Below, piece by piece: positions 1-64,000 of a stretch of DNA of 64,000 nt. This DNA comes from Hymenobacter daecheongensis DSM 21074 (lineage in GTDB: Bacteria; Bacteroidota; Bacteroidia; Cytophagales; Hymenobacteraceae). Below the pieces are notes generated by a model that did not search any database, had not been told where the DNA came from, and saw only the letters and a list, made by a program, of their open reading frames with translations. Position 1 is the first letter of the stretch; every line of letters starts with the position of its first letter. Location of the stretch: positions 248,001 to 312,000 of the forward strand of contig NZ_FQYN01000001.1 of NCBI RefSeq assembly GCF_900141805.1, written 5' to 3'. Made by a program: the position numbers and the translations under genes.

Positions 1-609
1 TTCGAACTGATAGATACGGGCGAAACCAGGCTGATAGGTGGCGCGAATGCCGCCGTAGAGCAGGCCGATGAGCAGCAGAAAGCACAAAAATACATTCTGG
101 CCCTGGTGCCCGCGCGGTCGGGGCTGGGCCAGCAGCGGAGCCGAATCGGCTTTGCCGGGTCGGATAGCGGGAGCAGCGGCAGCGTTGGTGAAAGAAGCCA
201 GATTGGGCGGCACTTCGGGCTGCCATACGCAGAGCAGATGGGTGCCAAACCGCTCGGCTTTGGGCAGCAGACTGGCCAGATCCAGCGTGTAGGATGCTGG
301 GCTGCCAGCGCTGAATACCAGGCGGTTATCCAGAAACAGGCTCAGATCTTTGCGGGCCGTGAAAGTGATGGGCAAGGGGCGGTCGGGGCGCACCGAAATC
401 CATTGGTAGTAGGCCTGCGCCGGGGTATGGTAATCGGGAAGGTAGAGGATGAGGCTGTTGCGGGCAGCATCATAGATCAGCCAATCGGCGGAGAGGCCGC
501 CACGCGGGGCCAGCGGAAGCGGGCGGTATTCGGCAGCCGAAACCCGGCCCGCCGATGACAGCGACGCTATAAGGCACAATAGCAGCAGACGGAAGCGGAC
601 GACAAGCAT
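1..609 (-). CDS. DUF4271-like membrane protein, 3' part outside window
   Basis: The reading frame opens at an ATG at 609 and runs off the left edge after 203 codons without a stop. The start MLVVRFRLLLLC is a signal peptide. It is followed by about 150 residues that look soluble and exported, then a hydrophobic helix around residues 178-190 (VFLCFLLLIGLLYGG). This order, an exported domain and then the first of several C-terminal helices, fits the Bacteroidota DUF4271 family, but the diagnostic C-terminal half is not in the window. In related genomes this family often lies near uroporphyrinogen-III synthase; that could be checked just left of position 1. No function is assigned to the family. 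The coding call is firm; the family name is an inference. Confidence 0.6.
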   Translation of the reverse strand, partial: MLVVRFRLLLLCLIASLSSAGRVSAAEYRPLPLAPRGGLSADWLIYDAARNSLILYLPDYHTPAQAYYQWISVRPDRPLPITFTARKDLSLFLDNRLVFSAGSPASYTLDLASLLPKAERFGTHLLCVWQPEVPPNLASFTNAAAAPAIRPGKADSAPLLAQPRPRGHQGQNVFLCFLLLIGLLYGGIRATYQPGFARIYQFE

Positions 610-645
610 ACTATTTCCTCTTCTACGCCGACAATACTCTTTTTA

Positions 646-1713
646 TCAGGAAGTTACGCGCTGCTGGGCGCTCCGACTCTGGTAGACGCCCAAGAAGATG
701 CTCAGGACCACAGAAAACGCAACCATGCCGACGATAAGCCAGGTATTGCCGATGGCCGCGAAATTGATAACGAACAGGATGACGACCAGATTCAGCAGGG
801 CGAGCAGCACCACGGTGCTGATCTGCTGGAAGCCCATGGCCAGAATGCGGTGGTGAACGTGGTTCTTGTCGGGGGCGAAGGGGGAGCGGCCGCCCAGCAT
901 GCGCACAATGAAGATGCGAAGCGTATCGAATAGGGGCACGAACAGAATGCCGATGGCCACGGAGGGCGACGACGAGCCAAAGGGCTGGCCGGCTCTCAGG
1001 CCCATTTCGATGAACTGAATGGTGAGAATAGAAACGATGAAGCCGCACACTAACGAGCCGGTATCGCCCATGAAGATGCTGGCCCGGTGGAAGTTGTAGC
1101 GCAGGAACCCGAGCAGACCACCGATGAGGCAGACTGCAACGAACACGTAGTTGCCATAGCCGGCCCCACCGTAGCGCAGAAAGTAGTAGCCGTAGGTGCT
1201 GGTGATAATCAGGACGATGGTGCCGGCCAGCCCATCAAGGCCGTCGATGAGGTTGATAGCATTGGTGATGCCTACGATGGCCAGGAATGTGAAGGCGTAG
1301 CTGATGCCGATGGGCAACTCGTGGATGCCCAGGATGCCCTGGAAGCTGGTGACGCGGATATCGGCCATGATCATGACGATGCCGGTGGCTAACAGCTGGC
1401 CTACGAACTTTTTGGCCACCGAAATACTGACCAGATCATCTTTCAGGCCCACGAAAAACAGCACGATGCAACCGGCCAGCAGCTGCTGAATGCCATTGCC
1501 GAGGTCGGCGAAGATGGTGAGGGCCGACATGAAGCCCGCAAACACGGCCACGCCACCCAGCCGTGGCGTGAGCGACTCGTGTACGGTGCGCACGTTGGGC
1601 GTGTCGAGCATGTTTTTCAGGTGGGCGATGTAGATGATGGAGGGCACCGCGAACAGCGCCACCAGAAATGCCCAGAGAAAGGACAACCCCAACTGAATTC
1701 CGATTGGATTCAT
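646..1713 (-). CDS. WecA/TagO-type undecaprenyl-phosphate glycosyl-1-phosphate transferase
   Basis: A 355-residue polytopic membrane protein of glycosyltransferase family 4 (MraY/WecA/TagO). Such enzymes move a HexNAc-1-phosphate from a UDP-sugar to undecaprenyl phosphate at the inner membrane, starting O-antigen, capsule or wall-polymer synthesis. The signature motifs are present: GLKDD near residues 89-93 (metal-binding Asp pair), NAINLIDGLDGLAG near 151-164, FMGDTGSL near 214-221, and the cytoplasmic HVHHRI loop near 286-291 that marks the WecA/TagO branch rather than MraY. About ten hydrophobic segments and the length match the family. The start is an ATG at 1713 with a short N-terminal tail before the first helix. 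No other glycan genes are adjacent, so the final polymer cannot be named. The substrate is most likely UDP-GlcNAc, but this is inferred. Confidence 0.9.
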   Translation of the reverse strand: MNPIGIQLGLSFLWAFLVALFAVPSIIYIAHLKNMLDTPNVRTVHESLTPRLGGVAVFAGFMSALTIFADLGNGIQQLLAGCIVLFFVGLKDDLVSISVAKKFVGQLLATGIVMIMADIRVTSFQGILGIHELPIGISYAFTFLAIVGITNAINLIDGLDGLAGTIVLIITSTYGYYFLRYGGAGYGNYVFVAVCLIGGLLGFLRYNFHRASIFMGDTGSLVCGFIVSILTIQFIEMGLRAGQPFGSSSPSVAIGILFVPLFDTLRIFIVRMLGGRSPFAPDKNHVHHRILAMGFQQISTVVLLALLNLVVILFVINFAAIGNTWLIVGMVAFSVVLSIFLGVYQSRSAQQRVTS

Positions 1714-1782
1714 ATTCTCGGCTCAAATAGTAAGCAAACTAACTGCGGGCTTGCGCTCCACGGCCGGCTTGCGGATCAATGC

Positions 1783-2199
1783 CTAGCTGTGCAGCACGCC
1801 TTCGCGGTTGAGCAGGGCAATGTGAATTAGATTGGCAGGCACAATGGAATCCGGCACGAAGATGTATTTCTTATCGAAAATCTGCGGGCCGTGGTAGTAG
1901 CTCACCCAGTACTGATTGTTGAGGTGAAACAGGTCTGGGTCAATGGGTTCGATGGGCGTGGCGCTCTGGGGCTCCACTTCCATCAGGACGTGGCGGAGGG
2001 TGGACGTGCGGACTACTTCACCGTTGTCGCGGGTGCCGTAGCCGTTGGAGCTGATGATGACGTTGTGCAGCGGAAAGGCGTTGTGATTGAGCAGATAAAC
2101 CTGCCAGCCTTGCTTGCCTTCTTCGGTGGCAGCATTCTCGTCGGGCACCACGGCCACTGATACGCCTTCTACCGGATCAAAATTGATGTCGTCTTTCAT
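1783..2199 (-). CDS. Conserved Bacteroidota protein of unknown function, next to lipB
   Basis: A 138-residue soluble protein without signal peptide or membrane segment. It starts MKDDINFDPVEGVSVAVVP and contains a beta-rich stretch (WQVYLLNHNAFPLHNVIISS) that could be an immunoglobulin-like or similar small beta fold. As I recall, close relatives occur across Bacteroidota beside lipB and are sometimes mislabelled as a phenylalanyl-tRNA synthetase subunit; nothing here supports that label. Its start lies 6 bases downstream of the lipB stop, so the two are almost certainly co-transcribed, lipB first. The function is unknown; a role near lipoate metabolism would rest only on the gene order. The coding call is strong because length, start and codon use agree with the neighbours. 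Confidence 0.75.
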   Translation of the reverse strand: MKDDINFDPVEGVSVAVVPDENAATEEGKQGWQVYLLNHNAFPLHNVIISSNGYGTRDNGEVVRTSTLRHVLMEVEPQSATPIEPIDPDLFHLNNQYWVSYYHGPQIFDKKYIFVPDSIVPANLIHIALLNREGVLHS

Positions 2200-2205
2200 G
2201 CCTGC

Positions 2206-3003
2206 TTATCTGATAAGCGCCGCATCGAGCAAAACAGCCAGATGCCGCAGCAGCTTTTCTTCGACCTCCGGCAGCGGCACCGCGCGGCCCAACTCCTGCT
2301 GGAGCGAGGTCACGGCTTTGTCGGTGATGCCACAGGGCACGATGTGCCCGAAATACGTGAGGTCAGTATTAATGTTGAAGGCAAAGCCGTGCATGGTAAC
2401 CCAACGGCTGCACTTCACGCCCAACGCGCAGATCTTGCGCGGATTGGCCGCTCCTTCCTCAAATCCCAGCCAGACGCCGGTGAGCCCCGGAATGCGGCCA
2501 GCATTCAGGTCGTAGTCGGCCAGCGTGCGAATAACCGCTTCTTCGAGTACGCGCAGGTAGCGGTGAATATCAGTGAAGAAATTGTCGAGGTCGAAGATGG
2601 GGTAGCCTACCAGTTGGCCCGGGCCGTGGTAAGTGATGTCGCCGCCGCGGTTGATGCGGTGGTAGGTGGCACCGTAATGGTTCAGGCTTCCCTCATCGAG
2701 CAGCAGATGCTCGGGCTTGCCGCTTTTGCCCAGCGTGTACACGTGCGGATGCTGGCACAGCAGCAGCACATTGGGCGTGGCCTCAGTGGGTAGTCCTGCT
2801 TCCAGCGCTTGCCGGTTGCGGGTTTTGAGCGCCACCGTAGCAGCCAATAATTCTTCCTGATACGCCCAAGTGGCGGCGTAGTCGGCCAGCCCCAGCTGCT
2901 CCACGCGCACCTGCCGGTTCTGCCCCAACTGCCTGACGGCCGGCTCCAAAGGAGCCACGGGCGTACCTGCTGAAGTTGCAGACGAGGGAAGAAGTGAGGT
3001 CAT
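2206..3003 (-). CDS. lipB: Octanoyl-[ACP]:protein N-octanoyltransferase LipB
   Basis: A 265-residue LipB. It moves octanoate from acyl carrier protein to the lipoyl-domain lysine of 2-oxoacid dehydrogenases and the glycine cleavage H protein; LipA then inserts sulfur. The family motif RGGDITYHGPGQLVGYP lies near residues 119-135. The catalytic Cys is in VPCGI near residue 224, and the partner Lys is in the RKICALGVK segment near 190. The frame remains open to a non-ATG start at 3102, but the ATG at 3003 gives a normal N terminus and is preferred. The N terminus is about 30 residues longer than in proteobacterial LipB, with a Ser/Thr/Ala/Pro-rich leader that may be disordered. A TACCTTTG box at 3079-3086 on the same strand is a likely promoter. 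The gene leads an operon with the small conserved gene behind it and is divergent from yraN. Confidence 0.95.
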   Translation of the reverse strand: MTSLLPSSATSAGTPVAPLEPAVRQLGQNRQVRVEQLGLADYAATWAYQEELLAATVALKTRNRQALEAGLPTEATPNVLLLCQHPHVYTLGKSGKPEHLLLDEGSLNHYGATYHRINRGGDITYHGPGQLVGYPIFDLDNFFTDIHRYLRVLEEAVIRTLADYDLNAGRIPGLTGVWLGFEEGAANPRKICALGVKCSRWVTMHGFAFNINTDLTYFGHIVPCGITDKAVTSLQQELGRAVPLPEVEEKLLRHLAVLLDAALIR

Positions 3004-3078
3004 ATCAGCTTTAAAACAGCCCAAAGTGAAATTCTCCGGGAAACATTCCGCGTATTGTAAAACTGCATGGAAAACGCG

Positions 3079-3086
3079 CAAAGGTA
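3079..3086 (-). promoter_or_regulatory. Putative -7 promoter box (TACCTTTG) for lipB
   Basis: Read on the minus strand this octamer matches the Bacteroidota TAnnTTTG -7 consensus exactly. It lies about 75 bases upstream of the lipB ATG in the lipB/yraN divergent gap. No TTG box was found at the expected 19-21 base spacing, so only the -7 half supports the call. Confidence 0.4.
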
Positions 3087-3132
3087 CTAGATTTAGCTCC
3101 AACCTTCACTTTTGCCCCACTATTCTCCCGCT

Positions 3133-3492
3133 ATGGCCTCCGCTGCTCACCTACTCGGCCAGGCCGGCGAAGCGGCGGCCGCCGCCCACCTCATTGCGCA
3201 GGGCTACACCATAGTGCGGCGCAACTACCGCTACCGCCGCGCCGAGGTAGACCTGATTGCGCAGCACGGCTCGAAGCTGCTGGTGTTCGTGGAAGTGAAG
3301 GCGCGGTCGTCGGCGCAGTTCGGGCACCCCGAGGAGTTTGTGACCGAGCGCAAGCGGCAGCTGTTTGGGCTGGCGGCCGAGCAGTATCAGGAGGAAGTGG
3401 ACTGGCAGGGCGATATCCGCTTCGATATTCTGGCGCTGCTGCAAGTGGCCGACGGCTTCCGCATCAATCATTTCGAAGATGCTTTCTATTGA
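3133..3492 (+). CDS. YraN family (UPF0102) putative nuclease-fold protein
   Basis: A 119-residue protein of the YraN/UPF0102 family, a restriction-endonuclease-like fold of uncertain cellular role often found near rnhB or the DNA-processing gene dprA. The family core is visible: GQAGEAAAAAHLIAQGYTI near residues 9-27, RNYRYRRAEVDLIA near 30-43 with the acidic residue of the nuclease core, and VFVEVKARSS near 53-62, where the E-x-K pair is typical of the PD-(D/E)xK fold. The ATG at 3133 is chosen over an upstream TTG at 3112 because it starts at the usual place for the family. The gene is divergent from lipB and convergent with a lipoprotein gene. Family identity is secure; enzymatic activity is not established for the family. 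Confidence 0.9.
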   Translation: MASAAHLLGQAGEAAAAAHLIAQGYTIVRRNYRYRRAEVDLIAQHGSKLLVFVEVKARSSAQFGHPEEFVTERKRQLFGLAAEQYQEEVDWQGDIRFDILALLQVADGFRINHFEDAFY

Positions 3493-3558
3493 AATGTTGA
3501 GTTTTGAAGGTTGAATGTTGAATGCACCTAAGTCATTCACCATTCAAAACTCAACATT
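3493..3558. repeat. A/T-rich inverted repeat between convergent genes
   Basis: The 16-base arms at 3493-3508 (AATGTTGAGTTTTGAA) and 3543-3558 are exact reverse complements. The left arm starts at the yraN stop and the right arm ends just before the stop of the lipoprotein gene on the other strand. It may act as a bidirectional terminator, although the stem is A/T rich. The loop repeats the motif TTGAATGTTGAATG. Confidence 0.65.
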
Positions 3559-3563
3559 CACCA

Positions 3564-4523
3564 CTATTTAGAGCCGGGGCGGTCGGTGACGGCATCGCGC
3601 TTGTCGAGCTTGTCCTTCTCGAAGACCAACACGCCGTTGCGGTTGTATTCTTTAATGAGAACGGGCTCCGTCACTTCCGGGTCGTAGCCGGACTCGCCGT
3701 ACTGATACACGTAATGGCGGCGGTCCTTGGTGTTGCGGAAGCCCCAATACTGCGTCCACTCCCCTATTTTCTTGCCGTTCTCGAACTGGCCTTCCCATTC
3801 GCGCTTGCCATTTTCGAGGAAGCTCACGTAGTCGCCATCGATTTTGCCCGCGGCGTAGGGAATCACTTCCTTCAGGCGCTTTTTGTCGTTGGCATAGAAG
3901 CTCACTTGGGCATCGCGCGGGAAGCCCATCTCATAGTGATTCTTGCTAAGCAGGATGTTGTCCTTGTTGAACTTCTCCCAACGCAGGTGGCGGGTGCCCA
4001 GCGCGAAAAAGCCAGTTTCCACCACTTTGCCGCCCTGCATCTTCTTGTAGGGGCCGTGCAGCACCTTGGCGGTGGCGGGGTCCAGTTCCTCGGTGGTTTT
4101 GAAAATCTTGCGCTTTTTGGGGTCGAAGTAGTAGCGGGCGGGCGCGAAGTCGTTGGGCTGCTGGAAGGTGCGCAGGTAGTAGAAGGTTTCAATTACCTGG
4201 TTGCGTCCCTTCGGCCCCGACTTGGTAAAGCTTTTTTTGATTTTTTCGCCCAGGAAGACGTTCTTTTTCTTCTTGGGGGTGCGCTGCGCCACCTTCTGCT
4301 TTTCCTTGGCGGCCTTTTCCTGCTCCTTGGTCAGCACCACTTTCTTCGTGTCGAGCGAGGGCGCGTTGGTGGTGTCGCGGGCGGTGGTGAGCGAGTCGCG
4401 CACGGGGCCGGCAGCCAGCACCTGATCGAGCTTGCTGTTGAAGGAGACGGTCTTTTTGGAGCACGCCCCCGTGGCTAGCAGCGAGGCCGTGAGCAGGAAA
4501 AGAAACGGACGAAATGGGCGCAT
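3564..4523 (-). CDS. Lipoprotein with MORN-like (YwqK-type) repeats
   Basis: A 319-residue predicted lipoprotein. The N terminus MRPFRPFLFLLTASLLATGAC ends in a lipobox with the lipid-carrying Cys near residue 21. A Lys-rich, probably disordered segment follows near 60-100 (EKAAKEKQKVAQRTPKKKKN). The C-terminal half has repeated aromatic-glycine units such as GPYKKMQGGKVVETGFF, GDYVSFLENGKREWEGQFENG and GEWTQYW, the pattern of MORN or YwqK-type antitoxin-like repeats common in Bacteroidota. An ATG at 4523 is preferred to a TTG one codon upstream. The family is thought to provide a structural or binding surface; no ligand can be named. It is downstream of htpG but separated from it by a terminator, so it probably has its own promoter. 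Confidence 0.8.
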   Translation of the reverse strand: MRPFRPFLFLLTASLLATGACSKKTVSFNSKLDQVLAAGPVRDSLTTARDTTNAPSLDTKKVVLTKEQEKAAKEKQKVAQRTPKKKKNVFLGEKIKKSFTKSGPKGRNQVIETFYYLRTFQQPNDFAPARYYFDPKKRKIFKTTEELDPATAKVLHGPYKKMQGGKVVETGFFALGTRHLRWEKFNKDNILLSKNHYEMGFPRDAQVSFYANDKKRLKEVIPYAAGKIDGDYVSFLENGKREWEGQFENGKKIGEWTQYWGFRNTKDRRHYVYQYGESGYDPEVTEPVLIKEYNRNGVLVFEKDKLDKRDAVTDRPGSK

Positions 4524-4609
4524 CAACGGGATAAGGCAGATTTGTAAGCTCGAACGTAAAGATATAGGGATTTGGTGCCCCGGTGGTGAGGTGGGGAAAT
4601 TGTGGAGTT

Positions 4610-4768
4610 GTCATTGCGAGCAAAGCGAAGCAATCCGTCCTGGACAATGTGTTGAACTTTGTAAACAGAAAAAGCCCTGACGTATGCGCTACGTCAGGGC
4701 TTTTTGGTAAAAAGTAGCTTTTTACATTTCAGAGGACGGATTGCTTCGTCCTTCGTCCTCGCAATGAC
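4610..4768. repeat. Dispersed palindromic repeat (TCATTGCGAG family) enclosing a terminator
   Basis: The left arm at 4610-4640 begins GTCATTGCGAGCAAAGCGAA and the right arm at 4734-4768 is its imperfect reverse complement, ending CGCAATGAC. A separate 16-bp terminator hairpin sits between them at 4669-4705. The arms resemble repetitive intergenic elements widespread in bacterial genomes. The same design, arms around a terminator, recurs at 57825-57989. Confidence 0.8.
4669..4705 (-). terminator. Rho-independent terminator downstream of htpG
   Basis: A perfect 16-bp stem (4669-4684 with 4690-4705) around the loop TGCGC. The core is AAGCCCTGACGTA and both flanks end in runs of A or T, so it could work in either direction. 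It lies about 80 bases past the htpG stop. Confidence 0.85.
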
Positions 4769-4782
4769 ACGACAGCGTCAGC

Positions 4783-6618
4783 TTACTCGGCGGCCAGCAG
4801 GTCGGCGCTGCGCTTCACGAAAGCCGTCAGGGCTTCGCCTTTGAGCAGGCCCTGAGCCAGCAGGCCCAGGTCGAAGGCCTGGCGGGCCAGCTTTTCGCCG
4901 GCTTCGCCGTCGGCGCTGAGCACGCGCTGGGCCACGGGGTGGTTGGCATTCACGCTCACGGTGTAGGAGTCGGGCAGGCTGCCGAACATCTGCATGCCGC
5001 CGCCGCCGCCGGTGCGCTGCATGTCTTTCATGCGGCGCATGAATTCGGGCAGGGTGATGATGACCGGCGAATCCTGGGGCGAGAGGGCCTCCACCTGCAC
5101 ATGCATGTTCTGGTTGCTGATGGCCTTAGTGAACAGCTCCTGCAGGCGGGTCTTGTCGTCGTCGCTGAGCACGCTCTCGGTGGCGTCGTCCTTGTCGATG
5201 AGCTTGCTGGTGGTTTCAGCGTCCACACGCTTGAAGGTGGTTTTCTCCAGCTTCTGCTCCAATTGGCCAATAAAGTGGGAATCGAGCGGGCCGTTGAGGT
5301 CGAGCACGTCGTAGCCGCGGTCCTGGGCGGCCTGCACGAAGGCGTGCTGGGCCTCGGCGTCGGTGGTGTAGAGGATGACGGTCTGCTCATCCTTGCTCTT
5401 CTGGTTGGCCTGCACGAATTCCTGATACTCGGGCAGGGTGAAGAACTTGCCCGCCACGTTCTGCACCAGCACGAAGTCCTTGGCCTTGTCGTAGAACTTC
5501 TCATCCGACAGCATCCCGTACTTCACGAACAGCCCGATGTCGGCCCATTTCTCCTCGTAGCCGGCGCGGTCTTTCCGATACAGTTCGGCCAGCTTGTCGC
5601 CGACTTTCTTGGTGATGTAGGTGTTTATTTTCTTCACTGCCGCATCCGCCTGCAGGAAGCTGCGCGACACGTTCAGCGGAATATCGGGCGAGTCAATCAC
5701 GCCGTGCAGCAGCATCAGGAACTCGGGCACCACGTCCTTCACCTCGTCGGTGATGAACACCTGGCGCGAGTAGAGCTGGATCTTGTTGCGCTGGAACTGC
5801 AGCTCGTCCTTCACCTTGGGGAAGTACAGGATGCCGGTCAGGTTGAAGGGGTAGTCGACGTTGAGGTGAATCCAGAACAGGGGCTCGTCCATGCTCATCG
5901 GATACAGCTCGTGGTAGAACTTCTTGTAGTCCTCGTCGGTCAGCTCGGCCGGCTGCTTGGTCCAGATGGGCTGGGTCTGGTTGATGACCTCGCCCTCGAA
6001 CTCAATTTCGATGGGCAGGAACTTGCAGTACTTGTTCAGGATGGTGCGCAGGCGGGCCGGCTCCAAGAACTCGTCGGAGTCCTGGGCCACGTGCAACACG
6101 ATGTCGGTGCCGCGGTCGGCCTTGTCGGCGGTTTCGAGGGTAAACTCGGTGCTGCCGTCGCAGGTCCAGTGGGCGGCCTCGGTGCCCTCCTGGTAGCTCT
6201 TGGAGAAGATTTCGACGTTGTCGGCCACCATGAAGGCCGAGTAGAAGCCCATGCCGAACTTGCCGATGATCTGGTCCTTGGTGGCCGCGTCCTGCTCCTT
6301 GTACTTCTCCACAAACTCGGAAGCGCCGGAGAAGGCAATCTGGTTGATGTACTTCTTGATTTCCTCGGCCGTCATGCCCAGGCCGCGGTCCGAAATGGTG
6401 ATGGTGCGGGCTTCCTTATCCACGCTCACCTTCACCTTCAGCTCGCCCAGCTCGCCTTTGAACTCGCCCAGCTGGGCCAGGCTCCGGAGCTTCTGGGTGG
6501 CGTCTACCGCGTTGGAAACCAGCTCCCGCAGGAAGATTTCGTGGTCGGAGTAGAGGAATTTCTTGATGATGGGGAAGATATTCTCGGTGTGAATCGAGAT
6601 GCTACCTTTCTCTTGCAT
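4783..6618 (-). CDS. htpG: Molecular chaperone HtpG (bacterial Hsp90)
   Basis: A 611-residue Hsp90-family chaperone, an ATP-dependent cytoplasmic dimer that helps fold and remodel client proteins. The N-terminal GHKL ATPase domain has FLRELVSNAVDATQKLR near residues 29-45 (Glu32 and Asn36 for ATP hydrolysis and Mg binding), SDRGLGMT near 75-82, and GKFGMGFYSAFMVAD near 120-134. The middle domain carries the LNVSRSFLQ motif (residues about 318-326), which contains the conserved catalytic-loop Arg. The length is typical of Bacteroidota HtpG, which have a shortened C-terminal region relative to E. coli. A terminator at 4669-4705 follows. An imperfect inverted repeat lies upstream at 6659-6704; it does not resemble the CIRCE heat-shock operator. 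The identification is secure. Confidence 0.97.
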   Translation of the reverse strand: MQEKGSISIHTENIFPIIKKFLYSDHEIFLRELVSNAVDATQKLRSLAQLGEFKGELGELKVKVSVDKEARTITISDRGLGMTAEEIKKYINQIAFSGASEFVEKYKEQDAATKDQIIGKFGMGFYSAFMVADNVEIFSKSYQEGTEAAHWTCDGSTEFTLETADKADRGTDIVLHVAQDSDEFLEPARLRTILNKYCKFLPIEIEFEGEVINQTQPIWTKQPAELTDEDYKKFYHELYPMSMDEPLFWIHLNVDYPFNLTGILYFPKVKDELQFQRNKIQLYSRQVFITDEVKDVVPEFLMLLHGVIDSPDIPLNVSRSFLQADAAVKKINTYITKKVGDKLAELYRKDRAGYEEKWADIGLFVKYGMLSDEKFYDKAKDFVLVQNVAGKFFTLPEYQEFVQANQKSKDEQTVILYTTDAEAQHAFVQAAQDRGYDVLDLNGPLDSHFIGQLEQKLEKTTFKRVDAETTSKLIDKDDATESVLSDDDKTRLQELFTKAISNQNMHVQVEALSPQDSPVIITLPEFMRRMKDMQRTGGGGGMQMFGSLPDSYTVSVNANHPVAQRVLSADGEAGEKLARQAFDLGLLAQGLLKGEALTAFVKRSADLLAAE

Positions 6619-6658
6619 AGCGCGTTGCCTAAGGGTGAGAAGAACTGGAAAACCGGAC

Positions 6659-6704
6659 GAAACGCCAGCCCATTGCGGGCCGGAGTCATCGGGCGGGGCG
6701 TTTC
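6659..6704. repeat. Imperfect inverted repeat upstream of htpG
   Basis: GAAACGCC at 6659-6666 pairs with GGCGTTTC at 6697-6704, extended by a CCC/GGG block inside each arm. It sits between the preceding same-strand gene and htpG, so it may end the upstream transcript or regulate htpG. It does not match the CIRCE sequence. Confidence 0.4.
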
Positions 6705-6745
6705 AAAAGCTGTTCCAGCCCGCGTCGGCTGTCAGATTGGCAGCG

Positions 6746-7195
6746 CTAAATCCCACCGGCAGCCTGCCACTCCAGCTGCAGCCGCGTCATCTCTTCCTCC
6801 GAGCAGGTCAGCCAGTCCAGCGCCGCCAGCGGGTCGGAAAAGTATTGCACCTCGAAGCGGATAAATGCCCGGCCCAGCTTCAGCAAGCTCTCCACCACCA
6901 TCTGGTTGTATTGGCGCGACACGGGCACCACTAGCGCCACCTGCCGGGCCTGATGCCGCACGATGCGCGGCAGCCACTGCGTGCCCAGCCACACCTGCTC
7001 CTCGATACCGATGTCGGGCAAATCGTGAAGGTCGAGCAGGCAGTATTGCACCTGATGTTGCTGCACCAGCGCTAGCACATGGTTCAGCGCCGCCCGGAAC
7101 CCGGTGAGGGACCCGGCTTTTTGCCACTGGTATCGGATGAGGCTAAGCTCGGCGCTATACTGAATGCGCAGGCAATCGAAATCGGTAATGATCAT
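6746..7195 (-). CDS. STAS-like small protein, paralogue A
   Basis: A 149-residue soluble protein with no signal peptide, starting MIITDFDCLRIQYSAELSLIRYQW. The alternating beta/alpha layout, an N-terminal short strand with a 'xLIRYQW' turn, a LLDLHDLPDIGIEEQVWLG segment near residues 52-72 and a final YFSDPLAALDWLT, resembles SpoIIAA/STAS-type or STAS/SEC14-like folds that Bacteroidota carry in many copies. It shares EEQVWLG-x-QWLP, FSD-x-x-AALDWLT and the LE/LQ-x-EWQA ending with the gene 64 bases upstream, so the two arose by tandem duplication. No phosphorylatable Ser in the usual anti-sigma-antagonist context was recognised. Function is unknown; a regulatory or sensory role is only an inference from fold resemblance. 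Confidence 0.7.
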   Translation of the reverse strand: MIITDFDCLRIQYSAELSLIRYQWQKAGSLTGFRAALNHVLALVQQHQVQYCLLDLHDLPDIGIEEQVWLGTQWLPRIVRHQARQVALVVPVSRQYNQMVVESLLKLGRAFIRFEVQYFSDPLAALDWLTCSEEEMTRLQLEWQAAGGI

Positions 7196-7259
7196 ACATT
7201 ATAAGAAACCACAAACACATAGAGGCGCCCCCACGATACGGAGCCGACAGCCAGCTGTT

Positions 7260-7775
7260 TCAGCCCGCGCTCGACAGCGGCACCGGCTCGGGCGGCCACG
7301 GGCTCAACAGCGCCTGATCGGGCTTTTCCAGGTCGCTACCGTAGTTGGCCTGCCACTCCTGCTCCAGGGCCGCTATGCCGGGCGCAGAGTCGGTGAGCCA
7401 GTCCAGCGCCGCGGCGGCATCGGAGAAAAACTGCACGCTGGAGGGCATATAGTGCTGCTCATCGAACATCAGATGCTCGACCACCAGCGCGTTGTGCTGC
7501 TTGAGCGGCAGCACCAGCCCGATTTTGTACACGCCGAGCCGGGCAAACTGCGGCAGCCACTGCTCGCCCAGCCACACCTGCTCCTCAAATCCCACCAGCG
7601 GCATGTCGGACGTATCGGCCAGCCACTTGGAAATGTGGTGCTGACGCGAAAAATCAGCGAGGCCCTCGAAAGCCCGCTGAAATTTGAGCAAATCCATGGA
7701 GCCGTGCCACTGCCAGCGCACCAGCCTCAAGGAAATGTCGTATTGAAAATAAAGGGAATCTACTCTAAGAATCAT
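7260..7775 (-). CDS. STAS-like small protein, paralogue B
   Basis: A 171-residue soluble protein starting MILRVDSLYFQYDISLRLVRWQW, related along its length to the adjacent downstream gene. Shared blocks are LVRWQW/LIRYQW near residues 17-23, GFEEQVWLGEQWLPQFAR near 62-79 and VQFFSDAAAALDWLT near 113-128. It differs by a Pro-rich C-terminal tail of about 20 residues (LLSPWPPEPVPLSSAG). The pair is probably one transcript led by this gene; a TATCTTTG box lies 39 bases upstream. No enzyme motif was seen. The tandem arrangement suggests partner or decoy roles, or simple recent duplication. The fold assignment to STAS or STAS/SEC14-like proteins is a weak inference. Confidence 0.7.
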   Translation of the reverse strand: MILRVDSLYFQYDISLRLVRWQWHGSMDLLKFQRAFEGLADFSRQHHISKWLADTSDMPLVGFEEQVWLGEQWLPQFARLGVYKIGLVLPLKQHNALVVEHLMFDEQHYMPSSVQFFSDAAAALDWLTDSAPGIAALEQEWQANYGSDLEKPDQALLSPWPPEPVPLSSAG

Positions 7776-7813
7776 GCCTGAACACCAGCCGGATAATGAG
7801 GGCCGGTTTTAGG

Positions 7814-7821
7814 CAAAGATA
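7814..7821 (-). promoter_or_regulatory. Putative -7 promoter box (TATCTTTG)
   Basis: Exact match to TAnnTTTG on the minus strand, 39 bases upstream of the ATG at 7775. No -33 TTG box was found at the usual spacing. Confidence 0.4.
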
Positions 7822-7904
7822 CTACATCACAGGGGTTTGCGACGTAATATTTTAATAACATTGCATTTTGGCGGGGTCAAAATTCACTTTATAAACCGCC
7901 GGGC

Positions 7905-8213
7905 TCAGGCAGCCTCGCAGATTGGCATAACCGCTTGCTTGCTATTTCCGGCACTCCGCCGGCTCAGGGCATTTTTATGATCTTTGAAAGACGGCGCCAG
8001 CGCAGCGGCGGGGGCGCTGGCCGGCTGTTGCGGCCCCGCCCGGTAGATGGTGGCCGGCCGCCGGTAGCCAAACGGGCCGGGCCGGAAGAGAAAAGACGGC
8101 ATCCGGGGTGAGGGTTAGACGAACAGCGCCTCCATACCATCAGGAGCGGATACCGGCGTGGGCCGTAGCACGGTGGCGAATCGGCGGAGCAGACGAAGCG
8201 AGAGAGTTTTCAT
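7905..8213 (-). other. Two consecutive mini-ORFs in a 600-bp gap, coding status doubtful
   Basis: In the gap between 7776 and 8377 the minus strand offers a 32-codon frame from ATG 8213 to the stop at 8115-8117 (MKTLSLRLLRRFATVLRP at its start) and, in the same frame, a 65-codon frame from ATG 8102 to 7905, rich in Pro, Arg and Ala. Neither has recognisable homology, a signal peptide or a good ribosome-binding context. They could be a decayed gene interrupted by one stop, a peptide gene, or chance. The rest of the gap has an A/T-rich stretch at about 7820-7895 and no other feature that I can support. Confidence 0.2.
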
Positions 8214-8341
8214 AGCGCAGAGAGGCGTGGTATTGAACACCACAAAGGTCAGTTACTAGTGTTGCCCGCAGGTTGTCGGGGCATTATGCTTTTATGAAAG
8301 CTGACCCCGGCCAGCGGCAGGAGCCTTGAGCAAAAATCCGC

Positions 8342-8349
8342 TACTTTTG
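8342..8349 (+). promoter_or_regulatory. Putative -7 promoter box (TACTTTTG) for the His-rich protein gene
   Basis: Exact TAnnTTTG match 29 bases before the ATG at 8378. No convincing -33 box was found at 19-21 bases upstream. It would drive the His-rich gene and possibly the TonB receptor behind it. Confidence 0.4.
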
Positions 8350-8377
8350 ATTTACGTCTCAAAAGAGGTCTGCTACA

Positions 8378-8707
8378 ATGCGTGCTTTTCGTTCCCAGCT
8401 GGCTGTTCTGCTGCTCCTGTGCTTCGTGCGGGTGCTGCTGCCCGATGGCTGGGTGCTGGCGCTGCACGCCCACCAGCACACCGAGCGGGAGCCCGAGCGC
8501 CCCAAGGCCGCCAAGGCCACACTCACGGCCAAACACCAGCACTGCCACACCGACCACTTCTGCACTCTGCCGTTCCAGACGGTCGCGCGGCTGGAGTTCG
8601 GGGTTGGGGCGCGCTACTGCCGCCCGCAGGCCGTGCCGCGGGTTTCGGTGTGGGCCAAGGACACTCCTACCGCGCTATTGCTGCGCGGGCCGCCGGCACT
8701 GGGGTAG
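8378..8707 (+). CDS. Small exported His-rich protein, probable metal-site accessory
   Basis: A 109-residue protein beginning MRAFRSQLAVLLLLCFVRVLLP, a signal peptide or N-terminal anchor. Two His clusters follow: LHAHQHTERE near residues 28-38 and KHQHCHTDHFC near 52-62, a dense array of His and Cys that could bind Zn, Cu or Ni. The body between and after is Arg/Pro rich without a known domain. It sits 230 bases upstream of a TonB-dependent receptor on the same strand. Similar small His-rich exported proteins are found beside metal-linked TonB receptors in Bacteroidota. The coding call rests on the signal peptide, the clustered His and the context; overlapping frames in this GC-rich region are otherwise similar in length. 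Metal binding is inferred from composition only. Confidence 0.65.
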   Translation: MRAFRSQLAVLLLLCFVRVLLPDGWVLALHAHQHTEREPERPKAAKATLTAKHQHCHTDHFCTLPFQTVARLEFGVGARYCRPQAVPRVSVWAKDTPTALLLRGPPALG

Positions 8708-8939
8708 CATCTGCCTCTCTGTTTTCCTGTTTTGCAGCCCACCCCGACGTGCGCCCGGCCGCTAAATAGCTGCTGACGGGTCGCCGACGACTCGTCCTGC
8801 TGCCTGCTTTGGTATTGGTGCCCGGCCGCGCGCTGACCACCAATCCGTGCCCAGGCCCGGCTTGGGCCGCACCAGCGCTATGCCAGGCCGCCCGTGGGAC
8901 TTGTGGCTGCACTTCTCCCCTTTCTTCTGACTTACTGTT

Positions 8940-11372
8940 ATGTCCCGATTTTTTCTGGCGGCCGCGTGCTTCGTGCTGACCACTGGCGCCTGGGCGCAAA
9001 CCACTCCGGTTCGCCCGGCCCGGCCCGCCCGCGTGGCGGCCGCCCCCATCACCGGCCGCGTCATCGATGAGACCACTAAAGAGCCGCTGCCCGGCGCTAC
9101 CGTATTGTTTCCCGACCTGAAGCAGGCCACCGCCACTGGCCCGGATGGCACGTTCCGGTTCAGCAGCCTGCCGCGCGGGCGCTTTCTGATGCAGGTGCGC
9201 TTTGTGGGCTATACTACCGTGGTGCGCACCGTGGATACCGGCACGCCGCAGGCGCTGGAGGTAGCGCTGGGCGTGGCCGCCACCGAAATCGGCCAGGTCG
9301 TTGTCACGGGCGTGTCGGCTTCTACGGAGCTGCGCCGCTCGCCCGTGCCTACCACCGTGGTCGACCGCACCCAGCTCAACCAGAGCGCCGCCACCAACGC
9401 CGTGGATGCCATTGCCCACACGCCGGGCCTGAGCCAGATTACGACCGGAGCCGGCATCAGCAAGCCCGTGATTCGGGGCCTGGGCTCCAACCGCGTGATT
9501 ACGCTGAACAACGGCGCCAAGCAGGAGGGCCAGCAGTGGGGCGACGAGCACGGCATTGAAATAGATGAGTATGCCATTGACCGGGCCGAAATCATCAAAG
9601 GTCCCGGCAGCCTGCTCTACGGCTCCGACGGCATGGCCGGCGTTATTAACTTCATGGCGCCCGAGCCGGTGGAAGAGGGCAAAACGCTGGCCGCGCTGGC
9701 CGCCAACTACCAGACCAACAACCATTTGCAGGGCTACTCGGTGATGAACGCCGGCAACCGCAACGGCCTGAACTGGCTGGTGCGCGGCAGCAGCAAAGTG
9801 GCCGGCAACTACCACAACCGCTACGACGGCCGGGTGTACAACTCCGGCTTTCGGGAGCTGGACGGCAACGGCTACGTGGGCGTGAATAAGAGTTGGGGCT
9901 ATTCGCACCTCACCTTTTCCTCCTTCAATCAGCGGGTGGGGCTGGTGGAAGGCGACCGGGACGAAGCCACGGGCCGCTTTCTGAAGCAGACAGTTTCCGG
10001 CGACTCGGTGCTGGGCGTGCCCGTGACCAGGGCCGACCTGCGCGGCTACGGCCTGGCCGTGCCCCGGCAGCAGATCAACCACCTGCGTATCGGCACCGAC
10101 AACAACTTCATTCTGGGCCAGAGCCGCCTCACGGTGAATGTGGGCGGGCAGCAGAACCTGCGCCGGGAATTCGGCAATGCCCTCGACCCGCAGGAAACCT
10201 CGCTGTTTTTCCAGCTGCGCACCCTCGACTATGCCGTGCGCTACTACCTGCCCGAGCGCAACGGCTGGAACCTCACGCTGGGCACCAGCGGCATGGCCCA
10301 GCAAAACGTGAATCGGGGCGTGGAGTTTCTGATTCCGGCCTACCGGCTGTTCGACAATGGCGTGTTTGCGGTGGTCAAAAAGAGCTTCGGCCGCCTCGAC
10401 CTCAGCGGCGGGCTGCGCGAAGACGTGCGCACCATCAGCGGCGACGCGCTGTATCTGGATGCCGACGAGCGGCCGACGGATGTTGAGAGCGGCGAGCAGA
10501 AGTTTGGCGGCTTCCGGCGCACGTTCCGCAACGTATCGGGCAGTGTGGGCGGCTCGTTCGGTGCCACCGAGCGGCTGGTGCTGAAGGCCAACGTGTCGCG
10601 CGGCTTTCGGGCGCCTAACATTGCTGAGCTGGCCTCCAACGGCAAGCACGAGGGCACCATTCGCTACGAGTTGGGCGAAACCAGCCTGCGCGCCGAAACC
10701 AGCTTGCAGCTCGACGGCGGCCTGAGCTATACCACCGACCACATCAGCCTGAGCCTAGATGCCTTCCGCAACGGCATCCGGAACTACATTTTTCCCGCTC
10801 GCCTCGGCGACTCACTTTCTACGGAAGGCGACCCGGTGTTCCGCTACGGGCAGGGCCAGGCGCGGCTGACCGGCGGCGAAATCAGCCTCGACCTGCACCC
10901 GCACCCGCTCGACTGGCTGCACTTCGAAAACTCATTTTCTCTGGTGCGGGCCGTGCAGCTGAACCAGCCCGAAGGCCAGCGGAATCTTCCCTTTATTCCG
11001 GCCGACCGGCTGCAGTCGGAGCTGCGGGTGAACTTCCGCCGGGCGGCCAGCTCGCGGCTGGGCCACCTGTACGCCCGCGGCGGGGTGGAGCACACGTTCG
11101 CCCAAAACCGCTTTTTCTCCGCCTTCGACACCGAAACCCGCACCGCCGGCTACACGCTGGTGAACGTGGGTCTGGGCTCCGATGTGCTGAGCGCGGCGGG
11201 CAAAACGCTGTTTTCGGTGTATCTGGCCGGCAACAATCTGTTCGACGTGGGCTACCAAAGCCACCTGAGCCGTCTGAAATACGCGGCCTTCAATGCAGCC
11301 AACGGCCGCACGGGCGTGTTCAATCAGGGGCGCAATGTGAGCGTGAAGCTGCTGGTGCCGCTGTCGTTCTAG
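8940..11372 (+). CDS. TonB-dependent receptor, probable metal (zinc/copper-type) transporter
   Basis: An 810-residue outer-membrane TonB-dependent receptor. It has a signal peptide (MSRFFLAAACFVLTTGAWAQ), a carboxypeptidase-regulatory-like domain near residues 38-112 (ITGRVIDETTKEPLPGATV), a plug domain near 120-240 with PVIRGLGSNRVITLNNG and IIKGPGSLLYGSDGMAGVIN, then a 22-strand barrel ending in the aromatic residue F. The plug contains EGQQWGDEHGIEID near 198-211, a His/Asp/Glu-rich loop like that of ZnuD-type zinc receptors. No FecR or sigma factor is nearby, so classic FecI/R regulation is unlikely. The upstream His-rich exported protein supports a metal substrate. The exact substrate is not provable; vitamin or heme transport remains possible. 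The receptor class is secure. Confidence 0.9.
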   Translation: MSRFFLAAACFVLTTGAWAQTTPVRPARPARVAAAPITGRVIDETTKEPLPGATVLFPDLKQATATGPDGTFRFSSLPRGRFLMQVRFVGYTTVVRTVDTGTPQALEVALGVAATEIGQVVVTGVSASTELRRSPVPTTVVDRTQLNQSAATNAVDAIAHTPGLSQITTGAGISKPVIRGLGSNRVITLNNGAKQEGQQWGDEHGIEIDEYAIDRAEIIKGPGSLLYGSDGMAGVINFMAPEPVEEGKTLAALAANYQTNNHLQGYSVMNAGNRNGLNWLVRGSSKVAGNYHNRYDGRVYNSGFRELDGNGYVGVNKSWGYSHLTFSSFNQRVGLVEGDRDEATGRFLKQTVSGDSVLGVPVTRADLRGYGLAVPRQQINHLRIGTDNNFILGQSRLTVNVGGQQNLRREFGNALDPQETSLFFQLRTLDYAVRYYLPERNGWNLTLGTSGMAQQNVNRGVEFLIPAYRLFDNGVFAVVKKSFGRLDLSGGLREDVRTISGDALYLDADERPTDVESGEQKFGGFRRTFRNVSGSVGGSFGATERLVLKANVSRGFRAPNIAELASNGKHEGTIRYELGETSLRAETSLQLDGGLSYTTDHISLSLDAFRNGIRNYIFPARLGDSLSTEGDPVFRYGQGQARLTGGEISLDLHPHPLDWLHFENSFSLVRAVQLNQPEGQRNLPFIPADRLQSELRVNFRRAASSRLGHLYARGGVEHTFAQNRFFSAFDTETRTAGYTLVNVGLGSDVLSAAGKTLFSVYLAGNNLFDVGYQSHLSRLKYAAFNAANGRTGVFNQGRNVSVKLLVPLSF

Positions 11373-11378
11373 GTAGCT

Positions 11379-11469
11379 TTCCCGCAGAGGTTCGCGGAGG
11401 GTCCGCAGAGGTACGCAGAGGAACGACCTCCGCGAACCTCCGCGGACCTTCTGCGCTCCTCTGCGGGAA
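11379..11469. repeat. Long imperfect palindrome with CCTCTGCG units
   Basis: Two 43-base arms (11379-11421 and 11427-11469) are close reverse complements around a 5-base centre. Each arm is built from a repeated unit like TCCGCAGAGGTACGCAGAGG. It could end transcription of the TonB receptor. A one-armed relative lies at 54625-54667, so it is a dispersed family. Confidence 0.75.
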
Positions 11470-11527
11470 CCTGGCACCAGAACATTTTCCTGGCGGCAAT
11501 AAGCTCAAGCTTGTGCTACATTCGCGG

Positions 11528-12763
11528 ATGCTTCCTACTTCCCAGAAACCAGCTGGCCTGTTCAGCGCCATCGTCATTGTGGCCTCGCTGGGCTACTTCG
11601 TAGATATTTACGACCTGATTCTGTTCAGCATTGTGCGGGTAAAAAGCCTAAACGAGCTGGGCATCACGGCGGCCGACGCGGTGACCAATCAGGGCCTGTT
11701 TCTGATAAACATGCAGATGGGCGGGATGCTGCTGGGCGGCATTCTGTGGGGAATATTGGGCGACAAGCGCGGGCGGCTATCGGTGCTGTTCGGCTCCATT
11801 CTGCTCTATTCGCTGGCCAACATTGCCAACGGCTTCGTGCAGACCATCGAGCAGTACGCCTGGCTGCGGCTGATTGCCGGCATCGGGCTGGCCGGCGAGC
11901 TGGGCGCGGGCATCACGCTGGTGGCCGAAACGCTGCCCAAGGAAAAGCGCGGCTACGGCACCATGATTGTGGCCACCGTGGGCGTATCGGGGGCCATGCT
12001 GGCCTACTGGGTGGGCGAGGTGCTGGGCTGGCGCAATGCCTACTTCGTGGGCGGTGGGCTGGGGCTGGCCCTGCTGGCGCTACGCGTGGGCGTATACGAG
12101 TCGGGCATGTTTGAGCAAACCAAAAACTCCGACGCGCCGCGGGGCAACTTCCTGAGTTTGTTTACCAACACTACCCGGCTGGCCCGCTACGCCAAATGCC
12201 TGCTGATTGGGGTGCCGCTGTGGTTCGTGGTGGGCATTCTGATTACGCTGGCCCCCGAGTTTGGCCGTGAGCTGGGCGTTACGGGGCCCGTTACGGCGGG
12301 GCTGGGCGTGTTCTGGTGCTACTTCGGCCTCGTGTTCGGCGACTTCGCCAGCGGCACGCTGAGCCAGCTGCTGCGCAGCCGCAACCGAGCGTTGCAGGTG
12401 TTTCTGGGGTTGTGCGGGCTGATGGTGGGCGTGTATCTGTTCGGCACGCGGGGTGTTTCGCCCACGGCATTCTACGCGGTGTGCTTTCTGCTGGGAGTGT
12501 CGGTGGGGTTCTGGGCGCTGTTTGTGACGGTGGCAGCCGAGCAGTTTGGCACCAACCTGCGGGCCACCGTGGCTACCACGGCCCCCAACTTCGCCCGCGG
12601 CTCGGTGGTGGTGCTGGTGCCGCTGTTCAAGGCGCTGGCCGGGCCGCTGGGCATCATCGGGAGTGCGGCCGTGTTGGGCGTGGGGTCGTTGGTGGTGGCT
12701 TTCTGGGCAGTGAGCCGCCTGCCCGAAAGCTTTGGCAAAGACCTGGACTACCTGGAGGAATAA
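11528..12763 (+). CDS. Major facilitator superfamily transporter
   Basis: A 411-residue MFS permease with about twelve hydrophobic segments. The loop after helix 2 has GDKRGRLSVLFGS near residues 79-91, matching the G-x-x-x-D-x-x-G-R-[KR] MFS signature, and helix 4 has RLIAGIGLAGELGAGITLVAE, a pattern seen in metabolite:H+ symporters (sugar or organic-acid type). The ATG at 11528 is chosen over an upstream GTG at 11513 because it gives a normal short cytoplasmic N terminus. A TACATTCG box lies only a few bases before the ATG, so the transcript may have a very short leader. A hairpin terminator follows the gene. The substrate cannot be read from the sequence; single-gene context gives no hint. 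Confidence 0.88.
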   Translation: MLPTSQKPAGLFSAIVIVASLGYFVDIYDLILFSIVRVKSLNELGITAADAVTNQGLFLINMQMGGMLLGGILWGILGDKRGRLSVLFGSILLYSLANIANGFVQTIEQYAWLRLIAGIGLAGELGAGITLVAETLPKEKRGYGTMIVATVGVSGAMLAYWVGEVLGWRNAYFVGGGLGLALLALRVGVYESGMFEQTKNSDAPRGNFLSLFTNTTRLARYAKCLLIGVPLWFVVGILITLAPEFGRELGVTGPVTAGLGVFWCYFGLVFGDFASGTLSQLLRSRNRALQVFLGLCGLMVGVYLFGTRGVSPTAFYAVCFLLGVSVGFWALFVTVAAEQFGTNLRATVATTAPNFARGSVVVLVPLFKALAGPLGIIGSAAVLGVGSLVVAFWAVSRLPESFGKDLDYLEE

Positions 12764-12839
12764 GCCCGCCGGGCGGCCCCACAATGGCTTGTGCGGACGC
12801 AGTGGGCCAAAAACCTTGCGCATAGCGCGGCGTACAAGC

Positions 12840-12861
12840 AAGCCGGAGCCAATTCCGGCTT
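12840..12861 (+). terminator. Hairpin terminator after the MFS gene
   Basis: AAGCCGGA at 12840-12847 pairs with TCCGGCTT at 12854-12861, followed by TT. It is 77 bases past the stop codon and just before the next gene. Confidence 0.65.
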
Positions 12862-12875
12862 TTACCCTCCCCATT

Positions 12876-13277
12876 ATGAAAAAAGCACTCAGCCTCGTAG
12901 CGTTGCTGGCCGCCGCAGCCCTCACGGCCCAGGCCCAGACCACGCCTACCACTACCACGCCAGCCGTCATTCAGGCCACGCCGCTGGAGCAGCCCGCCAT
13001 GACGACGCCCGAAATGCAGAAGCAGCGGGCCGAGGATGCCAAGAAGACCTACGAAACCCAGAAGCAGCAAACTACGGCCAGCGAGCAAGTGGCACGCGAC
13101 ACGCGCAGCGCCATGCAGGACAGCAAGCAGCAGATGCGCGACCAGAAAAAGCAGATGAAAGCGCAGAAAGACCAGCTTCGGGCGCAGCGCAAAACGGAAA
13201 AGGAAAACAAAGCCCGCGAAAAAGCCGCCCGCATGCAGATGAAAGCCGAAAAGCAGCGGGCTAAGGCCATGAACTAA
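12876..13277 (+). CDS. Exported Lys/Gln-rich coiled-coil protein
   Basis: A 133-residue protein starting MKKALSLVALLAAAALTAQAQ, a clear signal peptide. A short Thr/Pro stretch follows, then from about residue 45 to the end a highly charged helical region rich in Lys, Gln, Glu and Arg (KKTYETQKQQ, QMRDQKKQMKAQKDQLRAQR) that should form a long coiled coil. The ATG at 12876 was chosen because an upstream in-frame start would place the signal peptide inside the protein. A strong terminator follows at 13302-13330. No family name was recognised. Similar small exported helical proteins are common in Hymenobacter-like genomes; a structural or surface-charge role is speculative. Confidence 0.75.
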   Translation: MKKALSLVALLAAAALTAQAQTTPTTTTPAVIQATPLEQPAMTTPEMQKQRAEDAKKTYETQKQQTTASEQVARDTRSAMQDSKQQMRDQKKQMKAQKDQLRAQRKTEKENKAREKAARMQMKAEKQRAKAMN

Positions 13278-13301
13278 CCTTCGCAGTTGCTCGAAAATCC
13301 G

Positions 13302-13330
13302 AAAAACTCTGGCTCCGGTCAGAGTTTTTT
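13302..13330 (+). terminator. Rho-independent terminator
   Basis: AAAAACTCTG at 13302-13311 pairs with CAGAGTTTTT at 13320-13329 around an 8-base loop, ending in six T. It follows the coiled-coil protein gene by 24 bases. Confidence 0.9.
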
Positions 13331-13386
13331 CTTGGCCCTGCGCCCGTCGTATCCCCTTTTTTTGCGCCTCCTCTTTCCCGGAACCT

Positions 13387-13833
13387 ATGACCCCTCCTAC
13401 CAAAAACAAGCCGATGTTTTACGCGCCGCACCACTTCGTGCTGGTTCCCGCGGCGCTTATTATGGTGATTTATACCGTGCGTCGCTACCTGAGCGTGGCT
13501 GGCAACGACGATGAGATTTCGCGCCTGTGGTTTTCGGTGATGGTATTGGCCATCATCGGCCTCGGGGCCCTGGTGATGCTGCGCCAGCACTATGCTCTCA
13601 CGCTGCAGGACCGCCTGTTGCGTCTGGAAGTGCGTCAGCGCTACTTCGAGCTGACCGGCCAGCGTCTGCAGCCGCTGGAAACCCAGCTCACGCTCAAGCA
13701 GATTCTGTCCCTGCGCTTCGCCGGCGATGCCGAGCTGCCCGCGCTGGTGCAGGCCGCCATCAAGGAAAGCCTCAGCCCCAAAGACATCCAAGCCCGGATT
13801 CAGGATTTCCAGTTCGACCCGATGCGGGTATGA
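13387..13833 (+). CDS. DUF6526-like two-helix membrane protein
   Basis: A 148-residue protein with two N-terminal membrane helices near residues 17-35 and 50-66, then a cytoplasmic helical domain (LTLQDRLLRLEVRQRYFELTGQ). The N-terminal YAPHHFVLVPAAL and the C-terminal helical domain fit a Bacteroidota family (DUF6526 as I recall) often mislabelled as an ABC permease. The start at ATG 13387 is placed after a terminator and gives a normal N terminus. No function is known. It stands alone between a terminator and the DUF4286 gene, so it is probably expressed by itself. Confidence 0.75.
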   Translation: MTPPTKNKPMFYAPHHFVLVPAALIMVIYTVRRYLSVAGNDDEISRLWFSVMVLAIIGLGALVMLRQHYALTLQDRLLRLEVRQRYFELTGQRLQPLETQLTLKQILSLRFAGDAELPALVQAAIKESLSPKDIQARIQDFQFDPMRV

Positions 13834-13969
13834 GTTTGCCGGGAATGAGGGCATCTGAGTTCCGGAGGCTGGATTTTTCCGCCGACCTTTGCGTTATCAG
13901 ATGCCGGCCTGGCAGCACCCCGGCCCGCCTTGCCGAAATGAAACCATACGACCCAAGCCTCCGCAAATC

Positions 13970-14272
13970 ATGATTTTATACAACGTCACTACCAGCCTCG
14001 ACCCCGAAATTGCCGATGAGTGGGTCGCGTATATGCGCGACGTGCATATGCCGGAGGTAATGGCAACGGGGTTTTTCGTTAAGAGCCAACTCTGCCGCTT
14101 GCTCAATGAGGAAGACAACGGCATTACGTATGCCTCGCAGTATTACTGCGTGAGCCTGGAGCAGCTGGAAGAGTATCAAATAGTAGCCGCTCCGGCCCTC
14201 ATTCAGGAGATGGAAAAGCACTTCGGTGGTCGCTACGCCTCATTCCGCACGATGCTGGAAGTGGTAGGTTGA
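13970..14272 (+). CDS. DUF4286 family protein
   Basis: A 100-residue soluble protein starting MILYNVTTSLDPEIADEWVAYM, the hallmark start of the DUF4286 family, with HMPEVMATGFFVKSQLCRLL near residues 25-44. The family is a ferredoxin-like alpha/beta barrel fold related to stress or dimeric small proteins, with no assigned role. The ATG at 13970 matches the family start exactly; longer upstream frames are not supported. A GACCTTTG box near 13883 resembles the local -7 promoter consensus. A large nested palindrome begins just after the stop. Confidence 0.85.
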   Translation: MILYNVTTSLDPEIADEWVAYMRDVHMPEVMATGFFVKSQLCRLLNEEDNGITYASQYYCVSLEQLEEYQIVAAPALIQEMEKHFGGRYASFRTMLEVVG

Positions 14273-14274
14273 TT

Positions 14275-14538
14275 TTTTGATGTGCTGATGTGCTACCAGC
14301 CATCGAAAGCAGTATTTTTCTGGCAGAGAATCTAAGCTACGAGAAAGCCGCATAGCGGCGGCAGGTTTGTAGCCTTGTGCGCTGCCGCACGAAAAAGCCG
14401 CGTAGCGGTGACAGAGTAACCCGAGCGGTTCTGTCACCGCTACGCGGCTTTCTTCTGCTGCTCAACATTGGTGCTACAAACCTGCCGCCGCTAAGCGGCT
14501 CTCGCATATCTAAGCATATTATTCACATCAGCACATTG
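14275..14538. repeat. Nested palindromic repeat, copy 1 (palindrome inside palindrome)
   Basis: The outer arms at 14341-14373 and 14473-14503 are near-perfect reverse complements containing GGCGGCAGGTTTGTAGC. Inside them lies an independent exact 22-bp palindrome, 14394-14415 with 14430-14451, built on CCGCGTAGCGGTGACAGA. A weaker third layer pairs TGATGTGCTGATGTG near 14279-14293 with its complement near 14523-14537. Copy 2, with the same order of arms, is at 56828-56982. It occupies a 280-bp gap between DUF4286 and the GNAT gene and no gene is seen in it. Confidence 0.9.
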
Positions 14539-14553
14539 CCCACATTACCCACA

Positions 14554-15060
14554 TTAACCCACGGCCGCTACTGCTGCCGGGTCGCAGGGGTAAGCTTGTA
14601 GCTGCTCAGCGGTTAGGTTGCCGTTGAGCCATTCGGGGTCGAGGTTGGCTCCCAGCTTTTTGTAGAAGCCGATGGCGGGCTCGTTCCAGTCGAGCACCTG
14701 CCACTTCATGCGGTGCGCGCCGGTGCGGCGGGCCTCGGCCACTACGGCATCGAACAGCTTGCGGCCCAAGCCGGTGCCGCGGGCGGCTTCGGTCACCACC
14801 AGGTCTTCTAGAAATAGCATTCGGCCCTTCCAGGTAGAGTAGGCCGTGTAGAACAACGCAATGCCCAGAATGCCTTGTTCGGCCGCCTCGGCCACGAAAA
14901 AGCCGAAGATGGGCTCCGGCCCGAACCCGTCGCGGCGCATATCGGCCAGCGTATTGGTCACTTCGTCGGGAGCCCGCTCATACACCGCCAGCTCGACGAT
15001 GAGGGCATGAACGCGGGGCAAATCGGCTTCGGTGCCGCGGCGGATGGTGATGGAAGGCAT
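14554..15060 (-). CDS. GNAT family N-acetyltransferase, SSAT-like
   Basis: A 168-residue GNAT acetyltransferase. It starts ITIRRGTEADLPRVHALIVELA, has the FLEDLVVTEAARGTGLGRKLF core near residues 83-103 containing the acetyl-CoA-binding R/Q-x-x-G-x-G/A pattern, and ends with the W-N-E-P-A-I-GFYKKLGA element near 129-142 typical of the spermidine/spermine acetyltransferase-like branch. It should acetylate a small amine using acetyl-CoA in the cytoplasm. The natural substrate is not certain: members of this branch act on polyamines, thialysine or other amines. The gene stands alone between two palindromic repeats. Confidence 0.88.
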   Translation of the reverse strand: MPSITIRRGTEADLPRVHALIVELAVYERAPDEVTNTLADMRRDGFGPEPIFGFFVAEAAEQGILGIALFYTAYSTWKGRMLFLEDLVVTEAARGTGLGRKLFDAVVAEARRTGAHRMKWQVLDWNEPAIGFYKKLGANLDPEWLNGNLTAEQLQAYPCDPAAVAAVG

Positions 15061-15099
15061 GGGACTGGGAGAAAAGGGTAGAAATGAGCAAAAAACCGA

Positions 15100-15208
15100 A
15101 CGTCATGCTTCATCTGGCGTCCGCTTGTCGAAGCATCCCGCGTGCTGACGTCGGATTACTAACCTAACGACGGCCACGCGAGATGCTTCGACTTCGCTCA
15201 GCATGACG
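15100..15208. repeat. Dispersed palindrome, TCATGCT...GCATGA family
   Basis: The left arm 15100-15144 starts ACGTCATGCTTC and the right arm 15174-15208 ends TCAGCATGACGT. The match is imperfect in the middle of the left arm. The same family is seen as a perfect 33-bp palindrome at 22034-22124 and as a half-copy at 31357-31384. Confidence 0.75.
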
Positions 15209-15232
15209 TCCTGATAGGTCACTACGACACAG

Positions 15233-15268
15233 CAACGCCCATCTGCTACACTCAGCAAATGGGCGTTG
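15233..15268 (-). terminator. Hairpin terminator after the small lipoprotein gene
   Basis: CAACGCCCAT at 15233-15242 pairs with ATGGGCGTTG at 15259-15268. It lies 27 bases past the stop of the minus-strand lipoprotein gene. A poly-T run is weak. Confidence 0.6.
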
Positions 15269-15295
15269 AAAGCATTTCGGCCCGCAGGCTGAAAT

Positions 15296-15535
15296 TTACA
15301 TCTGGGGCTGCATCTTTTTGATGTCCTCAGTGGCGTTAGCGGCGTTGATTTCGCGGGTGGCCGGGTTTTCAGCGGCGGTTTTGCCCCCGGTAGTGTCCGG
15401 CGCGGCCGGAATGGGCGGCAGCGCCTCCGTGGCTACGTCGTCGGAGGTTTGGTAATCGGGGTTCTGGCACGAAGTAACCGACAGCGTGAGCAGCGAAGCG
15501 CCGGCCAGCAGACCAAGCAGAAACTTTTTGTTCAT
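15296..15535 (-). CDS. Small lipoprotein, function unknown
   Basis: A 79-residue lipoprotein starting MNKKFLLGLLAGASLLTLSV with the lipobox Cys at about residue 23 (SVTSC). The mature part is short, acidic and rich in Ala, Thr and Pro (ATEALPPIPAAPDTT), most likely disordered. The ATG at 15535 is preferred because upstream in-frame codons would put a charged stretch before the signal peptide. A TATCTTGC box about 45 bases upstream on the minus strand fits the local -7 promoter pattern. No homologous family was recognised. It is transcribed alone and followed by a hairpin. Confidence 0.7.
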   Translation of the reverse strand: MNKKFLLGLLAGASLLTLSVTSCQNPDYQTSDDVATEALPPIPAAPDTTGGKTAAENPATREINAANATEDIKKMQPQM

Positions 15536-15614
15536 GGGTAAGCCGAAATAAGACAGTCGTTTGGGACTTTGGGGCCGCAAGATACGAAGCGGGCCGCGAA
15601 ACCCGCCTACGTAG

Positions 15615-17840
15615 TTAGCGCCCCATTGGGTACGGATTCACGCCCATATTCTGAAACGCAAAGGCCCAGATGTCGGTCCATTCCTGAATCTGCAGGGCGG
15701 TGCTTTTGCCCGCGCCGTGGCCGGCATTCACATCCACCCGAATCAACTGGGGGTTGGGGCCGGCGTTGGCTTCCTGCAGGGCCGCGGCGTACTTAAATGA
15801 GTGCGCGGGCACCACTCGGTCGTCGTGGTCAGCGGTGGTAATCAGGGTGGCCGGATACGTGGTGCCGGGCTTCAGATTGTGTAGCGGCGAGAATTTGTAA
15901 AGATTCTGAAACTGGGCGAAGTTGTCGGAGGTGCCGTACTCGGGCGCCCAGTTCCAGCCGATGGTGAACTTCTGGTAGCGCAGCATGTCCATCACGCCCA
16001 CGGCCGGCAGGGCCACGTGGGCCAGGTCGGGCCGCTGCGTCATGATAGCGCCCACCAGCAGGCCACCGTTGGAGCCGCCGGCCAGGGCCAGATGCTTGGT
16101 ATCGGTATAGTTCTGGATTTTGAGGTATTCGGCGGCCGCAATGAAGTCGTCGAACACGTTCTGCTTGTTGGGCGTCATGCCGGCCTGGTGCCAGGCTTCG
16201 CCATACTCGCCGCCCCCGCGCAGGTTCGGAATGGCCAGAATGCCGCCATTTTCAAGCCATAGCATCCGCACCACCGAAAAGCTCGGCGTGAGCGAAACAT
16301 TGAAGCCGCCGTAGGCATACAGATACGTCGGGTTCTGACCGTTGAGCTTCACGCCTTTCTTGTGGGTGATGAACATCGGAATCTTGGTGCCGTCCTTGCT
16401 GGCGTAGAACACCTGCGTGGTCACGTAGTCCGCCGGGTTTACGTCTACCTTCGGGGCGCGCAGCACGGTGCTTTGCTTGGTGGCGAAATCGTAGCGGTAG
16501 ATGGTGGTGGGGTAGGTAAACGAGGTGAAGGCGTAGTACACACTCTTCGCGTCGCGGCGGCCAGCGAAGCCCGCGGCCGTGCCGATGGCGGGCAGTTCTA
16601 TGTCGTTCTGAAATTCGCCGGTTTCGCTGTACACTTTCACCTGGCTGCTGGCATCCTTCAGGTAGGTCACGATGAGGTGGCCGCCGGCGTGCTCGATGCT
16701 TTCGAGCTTATTTTCGCTCTGCGGAATTACCTCCTTCCAGCTGGCTTCCTGGGGCTTTTTGGGGTCGATGAGCACCACACGGTAGCGCGGAGCCTTGTAG
16801 TTGGTCAGCACCAGCAGCTGCCCGCCCACGTTGCCCACCACCGAGTTGTTGTGCTCGTAGCTGCTCATCAGGGTGGTAAACTTCGTGGCCTGCTTCGGGT
16901 CGGTCAGGTCGCGCACGGCCAGGCGGTTGCCGTCGGCTTTGCCATCCGTGTTGTAGAGCACCAGGAACCGCTCGTCTTCGGTGGTACCCACGGTGCGGAA
17001 GCCCAGGGCCATGCTTTTGTCTTCGTACACCAGCTTATCGGCACTCTGGGGCGTGCCGAGCTTGTGGTAATAGACTTTGTGAAACTCGTTTTTGCCCGAA
17101 AGCTGGTTCTGACCGGCCTTGGGCGCGTCGTAGCGGCTATAGTAGAATCCATACTTGGCCCAGGCCGCGCCCGATACTTTAACCCACTGCAGCTCATCGG
17201 GGAGGGTTTTGCGGGTCTGCAGGTCCATCACCTTCAGCTTCTGCCAGTCGGAGCCGCCGCCGCTAGTGGCGTAGGCCAAGTAGCGGTGGTCGTTGGAGAA
17301 ATAGGTGCCAGCCAGGGCCGTGGTGCCGTCTTGGGAAAACTTGTTGGGGTCGAGCAGCACGTCGGGCTGGCCCTCGCCGCCTTTCTGCTGCACGTAGAGC
17401 ACCGCCTGGTTCTGCAGACCGTCGTTTTTGGAGAAGTACAGATTAGCGCCTTCTTCCTGCGGCACGCCGTAGCGCTCGTAATTCCACATTTTGGTGAGGC
17501 GGGCCTTGATCTGCTCCCGGAACGGAATCTTGTCCAGATAGCCGAACGTGACCTTATTCTGAGCCGTCACCCAGGCTTTGGTTTCGGGCGAGTCGAGGTC
17601 TTCGAGCCAGCGGTAAGGGTCCGTAACGGAGGTGCCGAAGTAGTCGTCGGTGTGGTTGGACTTGCGGGTTTTGGGGTATTCCACGGTCAGGCGGGGCGTT
17701 TCGGGCGCGGCGGCCCCGTTGCGGCGGTCCGAAGCGCTGGAAGTGGTAGATTGAGAAGCCGCGTCCTGAGCAGGCTGCGAGGAGCGGCAGGCAGTCAGCG
17801 CGGCGAGGGTGAGCAGGGCAAGCGTGGGCGTACGCAGCAT
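15615..17840 (-). CDS. Prolyl oligopeptidase family lipoprotein (peptidase S9A)
   Basis: A 741-residue S9A prolyl endopeptidase that cleaves short peptides after proline. The N terminus MLRTPTLALLTLAALTAC has a lipobox with Cys18, placing the enzyme on the periplasmic or outer-membrane face. The N-terminal DDYFGTSVTDPYRWLEDLDS (about 65-84) is the classic start of the family, followed by a seven-bladed propeller and the C-terminal alpha/beta hydrolase. The catalytic triad reads Ser590 in GGSNGG, Asp673 in DHDDRVVPAHS and His708 in NAGHGAGKS. Length and motifs are complete, so it should be active. It follows the MotB-like gene by 83 bases on the same strand, but a TACATTTA box at 17863-17870 suggests its own promoter, and it is a generic peptidase; membership of the cytoskeletal cluster is doubtful. 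Confidence 0.93.
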   Translation of the reverse strand: MLRTPTLALLTLAALTACRSSQPAQDAASQSTTSSASDRRNGAAAPETPRLTVEYPKTRKSNHTDDYFGTSVTDPYRWLEDLDSPETKAWVTAQNKVTFGYLDKIPFREQIKARLTKMWNYERYGVPQEEGANLYFSKNDGLQNQAVLYVQQKGGEGQPDVLLDPNKFSQDGTTALAGTYFSNDHRYLAYATSGGGSDWQKLKVMDLQTRKTLPDELQWVKVSGAAWAKYGFYYSRYDAPKAGQNQLSGKNEFHKVYYHKLGTPQSADKLVYEDKSMALGFRTVGTTEDERFLVLYNTDGKADGNRLAVRDLTDPKQATKFTTLMSSYEHNNSVVGNVGGQLLVLTNYKAPRYRVVLIDPKKPQEASWKEVIPQSENKLESIEHAGGHLIVTYLKDASSQVKVYSETGEFQNDIELPAIGTAAGFAGRRDAKSVYYAFTSFTYPTTIYRYDFATKQSTVLRAPKVDVNPADYVTTQVFYASKDGTKIPMFITHKKGVKLNGQNPTYLYAYGGFNVSLTPSFSVVRMLWLENGGILAIPNLRGGGEYGEAWHQAGMTPNKQNVFDDFIAAAEYLKIQNYTDTKHLALAGGSNGGLLVGAIMTQRPDLAHVALPAVGVMDMLRYQKFTIGWNWAPEYGTSDNFAQFQNLYKFSPLHNLKPGTTYPATLITTADHDDRVVPAHSFKYAAALQEANAGPNPQLIRVDVNAGHGAGKSTALQIQEWTDIWAFAFQNMGVNPYPMGR

Positions 17841-17923
17841 AACGATAAGGTCGAGGAGAGTGTAAATGTAGTCCGTTCAGTCTAACAAGCGCCGGTTCCC
17901 GCAACGGTACGCAAAGCGCGGCA

Positions 17924-18610
17924 TCAGGGCTGCCCACCAGTGGTTATTCGGCCAATTTTGGGGATTACCTGAATCAGGAAGCGCTTGTTCTGGCCTTCGC
18001 GGGCCCCGGCGTAGCGGCCGGTGCCGAAGAAGCCGCTGCCGCCAATGATCAGCTCGATGCCTCGGTCCTGGCTGAAATCGAGGCCGTTCTGCTTCCAGAA
18101 GTTGAGTAGGTTCAGGGCCCGGCGGTAGCTGAGCTGGTAAGTGAGCTGCTCCTCGGCGCGGTTGCGCGGGTCGTTGCCGGCGTAGCGGGCCGCCATACCT
18201 TCCACAATGACGAGGTAGCGCACAGGCTGCTCGGTTTTGATGGTTTTGAGCACCGAGCGCAGCGTGCGGCCAGCCTGGAGCAGGGCGGGCTTGTAGGCAT
18301 CCTGAATTTCGTCGCGGCCGGCCTTGAACTGCACGGGCACCAGCAGCTCGTGGCGCTCCAGCGTGGGGTCGTACTTGAAGTAGCGGCCCTCCAAGCGCTG
18401 CAGGGAGCGACGGATCTTGGTAATCTGCTCCAGCTCCTCGGCTTTCGCCTTCAGCTCGCCATTGGCCTTTTTTAGGTCGTGCTCCCGGTCTTTAAACAGC
18501 TTAAAGCTGTACACGAACAGCACCAGCATCACCACGAACAAGGACGTCATCAGGTCCACGTAGCTGGGCCAGAAGAAGTCGTTGGAGGAGCGGTTTTGCG
18601 GGTCGTTCAT
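17924..18610 (-). CDS. MotB/OmpA-like stator partner in the cytoskeletal cluster
   Basis: A 228-residue membrane protein. One N-terminal helix near residues 20-38 is preceded by FWPSYVDLMTSLFVVMLVLF; Asp19 occupies the place of the ion-carrying Asp of MotB (Asp32 in E. coli). A helical plug-like segment follows (DLKKANGELKAKAEELEQ), then an OmpA-like domain from about 90, with YQLSYRRALNLLNFW and NKRFLIQV as counterparts of the usual peptidoglycan-contact motifs and an insertion around 128-145. It should pair with the MotA-like protein encoded 140 bases upstream to form an ion-driven stator anchored to peptidoglycan. No flagellar genes are present. It is the last gene of the seven-gene cluster. 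ZorB of Zorya defence is organised similarly, but no ZorC/D/E-like gene is here. Confidence 0.85.
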   Translation of the reverse strand: MNDPQNRSSNDFFWPSYVDLMTSLFVVMLVLFVYSFKLFKDREHDLKKANGELKAKAEELEQITKIRRSLQRLEGRYFKYDPTLERHELLVPVQFKAGRDEIQDAYKPALLQAGRTLRSVLKTIKTEQPVRYLVIVEGMAARYAGNDPRNRAEEQLTYQLSYRRALNLLNFWKQNGLDFSQDRGIELIIGGSGFFGTGRYAGAREGQNKRFLIQVIPKIGRITTGGQP

Positions 18611-18645
18611 AGTTCTAAATGGAAGAAGTCAGCGGCGGAAACGAG

Positions 18646-18744
18646 GTAAAGACGTGATACTTTGCGTCTCAATCGCTGCTGACGTTGTTCGGTGCGTGCG
18701 GCTCCGGTCGTTCAACGAGGAGACGCGAAGTATCGCGTCTCTAC
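18646..18744. repeat. Dispersed palindrome, AGACGCG...CGCGTCT family, copy 1
   Basis: The arm at 18717-18744 (GAGACGCGAAGTATCGCG core) is complementary, with a few mismatches, to 18646-18674. Other copies are at 20299-20412 and 27315-27403, all in gaps of the same gene cluster. Confidence 0.8.
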
Positions 18745-18750
18745 TTCGTT

Positions 18751-20208
18751 CTATTGTGGCTTCACTCCGCCAAACACGCTGTCCATAGCCCGCTGGAGGC
18801 GGTTTTTGGCGGTGGCTTTCACCAGCACGGCATTCAGATTAGCCAACTCCGACAGAATTTTAGCCTGAATCTGCGAGTCCAGCTCGATTTTGCGCAGCAA
18901 TTCGCGCTGGGTGGCTGTTACGTCGCGGCTGAGGGCTTCCTGCTGGGCATTGAGCTGCTGGAAAGGCTCCAGGTACTGGCGGATTCGCTCGAAGACGTTG
19001 TCCTTGTTGAGCTGCTGGAAGTGCTGGCTCCACTTTTCGTAGGCCTGCTGGGCGTCGCGCTCGTGGAAGCTCAGGCGCTGCTGCATCAGGTCGGTGAGGC
19101 GGCCGGTGGCTTCGTCGAAGTACTGTTCAGTGCGGGCCGCCAAATTGCTCATCTCCTTCTGGTGGCGTTGGAAGAAGTCGAGTTGGTGCTGAATCAGGTT
19201 GTCGTGCTGGCCGATGTACTGACCCACGTTGTTGATGCCCCGCTCGAAGCCCACCAGCCGGTCCAGGATGCTGCTCACGGCCTGGGCAGTGGCGGTGCCG
19301 TCTTCCAGCATCTGGTTCAGCCGCTGCTGGTAGCCCACAAATTGCCCGAACATCTCCGCCGACTGGCTCACCTTCTCAAACACGGCCACGTTGGCGTTGG
19401 CCATTTTGTCGAACCCGATTTCGTTGAGGCGCACCAGAAAGTCGCGCTGCACTTTTACGTTCTCGGTGAGGGTGCCAATAACGGGCTCGAAGAGGGTGAC
19501 CTTGCTCACGAAATCCTGGTTGAAGGCGTCGAGCACGGCCTTCAGGTTGGAGAGGCTGCCGGCCATGTCCGAGTGCAGGATGGGCAGCAGGCGGGCCTGC
19601 AGGAAGGTATAGTAGTTGTTCTGGGCCTGATCCAGCTTCTGGTGAGCGTTGCGCACCAGGCCGTTGCCGAGCAGCGTGAGCAGCAGCCCCACGAAAGAAC
19701 CCGTCATGGCAATGAGCACGCCGGTCAGAAACGGCGTCAGCGCCGCGTCGTCGGATACGCCATTGCGGGCAATGCCGACCAGGCCCAGAATCACGCCCAG
19801 AAACGTGCCCAGCAGACCCAGGTACAGCGGCGTAGCCACGTTGGCCTGCACCGCATTTTCCAGCACCTGACTCTGGCGCTCCGAAATGTCTTTCAGAATG
19901 CTGAAGTCGGCCGCGCCCTTGTTGTAGCGCAGGTAGCCGTTGGTGTCGGCCATGATTTCCTGGAAGCCTTCGGATACCGCGTCGGCCTTGATGATTTCGA
20001 CCGGAAATGAGCCTTCCGGGGCGTTGGCGGCGTAGTCGGGCAGGTCGGTGCCCTCAGGCGTGACGAGGCGGCGCTCCACGCGCAGGGCACTTTTATCAGG
20101 ATAAAGCTGGCTGAGCCGGACCGCTTGGCTGCGGGTCTGCAGAAACGTGCGGATCTGCAGGCCCACCACAATGGCGACGACGACGACTTCGAGGAGTATT
20201 TCGAGCAT
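18751..20208 (-). CDS. MotA/TolQ/ExbB-like channel protein with long helical tail
   Basis: A 485-residue inner-membrane protein. The first helix is at residues 4-19 (ILLEVVVVAIVVGLQI). Two close helices at about 126-146 (PLYLGLLGTFLGVILGLVG) and 158-182 (PFLTGVLIAMTGSFVGLLLT) carry the Gly/Thr-rich pore pattern of MotA, TolQ and ExbB. About 300 residues of Gln/Glu/Leu-rich helix follow (for example QQLNKDNVFERIRQYLEPFQ), predicted as a long cytoplasmic coiled coil. This architecture is like ZorA and other non-flagellar stators. The ATG at 20208 starts directly before the first helix and is preferred to a GTG nine codons upstream. It would form the pentameric part of a rotary or torque unit with the downstream MotB-like protein. 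The tail may reach cytoplasmic partners encoded upstream. Confidence 0.85.
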   Translation of the reverse strand: MLEILLEVVVVAIVVGLQIRTFLQTRSQAVRLSQLYPDKSALRVERRLVTPEGTDLPDYAANAPEGSFPVEIIKADAVSEGFQEIMADTNGYLRYNKGAADFSILKDISERQSQVLENAVQANVATPLYLGLLGTFLGVILGLVGIARNGVSDDAALTPFLTGVLIAMTGSFVGLLLTLLGNGLVRNAHQKLDQAQNNYYTFLQARLLPILHSDMAGSLSNLKAVLDAFNQDFVSKVTLFEPVIGTLTENVKVQRDFLVRLNEIGFDKMANANVAVFEKVSQSAEMFGQFVGYQQRLNQMLEDGTATAQAVSSILDRLVGFERGINNVGQYIGQHDNLIQHQLDFFQRHQKEMSNLAARTEQYFDEATGRLTDLMQQRLSFHERDAQQAYEKWSQHFQQLNKDNVFERIRQYLEPFQQLNAQQEALSRDVTATQRELLRKIELDSQIQAKILSELANLNAVLVKATAKNRLQRAMDSVFGGVKPQ

Positions 20209-20235
20209 GAAACCGGGAACGGGAACGAAGCACAA

Positions 20236-20259
20236 AGGTCAGCGCAAATACGCTGACCT
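20236..20259. repeat. Short perfect palindrome just upstream of the MotA-like gene
   Basis: AGGTCAGCG at 20236-20244 pairs with CGCTGACCT at 20251-20259 around CAAATA. It ends 28 bases before the MotA-like ATG (minus strand). It could be an operator, an mRNA leader hairpin or a terminator without a T run. Confidence 0.5.
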
Positions 20260-20298
20260 GAGCGGGAAGATGCAAAAAAGGCCGCTGGATTGAACGAT

Positions 20299-20412
20299 GT
20301 AGAGACCCGACACTTCGCGTCTCGGCGTTCGCGCCGTTTGTTGGAGGCCGTTCGATGGGTATCGTTCAGCGGATGTCGTTCAACGACGAGACGCGAAATG
20401 TCGCGTCTCTAC
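20299..20412. repeat. Dispersed palindrome, AGACGCG...CGCGTCT family, copy 2
   Basis: Arms at 20299-20323 and 20388-20412 are near-perfect reverse complements (GTAGAGACCCGACACTTCGC core on the left). The centre contains GTTCGATGGGTATCGTTC-like shorter inverted pieces. Confidence 0.8.
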
Positions 20413-20444
20413 ACCGTTCTGGCGCCTGTTAATTCCTGCCTATT

Positions 20445-21986
20445 CTACTCGAAATGAATGGCTGCCTTGTGCTCAATCTGCCAGGCCCCATTGCTCTTCA
20501 CCAGTGTCCCATCCTTATCCGTCACGATGCGCGACACCGGCCCGTTGGGCTGCTGGTACGCGCAGGCATCGCGCAGAGAATATTGGGCGCTCTGAATGGC
20601 GTAGGCGTGCACGGCGGAGTTGGACGTGACGCGGAATGTGGCCCGCTCGGGCACGCGGGCGTCGGGGGTGATTTCGTAGATGCTGTCGTGCTGGGGCTGT
20701 TCCTGGAGGTCGTAGTCGCTGAAGCCACCGTTCACGGGCACCTTCACGTAGTAGCGCGTCGGCGCGGGCGGTACGGGCGTTGATGCTACCGGCGCAGTGG
20801 CTTCGGCCCAGTTCGTGCTCGGTAGCTGCACGGGCGGAATCAGGCTGTCGAACTCGTCGCGGGGGCCGCTGGCGGTCGAGCCGGCCGGCAGTACGGGCGG
20901 CTGAGGCATGGCTTCCTGGAAGGATTCGGGCGCGGCCACCGGGGCAGCGGCGGGGGCCGAAGCGGGAGTTGGCGGCGCGGGTGCCGCTTGGCGCTGGGGC
21001 TGGGGTTGTGGCGAAGGAACCGCTACCGGCTGCCCCGGCCGCGACTGATTATTCGACTGCTGATTTCCCTGGTTGCGCGGCTGGTTCTGCGGTTTGCCTG
21101 GGTTTTGGCCCTGCGGCTGCCCACTCCCCTGCCGCTTGCCCAGTTCCTCAGCCACACGCTGTTGCACCAGCTTCTCAATGTCGCGCTGCAATTCCGGCGT
21201 CAGGCCCTTAGCCGTAGCAGCCGGGCGGGCGGGCGTGCTGCTGGTAGAGGAGGCCTTCACCGATTCCAGCTCGTTGCGGTGGCGGTCGGCGCGGCTGCCC
21301 AGCTCGCTGATGCTGCGGCGCAGCATCATGTAGAGGAACAGGCTCAGCAGAGACAGAATCAAGGCCAGCGGGGCGAAGAACTTGCTCATCAGGCTTTCCC
21401 CACCCGCCGGGCGCGCTGTTGTCGTGTTCACCGACTGGCTGCCCAGGCCGGTTTCGGCAGGGCCAGCCACGGCATCGTCGGTAGCCGTAGTGTCGATGAC
21501 GTCGGTAGTCTGATCGGCGGGAGCGGCGGCAATGTCGGTGGGCGGGGTGCCGTTTTCGACGTAGCCTTTCAGCTGGGCTTCCAGGGCCTGCACGCCCTGC
21601 ATCCGGGCGGCATCCTTGCGGCGGGCCGGAGAGGCTTTCAGCTTGTTGATGATTTCGGTAGCCAGCTTCTGCAGCCGCGACTTATCCGAGCCCAGCCCCG
21701 TGTACATGCTGCCCTTCACCTCCAGCGGGCGGTAGAGCATGCTGTACACCTTTTGGCTGTCGGCCTTGATGCTGTTTTCGAACTCCTTGAGGCTGCCCCC
21801 GCAGCGCAGGGTGCTTTGCAGGTTGGGCCGGCCGGTGTCGCCGTACACGAACTTCATCGTGGCGCACCAGATCTGGGTTTTCTGCTCGTCGAGCGTGGGC
21901 TGGCCCAGGGGCGTTTGGGCGTGGGTGGCCGTCGCTAGGAGCAGCAGAGCGGTGAGCAAGGCAAAGACGCGGCGGGAAAGGGTCAT
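20445..21986 (-). CDS. Bitopic envelope protein with Pro/Gln-rich linker, cytoskeletal cluster
   Basis: A 513-residue protein of no recognised family. A signal peptide (MTLSRRVFALLTALLLLATATHAQ) leads to a periplasmic domain of about 120 residues with Cys41 and Cys62 that could pair, then a Thr/Asp/Ala-rich spacer. A membrane helix lies at 203-222 (FFAPLALILSLLSLFLYMML), followed by a short coiled coil (LQRDIEKLVQQRVAEELGKR near 265-290). A 150-residue Pro/Gln/Asn/Ala-rich linker then leads to a C-terminal cytoplasmic domain of about 100 residues starting YYVKVPVNGGFSDYDL. The protein thus joins the periplasm to the cytoplasm and could couple the actin-like and stator proteins encoded on either side. 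Its function is inferred only from topology and gene order. Confidence 0.75.
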   Translation of the reverse strand: MTLSRRVFALLTALLLLATATHAQTPLGQPTLDEQKTQIWCATMKFVYGDTGRPNLQSTLRCGGSLKEFENSIKADSQKVYSMLYRPLEVKGSMYTGLGSDKSRLQKLATEIINKLKASPARRKDAARMQGVQALEAQLKGYVENGTPPTDIAAAPADQTTDVIDTTATDDAVAGPAETGLGSQSVNTTTARPAGGESLMSKFFAPLALILSLLSLFLYMMLRRSISELGSRADRHRNELESVKASSTSSTPARPAATAKGLTPELQRDIEKLVQQRVAEELGKRQGSGQPQGQNPGKPQNQPRNQGNQQSNNQSRPGQPVAVPSPQPQPQRQAAPAPPTPASAPAAAPVAAPESFQEAMPQPPVLPAGSTASGPRDEFDSLIPPVQLPSTNWAEATAPVASTPVPPAPTRYYVKVPVNGGFSDYDLQEQPQHDSIYEITPDARVPERATFRVTSNSAVHAYAIQSAQYSLRDACAYQQPNGPVSRIVTDKDGTLVKSNGAWQIEHKAAIHFE

Positions 21987-22033
21987 GGCAGCGGGAAAGG
22001 GGAAGGACGCTGGTTGTCGTTGTTTATTAAGCT

Positions 22034-22124
22034 TGTCATGCTGAGCGAAGTCGAAGCATCTCTACCACAGTAGCAATCAAATTACTTTGGCGGTAGAGAT
22101 GCTTCGACTTCGCTCAGCATGACA
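22034..22124. repeat. Perfect 33-bp palindrome, TCATGCTGAGCGAAG family
   Basis: The arms 22034-22066 and 22092-22124 are exact reverse complements with the core CATGCTGAGCGAAGTCGAAG. The 25-base centre is A/T rich. It occupies the gap between the actin-like gene and the bitopic-protein gene. Confidence 0.9.
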
Positions 22125-22150
22125 GCCGATTCTGTTCTTGGACTCAGGGC

Positions 22151-25100
22151 CTACCCGTTCGAAATCAGCTCCCGGCTCAGGTTGTACAGGGCTTGCTTGA
22201 GCGGGTAGAAGAACAAGGTTTCGGGCAGGGTTTCGCCCTGGCCGAGGTTGCGGCCAATCTGGTGCAGGCCCAGGTTGAGGCTGTCCTCGATTTCGCGCAG
22301 CAGCATTTCCTTGATGCGGGTGCGGTCCACGTCCACGCCCACCTCGCGCATGAGCGGGGCTACGTCGTCGTTGTCGAGCACGATGTCGAGGAAGCGCTTG
22401 GTGTTGTCGATGACGCTCTGCTTGAGGTCGGCATCCACCTGAGGCATTTTCAGGCGGGCCGTGTCGATGTCCTGACCGGTCAGGGCGCCGTCCAGCTTCA
22501 CGGTGCGGATCTGGTCGAAGTCAGCGGCGCTGGTGGCACTTTCCTCGAACAGCACCCCGCCGTTGGTAGTGGCTTCCTTGGGGTTGTCGGCCAGGATGAC
22601 GCGGAAGTTCTGGGGCGCCTCCTGGCCCGTGGCGGCCTTAAACACGGCTTTGCTGATCTTCTCAATGGCGGCCATGCTGGCCCCGCCGCTGAGCAGACGC
22701 AGGTACAGGCTGCCCTTGCCCGAGAAGCACAGGTAGCGCGGGGGCTTGAGGCCGAGGTGCTGCACAAGCTGGGCCACGTGGTAGACGATGGCCGTGTAGT
22801 GCAGGTAGAACAGCACCCGCAGCTGCCGCCCCTTACCCAGGCCCAGGCTCTGGGTGAAGCGCAGCGCGTCGTTGTAGGTGAAGAGCAGGCTGGTCACGTC
22901 GGCCGAGCCGAAATCGGGGTTCTGGAGCGCGGCGCGCAGGTAGCCCTTGTACTCCTGATTTTCCTCCGAGTCTGGCAGGCTTTCCACGTACTGCACGCCG
23001 AGGCGGAGCAGGCCGTTCTGCTTGGGCGCCCCCTGCACGCGGGCGTAGCCGTCACCCCAGAGGTCGTCGCCGGCAAAGCGGAACGAGGAGCTGAAGGCGG
23101 GCTTCTGGTCGGCGAAGATCAGCAGGTCGGTGGTGCCGCCGCCGATGTCGATGTTGATGACGTTTTCGTCGCGGTTGGGCACCACCTGGTTGGTGGCCGT
23201 GAGGTAGTAGTACGGCGCCACCGACTCCGAAATGCACTGGGTGGGGCGGCGGGCCCGGAAAATCTGCTGGAAGGCCTCGTCCCAGACCTGCTGGAACTGG
23301 TTGCGCAAAAACATGTCGAAGCTCAGCGGGGCAAACCACACCACGCGGGTGTCTTCCAGAATGCCGCCCTGCATGGCCGCCTTGTGCTTCATCAGCAGCA
23401 AAATCTCCTTGAAGAAGGCCGCAATGCGGTTCACGCCCTGGGGGTCCAGCTCGGCGCTCCACTTCAGGTTGGTCACGAAGCGGTTCTGGGGCGGCTGCCC
23501 AGTCTCGGTGTTGATGCTGAAGCCGATGTTGATGTTGCTGAGCACCTTGCTGGGCTCGTTGGCATAGGAGTTCGTCTCGCACACGGCAGTCCGAATCGGA
23601 AACTCATACACCGAGCCGGCCTCGCCGATGATGCTGGGCACGAATTCGCGGTTCTGAATCAGCGGAATGTCGAACAGCTGGCCGGGGCCGCGCATGTAGC
23701 GCTGGTAGGCCGAGTAGCCGGTGTCGGGCAGCGGGGCGTTGAGCAGCTCCATCTGCAGGTCACTTTCGCTGATGGTGAACGGGCGCGGGTGGGCCGAGGG
23801 ACCGTCGGCGTAGGCCACGTGGGTGTTGCTGGTGCCAAAGTCGACGGCGAAGGTGAAGCGGCGGGTGCCGCGGTCCAGCTCCCGCCAGCGCGGCACAATC
23901 AGGCCCCGGGCCGGGGGTGCGCCGTGGAAAGCCGGCGGGCAGGTCAGCTCGGCCAGGTCGAAGTGCGTCCCAGTTATTTCGTAGTAGGTGCTGCCGGCCG
24001 TGGACACGCTCTTCTGGGTGCGCTCAAACTTGGTGGCCCGCTTCGACGCGCCCTGGTCCGTGAGCCGCTCCCCGCCCACGAAGAAGGTGAGGTCGTAGCG
24101 GCGCTGGAGCATGGTGGGCGAGTTGTCGGCGTCCACAAGCATGACCTTGTAGAAGTCGTTGTACTCGGGCTGGGCGCGCATCTTGTAGAACGGGAGCACA
24201 CCCAGGCCGATGTTGGCCTTCACGATGCGGCCCTTCTCGGGAATCTCCCGGCCCTGCGCGTCCTTGGGGTTCTGAGGGTTCTGGTAGTAGCTCCGCTCGA
24301 AGGTGATGAAGCGGCCGCCCTGCACCGGAATCCGCAGCGCGATGCGCACATGGTTGAGGTCGATGGTGAAGGTGAGCAGCTCGGCCAGGTCGTGGTCGGA
24401 GAAGTACTCGAAGAACGTCTGGCGCAGGGGCAGCAAGTAGGGAAACCGCGCCCGGCCCTGGGTGTCGGCCCCGTACTGGAACGTGACCTTGCCGGTGTGG
24501 AAGCGCTGGGCGTTCAGCTCGTAGGGCAGCTCCACCAGGGCATCTTCCAGAAAGTCGCCGACGGTCAGGTACGGGTACTTGAAGCCTTTGCCGGGCAGCA
24601 CGCGGTTTTCCAGGGTCAGCTCGTCGGCGTAGGGCACCGGGGTGCGGTCGTCCCAGGGCTGGCCGTTGAGGTAGTTGGCACCCTGCATGGTCAGGTTGGG
24701 GCGCAGCACCAGCGGCGTGGGCCGGCTTTGGTTGGTCTGCCGGGTGGGCGCGATGAACAGGTCGGAGCTGGTCACGGCCGACTGGTCGGCGCGGCTGGGC
24801 AGGGGCACGTGCTTCACGCTGGCCAGGTTGCCCTGGAAGTCGGCAATGGCGGGGTACTTGGTGGCAAACTGCTGGGCCGTATGGTCGCCCTGCATCTGCA
24901 TCTGGTTGATGCGGTTGCGGTCTAGCCCGGCAAACACGCTGCCGGCAAACTCCCGGCGCTGGAGCTGCGGGTAGGCCAGGAACAGCTCGTAAACAAAGTC
25001 GCGGAAGGCCGGGGAACGGTCTTCGAGCAGCACTACCTGGTTGTCGAAGTAGTGCCCTTTGGCCTGGGCGCGCTCCAGATCCAGCTGGCGCACGGCGGGG

Positions 25101-25621
25101 GCGGTGAAGAGCAAGGTCAAGGGCGAAGTGCCGCCGAGCAGCTGGGGCCCGCCGGGCATATTCGGCGACTCGTAGAACACGAGGTACATGTCGGAGAAGT
25201 CGCGGAACCGGTCGTCCTGCAGGAACAGGCGCAGGGTTTCGCCCAGCAGGCGGGTGCCTTCGTCCTGCTGCATCCGCCGCAGCTCGGCCTCCACGTTCCA
25301 GCGGCGCAGGGTGATTTTGCGGCCGGCCTGAGTGTAGAGGTTGTAATTGTAGAGGATTTCGAACAAATCCCAAAGGTGCGACACCAGCTCGTGGTAGACT
25401 GAGCCGGGGTTGCGCTGCCCTTCCCGGGCCAGGAAGTCGAAGGCGGTTTCAAACAGGTGCATCCGCGCAAACGGCGTCGGAATGCTCACCGCCACGTTCT
25501 TGGCCCGCCCGCCCGTGGGGTCGGTGACGGTATTGATTTCGGTGCTGGTGATGGGGGCGGTTTTCTGCCAGCCCTGCACCTGCTGGGAGCCGTTGTTGTG
25601 AAGACGAAGGACTTTGGGCAT
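22151..25621 (-). CDS. Large protein with C-terminal actin/Hsp70-fold ATPase domain
   Basis: A 1156-residue cytoplasmic protein. The first 585 residues match no family I recognise: mixed alpha/beta, with no signal peptide or membrane helix. The C-terminal half is an actin/Hsp70/MreB-type ATPase: phosphate-1 loop FAVDFGTSNTHVAYAD near 591-606, phosphate-2 loop INIDIGGGTTDLLIFAD near 822-838, and a late LCFSGKGSLYLRLL adenosine-type motif. Between these, PLSFDMFLRNQF and CISESVAPYYYL fit the subdomain connections. The layout recalls SrfB-type actin-like proteins, but homology is not shown. The ATG at 25621 is used because the upstream non-ATG extension is encoded by a dispersed repeat. It lies between the tubulin-like gene and the bitopic-protein gene and is the likely ATP-driven core of the cluster. 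Confidence 0.85.
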   Translation of the reverse strand: MPKVLRLHNNGSQQVQGWQKTAPITSTEINTVTDPTGGRAKNVAVSIPTPFARMHLFETAFDFLAREGQRNPGSVYHELVSHLWDLFEILYNYNLYTQAGRKITLRRWNVEAELRRMQQDEGTRLLGETLRLFLQDDRFRDFSDMYLVFYESPNMPGGPQLLGGTSPLTLLFTAPAVRQLDLERAQAKGHYFDNQVVLLEDRSPAFRDFVYELFLAYPQLQRREFAGSVFAGLDRNRINQMQMQGDHTAQQFATKYPAIADFQGNLASVKHVPLPSRADQSAVTSSDLFIAPTRQTNQSRPTPLVLRPNLTMQGANYLNGQPWDDRTPVPYADELTLENRVLPGKGFKYPYLTVGDFLEDALVELPYELNAQRFHTGKVTFQYGADTQGRARFPYLLPLRQTFFEYFSDHDLAELLTFTIDLNHVRIALRIPVQGGRFITFERSYYQNPQNPKDAQGREIPEKGRIVKANIGLGVLPFYKMRAQPEYNDFYKVMLVDADNSPTMLQRRYDLTFFVGGERLTDQGASKRATKFERTQKSVSTAGSTYYEITGTHFDLAELTCPPAFHGAPPARGLIVPRWRELDRGTRRFTFAVDFGTSNTHVAYADGPSAHPRPFTISESDLQMELLNAPLPDTGYSAYQRYMRGPGQLFDIPLIQNREFVPSIIGEAGSVYEFPIRTAVCETNSYANEPSKVLSNINIGFSINTETGQPPQNRFVTNLKWSAELDPQGVNRIAAFFKEILLLMKHKAAMQGGILEDTRVVWFAPLSFDMFLRNQFQQVWDEAFQQIFRARRPTQCISESVAPYYYLTATNQVVPNRDENVINIDIGGGTTDLLIFADQKPAFSSSFRFAGDDLWGDGYARVQGAPKQNGLLRLGVQYVESLPDSEENQEYKGYLRAALQNPDFGSADVTSLLFTYNDALRFTQSLGLGKGRQLRVLFYLHYTAIVYHVAQLVQHLGLKPPRYLCFSGKGSLYLRLLSGGASMAAIEKISKAVFKAATGQEAPQNFRVILADNPKEATTNGGVLFEESATSAADFDQIRTVKLDGALTGQDIDTARLKMPQVDADLKQSVIDNTKRFLDIVLDNDDVAPLMREVGVDVDRTRIKEMLLREIEDSLNLGLHQIGRNLGQGETLPETLFFYPLKQALYNLSRELISNG

Positions 25622-25629
25622 ATCGTGGA

Positions 25630-25813
25630 CCCCTCCCCCCGGCCCCCTCCCCAAAAGGGATGGGGAGCCTGACGAGGATGTTCGGGGCGTTTGTTTTGGA
25701 CTAAAAACCAGGGATTAAAACCGCAGCTACAACTACCGCGAGAGCAAGAGCAAGAGCTAGAACAAAAAGCCAAAGCTAGAGCCCCTCCCTTTTGGGGAGG
25801 GGTTGGGGAGGGG
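25630..25813. repeat. C/G-tract palindrome, CCCCTCCC...GGGGAGGGG family
   Basis: The C-rich left arm (25630-25660, ending CCCCAAAAGGGA) and the right arm (25786-25813, TCCCTTTTGGGGAGGGG) are complementary. The 125-base centre has a purine-rich run of GAGCAAGAGCAAGAGCTAG type. This kind of repeat is widely dispersed in bacterial genomes. It fills the gap between the tubulin-like and actin-like genes. Confidence 0.8.
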
Positions 25814-25819
25814 TTTCCG

Positions 25820-27268
25820 CTACACCACCTTCACCTTTTCCTCGAACGCCTTATCCGTCACCTGATCGAACAAAGCCACCAGCTTGCGAAAGCTGTCGGG
25901 CTCGTGGATGGACTTGGCGGCGTCGTTGAGCTGGTTGAGGAAGTAGTTCTGGCTGAGGCCCTTGTTGAAGAAGTCGTTCCACTTCTTTTCCACCGGCTTG
26001 CCCGCAATCATGGCGTTGAAGTCGTCGGTGGTCAGGTCGAAGGGGCGGAAGCTGCGGCGGTTCTGGCTGAGCTCCTTGAGCCACTCGTCGACGCCGTACT
26101 CAGGGCTGTGCAGGAAGTTGTTGAGTTCTTTGAAGATGGGCTCGTTGCGCAGGGCGTGGTCCAGGTTCAGGTTGTCGTGGTAGGGGGCCTTGTCGGTGGG
26201 CAGGTGCTGCTTGTGGTAGCGCGAGAAGTACAGCAGCTGGGTCAGGTGCTTGGCAATCAGCTCCCGGCTCTCGTCGGGCAGGTGGCTGAAGTTCAAATCC
26301 TGGGTGTCGGTGCCGAGGCCGTACTCGTGGAAGTGCGGGGCGCCGTTGCGCAGCTCCGCGTCGGAGTACTGCATGAAGTCGACCACGCTCAGGGCGGCCA
26401 GCAGCTCGATGAGGTGGGCCTTGTTGCGCTGGGCCGTGCCGCCGGGCTGGTTTTCGTAGGGCGTGTCGGGCGTGTCGGCCAGGTAGTACAGCGCGTCGAG
26501 ACCCTGCAGGTTGTGCTCGTAGTAGCTGAGCGCGGCCTTGGTCTTGGTCAGGAAGGAGTTGGAGTCGATAACCGAGTTATCCTCCGACTGCAGGGCGAAG
26601 TAGGGCATCACCGTCACGGCCCCGGTGAGAGCGTTGCGCAGGTAGCCGGCGTTGCTGAGGCGGGTGTTGGGGTCTTTCAGGTTTTTGAGCAGCAGCGGGA
26701 AGCCTGCGGCCCCCGTCCCGCCGAAGATGCTGGAGATGAAGAATACCCGGTCCCCGGCCTGGAAGTTGTCGGCGAAAAACCGGATTTCCGGCGACTCCAC
26801 TACTTTGTTCAGCACGATGCTGCCCACGTTGGGCGAGCCCCGGAAACCGATGGTCAGCGGGCTTTCCAGGTTGTCCTGGGTGAACAGCAACTCCACCAGC
26901 CCCTTGGAATCGACGGACAATTGGTCGTAGCTCAGGTACTGGCGGAAGCTCTGGTTGATGCCGCCGAAGTCGAATACGAATGTGTCCTTCACCCCGCCGT
27001 TGGTGTCGGCCGAGATGCTGCTCAGGGTGCTCATATCCGTCTGGAAGAAGCCGTCCTCGCGGGGCCCCAGGTGCTGGTAGATCTGCTGGTAGCTCTTGAG
27101 CATGTCCACCGTGCGGTTCATGTCGCCGTTGTGGGCGTCGGGGTCGATGATGATGGGCACCACCCGGTCGCAGTTGGCGAGCTTCACGCCCGAGGCCAGC
27201 AGCATGGTCAGGGACCGGATGACGCGGGAGCCGGTGCCGCCAATGCCGAAAATGAACAGTTTAGCCAT
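25820..27268 (-). CDS. Tubulin/FtsZ-superfamily-like protein
   Basis: A 482-residue cytoplasmic protein with the layout of the FtsZ/tubulin superfamily. The N-terminal LFIFGIGGTGSRVIRSL (residues 4-20) matches the first nucleotide-binding loop, and FISSIFGGTGAAGFP (177-191) contains GGTGAAG, the counterpart of the tubulin signature GGGTG[TS]G. A later Asn-rich helix may supply the base contacts. The C-terminal half is more divergent and longer than in FtsZ. This fits the poorly studied Pfam 'Tubulin like' group rather than a division FtsZ. The first Gly of the signature is replaced by Phe, so GTPase activity should be tested, not assumed. It is third in the cluster, after the vWA lipoprotein and the small membrane protein. 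Confidence 0.85.
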   Translation of the reverse strand: MAKLFIFGIGGTGSRVIRSLTMLLASGVKLANCDRVVPIIIDPDAHNGDMNRTVDMLKSYQQIYQHLGPREDGFFQTDMSTLSSISADTNGGVKDTFVFDFGGINQSFRQYLSYDQLSVDSKGLVELLFTQDNLESPLTIGFRGSPNVGSIVLNKVVESPEIRFFADNFQAGDRVFFISSIFGGTGAAGFPLLLKNLKDPNTRLSNAGYLRNALTGAVTVMPYFALQSEDNSVIDSNSFLTKTKAALSYYEHNLQGLDALYYLADTPDTPYENQPGGTAQRNKAHLIELLAALSVVDFMQYSDAELRNGAPHFHEYGLGTDTQDLNFSHLPDESRELIAKHLTQLLYFSRYHKQHLPTDKAPYHDNLNLDHALRNEPIFKELNNFLHSPEYGVDEWLKELSQNRRSFRPFDLTTDDFNAMIAGKPVEKKWNDFFNKGLSQNYFLNQLNDAAKSIHEPDSFRKLVALFDQVTDKAFEEKVKVV

Positions 27269-27314
27269 TGAATCGCAGATTTTGCTGATTAAGCGCGGAG
27301 TGCGCAGATTTCGT

Positions 27315-27403
27315 GTAGAGACGCATAATTGCGTCTGCCGTTGAACGATAGCCGCTTAGCCGCCGGACCATCCAACGATTGAGACGCAAGTATGCGTCTC
27401 TAC
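27315..27403. repeat. Dispersed palindrome, AGACGCA...TGCGTCT family, copy 3
   Basis: Arms at 27315-27336 and 27381-27403 are complementary (GAGACGCAAGTATGCGTCTC is the right-arm core). It sits between the small membrane protein gene and the tubulin-like gene. Confidence 0.8.
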
Positions 27404-27407
27404 ATTC

Positions 27408-27800
27408 CTAAAAAGGCGTCGTACTGGCGTTGGTGGAGCCCCGCTTGAGCAACACCGAGAACAGGAAAAACCAGAACAGGCCCAGGATGGCGTTCCAGGT
27501 GGCCATCCAGTAGATGTAGCTGTGCGAGGCCACTTCCTGCGCATTGGTCTGCCAGATGCCGATTACAAAGGCCAGTACGGCATTAACCACCAGGAAAATC
27601 ACCCAGTGCCGCACCTTGTTGAAGGTGGCCACGCCCAGGGCGCGGTTGATGAGGTAGTAGAAAATGAGCACCATAGCCAGGGACAGGCCGATGGTGAGCA
27701 GGCCCACGTTGGGGAAAATCACCTCCCGGTACACGGGCGTTTCGGAAGGAGGCTGCGGGGTGCCGATAAGCTCGTAGATGAAGCGGAAGAAACCTTTCAT
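27408..27800 (-). CDS. Small three-helix membrane protein of the cytoskeletal cluster
   Basis: A 130-residue inner-membrane protein with three predicted helices at about 31-52 (NVGLLTIGLSLAMVLIFYYL), 64-84 (RHWVIFLVVNAVLAFVIGIW) and 98-118 (WMATWNAILGLFWFFLFSVL). A 30-residue N-terminal arm (MKGFFRFIYELIGTPQPP) may lie along the membrane. No family was recognised. It lies 107 bases after the vWA lipoprotein gene and 139 before the tubulin-like gene on the same strand, so co-expression is likely. A role as membrane anchor for a soluble partner such as the tubulin-like protein is plausible but unproven. Confidence 0.8.
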   Translation of the reverse strand: MKGFFRFIYELIGTPQPPSETPVYREVIFPNVGLLTIGLSLAMVLIFYYLINRALGVATFNKVRHWVIFLVVNAVLAFVIGIWQTNAQEVASHSYIYWMATWNAILGLFWFFLFSVLLKRGSTNASTTPF

Positions 27801-27907
27801 TCTTAGAAATTTTGAATTTTAAATACTGAATGCTGAATGGAAAGGATTGAGTAGTGCGGCGGAAGACAGTATCCATTCAAAACGCAACCCTCAAGATTCC
27901 CCATTGC

Positions 27908-29293
27908 TTAGTCTGCAGGCTGCAGAGTGAGCGGGATAATGAACACCGGCGTTGGGGTCTGCTCAGTGGCAGTTACAGCCTGCACGCCATCCATGAGGCT
28001 GCTGAGAGCAAAGGTTTTGGTGCCGGTCTGGTTGATGTTGCTGTCGTTTTTGGTGGTCCACTGCGCCACCCAGGCCGGGCGCTGGTTCCGGAGCACCAGT
28101 TGGAGCGGGCGGGCGGCCTTGCCGAGCTTGGTAACGTGCACTTTCACAAAATGCGTGTACTTACTTTCCTCACCGCTGCTGTTTTTTGTCTGCTCATTAG
28201 CGGCAAACACGCTAACTATCTTCGCGTCGGTGTCCTGGGCCTGTATGTTAAGACTGGTTTTCAGGTAGTTCAGGTCGCGGTAGAGGGCCGGCAGGGTTTT
28301 CAGGTCCATGCCCACCACAAATTCTACTGGTTCCTTGGCAGAGATGCTGCTCACGGCCACGGTATGGTATGAAGCCCCGGCGGCCCGCTTGCTGGCGTCT
28401 TTCTCGCCGTAGTACCAAGCACCCACATTCTGAAAGCGGCTAAGCAAAGAGGAGGCCGGCGTGGGGTACTTCACCCCAAAGTGAGCCTGCTGCCCCGGCT
28501 GCCGCTCCAGCAGCGCCGCATCGAAGCGGCGCACGGCATCGGCAGGGCCAATGACCCAGAAGTAGTACGGAATCGGCGTGTCGCAGCAGGCGCTGATTTT
28601 CCTCACGCCGGTATTGAGGGCTGGATAGTACGCGCCGCGAAAATCCGACGTGTAGCCGTACACCGAGATGGCCAGGTCGGGGCGCTGGGTGCGGTTCAGC
28701 GCGTCGGTGATATCGGTGCTGATGTAGGGAATGGCCCCGGCGTTTTTCGGCGAGTAGATGAAGTCCGAAATCAACACGCTCACCGTGTTGGTGGCATAAT
28801 AGCCGCTAACCAGCGTGTCGAGCACCGTCGGAATATCGGTACTGCTGGCGGGCTGCTGAATGCCGGAGCGCACCGTCTGGGAAAGCTGTTGGTAGGAGTC
28901 GCGGTAGGGCTTTTCCTTGATGCGGAAGTAGGTTTTGCGGGCCGCGCTGCTGCGGTTCACTTCTGACAGAAACTGTGCTACATGCTGCTGGAAGCGGGTA
29001 TTAGCGGCATCCGCGCCGGTTTTGGGCATGAAACCTTCCATAGAGCCCGATACTTCCAGAAACACGTTCACCTGGGCCAGCGGGCCAGCAGCCGCAGTTG
29101 CTGGGGCAGAATTATTGGTAGCATCAGCCGTGGGCGCGGGAGTCGTGGCGTTTTCGTCCGGGGCGGCGGTTTCGGTAGAGGCAGCTGGCGCGGTGGCCTT
29201 TTCGCCCTTCATATCGGAGCGGGAGTAGCAGCCGGCCAGCAACAGGCCCACGGTCAGGGCAGGAAGCAGGCGAAAAGAACGGGTCAAGTGCAT
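27908..29293 (-). CDS. vWA-like domain lipoprotein, first gene of the cytoskeletal cluster
   Basis: A 461-residue lipoprotein. MHLTRSFRLLPALTVGLLLAG precedes the lipid-carrying Cys22, then about 45 residues of Ala/Thr/Pro-rich linker. From about residue 75 the fold looks like a von Willebrand A domain: VNVFLEVSGSMEGF gives a MIDAS-type E80-x-S82-x-S84 (the usual first Asp is replaced by Glu), and VLISDFIY near 173-180 supplies the later MIDAS Asp177. The remaining 280 residues continue as alpha/beta elements without a clear second domain. Exported vWA domains bind partner proteins in a metal-dependent way. As the first gene in the cluster it would act on the periplasmic side, perhaps touching the bitopic protein or the OmpA-like domain. 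The gap to the upstream nucleotidyltransferase contains a terminator at 29470-29514, so a promoter should lie at 29294-29460. Confidence 0.8.
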   Translation of the reverse strand: MHLTRSFRLLPALTVGLLLAGCYSRSDMKGEKATAPAASTETAAPDENATTPAPTADATNNSAPATAAAGPLAQVNVFLEVSGSMEGFMPKTGADAANTRFQQHVAQFLSEVNRSSAARKTYFRIKEKPYRDSYQQLSQTVRSGIQQPASSTDIPTVLDTLVSGYYATNTVSVLISDFIYSPKNAGAIPYISTDITDALNRTQRPDLAISVYGYTSDFRGAYYPALNTGVRKISACCDTPIPYYFWVIGPADAVRRFDAALLERQPGQQAHFGVKYPTPASSLLSRFQNVGAWYYGEKDASKRAAGASYHTVAVSSISAKEPVEFVVGMDLKTLPALYRDLNYLKTSLNIQAQDTDAKIVSVFAANEQTKNSSGEESKYTHFVKVHVTKLGKAARPLQLVLRNQRPAWVAQWTTKNDSNINQTGTKTFALSSLMDGVQAVTATEQTPTPVFIIPLTLQPAD

Positions 29294-29469
29294 TCGAAAA
29301 AAGTAAGAGCCGCCAACCGACGTCGTTTGCTGCGTACTGCCAACGGGTCGGGCAGGTTGTGAGCGGAACGTGTGTAAGGCTATAAAATTTTATGGCAAAA
29401 ACCGCATATAGGATTTGCGCGCCGAACAAAGCCGTGCCGCTCAGCCCGATAAAACTGTGCCACAACGAA

Positions 29470-29514
29470 AAAGGCTTCGTGGCTTTACTGTATCAGTAAA
29501 GCCACGAAGCCTTT
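29470..29514 (-). terminator. Strong hairpin terminator after the nucleotidyltransferase gene
   Basis: A perfect 21-bp stem (29470-29490 with 29494-29514) around a 3-base loop, with core GGCTTCGTGGCTTTACTG and an oligo-T tract on the minus strand. It separates the nucleotidyltransferase transcript from the cytoskeletal cluster. Confidence 0.92.
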
Positions 29515-29555
29515 GCAAATTAATCCCAAGTAGCGAAGCAGCCGCAGCGCAGCGG

Positions 29556-30554
29556 CTAGTTATAGTCAATTTCCGTGTTGTCGCCGATGTTCAGCGTGTG
29601 GTTCAGGCCGCGGAACGAGGCATCGGAGCCCACGATGCAGTCGTGCATCACGGCCTGGCGCAACTCGCTGTAGGAGCCGATGATGGAGTCGCTCAGAATG
29701 GTGTTTTTGACGATGGTCCGGTCGCCGATGGCCACGTTGGGGCCGATGATGGAGTGCGAAATCTGGCAGTCCTTGCCGATGCTGACGGGCGGGATGATGA
29801 TGGTATCGGGAAACTCGGTGTAGTCGCGCTCCAGAAATTCGGGGCGGTTCAGCAGGCGGGCGTTGGCTTCGAGCAGGCTTTCCTTGCGGCCGCAGTCAAA
29901 CCAGTTGTCTACCGGCGCCGTGGTCATCTGGGCCCCGTCCTGAATCATGAGCATCAGCGCGTCGGTGAGCTGAAACTCGCCGTGGGTGCGCTGGTCCTGG
30001 TCGATGAGGCGCTCCAGAGCCGAGGCCAGCCAGTCGGCATTGGCAAGCTTATACAGCCCCACCAGCGCGTAGTTCGACTTCGGAATGCGCGGCTTCTCCA
30101 CCACTTTGGTCACGCGCCCGCTGGTGCCGGTTTCGACCAGGCCAAACATGCTGGGCGTTTTCACTTCCTTCACGGCCAGCACGTTGCCGGGCGTGTGCAG
30201 CAGCAAGCCCAGATCTACGTCCACGATGGTGTCGCCGAGCATAATCAGCACGCCGTCGTGTTCGTGGCGGAAAGTCTCGCGGGCCAGCCACAACGCATGG
30301 CCGATGCCTTCGCGCGGCTCCTGCACCACAAACGTAGACCTCAGCTCGGGGTACTGCCGGCGCACGTAGCTCTCAATCTTCTCGCCCAGATAGCCGATGA
30401 TAAAGACAAACTCCTCGATGCCGGCGGCTCGCAGCCGATCAATGATGTGCCCCAGAATGGTGTTGCCGGCCACGGGCACCAGCGACTTGGGCTGGGTGTG
30501 CGTGTGCGGGCGCAGGCGCGACCCAATACCCGCAACGGGAATAACAGCTTTCAT
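29556..30554 (-). CDS. Sugar-1-phosphate nucleotidyltransferase with C-terminal beta-helix
   Basis: A 332-residue nucleotidyltransferase that should activate a sugar phosphate with NTP or dTTP to give a nucleotide sugar and pyrophosphate. The N-terminal MKAVIPVAGIGSRLRPHTHTQPK (residues 1-23) is the nucleotide-binding signature with catalytic Arg and Lys. GDTIVDVD near 108-115 is the metal-binding Asp motif, and VVEKPRIPKSNYALVGLY near 150-168 matches the sugar-binding segment. The C-terminal 80 residues (IGKDCQISHSIIGPNVAIGD) form hexapeptide repeats of a left-handed beta-helix. The family includes glucose-1-phosphate thymidylyl- and uridylyltransferases; the sugar is not certain. The ATG at 30554 begins the family motif, so the longer upstream frame is rejected. 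A TACTTTGC promoter-like box lies at 30579-30586. Confidence 0.9.
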   Translation of the reverse strand: MKAVIPVAGIGSRLRPHTHTQPKSLVPVAGNTILGHIIDRLRAAGIEEFVFIIGYLGEKIESYVRRQYPELRSTFVVQEPREGIGHALWLARETFRHEHDGVLIMLGDTIVDVDLGLLLHTPGNVLAVKEVKTPSMFGLVETGTSGRVTKVVEKPRIPKSNYALVGLYKLANADWLASALERLIDQDQRTHGEFQLTDALMLMIQDGAQMTTAPVDNWFDCGRKESLLEANARLLNRPEFLERDYTEFPDTIIIPPVSIGKDCQISHSIIGPNVAIGDRTIVKNTILSDSIIGSYSELRQAVMHDCIVGSDASFRGLNHTLNIGDNTEIDYN

Positions 30555-30578
30555 GAACGATGACGCTAGCGTAAGTCC

Positions 30579-30586
30579 GCAAAGTA
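30579..30586 (-). promoter_or_regulatory. Putative -7 promoter box (TACTTTGC) for the nucleotidyltransferase gene
   Basis: It matches the local TAnnTTTG/TAnnTTG pattern, 25 bases before the ATG at 30554. A similar TACTTTGC box on the plus strand near 30642 could serve the divergent LemA operon. Confidence 0.35.
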
Positions 30587-30754
30587 AGGAATCATTGCGG
30601 AGCGAACCGCAACCCGATACAACCGCAATGGCCTGAATGCGTACTTTGCAGCGCACCGGCCCGCGGGCGGTCTGTCGTAACCGGCCGCGCCGCCTGCGGG
30701 TTTTGTTTTCCGCGCTCTTTCTCTCCTTTTCCTTCCAACCTCCAATTCTCTCCC

Positions 30755-31333
30755 ATGAAACGCTTTCTTCTCTACTTCGTCGGTCTGGCGATTTTGCTTT
30801 CCCAGTCGTCGTGCGGCTACAACTCGATGGTGTCGAAAGACCAAGCCGTGAAAGCCCAGTGGGCCAACGTGCAAAACAGCTACCAGCGCCGCGCCGACCT
30901 GATTCCGAACTTGGTGAACACCGTGAAAGGTGCCGCCAACTTCGAGAAGTCGACCCTGACGGACGTAATTAATGCCCGCGCCAAAGCCACCAGCGTGCAG
31001 CTTTCGTCTGACCAGCTGACCCCTGAAAACATCAAGAAATTTCAGGAAGCCCAGAGCCAGGTATCAGCCGGATTGGGCCGCTTGCTGGCCGTGTCGGAAA
31101 ACTACCCTGAGCTGAAAGCCAACGCCAACTTCCAGGAGCTGCAGGCCCAGATCGAGGGCACCGAAAACCGCATCAACGTGGAGCGCGGCAAGTTCAACGC
31201 GGCCACCAACGACTACAACGGCTACATCAAGTCGTTCCCGAATAATCTGTTTGCCGGCATGTTCGGCTTCAAGGAGAAACCCTATTTCGAAGCCGACGCC
31301 GCTTCGCAAAAAGCCCCGACGGTTCAATTTTAA
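30755..31333 (+). CDS. LemA family lipoprotein
   Basis: A 192-residue LemA-family protein with a lipobox-like N terminus (MKRFLLYFVGLAILLSQSSC, Cys20), so it is probably a lipoprotein rather than the usual membrane-helix form. The family core is complete: MVSKDQAVKAQWANVQNSYQ, RRADLIPNLVNTVKGAANFE near residues 45-65, LGRLLAVSENYPELKANANF near 107-126, and ENRINVERGKFNAATNDYN near 136-154. LemA proteins are long antiparallel helical bundles of unknown function, widely found in bacteria beside TPM-domain proteins, as here: two TPM genes follow on the same strand. The start is a good ATG after a GC-poor leader. A regulatory or envelope-quality role is suggested only by the recurrent gene pairing. 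Confidence 0.92.
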   Translation: MKRFLLYFVGLAILLSQSSCGYNSMVSKDQAVKAQWANVQNSYQRRADLIPNLVNTVKGAANFEKSTLTDVINARAKATSVQLSSDQLTPENIKKFQEAQSQVSAGLGRLLAVSENYPELKANANFQELQAQIEGTENRINVERGKFNAATNDYNGYIKSFPNNLFAGMFGFKEKPYFEADAASQKAPTVQF

Positions 31334-31356
31334 GCTCGTTTCAAAGTAAAACGGCT

Positions 31357-31384
31357 GTCATGCTGAGCTTGCCGAAGCATGACA
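31357..31384. repeat. Half-copy of the TCATGCTGAGC palindromic repeat
   Basis: GTCATGCTGAGCTTGCCGAA followed by GCATGAC matches the left arm of the 22034-22124 element, but the complementary right arm is missing. It lies between lemA and the first TPM gene. Confidence 0.6.
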
Positions 31385-31402
31385 CGTTAATAAACAGCAG
31401 GA

Positions 31403-31858
31403 ATGAACAACCCTCTCACTCCGGAGCAGGAGGCGGCGCTGGTCGCCGCCATCCGGCAGGCGGAAATCACGACTTCCGGCGAAATCCGGGTGCATCTGGA
31501 AGATGCCTGCCCCACGCCCGAGCCCCTGGACCGCGCCGCGCAGGTTTTTGCCGAGCTGAACATGCACAAAACGGCCTTGCGCAACGGCGTGCTGTTTTAC
31601 CTGGCCTGGGATACGCGCCAGTTTGCCGTCATCGGCGATGCAGGCATCAACTCCGTGGTGTCGGATGAGTTCTGGGAAATCACCAAGGAAGCCGTGCTGG
31701 AGCAGTTTCGCCTCGGCAAATTCGTGCTGGGCCTGGAGCGCGGTATTAAGATGGTGGGCGAGCAGCTGCAGCACCACTTCCCCTACGACCACGCCACCGA
31801 CCACAACGAACTCGACGACACCATCTCGTTTGGCGACGCCAAGCCGCCGCGCGTATGA
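31403..31858 (+). CDS. TPM-domain protein without membrane anchor
   Basis: A 151-residue TPM-domain (Psb32-like) protein lacking signal peptide and membrane helix. LTPEQEAALVAAIRQAEITTSGEIRVHLE is the canonical domain start, and the AELNMHKTALRNGVLFYLAW and QFAVIGDAGINSVVS segments are typical. The C-terminal tail is acidic with His. Domains of this family are thought to act in protein-turnover or photosystem-repair-type contexts; in bacteria the role is open. It overlaps the next TPM gene by four bases (ATGA), showing translational coupling. The LemA-TPM-TPM order is a recurring bacterial arrangement. Confidence 0.9.
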   Translation: MNNPLTPEQEAALVAAIRQAEITTSGEIRVHLEDACPTPEPLDRAAQVFAELNMHKTALRNGVLFYLAWDTRQFAVIGDAGINSVVSDEFWEITKEAVLEQFRLGKFVLGLERGIKMVGEQLQHHFPYDHATDHNELDDTISFGDAKPPRV

Positions 31859-32673
31859 ACAACTCCCCCGCTTTGCCGCTCCGCGGTATCTGGCTTCGAC
31901 TCCTGCTGATTGTGCTGCTGGCCGCCGGCCCGTGGCGGCCCTTGTGGGCGCAGCAGCTGCCTCCACGCCACAATCCGCCGCGCCTCGTTAACGACCTGGC
32001 CGGCATGCTGCGCCCCGATGAGGAGCAGGCCCTGGAGCAGAAGCTGGTGGCCTACAACGACTCCACCACCTCGCAGATTTCCATCGTCACAATCCCCACC
32101 CTCGGCGATTATGAAATTGCCGACTACGCCCAGAAGCTCTACGAAAGCTGGGGCATCGGGCAGAAAGGCACCAACAACGGCGTGCTGCTGCTGATAGCCG
32201 AGCAGGAGCACCGCGCCCGGATCCAGACCGGCTACGGCCTGGAAGGGGCCATTCCAGACGCTTTGGCTAAGCGCATCATCTCCAATACCATTGTGCCCGC
32301 ATTTCGGGAGAAGCAGTATTACGAGGGCCTGAACCGGGCCACCGACCAGCTCATTGCCCTAGCCAAAGGCGAATACCAAGCCGACCAGACGCCCGCCGCC
32401 CGCCAGAATACCGACGACAGCGGCTCGGGCTGGAAGTTCTGGCTCATCATTGCGGCCATCGTGCTGTTCATCATCCTGCGCAGCCGCGGTGGCGGGGGCG
32501 GCGGGCGGCGCAGCGGCGGCTTCGGCGGCGGTATGATTCCGCCCATCATCTTCGGCGACTTTAGCGGCGGCCGCGGTGGCTTCGGTGGTTTTGGCGGCGG
32601 GGGCGGCGGTGGGGGCTTTGGCGGCTTCGGCGGCGGCAGCTCCGGCGGCGGCGGCGCCAGCGGCGAGTGGTAG
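31855..32673 (+). CDS. TPM-domain membrane protein with Gly-rich C terminus
   Basis: A 272-residue membrane-attached TPM protein. It has an N-terminal signal (LRLLLIVLLAAGPWRPLWAQ), the TPM domain near 30-175 (RLVNDLAGMLRPDEEQALEQ, QISIVTIPTLGDYEIADYAQ, NNGVLLLIAEQEHRARIQTG), a membrane helix near 193-208 (KFWLIIAAIVLFIILR), and a long Gly/Phe-rich tail. Such tails are typical of YgcG-like membrane TPM proteins. It is translationally coupled to the preceding gene and ends inside a 36-bp perfect hairpin that also holds the stop codon of the convergent gene. The exact function is unknown, but TPM-LemA proteins act together. Confidence 0.92.
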   Translation: MNNSPALPLRGIWLRLLLIVLLAAGPWRPLWAQQLPPRHNPPRLVNDLAGMLRPDEEQALEQKLVAYNDSTTSQISIVTIPTLGDYEIADYAQKLYESWGIGQKGTNNGVLLLIAEQEHRARIQTGYGLEGAIPDALAKRIISNTIVPAFREKQYYEGLNRATDQLIALAKGEYQADQTPAARQNTDDSGSGWKFWLIIAAIVLFIILRSRGGGGGGRRSGGFGGGMIPPIIFGDFSGGRGGFGGFGGGGGGGGFGGFGGGSSGGGGASGEW

Positions 32674-32748
32674 GCTCTCTAGTTATCAGCAACAAAAACG
32701 GCGGCCTATATGGGCCGCCGTTTTTGTTGCTGATAACTAGAGAGCCTA
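32671..32748. terminator. 36-bp perfect bidirectional terminator containing both stop codons
   Basis: The arms 32671-32706 and 32713-32748 are exact reverse complements with a 6-base loop TATATG. The outermost three bases on the left are the TAG of the TPM gene, and those on the right are the TAG (read on the minus strand) of the delta-60 gene. Inside the stem an A5/T5 tract gives terminator character in both directions. Such a long perfect stem is unusual. Confidence 0.95.
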
Positions 32749-35226
32749 GCGGACTACCACGCGGCGCACTACCGAACCACCGGCGTAGTTTACCCGAAGC
32801 AGATAAATGCCCGTGGGCAGAGCCCCCACCGACAGGCTTAATTGCGGTTGCGGAGTAGTCTGAGTATACACGAGTTGGCCTGTTGCGTTCAGCAACTCAA
32901 CGCTCAATGGGCGGGCCGTGGCATCTAGCTTTATCCGCAGTACCTCGTGAGCTGGATTCGGCCATGCCGCAGTGGGTGCATTGAACTGCGGGCTGACCGC
33001 ATTCAGCACATTGGGAGCCGTGAGGCCTGCCAGCCCCAAGGCCCGCTGCCCGCCGACGCTGGTGAAAAAGCCACCTACCACCAGCTTGCCATTGGCAAGC
33101 ACTGCCACATCTTCCACGTCGCTGCTGAAGCTAATGGGACCGAACGACGGATCCGACTGACCATTGGCCAGCTTGCGAACCACACCATTGGCGTACGCTG
33201 CTACCAGCAGGCGGCCGTTTGGCTGCAGCGTCAGGCCCCGCACAAAGCCAACCCCGCTGCCGTTGACGGGCAGGCTGCTGACGAAGCTATTATCAGTTGC
33301 TCCATCGGGCAGGGTTCGAAACAGGCCAAATGCCTGCTGGGCAGCCGTCATGCCGGCATATACGTAGCCGCCCGCTATTATCTTCCTGTCGGGCTGAAGT
33401 AGCAGCTCGTCCACCTCTACATCGGGAGTATTCTGGATGGGAGACGAAAAGGAAGCATCGACCGAGCCGTTGGCCAGCAGGCGTACCAAAGTCCGTCGGG
33501 GCTGGGAGTTGAACGCAGTCCAGTAACCCCCGACCAGAATTTTGCCGTCTGGCTGACTTAGCAGCGTGTATACGCTCCCATCGGTGGTAGCCTGCGCAAA
33601 CGTATTGTCCACCTGGCCGTTGGCCAGCAGGCGGGAGATATCAGCGCCGTCGGTAATGGCAATGCGGCCGTCTGGCTGCAGGGCAAAGCGGTAAACGAAG
33701 GTGCCCGCGGCCGGCTGAAACGAGTTGTCGGTCGCACCGGTAGGGAGCAGCCGCACCAGAGTCTGGGTTGGATTGGTGCCGGTAGTGGCCAGCGAACCAG
33801 CCAGCAGAATTTTGCCGTCCGGCTGCTGTACCATCTGCTCCACTCCGAAAAGAGTTGCGGCTTGGGCCGTAAAGGCTGCATCTACGCTACCATCCGCGTT
33901 GAAACGGGCTACATTGCTGGTCCGCACGCCCGCAACCTCATCGAACACGCCGCTGGCCAACACTTTGCCGTCGGGCTGTGGGATGACGCAATATACCTGC
34001 CCGCCGGCTAGCAGCACGGGGTTGAAGGAAGCATCAAGACTGCCATTGGCATTAAGCAGCGCTACATCACCGCGGTGCCCGTTCAAGCGGAAGTTCTGCC
34101 CGGCAATCAGCAGCTGACCGTTGGGCATTAGCCGCAGGGAGTTGATTTCCGTGGGCGTGCGGTTGCTGGGCAGCGGGGCCGAAAAAGAGGCATCGCGCGT
34201 GCCGTTGGCGTTCAGGCGAATAAGCCAGTTGGTAGACTGACCTCCATACACGCCCTGCACGGCAACCAGAATACGGCCGTCGGGCTGGACAATGAATTCG
34301 TTGGCATCGTAGCGGTTGTACACGGGAGGAGGGCCGGTCTGGGACTGCACGGCGAAGGAAGCATCCCGGCTGCCGTCGGCCAGCAGCCGGGCTACCAACG
34401 CCGTGGACCCATCGTTGAAGCGAAGACCATAATGGCCGGTACTGATCAGAATACGACCGTCGGGCTGCAGGCCAATCATGCTCACCCGGGAGTAGCCACT
34501 CGGTACGTTGCTCAGGGGTGAAGAAAAGGAGGCATCAAGACTCCCGTTGGGAAGTAGGCGAACAATACCGTTGGGGGCGGTAAACGAGCCACCCACCAAA
34601 ATTTTTCCATCGGGCTGCAGGGTAATTTCCTCCAGGCCACCAGCGAAACCTATGCTTACGCTGAAAGTGGCATCCACGGCTCCGGTGGGCAGCAGGCGCA
34701 CCAGGCGCTGGGCGCCGCTGCCGTTGTAGTTGGTAAATGAGCCGCCTACCAGGATTTTTCCGTCGGGCTGCACCGCCGATACCCGGCCTGCGCCGCCGCT
34801 ACTGCTGGCCAGGCCCGCATCAAAGCTGGCATCGGCGGTGCCGTCGGCGTTGAGTTGCAGCAAGTCTTGCCGAGTGAGGCTGCCGAGCGTCAGGGCTCCT
34901 TCACCTACGAGTAGCAGCTTGCCGGAGGGCAGCACCCGCACGTTGTTGATATCGCCGCGCAGGGTGGCCACATTGGTGCAGAAGGCCTGGTCCAGGGTGT
35001 GGTCGGCGTTGTAGCGCATCAGTACCCGGTCCGGGCCCACTTCTGTCTGGGCAAACGTGCCCAGGACAAGCTGCTTGCCATCGGGCTGACCCACGGCCGC
35101 CTTCACCGGAGCCGGACGATATAGCTCGGCCTGAACGAAGCTCGGGTCAAGGGTTTGGGCCAGGGCAGGAGACCCAGCCAGCAGAGCAAAACCGGCCACC
35201 AGGCCGCACAATAAGTGTATTTTCAT
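32746..35226 (-). CDS. Secreted delta-60-repeat protein with type IX sorting domain
   Basis: An 826-residue secreted protein. A signal peptide (MKIHLLCGLVAGFALLAGSPALA) is followed by roughly a dozen repeats of about 50-60 residues built on LQPDGKILVGG and LLANGSVDASF, the delta-60 pattern that forms beta-propeller-like blades. From about residue 745, AWPNPAHEVLRIKLDATARP and the GIYLLRVNYAGG ending mark a type IX secretion C-terminal sorting domain. The protein should be exported across the outer membrane and anchored or released at the cell surface. The repeats are highly similar at the DNA level, so recombination could alter their number. A TACCTTGC box on the minus strand at 35254-35261 may be its promoter. 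No ligand or enzyme function is known for the family. Confidence 0.92.
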   Translation of the reverse strand: MKIHLLCGLVAGFALLAGSPALAQTLDPSFVQAELYRPAPVKAAVGQPDGKQLVLGTFAQTEVGPDRVLMRYNADHTLDQAFCTNVATLRGDINNVRVLPSGKLLLVGEGALTLGSLTRQDLLQLNADGTADASFDAGLASSSGGAGRVSAVQPDGKILVGGSFTNYNGSGAQRLVRLLPTGAVDATFSVSIGFAGGLEEITLQPDGKILVGGSFTAPNGIVRLLPNGSLDASFSSPLSNVPSGYSRVSMIGLQPDGRILISTGHYGLRFNDGSTALVARLLADGSRDASFAVQSQTGPPPVYNRYDANEFIVQPDGRILVAVQGVYGGQSTNWLIRLNANGTRDASFSAPLPSNRTPTEINSLRLMPNGQLLIAGQNFRLNGHRGDVALLNANGSLDASFNPVLLAGGQVYCVIPQPDGKVLASGVFDEVAGVRTSNVARFNADGSVDAAFTAQAATLFGVEQMVQQPDGKILLAGSLATTGTNPTQTLVRLLPTGATDNSFQPAAGTFVYRFALQPDGRIAITDGADISRLLANGQVDNTFAQATTDGSVYTLLSQPDGKILVGGYWTAFNSQPRRTLVRLLANGSVDASFSSPIQNTPDVEVDELLLQPDRKIIAGGYVYAGMTAAQQAFGLFRTLPDGATDNSFVSSLPVNGSGVGFVRGLTLQPNGRLLVAAYANGVVRKLANGQSDPSFGPISFSSDVEDVAVLANGKLVVGGFFTSVGGQRALGLAGLTAPNVLNAVSPQFNAPTAAWPNPAHEVLRIKLDATARPLSVELLNATGQLVYTQTTPQPQLSLSVGALPTGIYLLRVNYAGGSVVRRVVVR

Positions 35227-35573
35227 AAAAAGCCGAAAAAAGACAATTCTCTGGCAAGGTAGTTACAACCAGCCTAAATCGAACTTGACGATGCCCGTTA
35301 CCTTATTACAGCCGCCGCTGGGCGCTTTGCGCCACTAACGCAGGCCACGTATACTAGGCGCACGCCGGAGCCTATAGTCAGCGCGGTAGAAGTAGGTAGG
35401 CGGATTTTTTGAGGGAGGTTTGGTAGCCAATTGCTGGCAAAGTATGTCAGTCGACGATTACTACAGGTGATAACTGGAATGGAGCGCCGGAGCAGCATTC
35501 TGAGGAAACTGCCTATATTGAGCGCTTAAGTAGCTAGCAGGATAGTATATCGGTTGTCTTTTTCACATTACTC
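35227..35573. other. 347-bp divergent intergenic region, no gene seen
   Basis: This gap separates the delta-60 gene (minus) and a low-GC orphan (plus). It must hold both promoters. A TACCTTGC box on the minus strand lies at 35254-35261. On the plus strand ATATCGGTTGTC near 35547-35558 is only a vague -7 candidate. GGCGCTTTGCGCC near 35321-35334 is a short palindrome. Small open frames here look like chance. Confidence 0.5.
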
Positions 35574-36320
35574 ATGAAAGCAAAACATTGGATTTGCTCT
35601 TTTCTACTCGTTTTATTCTGTCAGTCAGCCTTCAGTCAATCCGGATCAGAACTCCCAGACGCCGCTGCCACGTCTCTGGTGCTTAGTGCTCAATATAGCA
35701 CTGCCTTTGGCGCGCATCCCAGCTTATATAATGGCCCCGAATATGTTGATTATACCAAGCGCTATTACAAGAGCATCGGACACCAATTTTTCCTAACCAG
35801 CGAAAAATCCGAGGGCAGCATTTATTATAATAATCATTTATTTAACAATCTAAAGTTCACCTACGATATAGCTATGGATCAGGTGGTGCTCCAGCAGACC
35901 ACCAATCCGCTTACATTGCGGCTGGTGAACGAACATGTTCGTTCGTTCACGCTGGCCGGCCGCCCATTTATCCGAGTGGTAGCTGACAGCGCCTCTAGCC
36001 GGGCTCTGAACACTGGCTATTATGAAGTATTGTTGGATAGCACTGTGCAAGTGCTGGCAAAACGCTACAAGAGAATACAGGAGCAAACCAGTGACGGCCA
36101 ACTGGTTATTAACTTTCTGCAGAAGGATGCTTTTTTTGTTAAGAAAGGTGGTGTGTATTATCCAGCAAATTCTAGAAGCGCGATTATACACTTGTACAAT
36201 GACCATGGAAAGGAGATTCAAAAATACATTCGAGCCAATCATCTGAAATTCAAAACCGCCACATATGCTTCTGATATAATCGCTACCACACGCTATTATT
36301 TAAAATTGAAGCATAATTAA
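35574..36320 (+). CDS. Exported orphan protein of low GC content
   Basis: A 248-residue exported protein (signal peptide MKAKHWICSFLLVLFCQSAFSQ) with Tyr-rich, beta-strand-like segments: YVDYTKRYYKSIGHQFF, SEGSIYYNNHLFNNLKFTYD, and a C-terminal IATTRYYLKLKHN. It is clearly A/T richer than its neighbours, especially from 36040 on. That may reflect horizontal origin or relaxed selection. No family was recognised, though exported proteins with YYNN/LKF-type motifs occur next to surface-protein loci in Bacteroidota. It lies 42 bases upstream of a TonB receptor on the same strand, so it may share its transcript. A surface or binding role is possible but not supported directly. Confidence 0.7.
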   Translation: MKAKHWICSFLLVLFCQSAFSQSGSELPDAAATSLVLSAQYSTAFGAHPSLYNGPEYVDYTKRYYKSIGHQFFLTSEKSEGSIYYNNHLFNNLKFTYDIAMDQVVLQQTTNPLTLRLVNEHVRSFTLAGRPFIRVVADSASSRALNTGYYEVLLDSTVQVLAKRYKRIQEQTSDGQLVINFLQKDAFFVKKGGVYYPANSRSAIIHLYNDHGKEIQKYIRANHLKFKTATYASDIIATTRYYLKLKHN

Positions 36321-36362
36321 TTTCTTCAGCAATATTCATTTCTGTATTTTCAAACTTCTGAT

Positions 36363-39134
36363 ATGAGATTTTTATACCTCTTGCTATTCTTACTGTTGCT
36401 GGTGTTCAGCTTTGCAGCAAATGCGCAACAAAGTCAGCAAACAGTCAGCGGCAATTTCAACCAGACTCCTTTTGAGCAATTTGTCCGGCAGTTGGAGGCA
36501 CAGACGAAGCTGCGCTTCTATTTTGACCCCAAAGCCGTCGATAGTCTGATGATTACGCTTCAGGCGCAGAATCAGCCCGTAGAGGACGTGTTAGCACTAG
36601 CTCTGAAAAATAAGCCCTTCCGCTTCGTTTTCGACGAGGAAAACCGGGTTTTTATCACGGCCGGCCTCCTGCTGGAGCCCACGTTGCCCGACTACTTTTT
36701 TCAGCCCGAAACGCCCCAGTCGGCCGCCGCCAACACCCGCGCCGACGATGCCGAAACTGCCAGCAGCACCGGCCGCTCGCGCTACGTGAGTCCGGCCGAG
36801 TTTAAGGTGTATGAGCTGGGCGCAGCCGGAACAACGACCGGCAAAGCCACGCTGGCGGGCCATATCCGGGAGGCCAAATCGGGGGAGCCCGTCATTGGGG
36901 CCACCATCTACAGCGAAGCCCCGTCGGTGGGCACCAGCACCGACCAGTTCGGCTACTATTCGCTCACGCTGCCGGTGGGCCGCCACGATTTGAAGATACG
37001 CGGTATTGGCATTAAGAATACCAAGCGCCAAGTGGTGCTGCGCGGCGACGGCAAGCTGGAAATCGAGGTAGAGGAGGATATCACGCCTCTGAAGGAAGTG
37101 GTGATTGAGGGCGAGAAAGACAAGAACGTGTCGGGGATGCAGATGGGCCTGGAGAAGCTGGACATCAAAACGATGCGTCAGATTCCGACGGCCTTCGGCG
37201 AAACGGACCTGCTGCGCGTGGTGCTCACGCTGCCGGGCGTGAAGTCGGTGGGGGAAGGCAGCACGGGCCTGAATGTGCGCGGCGGGGCCACCGACCAGAA
37301 CCTGATTCTGTTCAATGGCACTACTATCTACAACCCCTCCCACCTGTTCGGCTTTTTCTCGGCTTTCAACCCCGATATTCTGCAGACGGTGGAGCTGTAC
37401 AAAAGTGCCATTCCGGCCAAATATGGCGGGCGGCTTTCTTCGGTGCTGGAAATTAAGACCCGGGAAGGCAATAAGAAGAAGTTCGCCGGCGCGGGTGGCA
37501 TTGGGCCGCTAACCAGCCGCCTAACCCTGGAAGGCCCCATCGTGAAAGACAAGGCCGCTTTCATCATCAGTGGGCGCACCAGCTACTCCGACTGGATTCT
37601 GAAGAAGCTCTCGAACAGCAGCTTCCGCCAAAGCTCGGCCTCTTTCTACGACCTGAGCGGCCACGTGAGCAGCGAAATCAACGAGAAAAACTCGCTCTAT
37701 GCCACGGGCTACCTCAGCACCGACCGGTTCCGACTGGCCAGCGACACCACGTATCAGTACCTGAACCAGAATGCCAGCCTGAAGTGGCAGTATAATTTCA
37801 CCAATCAGCTCTACGGCGTATTTACGGGCGCTTACAGCCACTATGCCTACGACATTGTGAGTGAGAAAAACCCGGTGAATTCTTCCCGCCTGCAGTATGG
37901 CATCAAACAATCCAATCTGCAGGCCGATTTCAGCTACTTTCCCAATTCCCGCCACACCATAGACTTTGGCTTTAGCTCGCTGCTCTACAACATCTCGCCG
38001 GGCAGCCTGACCCCAAACGGAGAAAAATCCCTGATTCGGCCCGACGTGCTGGGCCAGGAAAAAGCGCTGGAAAGTGCCGTGTATGCCTCCGACCGGATTG
38101 ACCTGACCCCGCGCCTGTCGGTTTCAGTAGGGCTGCGCTATTCTTTGTTCAACGCCTTGGGCCCGCGCGATGTGTATCGGTATGCGTCGGACGTGGCTAA
38201 AACCGAAAACTCGATTCTGGATACCGTGCGCTACGCCAGCGGCAAAGTACTGGCTACCTATCACGGCCCGGAATACCGGCTTTCGGCCCGCTATTCCCTC
38301 ACGGAAAACACTTCGGTGAAAGCCAGCTACAACCGCACCCGCCAGTATATTCATCAACTCACAAACACGGCTTCCGTGTCGCCGGCCGATACGTGGAAGC
38401 TCAGCGATGCCAACATCCGCCCCCAGGTGGGCGACCAGGTGTCGGTAGGCTACTACCGCAACTTCAAATCGAATACCGTTGAGGCTTCGGTGGAAACGTA
38501 CTACAAGTCGCTGCGCGATTTTGTGGACTACAAGAGCGGCGCTACACTGCTGCTGAACCACCACATTGAAACCGACATTGTGAATGCACTAGGCAAGGCT
38601 TATGGCGTGGAGCTGATGGTGAAAAAGCTGACCGGCAAAATAAATGGCTGGGTGAGCTACACGTATTCCCGCTCGCTGGTGCAGGTGAATGCTGGCACTA
38701 CCGCTGAGATGGTGAACGGTGGCCGCTTCTATCCTAGCAACTTCGACAAGCCGCACGATGTCACGCTGATTGGCAACTACCGTTTCAGCCGGCGCATCAG
38801 CACCTCCCTGAATTTCACGTACAGCACGGGGCGGCCCATTACGCTGCCGCTGGCCAAATACTACGTAGCCAACTCCCTGCGCGTGTACTACTCCGACCGC
38901 AACGCCTACCGCGTGCCAGACTACTACCGGGCCGATGTGGCCATCAACCTGGAGGGCAGCCACAAGATCAAGAAGCTGGCGCACAGCTCCTGGACGCTGG
39001 GCGTGTACAACCTGACAGGGCGCAGAAACCCGTACTCTATTTATTTCAAGTCGGAAAATGGGCTGATTAAAGGCTACAAGCTTTCTATTTTCGGGCAGCC
39101 GATTCCGACGATTACCTATAATTTCAAATTCTAG
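36363..39134 (+). CDS. TonB-dependent receptor with STN and carboxypeptidase-like domains
   Basis: A 923-residue outer-membrane receptor. The signal peptide (MRFLYLLLFLLLLVFSFAANAQ) is followed by an STN-like secretin/TonB short domain near 25-105 (NFNQTPFEQFVRQLEAQTKL), a Thr/Ala-rich spacer, a carboxypeptidase-regulatory-like domain near 162-245 (ATLAGHIREAKSGEPVIGAT), and a plug near 265-380 (TGLNVRGGATDQNLILFNGT). The barrel ends in F (ITYNFKF). The STN domain usually signals through FecR-type anti-sigma factors, but no such gene is adjacent. Two DUF4249 lipoproteins follow with no gap or 81 bases, the usual partner set of this receptor subgroup. The substrate is unknown; candidates include siderophores, glycans or peptides. 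Confidence 0.92.
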   Translation: MRFLYLLLFLLLLVFSFAANAQQSQQTVSGNFNQTPFEQFVRQLEAQTKLRFYFDPKAVDSLMITLQAQNQPVEDVLALALKNKPFRFVFDEENRVFITAGLLLEPTLPDYFFQPETPQSAAANTRADDAETASSTGRSRYVSPAEFKVYELGAAGTTTGKATLAGHIREAKSGEPVIGATIYSEAPSVGTSTDQFGYYSLTLPVGRHDLKIRGIGIKNTKRQVVLRGDGKLEIEVEEDITPLKEVVIEGEKDKNVSGMQMGLEKLDIKTMRQIPTAFGETDLLRVVLTLPGVKSVGEGSTGLNVRGGATDQNLILFNGTTIYNPSHLFGFFSAFNPDILQTVELYKSAIPAKYGGRLSSVLEIKTREGNKKKFAGAGGIGPLTSRLTLEGPIVKDKAAFIISGRTSYSDWILKKLSNSSFRQSSASFYDLSGHVSSEINEKNSLYATGYLSTDRFRLASDTTYQYLNQNASLKWQYNFTNQLYGVFTGAYSHYAYDIVSEKNPVNSSRLQYGIKQSNLQADFSYFPNSRHTIDFGFSSLLYNISPGSLTPNGEKSLIRPDVLGQEKALESAVYASDRIDLTPRLSVSVGLRYSLFNALGPRDVYRYASDVAKTENSILDTVRYASGKVLATYHGPEYRLSARYSLTENTSVKASYNRTRQYIHQLTNTASVSPADTWKLSDANIRPQVGDQVSVGYYRNFKSNTVEASVETYYKSLRDFVDYKSGATLLLNHHIETDIVNALGKAYGVELMVKKLTGKINGWVSYTYSRSLVQVNAGTTAEMVNGGRFYPSNFDKPHDVTLIGNYRFSRRISTSLNFTYSTGRPITLPLAKYYVANSLRVYYSDRNAYRVPDYYRADVAINLEGSHKIKKLAHSSWTLGVYNLTGRRNPYSIYFKSENGLIKGYKLSIFGQPIPTITYNFKF

Positions 39135-40277
39135 ATGCGTCGCTCCTTGGTTATTGCTCGCAGTATCTTCTGCTGGTGCATCGCCACGCTGCTGCTGCCC
39201 GGCTGCATCGATGCTTATATGCCCGATGTACTGAGCGACCCCAAAGGCCATCTGGTCGTCGACGGCTTCATCAACAGCCGCGGCGTGACTACCATCACCC
39301 TGACGCGTACCTACAACATCCAGGCTGCTGCGCCGCCGCCCGCTGAAACTCAGGCTACCGTCCGCATTATCGACGATACGGGCCGCTTGTATCCCTTGGT
39401 GGAAAGCTCTAAAGGTATCTACCGTTCGGGCTTGCTCACGCTAAATCTGGCCCGCTCCTATCGGTTGCGCATTACCACGGCCGCCGGTCAAGAATATGAG
39501 TCGGCTTCGGTGTTGGCCAAAACCACCCCGGTTATCGACAACGTGCGCGGGCACACCAACAGCGACGGACTCACCATTGTCGTCAATGCCCACGACGACA
39601 GCAATGGCACGCGCTACTACCGTTGGGACTATGAGGAAACCTGGGAGATTATCCCCGCTTTCCGCCCTCAAGTGGAATACGTCAAACAGGAGCGGCGCTT
39701 CCAGCCGATTGCAGTGCCTTACCCCATCATCTGCTGGGGCAATCAGAAAGCCCCGGACATTCACTTAAGTAAGACGACAACTCTGGCGCAGGATGTCGTG
39801 GCGGACTACGTGCTACGCTCCTACCCGACTACCTCCGACCGGCTGCGCTACAAGTATAGTATCTTGGTCAAGCAGTACGCCCTGACGAAGGAGGAATACG
39901 ACTATTGGACCGAACTAAGGAAGAATACCGAAGATATCGGGACGCTGTTTGACCCGCTGCCCTCCCAACTCACCGGCAACGTGCGCTGCCTCAGTGATGC
40001 ATCGGAGCTGGTTTTTGGCTACGTCGGGGCGCATACGGAGGAAGCGAAGCGCATCTTCATCAGTCGGGCCGACCTGCCCAATGAGTGGCGGACTGCCACC
40101 GGCTACGAGGCCTGCTTCCCGCCCGTGTTAATTGGACGCGACTACGCCTCCTTTTTCAGCGGCTTTCTGAGCTACGTGCCAATTTATGAAACACCCGAAG
40201 GCTATATCTCATCAAGCAAAGAATGCGTGGACTGCCGCCTGCGGGGCTCCGCGGTGAAGCCATCCTTCTGGCCCTGA
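39135..40277 (+). CDS. DUF4249 lipoprotein, copy 1
   Basis: A 380-residue lipoprotein of the DUF4249 family, an outer-membrane partner of TonB receptors in Bacteroidota. Signal peptide MRRSLVIARSIFCWCIATLL leads to the lipobox Cys near residue 24 (LLPGC). CIDAYMPDVLSDPKGHLVVD near 24-43 is the family start. The repeated blocks YRWDYEETWEIIPAFRP near 159-175 and IGTLFDPLPSQLTGNVRCLSD near 262-282 are shared with the next gene. The C terminus CVDCRLRGSAVKPSFW is mirrored there too, with two Cys two residues apart that could bind metal or pair. The start overlaps nothing: the receptor stop is adjacent to its ATG. The two genes arose by tandem duplication. Confidence 0.9.
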   Translation: MRRSLVIARSIFCWCIATLLLPGCIDAYMPDVLSDPKGHLVVDGFINSRGVTTITLTRTYNIQAAAPPPAETQATVRIIDDTGRLYPLVESSKGIYRSGLLTLNLARSYRLRITTAAGQEYESASVLAKTTPVIDNVRGHTNSDGLTIVVNAHDDSNGTRYYRWDYEETWEIIPAFRPQVEYVKQERRFQPIAVPYPIICWGNQKAPDIHLSKTTTLAQDVVADYVLRSYPTTSDRLRYKYSILVKQYALTKEEYDYWTELRKNTEDIGTLFDPLPSQLTGNVRCLSDASELVFGYVGAHTEEAKRIFISRADLPNEWRTATGYEACFPPVLIGRDYASFFSGFLSYVPIYETPEGYISSSKECVDCRLRGSAVKPSFWP

Positions 40278-40358
40278 AGTTTTTTCTAGTTCCGCCACTG
40301 CCCGGTGATTTCCTTTGCTTGGTCGGCTTGCTCAGCCATTTACCGCTTTTCTTCCCCA

Positions 40359-41522
40359 ATGAAATTTACACTATATGCTTCCGGCCGCCAAATGACGTTA
40401 TGGGGCCTGCTGCTGGTCATGCTTTCGGGCTGTATCGACGAATACATGCCGGATGCCATCAGCACAGCCAAAAGCCATTTGGTGGTAGATGGCTTCATTA
40501 ACCCTACCGGCATTACTACCATCACCTTGTCGCGCACTTATCCGGTGGGCCTCAATAGCCCGCCGCCGCCCGAAACCAAGGCCACCGTGTACATCGAGCA
40601 GGAAGGCGGCAACCGATACGCAATGCCGGAAACGGCTACCAAGGGCACGTACCAATCGGCCAGCCTGAAGCTGGATATGAGTAAGCCCTACCACTTACGC
40701 CTGACCACCGCGGCGGGCAAGCAGTATGCTTCCGAATACGTGGCGGCCAAACTCACGCCGCCCATCGACAATGTGCGCTGGCAGGCCGCGGCCGACGGCC
40801 TGAACATTTATGTGAACAGCCACGACGCGAAAAACACCACGCAGTACTACCGTTGGGAGTATGAGGAAACCTGGGAAATTATGCCGCCCTTCCGGCCGCT
40901 GTACGAATACAACCGCTTCACGCGGCAGATGGTCCCGAATACGGCCGGATACCCGAGTATCTGCTGGGGCACCGCTAAATCCAGCGCCGTTGCTCTGACC
41001 AAAACCACTTCCTTGAGCCAGGATATTGTAGCGGATTTTCCGCTGCGCTCCCTGGCCAGTACCGAAAGCCCATTGCGCTACAGATACAGCATTCTGGTGA
41101 AGCAGTACGCGCACACGCCGGAGGAATACGCCTACTGGAGCCAGTTGAAAAAAACCACTGAGGATATCGGGACGCTATTTGACCCGTTGCCTTCGCAGAT
41201 TACCGGCAATGTGCGCTGCCTGAACGATACCGAAGAGCTTGCCTTCGGCTACGTAGGGGCACACTCAGCCGCCGAGAAACGGATTTTCATTAGCCGAAGC
41301 CAGCTGCCCGGCACGTGGTTTATTAATACGGGCTACGAGAAATGCGTGCCGCCCGACACCATTGAGATGAAGTACGTCGATGCCACTTTCAAGAGCGGCC
41401 TCGTGGTGCCCATCGCGGATGTGTATTCCAAATCGGGGGGGCTGCGGGGCTACACGGCCGCGGGCCTAGACTGCATCGACTGCCGCAAGCGGGGCTCCGC
41501 CGTGCGGCCGGTTTTCTGGTAG
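40359..41522 (+). CDS. DUF4249 lipoprotein, copy 2
   Basis: A 387-residue DUF4249 lipoprotein, paralogous to the gene 81 bases upstream. The ATG at 40359 gives MKFTLYASGRQMTLWGLLLVM and a lipobox LSGC; an earlier non-ATG start is rejected. The family start CIDEYMPDAISTAKSHLVVD, the YYRWEYEETWEIMPPFRPLY block near 160-180, and the C-terminal CIDCRKRGSAVRPVFW all match copy 1. The middle sequence differs enough to suggest divergence in ligand or partner preference. It lies between the receptor unit and an MG2-like protein, all on the plus strand, so the four genes probably form one operon. Confidence 0.9.
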   Translation: MKFTLYASGRQMTLWGLLLVMLSGCIDEYMPDAISTAKSHLVVDGFINPTGITTITLSRTYPVGLNSPPPPETKATVYIEQEGGNRYAMPETATKGTYQSASLKLDMSKPYHLRLTTAAGKQYASEYVAAKLTPPIDNVRWQAAADGLNIYVNSHDAKNTTQYYRWEYEETWEIMPPFRPLYEYNRFTRQMVPNTAGYPSICWGTAKSSAVALTKTTSLSQDIVADFPLRSLASTESPLRYRYSILVKQYAHTPEEYAYWSQLKKTTEDIGTLFDPLPSQITGNVRCLNDTEELAFGYVGAHSAAEKRIFISRSQLPGTWFINTGYEKCVPPDTIEMKYVDATFKSGLVVPIADVYSKSGGLRGYTAAGLDCIDCRKRGSAVRPVFW

Positions 41523-41558
41523 TAGCTTTTTATTCGATCCTGGTCTTTGTTCTATACC

Positions 41559-43982
41559 ATGCGCCCTTATTCTAAGCTTTACGCTGGTGGTACTCGCCTT
41601 TTAGTACTGGTCCTTCCGCTCTGGCTGACGCTGGCCGGCACCGCCGCCGGCCAGACCGCGGACTCGCTAAGCAGCCTCCGCCGCCGGCTGGACCGCTATC
41701 AGCAGACTGCCCCCACGGAAAAGCTGTTTCTGCACCTCGACCGGCCGCTTTACCTGAGCGGCGAAACAATGTGGTTCAAGGTGTACGCCGTTGATGGAAC
41801 CCACGCGCGGCCCCTGCCCCTGAGCACGGTGGCTTACGTGGAAGTGCTGGACAAAGAGCAGCGCCCCGTGCTGCAGGGCAAAATTCCGCTCCGGCAGGCC
41901 ACGGGCCAGGGCTCCTTCGTGCTGCCGACGGCACTACCCTCCGGGGCCTACACAGTGCGGGCCTACACTAGCTGGATGAAAAACTTTGCTCCCGATTACT
42001 ATTTTCATAGTACGGTGACGGTGGTCAACACCTTCACCGCCTCGGGCACCGCGACTTCCAAAGATTCGGCGGCTTACGCAGTGGAGTTTTTTCCGGAAGG
42101 TGGCCACCTGGTGCAGGGGCTTAGCAGCCAAGTGGCCTTCAAAGTGACGGACCGAGCGGGAGTGGGCATGGCCGCAGAAGGCCGGGTGCTCGACCAGCAG
42201 GGCAACGTGGCCGGCACCTTTCAGACGCTTCGCTTCGGCATGGGCAGCTTCCGCTTCACCCCGAAGGCGGGCAATACTTATACGGCCGTGGTTGCGCTGG
42301 GCCGCAAGCCAGTGCTGCGCCATAAGCTACCGGCGGCCCAGCCCCAGGGCTACGTGCTGCATCTGGATGACCAAGCGACTCAGGTGCTGCTCACGGTGAC
42401 CAGCACCAGCCTGCAGCCGGAAACCGTTTTTCTGCTGGCGCACGCCCGCCAACACGCCGCCACGGCGCTGCAGGCCCAGCTTATCAACGGCCACGCTGTC
42501 TTCAGCCTGAGCAAATCTCAGCTGGCCGAAGGCATTTCGCATTTCACCCTATTCAATGCGGCCCGGCAGCCCCTGTGCGAGCGGCTTTACTTTCAACGCC
42601 CCCAGGCGGCGCTCAGCATCGTAGCCGCACTGGACAAAAAGCAATACGTCAGCCGCGACCGGGTGAGCGTGCAGCTTGCTACCACTTCCATAGCCGGCAC
42701 TCCTGCCCCTGAGCCGCTTGCAGCCAGCCTCTCGATGGCGGTATACCGGCTCGATTCGCTGACTACGGCGCCTACGCCGGACATACTCAGCTACCTCTGG
42801 CTGCAGGCCGACCTGAAAGGCCATGTGGAAAACCCGGCTTACTATCTTACGCCGGACCCAGCTGCCGCCGCTGCCGCCGACAATCTGATGCTGACGCAGG
42901 GCTGGAGCCGGTTTCGGTGGGAGCAGGTTTTTGCCCCCACCCCCTTCGAGTACTTGCCGGAACTGAATGGCCCGCTGCTCCGCGCCCGGCTCACGCAGCC
43001 GGGCACAGGTAGGCCGCTACCCGGCATCACCACCTATCTGACCAGTCCCAGCCGCATTATCCGGCTGAATCCCGCTACTAGCACCGCAAATGGGCTGCTT
43101 TATTTTGAATTGGGCGACGTGAGCGGCTCCCATGACCTTGTGGTGCAGACCGACCCGAAGCAGGATACGACGGGTCGCGTTGAGCTGTTGTCAGCTTTCT
43201 CCACCCGATTTGCCCCAACGGCCGGAACGTATACTGCGCCTGCCATCCGTTTCCGGTCCGATATCACCCGTCGCCACTTTCAGGCCCAGGTGCAGAAGCT
43301 GTACTCGGGCAAATTTACTAACCACTACCGCGTGCCCGCCGCCGATAGCACTGCCTTCTACGGTAAGCCCGATGAGGTATATCTGCTCGACAAGTACACG
43401 CGCTTCAAGGTGCTGGAAGAAGTGATGCGCGAATACGTGCCCGGTGTGGTGGTGCGCATTCACAAGGATGGATTTCACTTTCTGGTGCTTGATAAGGTAA
43501 ACAAGACGGTGCTTTCCGAAAACCCGATGGTTTTGCTAGATGGCGTACCGATCTTCAACCTCAACAAGATGATGGCCATGGATCCGCTCAAGATTCAGAA
43601 GCTGGAAGTAGTAGACAGCCGCTACTTTCATGGGCCTTCTATCTACGATGGTATTGTGAGCTACACCACCTACAAAGGCGACCTGGAAGGCTTTCCGCTT
43701 GATCCGCGGGTGCTGGTGCAGCAATATGAGGGCCTCCAGCATCAGCGCGAATTTTACGCGCCGCGCTATGACACGCCGGCGCAACAACAAAGCCGGTTGC
43801 CCGACCTGCGCAATCTGCTCTACTGGAATCCAAACCTCGCCACTACCGGGGCCGGGGCCGCCAAGCTGGACTTCTACACCGGCGACCAAGCCGGGCGTTA
43901 CCTTGTGCTGGTGCAGGGCCTAGCGGCCAACGGGCTGGCGGGCAGCACCAGTGTTATACTGGAAGTGAAGCCGACGTTGTAG
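41559..43982 (+). CDS. Exported MG2-like (macroglobulin-type) protein
   Basis: An 807-residue exported protein. A signal peptide leads to LFLHLDRPLYLSGETMWFKV near 46-65, the start of an MG2-like macroglobulin beta domain, followed by repeated beta-sandwich domains with YVEVLDKEQRPVLQGKIPL and AYTVRAYTSWMKNF. A later segment near 640-700 (KTVLSENPMVLLDGVPIFNL) resembles the plug-like domain found in related Bacteroidota proteins of this size. The ATG at 41559 is preferred to a TTG at 41547. Such proteins accompany TonB/DUF4249 loci; they may present or capture ligands at the surface. No thioester motif (CGEQ) was seen, so it is not a trapping macroglobulin. It ends the four-gene locus and is followed by a good terminator. 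Confidence 0.8.
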   Translation: MRPYSKLYAGGTRLLVLVLPLWLTLAGTAAGQTADSLSSLRRRLDRYQQTAPTEKLFLHLDRPLYLSGETMWFKVYAVDGTHARPLPLSTVAYVEVLDKEQRPVLQGKIPLRQATGQGSFVLPTALPSGAYTVRAYTSWMKNFAPDYYFHSTVTVVNTFTASGTATSKDSAAYAVEFFPEGGHLVQGLSSQVAFKVTDRAGVGMAAEGRVLDQQGNVAGTFQTLRFGMGSFRFTPKAGNTYTAVVALGRKPVLRHKLPAAQPQGYVLHLDDQATQVLLTVTSTSLQPETVFLLAHARQHAATALQAQLINGHAVFSLSKSQLAEGISHFTLFNAARQPLCERLYFQRPQAALSIVAALDKKQYVSRDRVSVQLATTSIAGTPAPEPLAASLSMAVYRLDSLTTAPTPDILSYLWLQADLKGHVENPAYYLTPDPAAAAAADNLMLTQGWSRFRWEQVFAPTPFEYLPELNGPLLRARLTQPGTGRPLPGITTYLTSPSRIIRLNPATSTANGLLYFELGDVSGSHDLVVQTDPKQDTTGRVELLSAFSTRFAPTAGTYTAPAIRFRSDITRRHFQAQVQKLYSGKFTNHYRVPAADSTAFYGKPDEVYLLDKYTRFKVLEEVMREYVPGVVVRIHKDGFHFLVLDKVNKTVLSENPMVLLDGVPIFNLNKMMAMDPLKIQKLEVVDSRYFHGPSIYDGIVSYTTYKGDLEGFPLDPRVLVQQYEGLQHQREFYAPRYDTPAQQQSRLPDLRNLLYWNPNLATTGAGAAKLDFYTGDQAGRYLVLVQGLAANGLAGSTSVILEVKPTL

Positions 43983-44019
43983 CGGTAGAGCAGCAATCAA
44001 CCTTCTGGGCAGTATTCCT

Positions 44020-44049
44020 AAAAAAGGCTCTCCTGCGAGGGCCTTTTTT
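44020..44049 (+). terminator. Rho-independent terminator after the MG2-like gene
   Basis: The arms 44020-44032 (AAAAAAGGCTCTC) and 44037-44049 (GAGGGCCTTTTTT) pair with one mismatch around a 4-base loop, ending in T6. It sits 38 bases past the stop and before polA. Confidence 0.85.
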
Positions 44050-44085
44050 GTTACCTCCCCCGCCCGCCTTCCGTACCTTCGCCTT

Positions 44086-46959
44086 ATGACCACCGACACT
44101 GCCGCCGCCCCTCGCAAGCTGTTCCTGCTCGACGCTTTCGCCCTGATTTACCGCTCGCACTTTGCGTTCAGCAAAAACCCGCGCATCAACTCCAAGGGCA
44201 TGAACACCGGGGCCATTCTGGGCTTTACCAACACGCTGGTGGAGGTGCTGCAGAAGGAAAAGCCCACCCACATCGGCGTGGCCTTCGATGGGCCCAAGAA
44301 AACCTTCCGCCACGAGCAGTTTGCTGCCTACAAGGCCCAGCGCCAAGCCATGCCCGAAGACATCGGCACGGCCATTCCCTACATCAAGCAGATCATCGAG
44401 GCCTTCGACATTCCCATTCTCATTCTGGAAGGCTACGAGGCCGACGACGTGATTGGTACGCTGGCCCAGCGGGCTGAAGCCCATGGCTTCGAGGAAATCT
44501 ACATGATGACGCCCGACAAGGACTACTGCCAGCTCGTCACGGACCGCATCAAAATCTACCGGCCGGCCTTTATGGGCAATGCGGCCGAAATTCTGGATCT
44601 GGACCACGTGCTGAAGCGCTTCGAGGTGGAGCGGGCTGAACAGGTGATTGACATCTTGGGCCTGCAGGGCGATGCTTCCGACAACATACCCGGCATTCCG
44701 GGCATCGGCGAGAAGACGGCCAAAACGCTGATTCAGAAGTATGGCTCAGTCGAAAACCTGATTGCGCATGTGGACGAGCTGAAGGGCAAGCAGCAGGAAA
44801 ACGTGCGCAACTTCGCCGAGCAGGGCCTGATGAGCAAGGAGCTGGCCACTATTCATGTAAACGTGCCTCTGCCCTTCGAGCCCGAACAGCTGTGCTGCTC
44901 GGCTCCTAACGAGGAAAAGCTCACGGCCTTGTTCGACGAGTTGGAGTTTCGCCAGCTGGCCGCGCGGGTGCTCAAAACCGGCCCCGTGCGCACTTCCGCC
45001 ACGCCCATTGGGCCAGTAAAGGGCACCAAGAGCTTGGTGCCCACCGGGGCCGGCCACCAGGCTTCGCTGTTTGCGCCCGCGCCCGGCCTCACCGAGTTTA
45101 TCGAGGAAGACGAGCACAGCGCCGCTCCCACCGGCCCGCGCCGCACGCTGGCCGAGGTGCCCCACCAGTACCACCTCATCGACACGCCCGAGCTGCGCCG
45201 GGAGCTGCTGAAGTTTCTGCTGCTCCAGACCGAAGTCAGCTTCGATACGGAGACGACTGGACTTGATACCATGACCTCGCGGCTGGTGGGCCTCTCGTTC
45301 TGCTGGTTGCCCGGCGAGGCCTACTATGTGCCCGTGCCGCAGAACGACGACGCGGCGGCCCAGGCGCTGGTAGATGAGTTTCGGCCGTTTCTGGAGCACG
45401 TCGGCATCACCAAAGTAGGCCAAAACATAAAGTACGACCTCACCATCCTGAAGCACTACGGTATCCGCATCGGCGGGCCGCTGTTTGATACCATGCTGGC
45501 CCACTACCTGCTGGAGCCCGACATGCGCCACAACATGGACGTGCTGGCCGAAACCTACCTGCACTACACGCCCGTTTCCATCACCGAGTTGATTGGCCCG
45601 AAAGGCAAGAACCAAAAAACGATGGCCGACCTGCCGCCAGCGGAAGTTTCGGACTACGCCTGTGAGGATGCCGACGTGACGCTGCAGCTCAAGCACGTCT
45701 TCGAGCCTAAGCTGCGGGAGTTGAACCTGCTGAAGCTGCTGAATGAGGTGGAAAACCCGCTGGTGCCGGTGCTGGCCGACGTGGAATACGAGGGGGTGCG
45801 CATCGACTCGGGGGCGATGGGCGAGTATTCGGCCGAGCTGCAGGGCTACATCACGGAGCTGGAGCAGCAGATTTACGCCGCCGCGGGCCAAGAGTTCAAC
45901 ATCGGCTCGCCCAAACAGCTGGGTGAAGTGCTGTTTGACAAAATGGGCCTGGGCGGGGGCAAAATCAAGAAAACCAAGACCGGGCAATACGCCACCGGCG
46001 AGGAAATCTTGAGTGTGCTGGCCCTCGACAACCCTATTGCCGGCCTCATCCTCGAATACCGCCAGCTCACCAAGCTGCGCAGCACCTACGTGGAGGCCCT
46101 GCCCCAACTGGTGTGCCAGCTCGATGGCCGCGTGCATACCAGCTTCAACCAGGCCGTAACGGCCACCGGCCGCCTCAGCAGCACCAATCCCAACCTGCAG
46201 AACATCCCCATCCGGACCGAAAAAGGCCGCGAAATCCGCAAGGCCTTCGTGCCCCGCGACGCCGACCACGTGCTCATCGCCGCCGACTATTCCCAGATCG
46301 AGCTGCGCATCATGGCTGATTTTTCGCAGGATGCCACCATGATCGAGGCCTTCCGCAACCACATCGACATTCATAGCAGCACGGCCAGCAAGGTATTCAA
46401 AGTGCCGCTGAGCGAGGTAGATGGCGAAATGCGCCGCAAGGCCAAAACCGTCAACTTCGGCATCATCTACGGCATCTCGGCCTTCGGGCTCGCCCAGCGC
46501 CTCGGCATCGGCCGCAAGGAGGCCGTGGATATTATCGAGGCCTATTTCCAGGAGTTTCCGGCCGTGAAAACCTTCATGGACGCCAGCATCAACAAGGCCC
46601 GGGAGCTGGAATACGCCGAAACCCTGCTCGGCCGCCGCCGCTACCTGCGCGACATCAACTCGCGCAACGCCACGCTGCGCGGCTTCACCGAGCGCAACGC
46701 CATCAACGCCCCCATCCAGGGCACCGCAGCCGACATCATCAAAATCGCCATGATCCGCATCCATGAGTGGCTGGACAAGGAAAACCTGGGCACCAAAATG
46801 ATTCTGCAGGTCCACGATGAACTTGTGTTCGACGCCCCCAAATCGGAAGTGGACTACGTGATTCCACGCATCCAGGAACTGATGATCGGGGCGCTGCCGC
46901 TGAGCGTGCCGATGGAGGTGGAAGTAGGCACGGGCCAGAACTGGCTGCAGGCGCACTAG
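44086..46959 (+). CDS. polA: DNA polymerase I
   Basis: A 957-residue full-length Pol I that fills gaps and removes RNA primers in replication and repair. It has the N-terminal 5'-3' nuclease domain (FLLDAFALIYRSHFAF; EGYEADDVIGTLAQRA; ILGLQGDASDNIPGIPGIGE), the 3'-5' exonuclease-like domain with an intact Asp/Glu start (VSFDTETTGLDTMTSRLV near 384-401), and the polymerase domain. Pol motif A is AADYSQIELRIMADFSQD, motif B RRKAKTVNFGIIYGISAFG, and motif C ILQVHDELVFDAP near 906-918. The exonuclease motifs look complete, so proofreading may be retained. A TACCTTCG box ends 5 bases before the ATG, hinting at a very short leader. A long hairpin follows. The identity is secure. Confidence 0.98.
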   Translation: MTTDTAAAPRKLFLLDAFALIYRSHFAFSKNPRINSKGMNTGAILGFTNTLVEVLQKEKPTHIGVAFDGPKKTFRHEQFAAYKAQRQAMPEDIGTAIPYIKQIIEAFDIPILILEGYEADDVIGTLAQRAEAHGFEEIYMMTPDKDYCQLVTDRIKIYRPAFMGNAAEILDLDHVLKRFEVERAEQVIDILGLQGDASDNIPGIPGIGEKTAKTLIQKYGSVENLIAHVDELKGKQQENVRNFAEQGLMSKELATIHVNVPLPFEPEQLCCSAPNEEKLTALFDELEFRQLAARVLKTGPVRTSATPIGPVKGTKSLVPTGAGHQASLFAPAPGLTEFIEEDEHSAAPTGPRRTLAEVPHQYHLIDTPELRRELLKFLLLQTEVSFDTETTGLDTMTSRLVGLSFCWLPGEAYYVPVPQNDDAAAQALVDEFRPFLEHVGITKVGQNIKYDLTILKHYGIRIGGPLFDTMLAHYLLEPDMRHNMDVLAETYLHYTPVSITELIGPKGKNQKTMADLPPAEVSDYACEDADVTLQLKHVFEPKLRELNLLKLLNEVENPLVPVLADVEYEGVRIDSGAMGEYSAELQGYITELEQQIYAAAGQEFNIGSPKQLGEVLFDKMGLGGGKIKKTKTGQYATGEEILSVLALDNPIAGLILEYRQLTKLRSTYVEALPQLVCQLDGRVHTSFNQAVTATGRLSSTNPNLQNIPIRTEKGREIRKAFVPRDADHVLIAADYSQIELRIMADFSQDATMIEAFRNHIDIHSSTASKVFKVPLSEVDGEMRRKAKTVNFGIIYGISAFGLAQRLGIGRKEAVDIIEAYFQEFPAVKTFMDASINKARELEYAETLLGRRRYLRDINSRNATLRGFTERNAINAPIQGTAADIIKIAMIRIHEWLDKENLGTKMILQVHDELVFDAPKSEVDYVIPRIQELMIGALPLSVPMEVEVGTGQNWLQAH

Positions 46960-47045
46960 ATGGAGGCCCGAAAAATGGCGCTGCGCATCATCTGTGCGGT
47001 CAGCTGGATAGCTGCTATGCGGCTGTTTCTTCGTCTCGATTTCCA

Positions 47046-47103
47046 CTTATAAACAAGCCGGCCGGCCGCTTACGAATAAGCAGCCGGCCGGCTTGTTTAT
47101 AAG
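47046..47103. terminator. Long bidirectional hairpin between polA and a convergent lipoprotein gene
   Basis: A 21-bp perfect stem (47046-47066 with 47083-47103) and an inner GCTTA/TAAGC pair at 47068-47072/47077-47081 give an almost continuous stem. Core CAAGCCGGCCGGC. The convergent lipoprotein gene ends 15 bases further on. Confidence 0.9.
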
Positions 47104-47117
47104 AACTACAGGCAAGC

Positions 47118-47594
47118 TTAGAGCGCCTTGAACGTCAGGTTGTAAGTGGCCGTGGCACCGTCCTCCACCACCACGCTTTTCAGCACCAGCTTCGAGTCCG
47201 ACAGCTCTACGATGTCCATTTGCGCGGCCAGGCTGCCGCCCATGCTGGCGTTGTTTAGGTACAGCTTGGTCTGGTCGGCGTTGATGTCCCAGGAGCCGGA
47301 CTGCACCTGCGGGTCGCTGGTCTGGCACTTGGTTTTGCCCTCGTTGAGTTCGAGCACTTTGTTCGAGTTGAACTTCATAAAGTTATCCTTCTCGCAATCA
47401 TCCAGTGCTTTGTAGGCATCTTCCGTGGTCGTGGGGCTGCCCGGCTCTACAATAGTGATGGTCGAAGCCGTCAGCTGCCAGCTTTTGGCCGTCAGCGTGT
47501 CGGCTTTGGATGGCGCCTTGTCGTCGTCTTTTTTGCACGCCGTGAACGGGACTGCCAGCAGGAGCGCACCTAGCAGGAGGGAGGAATTCTTCAT
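47118..47594 (-). CDS. Lipocalin-like lipoprotein
   Basis: A 158-residue lipoprotein with signal MKNSSLLLGALLLAVPFTA and Cys20, followed by KKDDDK, an acidic/basic sorting-like tail common in Bacteroidota lipoproteins. The mature part has LTAKSWQLTASTITI near 34-49, DCEKDNFMKFNSNKVLEL near 66-83 and GSWDINADQTKLYLNNA near 99-115. This is the usual sequence of Bacteroidota lipocalin-like proteins (a short up-and-down beta barrel with a W-x-[LI] start and a CEKDN turn). Ligands are unknown for this class. It is transcribed alone and convergent with polA, separated by a strong hairpin. Confidence 0.85.
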   Translation of the reverse strand: MKNSSLLLGALLLAVPFTACKKDDDKAPSKADTLTAKSWQLTASTITIVEPGSPTTTEDAYKALDDCEKDNFMKFNSNKVLELNEGKTKCQTSDPQVQSGSWDINADQTKLYLNNASMGGSLAAQMDIVELSDSKLVLKSVVVEDGATATYNLTFKAL

Positions 47595-47762
47595 TAGGAA
47601 CGAAGTAAAAATGAATTGAGGGAAAGTATGTAACCGGCTAACGATATCCGGCGGCCAAAATTACATCAATCGACTGGAGTAGAAAAGTATAGTTCTCCCG
47701 CAGCCGGGCCGGGCCGGCCGCGGCCGAAACCCCAGCGCCCTGCCCGGAGTTTAGCAGCTACT

Positions 47763-48785
47763 ATGCCCGCTACCTTCGCTGAATCTGCTTTTCCGGCTGC
47801 GCCCGCCGCGCTGTTCGATGTTGTCGTTATCGGGGCCGGGCCGGTGGGGCTGGCCTGCGCCCTGGAAGCGCAGCGCCGGGGCCTCCGGGTGTGCGTGGTC
47901 GAGAAGGGCGCGCTGGTAAACTCGCTGGTGGGCTACCCCACCAACATGGAGTTCTTCTCTACCCCCGAGCTGCTCGAAATCGGCAATTACCCCTTCCCTA
48001 CCGCGCACTATAAGCCCCTGCGCGAAGATGCCTTGGACTACTACCGGCGCGTAGCCGCGGGCGAAAACCTTACCCTGCGCCTCTACGAGCGGGTGCTGGC
48101 TCTCGAAGGCGAGCCGGGCGCCTACGAAGTCGTGACCGAAAAAGGCCGCCTCGGTACGCGCTACGTCATTGTGGCCACCGGCTTTTTCGACGTGCCCAAC
48201 CGCCTGGGCGTGCCCGGCGAAGACCTGCCTCACCTGAGCTACTACTACAAGGAGCCCTACGCCCACGCAGGGCAAAGCGTGGTAGTGATTGGGGCCAAAA
48301 ACTCGGCCGCCAAAGCCGCCTTGCAGCTGGCCAGGGCCGGGGCGCAGGTCACGCTGCTGGTGCGCGGCGCAGAAATATCGGAGTCGGTGAAATATTGGAT
48401 CCGGCCCGACCTCGTGAACCGCATTGCCGAAGGCCGCATCACGGCGCATTTCAACACCACCATTCAGGCCATTGAGGCCGACGGCGTGCGGGCGCTGACT
48501 CCGGCCGGCCCGCAGCACATTCCGGCCCACTTCATCTACGCCCTCACCGGCTACCACCCCGACTACGGCCTGCTCACGGCCCTGGGCATTCACACCCGCC
48601 CCGACGCGGCCTGCACGCCCTGGCACCAGGAGGAAACCTTCGAAACCAACCGCCCCGGCGTGTATCTGGCCGGCACCGTGTGCGGCGGGCTGAACACCAG
48701 CCGCTGGTTTATCGAGAATGGCCGGCACCACGCCCAGGTCATTGCCGGGCAGCTGGCTGACCGGGGACAACAGGCTCTTATGTAA
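47763..48785 (+). CDS. ypdA: YpdA-type bacillithiol disulfide reductase-like flavoprotein
   Basis: A 340-residue FAD/NAD(P)-binding reductase of the YpdA family. In organisms using bacillithiol it regenerates reduced bacillithiol from its disulfide. FDVVVIGAGPVGLACALEA near residues 18-36 is the FAD Rossmann motif, YPTNMEFFSTPELLEIG near 58-74 is the conserved YpdA block, and VVVIGAKNSAAKAALQLARA near 172-191 is the NAD(P) motif. GVYLAGTVCGGLNT near 299-312 closes the FAD site; the Cys in TVCGG is conserved in YpdA. An ATG at 47763 is used. It stands alone in the window, so the link to bacillithiol synthesis genes elsewhere in the genome is inferred. A hairpin terminator follows directly. Confidence 0.9.
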   Translation: MPATFAESAFPAAPAALFDVVVIGAGPVGLACALEAQRRGLRVCVVEKGALVNSLVGYPTNMEFFSTPELLEIGNYPFPTAHYKPLREDALDYYRRVAAGENLTLRLYERVLALEGEPGAYEVVTEKGRLGTRYVIVATGFFDVPNRLGVPGEDLPHLSYYYKEPYAHAGQSVVVIGAKNSAAKAALQLARAGAQVTLLVRGAEISESVKYWIRPDLVNRIAEGRITAHFNTTIQAIEADGVRALTPAGPQHIPAHFIYALTGYHPDYGLLTALGIHTRPDAACTPWHQEETFETNRPGVYLAGTVCGGLNTSRWFIENGRHHAQVIAGQLADRGQQALM

Positions 48786-48790
48786 ACAAT

Positions 48791-48820
48791 AAGCCCTTTC
48801 CTGAAACCAGGAAAGGGCTT
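48791..48820. terminator. Rho-independent terminator between convergent genes
   Basis: A 13-bp perfect stem (48791-48803 with 48808-48820), core AAGCCCTTTCCTG, loop AAAC, then TTT. It can serve the ypdA-like gene and the convergent SGNH gene that ends 21 bases later. Confidence 0.92.
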
Positions 48821-48840
48821 TTTGCTACCAACTGCCACCA

Positions 48841-50274
48841 CTAAGGCAGAAGAATTCCGCGATACGTGTTCGGATCTACCTGCTGCAGGGTTGAGCCGTA
48901 TTTCGCATTGATGACTTTGATCATCTCATTGGCAATAACCGCATTGCCACGCGGGGTTAGGTGAACACCGTCGAGTGAGAATATATTGCCCCGGATGTAG
49001 CTCGTGTTATTGTTGACCCCGTTGGTGGCATAGCCGTTAAGTGCTACTCCCGCAAAAAAGACGTTTACATCGAACAGCACCAGGTTTTTGGCAGCGGCTT
49101 GCGTGCGGAGCGTAGAGTTGATGTAGTTTGTGGCGGTGGCTACAGTGGCCTGCTCGACATCATCCAGCACGTAGGCGCTCGGGAAGGGGTTTTGAGCCGT
49201 TACACCAAAAAGGGCCGTTGTATCGACACCGTAGGTAGTGAGGAAGGCGCCAAAACCGGCCGGTGGATTGCCACTGGCTTTGTATACGTCGCGCCACGGT
49301 TTGCCCGTAGCCGTACCAATCAGGCCAGCGGCCGCGGAGCCGCCTAGCGTGAACAACTGGCGTCCTCCGCTGGCATCCCGAATGTCGGTCGTAGCAATGG
49401 GCTTGCGGTTGGCGGTGGTAGGGCCGCCGGGGTTGAAACCGGTTTGCAGCACCATGCCCGGTACGTTCTTGGCTATCAGGTTGGCCTTCAGGCGTGGTCC
49501 TACCGTTGTGAAGAACGGTATTCCCGTTACGTCCGGCACCGTCGAAACTACCCCTTTGGCCCCGTTAGCCGTCAGCACATTCAGAATGCGGGCCGACTTG
49601 CGGATAAATGAAGTGTCAGTAGTAGACGAGGGCACCGTCGCCGTTGGAGATGCTCCCCCGGCCGTGGCGTAGCCCAAAACATCGTTGCTGCCGAGCCAGG
49701 TGGTGAAGAAGGTAGCCGTAGCCGCCTCACGCTTCACGCGCTGAAAATATGTTTCCAACGGGTTGGCAACTGGCGTAATGCGCTCAAAATACGCGTTACC
49801 GGCAAGGCTACCATAGCCTGCGGTCTGCACGTCAACCATCCGGATTCCGGGTATGCCCAGGTTGTTGATAGGCTGGTCGAAGCGTACATACGGCGCCTTG
49901 TCGGCGGCACCTGGGTTGCGCCCAGCGTTGCCCGGCACGGTGGTCGTGACGGGTGAACCGCTCGCGTCGATGCTGAGCAGTTTTACAAAACCTGACCCAT
50001 TCGCCTTATCAGCTGGAAAAAGCGGTTGTACAAACTCCCCGCCACCAGCTGCGCTAAACTGTTGAGCCAGTATGCTGGGATACGAGCTTTGCTGGCCCTC
50101 CAGATACAGGCCATTGTCTGCGAAGCCCGCCGTGAGCGAGTTGCCGATGGAAATGTAACGGGAGAAATCGGCGGAGCCTTTATCAACGGTGGGAGCATCC
50201 AGCTCGGGCTGGCACGCGGCCAGACCCAGAAGTGCCAGCGCCGGCAGGGAATTTTTAAGGAAAGACGTATTCAT
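48841..50274 (-). CDS. SGNH/GDSL-hydrolase-like lipoprotein
   Basis: A 477-residue lipoprotein. MNTSFLKNSLPALALLGLAA is followed by Cys21. The mature part has the SGNH layout: ISIGNSLTAGFADNGL near 41-56 (block I, nucleophile Ser46 in the place of GDSL), TTWLGSNDVLGYA near 190-203 (block III, G-x-N-D), and SLDGVHLTPRGN near 438-449 (block V, D-x-x-H). These residues would form an esterase or acyl-hydrolase site. The enzyme should be on the periplasmic or outer-membrane face. Several long insertions make it larger than typical SGNH hydrolases. It is 21 bases downstream of a FadL-type porin gene on the same strand, which suggests a joint role in lipid or hydrophobic-substrate use. Confidence 0.85.
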   Translation of the reverse strand: MNTSFLKNSLPALALLGLAACQPELDAPTVDKGSADFSRYISIGNSLTAGFADNGLYLEGQQSSYPSILAQQFSAAGGGEFVQPLFPADKANGSGFVKLLSIDASGSPVTTTVPGNAGRNPGAADKAPYVRFDQPINNLGIPGIRMVDVQTAGYGSLAGNAYFERITPVANPLETYFQRVKREAATATFFTTWLGSNDVLGYATAGGASPTATVPSSTTDTSFIRKSARILNVLTANGAKGVVSTVPDVTGIPFFTTVGPRLKANLIAKNVPGMVLQTGFNPGGPTTANRKPIATTDIRDASGGRQLFTLGGSAAAGLIGTATGKPWRDVYKASGNPPAGFGAFLTTYGVDTTALFGVTAQNPFPSAYVLDDVEQATVATATNYINSTLRTQAAAKNLVLFDVNVFFAGVALNGYATNGVNNNTSYIRGNIFSLDGVHLTPRGNAVIANEMIKVINAKYGSTLQQVDPNTYRGILLP

Positions 50275-50295
50275 GGCAAAAGAAGAAAGTCAGGA

Positions 50296-51573
50296 TTAGA
50301 AAGTGTAGTTCAGGCCGATGCCGGGCACCACTACCTGGGTCTTATAAGTGCCGGCCACGCGGTCCGTGGTGCCGTTGTTGAGCAGGTCCTGCTGCGTGAT
50401 GGTGCGCTTCTTCAGGTTCACAAACTGCGTGCTCAGATCTACGCTGAACTTCTCCCCGAACTTGTAGGAAGCCCCCAGCGTACCCGTGATGCGGTCGGCA
50501 TCGGGGGTTTCGGGGGTCAGGAAGCCGTCTTTCACCGGCGAGTTGTCATAAGTACCGCCGGCGCGCACGGTCAGGCCGCTGGTTACTTGGTACTGGCCAC
50601 CGATACGGAAGGTCAGCGCATCGTCGTAGTTGCGCTTCGATTCGCTGAAAGTAGTCGGCAAGCCGGTTTTTGAATCCGATATTGGCTTATCAAAGTCGAA
50701 GCGCAGAGTGCGGTAGGCGCTCCACTCCACGAAGTTCACATCAAGGCCAATGGTGAGCTTCTCATTGGGCATGATGCCGATACCGATGCTGGTGGTAGCG
50801 GGCAGCGGCAGCGTAGCATTGAACTTGGTGGCTTGGAAAGACGCCGCCGCCGTATTCGACAGGCCCGTGAATGTCACGTCGCCGTCTTCTACCTGCGCGT
50901 CAATCTTGGAGCGGTAGCTGATGCCCAGGCTCAGCTTTTCGCTGGGCTTGAAGAATACGCCGGCATTGAAGCCCAGCTTGTTTTTAGCCTTGCCGTCCAG
51001 CTCAATGCTCCCAAACTTACCCTCGCTGTCCTGCGAAGGCACGTCGCGCTGCAGGTTCACCGAGCCCAGCGCCAGCACCATCAGGCCGGCTCCTACGCTC
51101 AGGTTTTCCGTCACGGCATAGCTGAATGTGGGCTGCACGTAGATGGCCTTCAGGTCAATCTGCGTCAGGGCGAAGCGGCCTTCCCAGCCGTCGGCGTACT
51201 GCAGCTTGTTGCCAAACGGCGTGTACACGGCAATACCGGCGCGGAATTTACCCTCGGTCGGGCCGAAGCCGGCGTACAGGTTGAAGGGCGTAGTGGTGGT
51301 GTTCTGCAGCTCGCGCTGCGTGCTGCCGTTTTCGGCCCGGAACGCCTGGCGGGCAATGGTGCCATTTACGCCCAGCTGCACGCCGCGCTCCTTCACCATG
51401 GCCAGGGCGCCGGGGTTGTAGAACATGGCGGCCTGATCGAGCGAGAGGCCAACGCCGACGCCACCCATGCCGTTGTTTTTCTGTCCGGCCAGCGTTACTT
51501 GGTAGCCGCCCGCCGAAGCGGCCGTGCCTGTGAGCAGCGCGCCACCCACGAGGAGTAGAGATTTGAACTTCAT
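50296..51573 (-). CDS. OmpP1/FadL-family outer-membrane channel
   Basis: A 425-residue FadL-type beta-barrel that would import hydrophobic compounds such as long-chain fatty acids or aromatics. Signal peptide MKFKSLLLVGGALLTGTAASA is followed by the family start GGYQVTLAGQKNNGMGGVGV near 22-41, then SLDQAAMFYNPGALAMVKERG near 44-64, the typical 'NP[AG]' turn. The barrel ends with an aromatic residue (GIGLNYTF). The ATG at 51573 is preferred because the longer frame puts a charged segment before the signal peptide. A TACATTTA box at about 51612-51619 on the minus strand may be its promoter. The SGNH lipoprotein gene follows by 21 bases, so a hydrolase-uptake pair is likely. Confidence 0.92.
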   Translation of the reverse strand: MKFKSLLLVGGALLTGTAASAGGYQVTLAGQKNNGMGGVGVGLSLDQAAMFYNPGALAMVKERGVQLGVNGTIARQAFRAENGSTQRELQNTTTTPFNLYAGFGPTEGKFRAGIAVYTPFGNKLQYADGWEGRFALTQIDLKAIYVQPTFSYAVTENLSVGAGLMVLALGSVNLQRDVPSQDSEGKFGSIELDGKAKNKLGFNAGVFFKPSEKLSLGISYRSKIDAQVEDGDVTFTGLSNTAAASFQATKFNATLPLPATTSIGIGIMPNEKLTIGLDVNFVEWSAYRTLRFDFDKPISDSKTGLPTTFSESKRNYDDALTFRIGGQYQVTSGLTVRAGGTYDNSPVKDGFLTPETPDADRITGTLGASYKFGEKFSVDLSTQFVNLKKRTITQQDLLNNGTTDRVAGTYKTQVVVPGIGLNYTF

Positions 51574-51638
51574 ATGAAAGAGAGAAAAGTGGGACTTTGG
51601 GGTTGTTGGCACTAAATGTAGGGAGAAAATCGGTTGAG

Positions 51639-51656
51639 TAGTCGGCTTGCCGACTA
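51639..51656 (-). terminator. Short perfect hairpin after the cyanophycinase-like gene
   Basis: TAGTCGGC at 51639-51646 pairs with GCCGACTA at 51649-51656 with only TT between them. It is downstream of the cyanophycinase-like gene on the minus strand. Confidence 0.5.
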
Positions 51657-51708
51657 ATTTCCGTAGCGCCGCAAGATAGAATATTTATGAGTTTGCCTTG
51701 CAGCTAAA

Positions 51709-52530
51709 TCAGCTGTTTTCGCCGTTTTCGAGCACCTGGCGGGGGCGCAGCAGAAAGCGCTGACCGGCCACCAGCAAGTGCACCCGAAAATCTTGTCCGG
51801 CCACGGGCTCGCCGCGCCCCACGCGGCCCAGGTTGCTGCCGCGCAGGTGGCGGCCATCTACCACCATCACCACGCCGTCGCCGAACACCTCGGCCTCATT
51901 GCCGCCCCGAATGATGATGCCGGTTTCCTCGGCCAGCCCGATGCCCAGGCACATAGGGTGCACCAGCACCGCGTGGGCCAGCCGCCCGAACCGGCCGCGC
52001 TCCACAAAGTGCTGATCGAGCAGCAATTGTGGCACCAGACCCAGGCCGTGCACGGTATGAATGCCGCCCTTGCGCAAGGCCCGCCAGCCGTGGCCGCCCA
52101 CCAGCATCTGGTCGCCGAGCACGGAGGCGCCGGCGCTGGTACCGGCCACGAAGAACCCGGCATCGGTGTGGTAGCGGTGCAGCAGCTGGCGCAAAAACTC
52201 GGTGCCGTGCAGGCTCTCGGTAATCAGCTCCTGGTCGCCGCCGGTGAAGAACAGCAGGCTGGCCTCCTGCAGGCGGCGCAGGGTGGCGGGCTTGTCGGCG
52301 GAGTGGCGCTCGTCGATGGTGAGGTGGCGCACGTGGGAGCAGCCCAGCTCGCGCAGGGCCCGGATATAGCGCGTGCCGGTGGCGGTGGCATCGGAGGCGG
52401 CCATGGCCAGTATTTCGATGCGGGCATCGGGCGCGGGCAGCAGGTCGCTGAGCAGGGCCAGCATGGCATCGTCGTCGCCGCCGCCGAGGGCAACGAGCGT
52501 TCCGAGGGGCGGGGCAGATGGCTGGGGCAT
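51709..52530 (-). CDS. Cyanophycinase-like protein (peptidase S51 family)
   Basis: A 273-residue S51-family protein. VALGGGDDDAML near 13-24, LLFFTGGDQELITESL near 92-107, and FFVAGTSAGASVLGDQML near 126-143 (nucleophile Ser132 in the G-T-S-A-G-A elbow) are characteristic of cyanophycinase. That enzyme releases Asp-Arg dipeptides from cyanophycin. A GIGLAEETGIIIRGG segment near 205-219 completes the fold. No cyanophycin synthetase is present in the window, so it may act on imported cyanophycin, on beta-aspartyl peptides, or on another substrate. No signal peptide is evident, so it is cytoplasmic. It is divergent from mgtE. Confidence 0.85.
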   Translation of the reverse strand: MPQPSAPPLGTLVALGGGDDDAMLALLSDLLPAPDARIEILAMAASDATATGTRYIRALRELGCSHVRHLTIDERHSADKPATLRRLQEASLLFFTGGDQELITESLHGTEFLRQLLHRYHTDAGFFVAGTSAGASVLGDQMLVGGHGWRALRKGGIHTVHGLGLVPQLLLDQHFVERGRFGRLAHAVLVHPMCLGIGLAEETGIIIRGGNEAEVFGDGVVMVVDGRHLRGSNLGRVGRGEPVAGQDFRVHLLVAGQRFLLRPRQVLENGENS

Positions 52531-52629
52531 GGCGGGGCAAAGGGAAAGGCGCGGCTCAAATGTACGAGGGCCGGCCCAACGCAGGCGGTGGTGGCGCAGC
52601 GGTAAGTGGCCGGGGGCGTTTTTTTCGGC

Positions 52630-52637
52630 TATTTTTG
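52630..52637 (+). promoter_or_regulatory. Putative -7 promoter box (TATTTTTG) for mgtE
   Basis: Exact TAnnTTTG match 57 bases before the mgtE ATG. A T-rich stretch lies upstream at 52618-52625, but no clear TTG box with the expected spacing. Confidence 0.45.
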
Positions 52638-52693
52638 CGCACCCGTTTTCGGACCAAACCTTCCTGCCTAGCGAGAAACTGCCCCGTTTTTTA

Positions 52694-54079
52694 ATGAATC
52701 AGCACCCGACCACCGACCAGATAACGTCCCTGATTCAGGAGGGCGAGTTTTTTAAGCTCAAGGAGATTCTCAAGGGCTTCGAGCCCTCGGAGCTGGTAGC
52801 GCTGATAGAGGCCGAGGAGGAGCGCGAGCAGCTCATCATTTTCCGGCTGCTGCCGCTGCGGCTGGCCACGCAGGTGTTCGAATACCTGGAGCTGGACGTG
52901 CAGAAGCACTTTCTGGCCAACCTGACGCAGGAAAAGATATCGGACATTCTGAACGAGATGTCGCCGGATGACCGCACGGCGCTGCTGGAATTTTTGCCCG
53001 ACGACTTCGTAAAGGAGCTGATTCAGACTCTCTCGGAGCCCGAGCGCAAGGTGACGCTGCAGCTGCTGGGCTACCCCGAATACTCGGTGGGCCGCCTGAT
53101 GACACCCGACTACATCGCCATTCGCGAAAACTGGACCGTGCAGCAGGTACTCGACTACATTCGCCGCCACGGCGGGCAGTCGGAAACGCTGAGCGTGCTC
53201 TACGTGACTGATATGCGCGGCGTGCTGATTGACGATATCCGCATCCGCGAGTTTCTGCTTTCGCCCCCCGAGCGCCGCGTGAGCGAGTTGATGGACCGCC
53301 GCTACGTGAAGCTGAACGCCATGCAGGACCAGGAGGCGGCCATCGACGTGTTTCGCAAGAACGACCGGGTAGCGCTGCCCGTGGTGAACGACGAGGGCGT
53401 GCTGTTCGGCATCGTGACCATCGATGACATTCTCGACATCCGGGAAGAGGAAGACACGGAGGATATTCAGAAGCTGGGCGGCTCGGAGGCGCTGGATGAG
53501 CCGTACTTGGCCACGTCCATTTGGGGCATGATTAAGAAGCGGGCCGGCTGGCTGGTTATTCTGCTGCTGGGCGAGATGCTGACCACCTCGGCCATGCACC
53601 ATTTTGAAGACGACTTACAGCGGGCGGCGGTGCTGGGGCTGTTTATTCCGCTGATAATTTCGGCCGGCGGCAATGCCGGCTCGCAGGCCACCTCGCTCAT
53701 CATCCGAGCCATGAGCCTGGGCGAGTTTACAGTGGGCGGCTGGGCGCTGGTGCTGCGCCGCGAGCTGCTGTCGGGGCTGGCGCTGGGCGGCATTCTGGGC
53801 GTGGTGGGCGCTATGCGCATCGTGCTGTGGGCCAAGTACATCGACCCCGGCTACTTTGGCCCCTACTGGCAGCTGATTGCCGTCACGGTGGGCTTTTCGC
53901 TGCTGGGTATCGTGCTGTGGGGGGCACTGTCGGGGGCTATGCTGCCCATTTTGCTGAAGCGCCTGGGCCTCGATCCGGCCACCTCGTCGGCCCCGTTTGT
54001 GGCCACGCTGGTCGATGTGACGGGGCTGATTATATACTTCTCGGTGGCTACGCTGGTGCTACGCGGCACGCTGCTTTGA
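52694..54079 (+). CDS. mgtE: Magnesium transporter MgtE
   Basis: A 461-residue MgtE Mg2+ channel of the inner membrane. The cytoplasmic N domain (SLIQEGEFFKLKEILKGFEP) is followed by two CBS domains (VGRLMTPDYIAIRENWTVQQ; VSELMDRRYVKLNAMQDQEA) that sense Mg2+, and a five-helix pore. Pore-side signatures include IPLIISAGGNAGSQATSLII near 324-343, the conserved Mg2+ filter region with G-G-N-x-G-x-Q. The acidic REEEDTEDIQ stretch links the CBS and pore parts. The ATG at 52694 is chosen over a long upstream frame that starts inside the cyanophycinase leader. Length and motifs are complete. It is transcribed alone and convergent with arfB. Confidence 0.95.
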   Translation: MNQHPTTDQITSLIQEGEFFKLKEILKGFEPSELVALIEAEEEREQLIIFRLLPLRLATQVFEYLELDVQKHFLANLTQEKISDILNEMSPDDRTALLEFLPDDFVKELIQTLSEPERKVTLQLLGYPEYSVGRLMTPDYIAIRENWTVQQVLDYIRRHGGQSETLSVLYVTDMRGVLIDDIRIREFLLSPPERRVSELMDRRYVKLNAMQDQEAAIDVFRKNDRVALPVVNDEGVLFGIVTIDDILDIREEEDTEDIQKLGGSEALDEPYLATSIWGMIKKRAGWLVILLLGEMLTTSAMHHFEDDLQRAAVLGLFIPLIISAGGNAGSQATSLIIRAMSLGEFTVGGWALVLRRELLSGLALGGILGVVGAMRIVLWAKYIDPGYFGPYWQLIAVTVGFSLLGIVLWGALSGAMLPILLKRLGLDPATSSAPFVATLVDVTGLIIYFSVATLVLRGTLL

Positions 54080-54140
54080 GGTAGTGAGCAATAAGGAAGT
54101 GCTCCATTCCCGCTAAGCGATGTTGCTCATACTTCATTGT

Positions 54141-54548
54141 TCATTCCTCCTTGTTTCTCCGGTTGGCCTTTTTTTCGCCGTGCTTTTTCTTCGATTCGAG
54201 GCGCTGGCGCACGGCGCCTTTGCTGGGCTTGGTGGCCTTGCGGGCTTTGGGCTTGTGCAACGCTTTGAGCAGCAGCTGATGAAACTTGAGCAGCGCCGTT
54301 TCCTTGTTGCGCAGCTGGCTGCGGTCTTCCTGGGCCACCACCAGCAATTCGCCCTCGGCCGTGAGGCGCGAGGCCAGCTTCTGCAGCAGCATCTGCTTCT
54401 GCTCGTCGCTCAGTAGCGCCGACTCGGCCAGCCGCCAGCGCAGCTCTACCCGCGACTCCACCTTGTTCACGTTTTGCCCGCCCGGCCCGCTGCTGCGGCT
54501 GGTCTGAAACTGAACTTCGGGCAAAAAAGCGTCGGCGGGCGGCAGCAT
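54141..54548 (-). CDS. arfB: Alternative ribosome-rescue factor ArfB (peptidyl-tRNA hydrolase)
   Basis: A 135-residue ArfB/YaeJ-type protein that frees stalled ribosomes by hydrolysing peptidyl-tRNA without a stop codon. FQTSRSSGPGGQNVNKVESRV near 14-34 holds the catalytic GGQ (23-25) in the usual release-factor context. The C terminus is strongly basic and helical (KPKARKATKPSKGAVRQRL ... KKHGEKKANRRNKEE), the tail that enters the empty mRNA channel. Length and domain order fit ArfB and exclude a full release factor. It is convergent with mgtE. The identification is secure, although the physiological importance depends on whether tmRNA and other rescue systems are present elsewhere. Confidence 0.93.
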   Translation of the reverse strand: MLPPADAFLPEVQFQTSRSSGPGGQNVNKVESRVELRWRLAESALLSDEQKQMLLQKLASRLTAEGELLVVAQEDRSQLRNKETALLKFHQLLLKALHKPKARKATKPSKGAVRQRLESKKKHGEKKANRRNKEE

Positions 54549-54624
54549 GGGGGTTGATGTGCTAATGTGAAAATGTGCTGATTTGCTGATTTGGGAATGT
54601 GCTGAAGGGCTGAAGATAGGCGAG

Positions 54625-54667
54625 CTCTGCGTTCCTCGGCGAAACCTCTGCGTACCTCTGCGGGAAA
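54625..54667. repeat. One-armed copy of the CCTCTGCG repeat
   Basis: CTCTGCGTTCCTCGGCGAAA and the following CCTCTGCGTACCTCTGCGGG match one arm of the palindrome at 11379-11469. The complementary arm is missing. Just upstream, repeated GTGCTGATTTGCTGATTTG-like words form a low-complexity stretch at 54549-54605. Confidence 0.6.
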
Positions 54668-54687
54668 CGACGTTGGGTGGCCAAGCC

Positions 54688-55164
54688 CTACCCGCTTATG
54701 CCGCGCTGGGCCATGAATTGCGCCAGCCCCTGCCGGGCGCTGGCCTGCACTTTCTGCCGCAAAAACCCCGACCAGCCCAGCACCCAGCCCACCGGCCCCA
54801 GCGCCTGCCGCGACCAGCGCCAGAAATTGAACTGGTCGTGATGCCGCAGGATTTTGCCGTCTTTAAACGTGAAGTGAGCCGCTACGTGGTTGTGCACGTG
54901 CCGGCGGGTTTGCGAAAACGTGTAGCGGGCATCCCACACGGCCTGCCCCTGCGCGTCGTCGGCACGGATGTGGTCGTAGGTGAGGGCCAGGTCTTTGCCC
55001 CGCTCGCAGAGCATCCGCCACATAGCCCCTATCTCAGGGCCGCGCAGCTGAAAGGCGGCATCCTCGAAAGTGGCCTCCGGGTGGTAGCAGGCCGCCATGG
55101 CCGCATAGTCGCGGCGCTGGAAAGCCTGGTAGAAGCGGTGCAGCAGTTCTTCGTGCGGATGCAT
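54688..55164 (-). CDS. NTF2-like/SnoaL-type small protein
   Basis: A 158-residue soluble protein with the NTF2-like alpha+beta cone: EELLHRFYQAFQRRDYAAMAACYHPEATFEDAAFQL near 5-40 is the typical helix-turn-strand start, and VWDARYTFSQTRRHVHNHVAAHFTF supplies central strands. Such domains are ligand-binding pockets or weak enzymes (isomerases, cyclases). A C-terminal GPVGWVLGWSGFLRQKVQ extension may form a lid helix. The ATG at 55164 matches the family start; the longer upstream frame is part of the terminator region. It is the second gene after the NmrA-like reductase on the same strand, separated by a terminator. Confidence 0.85.
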   Translation of the reverse strand: MHPHEELLHRFYQAFQRRDYAAMAACYHPEATFEDAAFQLRGPEIGAMWRMLCERGKDLALTYDHIRADDAQGQAVWDARYTFSQTRRHVHNHVAAHFTFKDGKILRHHDQFNFWRWSRQALGPVGWVLGWSGFLRQKVQASARQGLAQFMAQRGISG

Positions 55165-55227
55165 GATACAGGAAATGAGCCCGGAGCAAACCAGTGGGCA
55201 GAACGCCAAAACTGCACAAAAAAACAA

Positions 55228-55254
55228 CGCCCCCCCGGAATTCCGGGAGGCGCT
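55228..55254 (-). terminator. Rho-independent terminator after the NmrA-like gene
   Basis: The C-rich arm around 55228-55240 pairs with GGGAGGCG at 55246-55253 with a CCGGAATTCCGG core. On the minus strand it is followed by a run of seven T (A at 55218-55224). Confidence 0.8.
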
Positions 55255-55276
55255 GTCTGGAGCAAATGCCAACCGC

Positions 55277-56194
55277 CTAGGCCGGCTGCGCGGCCGTAGC
55301 CCCGCGGAAGGCGGGCGCGAATACGTGCTGCGCAAACTCGCTGAGCGTGGTAGGCGTGGTGCTTTCGGCCGTGCGCGGCTCCCGCACCATCACCTTTTCC
55401 TCGTTCATGTTGCGCGTCATCTCGTCGTAGAGGCCGGCCATGCTCTCGGAGAGGCCCGCCCCGATCATGCCTTTCTTGGCATCCTCGTAGGGAAACTGCA
55501 CGTAGGGCAGCTCCGGCCGGCCAATGGCCTGACCGATGGCGCGGGCCGCGTCCTGCTGGCTGTAATTTTGCGGACCCAGCACGTAGTGCACCGCGCCGGC
55601 CGCAAAATCGGCTTTCTCCAGCAGCTCGGCCGCTTTGGCGGCAATATCTTTGGTAGCTACCATCGGAAAGGCCAGCTCCGGCCGCATCCCCGAGCCCATG
55701 ATGCCCATGTGCTGAATCAGACCCACGTTGGCCAGCAGGTTTTCCATGAAATACGCTGGGCGCAGGTGCGCCACACGCAGGTCTTCTATCTGGTTGAGAC
55801 GGGCTTCCTGCCGGTGCAGGCCCACCACCGGGCCGGTGCCGCCGGACAGGTCGGCGCCGATGCTGCTCAGGTGCACGGCCTGCTTCAGTCCGGCGGCCCG
55901 CACGGCCTGGGCCACACTTTCGCCCACCTGGCGCATGTGCTCCAGCACGTCGGGGGCCGTCACGTTAGGCGGAATCATCAGGAAGGCAGCATCGGCGCCG
56001 CGCAGAGCTTCGGTGAGGAAGGCCGTGTCGTGCAGGTCGCCGGCTTGGGTTTCGGCTCCGGCGGCGCGCAGGGCATCCAGGCGGGCGCTGGGACGGGCCA
56101 CGGCCGTCACGCGGTAGCCCTTGCGCAGCAGCTCATGAACGAGGGCGGTGCCGATGTGGCCGGTAGCGCCCGTGATAACAAAGTGCTTGGTCAT
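55277..56194 (-). CDS. NmrA-like NAD(P)-binding protein
   Basis: A 305-residue atypical short-chain dehydrogenase of the NmrA type. KHFVITGATGHIGTALVHELL near 3-23 is the NAD(P) Rossmann motif G-x-x-G-x-x-G, and AAFLMIPPNVTAPDVLEHMRQ near 70-90 is typical of the NmrA/azoreductase branch (quinone- or azo-type substrates, or redox sensing without catalysis). It is divergent from a HxlR regulator with 179 bases between the starts, the usual arrangement for a redox-stress switch. The catalytic Tyr-x-x-x-Lys of classical SDRs is not evident, which fits an NmrA-like protein. Confidence 0.9.
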   Translation of the reverse strand: MTKHFVITGATGHIGTALVHELLRKGYRVTAVARPSARLDALRAAGAETQAGDLHDTAFLTEALRGADAAFLMIPPNVTAPDVLEHMRQVGESVAQAVRAAGLKQAVHLSSIGADLSGGTGPVVGLHRQEARLNQIEDLRVAHLRPAYFMENLLANVGLIQHMGIMGSGMRPELAFPMVATKDIAAKAAELLEKADFAAGAVHYVLGPQNYSQQDAARAIGQAIGRPELPYVQFPYEDAKKGMIGAGLSESMAGLYDEMTRNMNEEKVMVREPRTAESTTPTTLSEFAQHVFAPAFRGATAAQPA

Positions 56195-56373
56195 ACTTGG
56201 GAAGGCTTAGGGTGATAAAGTACAAGAAAAAGCCGCACTGCCAGGCTCGGGCACTGCTACGTTGCGGCTGCTGCAAAGGAAATAGCTTAACTTCGCCTTT
56301 CGCAAGTACCTACTAAAAAGTACGGCACCTACTTTTTTGGTAGTAATGCTGACAATCAGCTTATTTCATTTCG

Positions 56374-56790
56374 ATGCAAAAGCAAACAAAGCAGCAAGTG
56401 GCGGAAGCAGCCTGGCAAACCGCCGTGGAACCCGGCCCCTTCAACTTCTGCCCGGTACGCACCACGCTGAATGTGCTGGGCGGGAAGTGGAAGCTGCTGA
56501 TCCTCTCTTACCTGCTTCAGAACACCCGCCGCTACGGCGAGCTGCGCCGGCTGCTGCCCGAAATCACGGAGAAGATGCTGATTCAGGAGCTGCGGGAGCT
56601 AGAGCTGGACGGCATCGTGCAGCGCACAGTATATCAGCAGGTGCCACCCAAGGTCGAGTACACGCTCACCGAGCACGGCCGCCGCGTCAGCCCGCTGCTG
56701 GATGCCCTGCTGGTGTGGGGCCACGAGTATCTGCGGCGCGACGGCAGCACTTGCGCCGCGCCCAAAGGCCCGGAAACGTCGGGTAGCTAA
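56374..56790 (+). CDS. HxlR-type transcriptional regulator
   Basis: A 138-residue winged-helix regulator of the HxlR family. CPVRTTLNVLGGKWKLLILS near 26-45 is the classical start, with the family Cys near residue 26 that can sense electrophiles or aldehydes, followed by RRYGELRRLLPEITEKMLIQELRELE near 52-77 (recognition helix) and YTLTEHGRRVSPLLDAL near 97-113. It is divergent from the NmrA-like gene, which it most likely controls through sites in the 179-base gap. A TAACTTCG box at 56286-56293 on the plus strand is its possible promoter. The inducer is unknown. Family assignment is secure. Confidence 0.93.
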   Translation: MQKQTKQQVAEAAWQTAVEPGPFNFCPVRTTLNVLGGKWKLLILSYLLQNTRRYGELRRLLPEITEKMLIQELRELELDGIVQRTVYQQVPPKVEYTLTEHGRRVSPLLDALLVWGHEYLRRDGSTCAAPKGPETSGS

Positions 56791-56827
56791 CTCCGGCAAG
56801 CCAAGAGTTGATCGGACCACCGCAGCA

Positions 56828-56982
56828 CAGCCGCAGCGCGGCGACAGGTTTGTAGAATCAAAACGGGTAAAGGAACCAAGCCGCGTAGCGGTGACAGAGT
56901 CGTTCGGGCGGTTCTGTCACCGCTACGCGGCTTTTCATCCGTTGTGTCGACTTACTACAAACCTGTCGCCGCTCTGCGGCTG
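56828..56982. repeat. Nested palindromic repeat, copy 2
   Basis: The outer arms 56828-56855 (GCGGCGACAGGTTTGTAG core) and 56955-56982 are near-perfect reverse complements. The inner palindrome 56878-56899 with 56913-56933 has the same CCGCGTAGCGGTGACAGA core as copy 1 at 14394-14451. The design is the same, with different spacers. It occupies most of the gap between the HxlR and DUF2807 genes. Confidence 0.9.
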
Positions 56983-57087
56983 GTGGGTTGCTGTTTGATA
57001 TTCTACCAATCTCCTCCGCGGCAGGCAACGGGTTGGGCCGTTGCGGCATCTTTCTGGCATCGTCTCACCTCAACCATCTTCCCCATC

Positions 57088-57810
57088 ATGAAAACGCTGC
57101 CCTCCTGCCTGCTGGTTTGTCTCCTCGGATTTTTCACCCTCATCAGCTCCCGGAGCGTCGCGGCCTCCGCGAGCCGCGAAGTGCGGCCGGTGGGCACTTT
57201 CACGGAAGTAAGTCTGGCCAACTCAGTGCTGGTGGTGCTGGTGCAGGGCAGCCCGCAGAAGGTGGAAGTGGAAGGCGACGCCGACGATCTGGCTCACCTG
57301 GAAACCACCGTGCGGGCCAGCCGCCTGCGCATCAATACCGTGCGCGAAGCCAGCCAGCTGATGAGCTACCGCTTCAAAAGCAGCGTCACGGTCTACGTCA
57401 CCGCCCCCATCCTCAACGCGCTGAGCGTGAGCGGCTCGGGCAGCATGAAGGCCGCCGCGGGCGTGAAAGCTGCCACGCTGAGTCTGTCGCTGAGCGGCTC
57501 GGGCCGGCTGGAGCTGGGCCAGGTGCGGGCCGATAAGCTGGAATCGTCCATTTCGGGTTCGGGGTCCATCGGATTGGGCAAAGGCAGCGTGGCGCAGCAC
57601 GAGATAAGCATCAGCGGCTCGGGCATTATCAAAGCCCCGAATGTGACCTCCGAAGTCTGCCGCGTCAGCATCAGCGGCTCCGGTGACTGTTACCTGAACG
57701 CCACCCGCAGCCTGGAGGCCAGCATTGTGGGCTCCGGCGACGTGTACGTGACCGGCAACCCCAAAGTAAGCAGCTCCACCGTAGGCAGCGGCCGGGTGCA
57801 CAAAAGCTAG
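57088..57810 (+). CDS. Exported DUF2807 (GIN-domain) protein
   Basis: A 240-residue exported protein with signal MKTLPSCLLVCLLGFFTLIS and a DUF2807 body: VRPVGTFTEVSLANSVLVVL near 31-50 is the domain start, and a regular series of SISGSG turns near 110-235 (VSGSGSMKAA, LSGSGRLELG, SGSGSIGLG, SGSGIIKAP, SGSGDCYLN, VGSGDVYVTG) marks a right-handed beta-helix or beta-solenoid. Each step is about 20-25 residues. DUF2807 proteins are exported and lie on the cell surface or periplasm; their function is unknown. The ATG at 57088 is chosen because it starts the signal peptide. A long palindrome with an embedded terminator follows. Confidence 0.9.
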   Translation: MKTLPSCLLVCLLGFFTLISSRSVAASASREVRPVGTFTEVSLANSVLVVLVQGSPQKVEVEGDADDLAHLETTVRASRLRINTVREASQLMSYRFKSSVTVYVTAPILNALSVSGSGSMKAAAGVKAATLSLSLSGSGRLELGQVRADKLESSISGSGSIGLGKGSVAQHEISISGSGIIKAPNVTSEVCRVSISGSGDCYLNATRSLEASIVGSGDVYVTGNPKVSSSTVGSGRVHKS

Positions 57811-57824
57811 GCGGCAGAATAAAG

Positions 57825-57989
57825 TCGTCTGTCATCCTGAGCTTGCGAAGGACCTTCCTCCACTGCCCTGAAAACGCTTTTCAACGCACAAAGCCCTTTA
57901 CCGCTGCAACGGTAAAGGGCTTTGCTCACTTAAAGAGGCTTCGCATGGGCGAAGAGGAAGGTCCTTCGCAAGCTCAGGATGACAGACGA
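57825..57989. repeat. Perfect 36-bp palindrome (TCATCCTGAG family) enclosing a terminator
   Basis: The arms 57825-57860 and 57954-57989 are exact reverse complements (GTCATCCTGAGCTTGCGAAG core). A separate terminator hairpin lies between them at 57890-57923. A partly diverged copy of the same family, without the hairpin, is at 59732-59834. Confidence 0.92.
57890..57923. terminator. Rho-independent terminator inside a palindromic repeat
   Basis: A perfect 14-bp stem (57890-57903 with 57910-57923), core AAAGCCCTTTACCG and loop CTGCAA. It can end both the DUF2807 transcript and the convergent gene at 58005. Confidence 0.85.
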
Positions 57990-58004
57990 TTTTGCGGGTC
58001 CGCT

Positions 58005-58592
58005 CTAAAAGTCAAACAGCCCGCGGCGGGGCTTTTCTTCCGATTTACGCTCTTTGCGGGGCTTCTCCTTGTCCTTCTCCCGGTCTTTGCCGCTGCCGAA
58101 CAAGCCGTTGAACAGGCCGGTTTTCTTCTCCTTAATCAGCACGTAGCGCACCGAAAAGGCAGCGGGAAAACGCGCCCAGTCGGCGGAGTTTATTTCCACG
58201 GTCGGCTTTATATCAAATGACAGCACGAAGGGAAAAAACGCGGTTTTGTACTCCACGCCGGCCAGCGCGTCGAAACCGCCGAATGCGCCGTCGTCCTTGT
58301 GGTTGCCCACGTGCGCCCCGGCTCCGAGGTAGTAGTTGAGGCTGGGGCCGAGAATGCCGAAATGGCGCTCGGCCAGCACAGTGCCGCTCACCTCGCGCGG
58401 CGACACCAGCGCCAAGCCCTCTAGCGTGGTTTTCTCGAATATCTTCTGCTGCACGGTGAGGCCGTAGTTGTCTTTGCCCAGCCGCAGGCCCACGGCGGTG
58501 CGGTATTTCTGGGCTTGGGCAGCCGGCGCGGACACCAGAGCAGCGAGCAAAAGCAGTACAGGGCCGGCAAGGCGGGCGGAGCGGAACGTCAT
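58005..58592 (-). CDS. Exported protein, possible outer-membrane beta-rich, unknown
   Basis: A 195-residue exported protein (signal MTFRSARLAGPVLLLLAALV) with beta-strand-like blocks: YRTAVGLRLGKDNYGLTVQQ near 30-49, GPSLNYYLGAGAHVGNHKDD near 81-101 and FFPFVLSFDIKPTVEINSAD near 118-138, similar to small outer-membrane barrel-type proteins of Bacteroidota. The last 45 residues are extremely basic (GKDREKDKEKPRKERKSEE) and end LFDF; they may be a disordered tail. The ATG at 58592 starts the signal peptide. It is divergent from the KAS III-like gene. No family was recognised. Confidence 0.75.
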   Translation of the reverse strand: MTFRSARLAGPVLLLLAALVSAPAAQAQKYRTAVGLRLGKDNYGLTVQQKIFEKTTLEGLALVSPREVSGTVLAERHFGILGPSLNYYLGAGAHVGNHKDDGAFGGFDALAGVEYKTAFFPFVLSFDIKPTVEINSADWARFPAAFSVRYVLIKEKKTGLFNGLFGSGKDREKDKEKPRKERKSEEKPRRGLFDF

Positions 58593-58754
58593 AATATTGT
58601 GCGGAATACGGAAAACCTGGACGACAGTGCGCCGTTTGAACGCGCGGCGGCCCCTGCAAAGTACGGGCCGGGCTGCCATACGTCCCGCTGGTATTCGGCA
58701 ACCCCGTACCTTGCGTCCGCATTTTTTCTGCCCCTCTCAGCCCTGTTTCCACCC

Positions 58755-59702
58755 GTGTATATCCATCAGGTAGCGGCCTATCTGCCCGCCCAAATTGTTA
58801 CCAACGAGCACTTCACCCGGCTCAACGGCCTCTCGCACAAATGGATAATGGAACGCACCGGCATTCATGAGCGGCGCAAGGCCGGGCCGGGCGAAAACAC
58901 CAACACCATGGCGCTGGAGGCCACCCGCCGGGCGCTGGCGCAGGCTCCGCTATTCGCCAAAGAAAGCATCGACCTGATTGTGGGGGCCACCTACACGCCC
59001 CACGACACAATTTATACCGTGGCCCACGCCGTGCAGCGCGACCTGGACGTGGCCGATATTCCGGTGGTCAGCGTGTCGTCGGCGTGCTCGTCGCTGCTGA
59101 ATGCCATTGAGATTGTGGAGGGCTATTTTGCCATGGGCAAGGCCAGCCGGGCGCTGGTGGTGGTGAGTGAGCACAACACGGCCTACTACAACGAAGACGA
59201 CACCGTGGCGGGCCACCTCTGGGGCGACGGCGCGGCGGCCTTGCTCATCAGCAAGGAGCGCCTCGCCCCCACCGATCTGCGCATGGTAGACCTGATAACG
59301 GCCGGCGCGGCCAGCGTGGGCAAAGCCGATACGGCCGTGACGCTGAAGCCCGTGGAGCGCGGCATCATCATGCCCCACGGCAAGGACGTGTTCATTCACG
59401 CCTGCCAGTACATGGCCCGTGTAACGCGCGACATCCTGGACCGCAACCAGCTAGCGGTAAACGATTTGAACTGGCTGATTCCACACCAGGCCAACCTGCG
59501 CATCACCCGCAACGTGCTCGAAAATCTGGGCCTGCCCGACGAACGCGCCGTCTCCAACATCGAGTACCTCGGCAACACGGGCTGCGCCGGCGCCGCCATT
59601 GCCCTCGCCGACCACCGCCCCCAGATCAAACCCGGTGAGCGGATAATTATCACGGTTTTCGGCGGCGGGTATTCTTATGGAGCTATGCTGCTGAAAGCGT
59701 AG
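58755..59702 (+). CDS. 3-oxoacyl-ACP synthase III-like enzyme
   Basis: A 315-residue KAS III-type (FabH-like) condensing enzyme. VSVSSACSSLLNAIEI near 106-120 carries the catalytic Cys111, IPHQANLRI near 242-250 His244, and YLGNTGCAGAAIAL near 271-284 Asn274, the complete Cys-His-Asn triad. GAVTTYTPHDTI-like and GDGAAALLIS segments match. Such enzymes condense an acyl-CoA with malonyl-ACP to begin fatty acid synthesis or related pathways (aryl polyene or secondary lipid). A start at GTG 58755 gives the standard N terminus VYIHQVAAYLPAQIVTNEHF; the longer upstream frame is not used. No plsX or acyl carrier protein gene is adjacent, so it may be a dedicated variant or a standalone fabH paralogue. 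Confidence 0.9.
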   Translation: MYIHQVAAYLPAQIVTNEHFTRLNGLSHKWIMERTGIHERRKAGPGENTNTMALEATRRALAQAPLFAKESIDLIVGATYTPHDTIYTVAHAVQRDLDVADIPVVSVSSACSSLLNAIEIVEGYFAMGKASRALVVVSEHNTAYYNEDDTVAGHLWGDGAAALLISKERLAPTDLRMVDLITAGAASVGKADTAVTLKPVERGIIMPHGKDVFIHACQYMARVTRDILDRNQLAVNDLNWLIPHQANLRITRNVLENLGLPDERAVSNIEYLGNTGCAGAAIALADHRPQIKPGERIIITVFGGGYSYGAMLLKA

Positions 59703-59731
59703 TTTGTTTATAGTCAGTTATTTATAATGGC

Positions 59732-59834
59732 CTGTCATCCTGAGCTTGCGAAGGACCTTATGAGAGGGGAACGACAAGCTGTGTAGTGATTCGTTCTACC
59801 GTCATAAGGTCCTTCGCTTCGCTCAGGATGACAG
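59732..59834. repeat. Dispersed palindrome, TCATCCTGAG family, diverged copy
   Basis: Arms 59732-59763 and 59802-59834 are complementary with a few mismatches (GTCATCCTGAGCTTGCGAAG against its counterpart with CTTCGCTTCGCTCAGG). It lies in the convergent gap between the KAS III-like and thioesterase genes. Confidence 0.85.
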
Positions 59835-59853
59835 ACGATTTTTGTTCAAATCA

Positions 59854-60282
59854 CTATATACCAACAAGTTGCTGCCGCATTTCTTCGCTCATAGTCCGCA
59901 GCTTGCGGGTGTTGTAGTCGAAGAGCAGCAGGCCGGTTTTGGCCCTGGCTATTTCCTTGCCGGCCTGGTTTTTCACCCAATACACCACGTCGAAGCCGTA
60001 TCTGTGCGCGTCGGTGGCGGCCAGCTGAATGTGCAGCACGTCGCCGTGGAAGGCCTCGCCTTTGTACTCGATGCCGACATCGGCCATAATAATACCCAGG
60101 CGCGTTTCGGGGTCAACTTCCCGCTGGCCGAGGTGCTGCAAAAACTGCACGCGGGCCTCGTGCAGCAGACTGAGCAGGGCATCGTTGCCGAGGTGGCCGC
60201 CGTAATTCAGATCGGTGATGCGGACGGGCAGCGCTACCGTGTGCGGGAAGTAGCTGGGTAACAGAATTTTTAGGCGGGCCAT
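59854..60282 (-). CDS. Acyl-CoA thioesterase, 4HBT hot-dog family
   Basis: A 142-residue hot-dog thioesterase. VALPVRITDLNYGGHLGNDALLSLLHEAR near 16-44 is the 4-hydroxybenzoyl-CoA thioesterase/YbgC-type signature, with Asp24 and the Y-G-G-H-L-G-N block holding the catalytic and CoA-contact residues. The following VQFLQHLGQREVDPETRLGIIM and GDVLHIQLAATDAHRYGFDV segments fit the single hot-dog domain. It would hydrolyse an acyl- or aryl-CoA in the cytoplasm. The substrate is uncertain, but its convergent KAS III-like neighbour hints at a lipid role. It is divergent from mnmD. Confidence 0.9.
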   Translation of the reverse strand: MARLKILLPSYFPHTVALPVRITDLNYGGHLGNDALLSLLHEARVQFLQHLGQREVDPETRLGIIMADVGIEYKGEAFHGDVLHIQLAATDAHRYGFDVVYWVKNQAGKEIARAKTGLLLFDYNTRKLRTMSEEMRQQLVGI

Positions 60283-60372
60283 GCGGCAGATATGTTTACT
60301 TGTTCGTTACGCCTCGTATCTTAACGATTCGCTTCGGAAGGACCTCCCACCTACAACCGAAAACCAGCCGCT

Positions 60373-61047
60373 ATGATTGAAGTAGAAGTTCGCACGACCG
60401 GCGACGGTTCGAGCACGCTGTATGTGCCGGCCCTCGATGAGCACTACCACTCCATGCACGGCGCGGTGCAGGAAGCGCAGCACGTCTATCTGCAGGCCGG
60501 GCTGGAGCCTCAGCTCAGCGTGAGCAACAGTCCACTGTGGGTGCTGGAAGTCGGCTTTGGTACCGGCCTGAACGCCCTGCTCACCCTGCAGCGCAGCCTC
60601 AGCGCCGCGCAGCCCATTTTCTACGACACCATCGAGAAAAACCCGCTTTCGGCCGCCGTTATCGGCCAGCTGGGGGCCGAGCGCTACATCCTGAACCCCG
60701 AGCTGCTCGACTACCAGCAGCAGCTGCACGCGGCGGCGTGGTCGGTGCCGGTGGCGCTTACCACGCGGTTCGCCCTCCATAAGATACCCGGCGCGCTACA
60801 GGAAACCTCGCTCTGCGAACAAACCTACGACGTTATCTATTTCGACGCCTTCGCCCCCGAAAAGCAGCCGGATATGTGGACGGATGCGGTGTTTGCCCAG
60901 CTCTACGAGGCCGCGGCTCCCGGCGGCGTGCTGGTTAGCTACTGTGCCAAGGGCAGCTTCCGCCGCAGCCTAAAAGCTGCCGGCTGGCAGGTAGAAAAGC
61001 TGGCCGGGCCGGCGGGCAAGCGCGAGATGACGCGGGCGCGGAAGTAA
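60373..61047 (+). CDS. mnmD: MnmD-type tRNA wobble-uridine methyltransferase
   Basis: A 224-residue SAM-dependent methyltransferase, the stand-alone counterpart of the methyltransferase part of MnmC, which finishes 5-methylaminomethyl-2-thiouridine at tRNA position 34. LYVPALDEHYHSMHGAVQEAQHVYL near 17-41 is the family start, LEVGFGTGLNALLTLQRSL near 58-76 is the SAM-binding GxGxG-type loop, YFDAFAPEKQPDMWTDAVF near 156-174 is the conserved active-site block, and SYCAKGSFRRSLKAAGWQVE near 193-212 completes the fold. Length matches MnmD rather than bifunctional MnmC. The gene starts shortly after the divergent thioesterase. The identification is good. Confidence 0.9.
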   Translation: MIEVEVRTTGDGSSTLYVPALDEHYHSMHGAVQEAQHVYLQAGLEPQLSVSNSPLWVLEVGFGTGLNALLTLQRSLSAAQPIFYDTIEKNPLSAAVIGQLGAERYILNPELLDYQQQLHAAAWSVPVALTTRFALHKIPGALQETSLCEQTYDVIYFDAFAPEKQPDMWTDAVFAQLYEAAAPGGVLVSYCAKGSFRRSLKAAGWQVEKLAGPAGKREMTRARK

Positions 61048-61077
61048 TAAAGCTTCTCATTATAAAATCAGGCTTGT

Positions 61078-61620
61078 TTGCAGCAGTTCTCATCCCAAGG
61101 CACTTCAGCAGAATTACAGATCCTGTCCGGGCATCTGCTATTCATTGACCCGCTGTATCTGGATACCATCAAAGATGAATACGGCCAGCTACAATTTGAT
61201 TCGCTGAAAGAGTCCGTCGATTTCGTTCAGATGCTCGAGGAAAGATTCTTTCCCTATGGCGGGGCGAACCTGCTGGGATATAAGTACACCGACCAAAGGC
61301 CAATGTTTGCGTTGGCTGTACAAAGAATCCAGTTCTTCGACCACGACGATGAAGAGCAGGAACGTCTTTCTATTGATAAAACCATTACCACTTTCGGGAC
61401 TGATTCGGGCTCATTGCTCATTCTTGACATAAGAAATTTTGAAGCTTTATTGGATACCGTTACAGGAGAGGATTTAAGCGATGCCGAAGATGACTTCCAG
61501 CCTTACGCTGACAGAATAAATCAGCTTATCGGCAACAAAGGCTGGGCCTACATCAGATGCCCGGGCGTTGACAGCGGGTTCGACTTTATAGGTAGCGGAT
61601 CATACCATATTGCCGACTAA
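61078..61620 (+). CDS. Low-GC orphan protein, unknown
   Basis: A 180-residue soluble protein without recognised family. The frame begins with a TTG at 61078, so the true start is uncertain; a later start would lose part of LQILSGHLLFIDPLYLDTIK. Acidic blocks (FFDHDDEEQERLSIDKTITT; DLSDAEDDFQPYADRINQL) and Phe/Tyr-rich segments are visible. It is noticeably A/T richer than the flanking mnmD and DUF2157 genes, which suggests recent acquisition. No signal peptide or membrane segment was found. The features recall immunity-like or SMI1-type acidic proteins, but that is only a resemblance in composition. Confidence 0.6.
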   Translation: MQQFSSQGTSAELQILSGHLLFIDPLYLDTIKDEYGQLQFDSLKESVDFVQMLEERFFPYGGANLLGYKYTDQRPMFALAVQRIQFFDHDDEEQERLSIDKTITTFGTDSGSLLILDIRNFEALLDTVTGEDLSDAEDDFQPYADRINQLIGNKGWAYIRCPGVDSGFDFIGSGSYHIAD

Positions 61621-61666
61621 GGCATTGCTCAGCTTCTCCCCTTTCTGCGTAAGTTGGGCCTGAACT

Positions 61667-62881
61667 ATGAGCAGGAAGCTACTGGAAACTGAAGGCCCGA
61701 AATGGGTGGCGCAGGGCATCATCACGGCGGAGCAGCAGCAGCGGCTGACGGCGCTGTACCCCGAGGAAGGGCGCGTGGTGGGGCTGTTGCCGCTGCTGGG
61801 CAGCCTGCTGGTGGGCCTTAGTGCGCTGAGCCTGATTGCCGCCAACTGGCAGGGCCTGCCGGAGCTGGTGCGCCTGCTGCTGCTGCTCGGCTCGATGGGC
61901 GGAGCCTACGCCGCCGGCGAATACTTCCTGCGCCGCGGCGCCAATGACTCCCTCGGCATTGGCCTGGTGGGGCTGGGGCTGATTCTGTTCGGGGCCGGCA
62001 TCGTGCTGACCAGCCAGATGTACCAACTCATCGGCTACGACGTGACCGGGCTGCTGGCCTGGGCGGCGGCGGGTGCGGCCCTCACATTTCTGTATCAGAG
62101 CCGCTTTCTGTTTGCCCTTACGGTCTGCATCGGCGGCATCGTGCAGGGCTACAGCACCGGGCAACTCAGCGGCTTCAGCTACTTCACGGCGGCCCTCACG
62201 GTGGGCGGGCTGGGCTGGTACTGGTGGCGGCGGCCCGATGCTGTGCTGGGCGGCGTACTGGCCAGCGGCATTCTGTGGCAGGCGGGCCTGCTGATCAGCT
62301 TTCTGCACGCCAAAATCACCTGGTTTTTCATCCCGGCCATGCTGGTGTATGCCGCCGGCGACTGGCAGCCCGACCGGCCCGCCGGCCGCGCTTTGCAGGC
62401 CCCGCCGCTCGTGGCAGCTTTCCTGTTCACCTTCGGCCTGGCCCTGTATGGCGAAACCGATACCTACGCCGGTCTGCTGCGCCCCCCGCTGCTGGCCTAC
62501 CTGAGCGCCCTGCTGGCCGTGCTGGCCCTCTCAGCCGCCGGCAAACGGGCACGGGGCCGCCTGGGCAGCCTCACCGACTGGCTGCTGCTGCTGCCGGGCT
62601 TCTACCTGCCCAGCGGCCTGGCACTGGCCGTGGCTACGCTGGTGGTGCTGTATGCCTACTCGGGCGCTGTGCTGTGGCGGGCGCAGCAGGAGCACAACCC
62701 CGACCGTATCACGCTGGGCATCACACTGTTTATCCTCACCACGATGGCCGCCTATTTCAAGCTGACGTGGGCCTTTATGGATAAGTCGCTGTTTTTCCTG
62801 TGCGGCGGGGCCTTGCTGCTGGGACTGAGCTGGTACTTAAGGCGGGCGGCGGCTAGGGCTTTGCCCCCCAAATCGGAATAA
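61667..62881 (+). CDS. DUF2157 membrane protein
   Basis: A 404-residue polytopic protein of the DUF2157 family. It starts with a short soluble helix (WVAQGIITAEQQQRLTALYP) that precedes about ten membrane helices with the family block VGLLPLLGSLLVGLSALSLIAANWQGLP near 38-65 and the repeated GLGLILFGAGIVLTSQMYQL near 106-125. The function is unknown; members are often paired with a GDYXXLXY protein, as here, where the partner starts 6 bases after the stop. The pair probably forms one inner-membrane complex. The ATG at 61667 fits the family start. Confidence 0.9.
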   Translation: MSRKLLETEGPKWVAQGIITAEQQQRLTALYPEEGRVVGLLPLLGSLLVGLSALSLIAANWQGLPELVRLLLLLGSMGGAYAAGEYFLRRGANDSLGIGLVGLGLILFGAGIVLTSQMYQLIGYDVTGLLAWAAAGAALTFLYQSRFLFALTVCIGGIVQGYSTGQLSGFSYFTAALTVGGLGWYWWRRPDAVLGGVLASGILWQAGLLISFLHAKITWFFIPAMLVYAAGDWQPDRPAGRALQAPPLVAAFLFTFGLALYGETDTYAGLLRPPLLAYLSALLAVLALSAAGKRARGRLGSLTDWLLLLPGFYLPSGLALAVATLVVLYAYSGAVLWRAQQEHNPDRITLGITLFILTTMAAYFKLTWAFMDKSLFFLCGGALLLGLSWYLRRAAARALPPKSE

Positions 62882-62887
62882 GCGGCT

Positions 62888-63418
62888 ATGGCTACTCCTC
62901 TGCCCCTCGCCCGCCGCCATCGGCTCGTGCTGCTCGCCGTGGCGGTGCAGGCCCTCTTTATTATCGGCGTAGCAGCAGCTGGCTACGCCACTACGGCGTG
63001 GGGCCGCACCATCACGCTGCGCACCGCCCCCGTCGATCCGCGCGACCTGCTCTACGGTGACTACGTGCGCCTGCACTACACCATTAGTCAGCTGCCCCGC
63101 CGGCTGTGGCGCGAAACCAACCGCGAAGCCCGCCCCAATGAGCCGGTGTATGTGGTGCTGCAGCCCGCCCACGGTGCCTACGAAGCCCTCGGCGTGTATG
63201 CCAGCAAGCCAGCCATCGAGCCCCGCCAAGCCGTGCTGCGCGGCTGGATTACGAATAGCTGGCGGCACGGCCTGCGCATCCGCTACGGACTGGAGCGCTA
63301 CTACGTCCCCGAAGGCGAGGGCCGGAAGCTGGAAAAGCGGCCGGTGCTGCTGGTGAAAGTCAGCATCGCGCCGTGGGGTCAGGCCCGGATTACGGCGGTA
63401 AATGCGCTGGCGAAGTAA
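62888..63418 (+). CDS. GDYXXLXY-motif membrane protein
   Basis: A 176-residue protein with one N-terminal membrane helix (LVLLAVAVQALFIIGVAAAG near 14-33) and a periplasmic domain. The family-defining LLYGDYVRLHYTI near 56-68 matches G-D-Y-x-x-L-x-Y exactly. DPRDLLYGDY and the downstream AVLRGWIT-type strand are typical. It is almost certainly co-translated with the DUF2157 gene directly upstream. Fold and function are unknown; the pairing suggests a small receptor or regulator for the polytopic partner. Confidence 0.92.
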   Translation: MATPLPLARRHRLVLLAVAVQALFIIGVAAAGYATTAWGRTITLRTAPVDPRDLLYGDYVRLHYTISQLPRRLWRETNREARPNEPVYVVLQPAHGAYEALGVYASKPAIEPRQAVLRGWITNSWRHGLRIRYGLERYYVPEGEGRKLEKRPVLLVKVSIAPWGQARITAVNALAK

Positions 63419-63421
63419 GGC

Positions 63422-64000
63422 CTACACGTCGTCAAATCGCCACACCCGCTCCGGCGTGAGGCAGGCGTGCAGGCACACATCGCCCGCCCAGGCATCCGTT
63501 ATTCGGAAAACCGGCGGCTCTAGGCTCACGCCGATGCGCAGGGCATCGGGACGACATTCGGACAGAAAACGGTCGTAGAAGCCTTTGCCGTAGCCCACGC
63601 GGTGTCCCTGCTCATCGAAGGCCAGCAGCGGAACCAGCACAGCATCGAAGGCGGCGGGAGCTATTTCTGGCGCGTCTATGGGCTCCGAAATTCCCCAACG
63701 GTTCGTGACCAGCTTCGTGTCGGGCGTGAGGCGGAAGTGGCGAAGCGTGCGGCCATCGGGCTGCACCACGGGCACGGCCAACTGCACTGGCAGCAGCTGC
63801 CGCCATATTTCCCGAACCATCTCCCAGGTATCAGGCTCGTGCTGCTGCGCAATGGGCAGAAACACATGCAGCCACCGCCACTGTGCCACCGGAAAATCCC
63901 CCATTAGCTGCTCGCGGAGCGCCACGCTGCGCCGGGCTACCTCATCAGCCAGCAGGGCACGGCGGCGCGCCAGCATCTGAGGGCGCAATTCGGCTTTGGT
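63422..64000 (-). CDS. 5-formyltetrahydrofolate cyclo-ligase, start just outside window
   Basis: A partial 193-codon frame reaching the right edge. The N-terminal residues TKAELRPQMLARRRALLADE match the usual cyclo-ligase start preceded by one Met, which lies just beyond the window. It converts 5-formyl-THF to 5,10-methenyl-THF with ATP in folate salvage. The substrate-binding and ATP motifs follow: HVFLPIAQQHEPDT near residues 46-59, DAVLVPLLAFDEQGHRVGYGKGFYDRFL near 144-171 with the conserved G-x-G-x-G-F/Y-Y-D loop, and GVSLEPPVF near 182-190. The gene is convergent with the DUF2157 pair. Partial only by position; nothing suggests a pseudogene. Confidence 0.9.
   Translation of the reverse strand, partial: TKAELRPQMLARRRALLADEVARRSVALREQLMGDFPVAQWRWLHVFLPIAQQHEPDTWEMVREIWRQLLPVQLAVPVVQPDGRTLRHFRLTPDTKLVTNRWGISEPIDAPEIAPAAFDAVLVPLLAFDEQGHRVGYGKGFYDRFLSECRPDALRIGVSLEPPVFRITDAWAGDVCLHACLTPERVWRFDDV

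Follow-up and report, generated by a model that had tools for sequence, protein, structure and literature searches.

The question raised by this locus is whether seven adjacent genes, among them those of a predicted ion-motor pair, a tubulin-fold protein and an actin-fold ATPase, act together. To our knowledge, tubulin- and actin-fold proteins rarely share one bacterial operon outside the division genes. The window, i.e. the whole stretch of 64,000 nucleotides that was analysed, carries the seven genes in a row on the minus strand (17924-29293) in the 5' to 3' order A-B-C-D-E-F-G (Table 1). This same-strand cluster had been reported in an earlier note made from the sequence letters, and the observation was confirmed. 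The gaps between the genes are 107-209 bp. An S9 peptidase gene lies downstream of the set and a nucleotidyltransferase gene upstream of A, and the neighbours in the window (LemA, TPM, the S9 peptidase and TonB receptors) are of the housekeeping type. A terminator-like hairpin between A and the nucleotidyltransferase gene is likely to be the 5' boundary of the set, read from a pattern match in a region where terminator-like sites were no commoner than in shuffles.

Table 1 Features of the seven-gene locus in the window
Feature	Position	Strand	Basis
Terminator-like hairpin, 20 pairs, upstream of A	29471..29513	-	pattern match
A: lipoprotein, distant vWA-like domain at about residues 70-180	27908..29293	-	lipobox, profile match
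B: 130 aa, three predicted membrane helices, no known family	27408..27800	-	
C: tubulin-superfamily protein, 482 aa	25820..27268	-	model fold, GGTG
GGTG codons, nucleotide-loop signature of C, residues 183-186	26711..26722	-	identical in 90/90 rows
D: 1167 aa, actin/Hsp70-type ATPase domain 597-1047, helical C-terminus	22151..25654	-	
Phosphate-1 loop of D, residues 603-614, DFGTSN	23813..23848	-	Asp605 in 89/89 rows
E: bitopic, signal-peptide-like start, helix 204-222, proline-rich linker, conserved C-terminal domain	20445..21986	-	
F: MotA/TolQ/ZorA-like channel with three membrane helices and a predicted cytoplasmic tail (about 310 residues)	18751..20235	-	
G: MotB/ZorB-like, one membrane helix, OmpA-like domain predicted periplasmic	17924..18610	-	
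Asp19 codon, membrane helix of G, expected ion-binding acid	18554..18556	-	Asp in 78/78 rows with letters

The folds of C and D were taken from structure models, since sequence searches of solved structures gave little; the C profile returned one 30-residue CetZ match (E 0.36) and one unrelated match. Structure matches of its model assigned C to the tubulin/FtsZ GTPase fold, with a single match below 1e-3 in Foldseek alone and barely any coverage beyond about residue 345. The model of D shows the actin/Hsp70 fold with the phosphate loops present in the ATPase domain, and no fold match covers the N-terminal region of about 595 residues. The tubulin/FtsZ-like call for C and the actin/Hsp70-like call for D in the earlier note were thus upheld by structure search, and neither turned out to be wrong. 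No membrane helix was predicted in either protein of the window, so both would be cytoplasmic.

The window C shares 99% identity with a protein of Hymenobacter algoricola. The wider loop signature of tubulin and FtsZ is [SAG]GGTG[SA]G, which C, reading FGGTGAAG, matched in part only. The T7 catalytic loop of FtsZ was not located in the 90-row alignment of C, and its candidate T7 acid, Asp297, is D in 71 of the 90 rows and H in 19. No match to the FtsZ C-terminal domain was obtained in C, and its PF13809 (Tubulin_2) score was 16.3 bits, below the cut-off of 27; the Tubulin_2 label was found on 8 of 120 C relatives among those listed. The translation of D likely starts at codon 12. Its best Pfam match was FtsA, below the cut-off; SrfB matched at E 0.075, and a PHROGs search gave a weak partition-protein match only. 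Short D matches in 64 of 74 phylum genomes (37-73 residues at 17-22 bits; ORF lengths about 410-640 aa) were not counted, these ORFs probably being FtsA. A search with the D of Salisaeta listed 30 matches, all of them close kin.

F and G had been read as a stator pair of the MotA/TolQ and MotB/OmpA types, a reading that was borne out by the MotA_ExbB domain of F and the membrane Asp19 of G. Against MotA_ExbB (cut-off 22.9 bits), F scored 22.8 bits when the proteins were scanned and 24.4 when the genome was searched. Its translation likely starts at codon 10, three helices were scored in 77 of 79 F proteins, and the tail measures 302-357 residues. GTPase-named matches in F were weak (E 0.011 and 0.044), and no convincing match to a P-loop GTPase was seen in the seven proteins with Pfam and NCBIfam. 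The peptidoglycan sites of OmpA-type domains usually hold an acid. In the OmpA-like domain of G, the Arg of LSxxR is constant and the usual site acid is not conserved. With PADLOC models, the window G matched ZorB1 at 7.3e-13, and the ZorB1 models were matched by all 21 G rows (best 1.4e-13); the G profile, which misses diverged copies such as Salisaeta's own G, matched the solved chain 8vvn at 9.4e-7. F matched the ZorA models weakly, no single model matching more than 5 of 24 rows, and the NCBIfam Zorya cut-offs were far from reached (F, 19.6 against 700 bits; G, 22.7 against 400 bits). Judged by sequence, the nearest known stator to F-G is the ZorAB pair of Zorya.

A had been described as a vWA-like lipoprotein. 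The lipoprotein part stood: the lipobox Cys22 is invariant in a 27-row alignment, and a simple lipobox pattern was present in 44 of 80 raw A ORFs, whose starts are unrefined. The vWA part was recovered only as a distant profile match, none of the 27 A members matching vWA in Pfam. A profile of 36 A proteins matched a profile of 22 vWA domains from relatives with 80% probability (E 1.4e-5) across the MIDAS-like loop and the 'ISDF' strand, whereas no profile of the six other components exceeded 1.4%. The vWA profile was drawn from 30 loci, reduced to 26 by dropping rows with stops; some rows being in a wrong frame, it was rebuilt with 22 rows that hold D-x-S-x-S near the start. The first MIDAS acid (DxSxS) is Glu in 29 of the 36 A rows. 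Searches of solved structures gave nothing useful for the A profile, no relative for B and none better than E 0.3 for E, which is poorly conserved overall.

The earlier note had tied its idea of a machine to the genes staying together in other genomes, and they did. When the best 80 of 584 confirmed C relatives were surveyed, A to G occurred in the same order at 76 loci, and the other four (L004, L064, L067 and L080) were cut by contig ends. Every one of the 115 genomes examined from the window's genus has C, as one match in 108 (weak and partial in G476), two adjacent pieces in six and three in one draft. Of 150 family genomes, 124 contain G, among them 68 from the window's genus; none of the 20 genomes listed among the 26 without G has C.

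In a quick tree of C with long outgroup branches (44 rows, comprising the window, an outgroup of five and 38 of the 80 loci), Hymenobacter did not form one clade (p-AU 8e-22). On the basis of C, the Hymenobacter operons fall into three types (I, II and III), between which C is 45-50% identical. The type comparison covered 54 loci, after the 26 of the 80 from other genera were set aside and Solirubrum L028 was kept in type I, and it took in the genes not cut by contig ends. Among the other six genes, 317 of 318 copies had a nearest neighbour of their own type, or 371 of 372 with C, whose own 54 agreements are not independent since the types were drawn from it; the sole exception was G of L059. 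Since the six other genes follow the type of C, the set has been exchanged as a whole. At L072, L078 and L079, the type-I site, flanked by the S9-peptidase and nucleotidyltransferase genes, is occupied by a type-II operon in inverted orientation, and a full-length type-I-like E gene has been left there.

Outside the family, the core of the set proved patchy. D was found in 33 of 146 genomes of the order (E ≤1e-10) and C in 13 of 395 genomes of the phylum sample, with D beside C in 12 of the 13; the exception, G390, has 13% contamination. Of 20 order-level loci, 18 were examined as one set, G249 and G371 being handled apart, and with L184 and L188 cut, 16 were usable. A-B-C-D-E stood in order at 15 of them, and the remaining one was G591, a single contig that keeps all seven genes at three chromosome sites (A-B-C, D-E-F and G). 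This dispersed set is a single case, and its reading as a decayed locus was rejected because all seven genes were found. F-G followed A-E at 5 of the 16 loci and were absent at 10. No G was found elsewhere in any of the 12 searched genomes without F-G at the locus, G680 (locus cut) and G249 included, with a profile that covers close relatives only; coupling to the motor would thus be unnecessary for the core there. By gene content, A-E form the core, and F-G a predicted optional module for energising and anchoring outside the family. Where F-G were lacking, the companions were WG-repeat proteins with one helix (L097 and L098), a protein with a below-cut-off SH3 match adjoining an L,D-transpeptidase (L101), three TerD proteins (L102) or an OmpA protein (L103), and a Prevotella record reads A-B-C-D-E.

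In G680, C and D are fused in a single ORF (1623 aa, truncated by a contig end) and joined by about 14 linker residues; this fusion is a single case in a draft of 330 contigs. G309 carries a D identical to a protein of Salisaeta longa and has the order G-A-B-C-D-E-F; its F scored 22.3 bits against the MotA_ExbB cut-off of 22.9, and A and B of G309/Salisaeta longa were assigned from their position, size, helices and motif instead of a profile match. Since the Salisaeta longa set includes F-G, the Hymenobacteraceae probably did not add the motor recently.

On these observations of gene content and order, model folds of C and D, invariant active-site residues, co-inheritance and C-D fusion, we tentatively propose, at somewhat less than an even chance, that the conserved set builds one envelope-spanning machine in which the ion motor F-G is coupled to the cytoplasmic C-D. 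Its assembly, stoichiometry, direction of coupling and function we infer from a working model borrowed from Zorya, whose ZorA-ZorB motor binds peptidoglycan and requires its cytoplasmic ZorA tail to work (PMC11890865). On the pattern of ZorA5B2, F and G would come together in the inner membrane; Asp19 of G would carry the ion, and the OmpA-like domain of G would grip peptidoglycan. The F tail of about 310 residues would extend into the cytoplasm and meet E, C and D; E would span the inner membrane, its conserved C-terminal domain lying on the cytoplasmic side, and would link the motor to C and D, with B in the inner membrane and the lipoprotein A facing the periplasm. A change in the envelope or peptidoglycan may open or load the motor, ion flow would drive or gate the nucleotide-dependent assembly of C and D, and this assembly would act back on the envelope.

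In Hymenobacter, the role of the set is likely a housekeeping one, envelope maintenance or surveillance, not patchy defence. This is favoured by its genus-wide and mostly single-copy occurrence, its housekeeping neighbours, the replacement of whole types rather than loss, and also by the envelope-facing companion modules. That it would be the first machine of the envelope whose rotary motor, driven by protons or sodium, powers or gates a tubulin-family GTPase and an actin-family ATPase as they assemble together, with three energy sources, genus-wide and passed between lineages as a seven-gene cassette, is possible but doubtful.

C and D might instead polymerise along the inner membrane as a membrane-remodelling, shape or division machine, along the lines of the proposal by Makarova and Koonin for FtsZl1, with the motor serving only as an anchor. 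The folds of C and D, the Tubulin_2 label on some C relatives and the vWA and OmpA partners, as in the operons described in the main text of PMC2875224, fit such a machine; however, polymerisation of C and D is a prediction, the structure matches of C barely reach past the residue given above, and the core is patchy outside the Hymenobacteraceae. We regard this explanation as rather unlikely. It is more unlikely still that the set is a Zorya-like anti-phage system in which F-G would sense peptidoglycan disturbance at phage entry and C-D would be the effector. The ZorB1 matches of G and the ZorA-like length of the F tail (PMC11890865, in the text seen) point that way, as do companion modules that differ between species, which are common in defence loci. 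Against it, A-E matched no PADLOC model at E up to 1, so that no ZorC, ZorD or ZorE was seen in the set, and F and G scored far below the curated Zorya cut-offs; C being genus-wide and the set lying among housekeeping genes, the phage-defence role listed in the earlier note became less likely.

A GldLM-like motility or secretion motor, with F-G delivering force to an outer-membrane process via A or E, is very unlikely. The ion-motor pair with its invariant membrane Asp and the lipoprotein nature of A would suit it, but the core lacks F-G at most of the usable order-level loci, C and D would be cytoplasmic, and no Gld- or Spr-named match was found in the seven proteins with Pfam and NCBIfam. 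The wide intergenic gaps aside, the idea of unrelated neighbours, together by chance or shared regulation only, is contradicted by whole-set swapping, C-D fusion and retention after dispersal, and is scarcely credible.

We return to the proposed motor-coupled machine and compare it with known systems. Among the papers listed by searches of open full text, none was recognised as a report of tubulin- and actin-fold proteins beside an ion-driven stator, and no paper on Hymenobacter motility or cytoskeleton was found in the full-text literature search. The word 'tubulin' does not occur in a 2025 stator survey (PMC12505986), and a 2023 paper on FtsZ and tubulin treated Tubulin_2 proteins as divergent (PMC9871819).

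The set shares with the ZorA and ZorB described in the text of PMC11890865 a three-helix MotA-like subunit with a long cytoplasmic tail (F) and a membrane Asp with a peptidoglycan-binding-type domain (G); unlike Zorya, it is genus-wide, its partners are of the tubulin and actin types, and its scores lie far below the curated cut-offs. Kaur et al. (2020), in the text seen of PMC7159879, reported that GAP1-N2 systems are GTPase-centred and that their tubulin and HSP70 themes do not overlap. Tubulin-domain and vWA proteins in membrane-linked operons, with HSP70 in some, are common to those systems and the set (PMC7159879, same text), whereas both folds occur together here, with a motor and without a convincing GTPase match; no GAP1-named match was found in the seven proteins with Pfam and NCBIfam. 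As for Ter (TerD) clusters, three TerD genes follow a diverged set in an Ignavibacteria-type genome, where C and D were recognised by profile and A and B from their position, although no TerD match was seen among the seven proteins of the window. The pairing of tubulin-fold and actin-fold partners recalls FtsZ-FtsA, but D has 1167 aa with a large extra N-terminal region, and C lacks an FtsZ C-terminal domain match.

A close precedent is that of Makarova and Koonin (2010), who described operons in which FtsZl1 is accompanied by vWA and OmpA proteins as well as a P-loop GTPase, and predicted a role in membrane remodelling; the main text of that paper does not contain 'hsp70', 'mota' or 'proton', and the 'actin' passages listed from it concern other systems (PMC2875224). 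The link to this work drawn in the earlier note was right in kind, although C falls below the Tubulin_2 cut-off and a convincing P-loop GTPase match is lacking. Common to both are, from that same main text, a divergent tubulin-superfamily protein without clear T7 and C-terminal elements and, as its neighbours, a vWA-type protein, an OmpA-type protein and membrane proteins (PMC2875224). Unlike the FtsZl1 systems, the set has a constant actin/Hsp70-type ATPase partner and an added ion-motor pair, no kinase match, no convincing P-loop GTPase and a vWA match that is distant. Since the set occurs with and without the motor, as a natural C-D fusion and in a dispersed version, it becomes possible to test whether a membrane ion motor can drive cytoskeletal NTPases. 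Because the genus is culturable and all its examined members have C, mostly as a single copy, the set offers a tractable model for the FtsZl1 prediction of 2010.

A flank of nucleotidyltransferase and LemA genes was found in 35 of the 80 loci holding the closest relatives of the tubulin-like gene C, namely all 30 type-I loci, two loci of Adhaeribacter and the three loci in which a type-II operon occupies the type-I site. At 32746-35226 the window encodes a DUF5122 beta-propeller protein that carries a sorting tail for type IX secretion.

Genes upstream of the A-G set and type-I-like E genes at type-I sites (L, locus)
Feature	Position	Context
LemA gene	window 30755-31333	upstream of A-G set
TPM-domain gene	window 31855-32673	upstream of A-G set
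type-I-like E gene, full-length	L072:6278-7891	remnant adjoining inverted type-II operon, type-I site
type-I-like E gene, full-length	L078:6265-7860	remnant adjoining inverted type-II operon, type-I site
type-I-like E gene, full-length	L079:6231-7853	remnant adjoining inverted type-II operon, type-I site

All seven genes were kept in genome G591, distributed over three chromosomal sites as A-B-C (L201), D-E-F (L175) and G (L202). In the draft genome G680, a single ORF of 1623 aa, truncated at the contig end (L188:3-4871), joins the tubulin-like and actin-like proteins, and this fusion is one case. C was found in two adjacent reading-frame pieces in six genomes of the genus (G397, G399, G416, G428, G459 and G480), reflecting either sequencing errors or real frameshifts.

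Three TerD genes (L102:1171-3062) lie 3' of the diverged set of genome G184, a set that lacks F-G. Among the matches listed, C of this locus had relatives at 66-78% identity in Pedobacter, Chitinophaga, Flavobacterium and others. Together with these close relatives, it forms a second widespread lineage, the gene surroundings of which were inspected at L102 and at L103, another locus without F-G.
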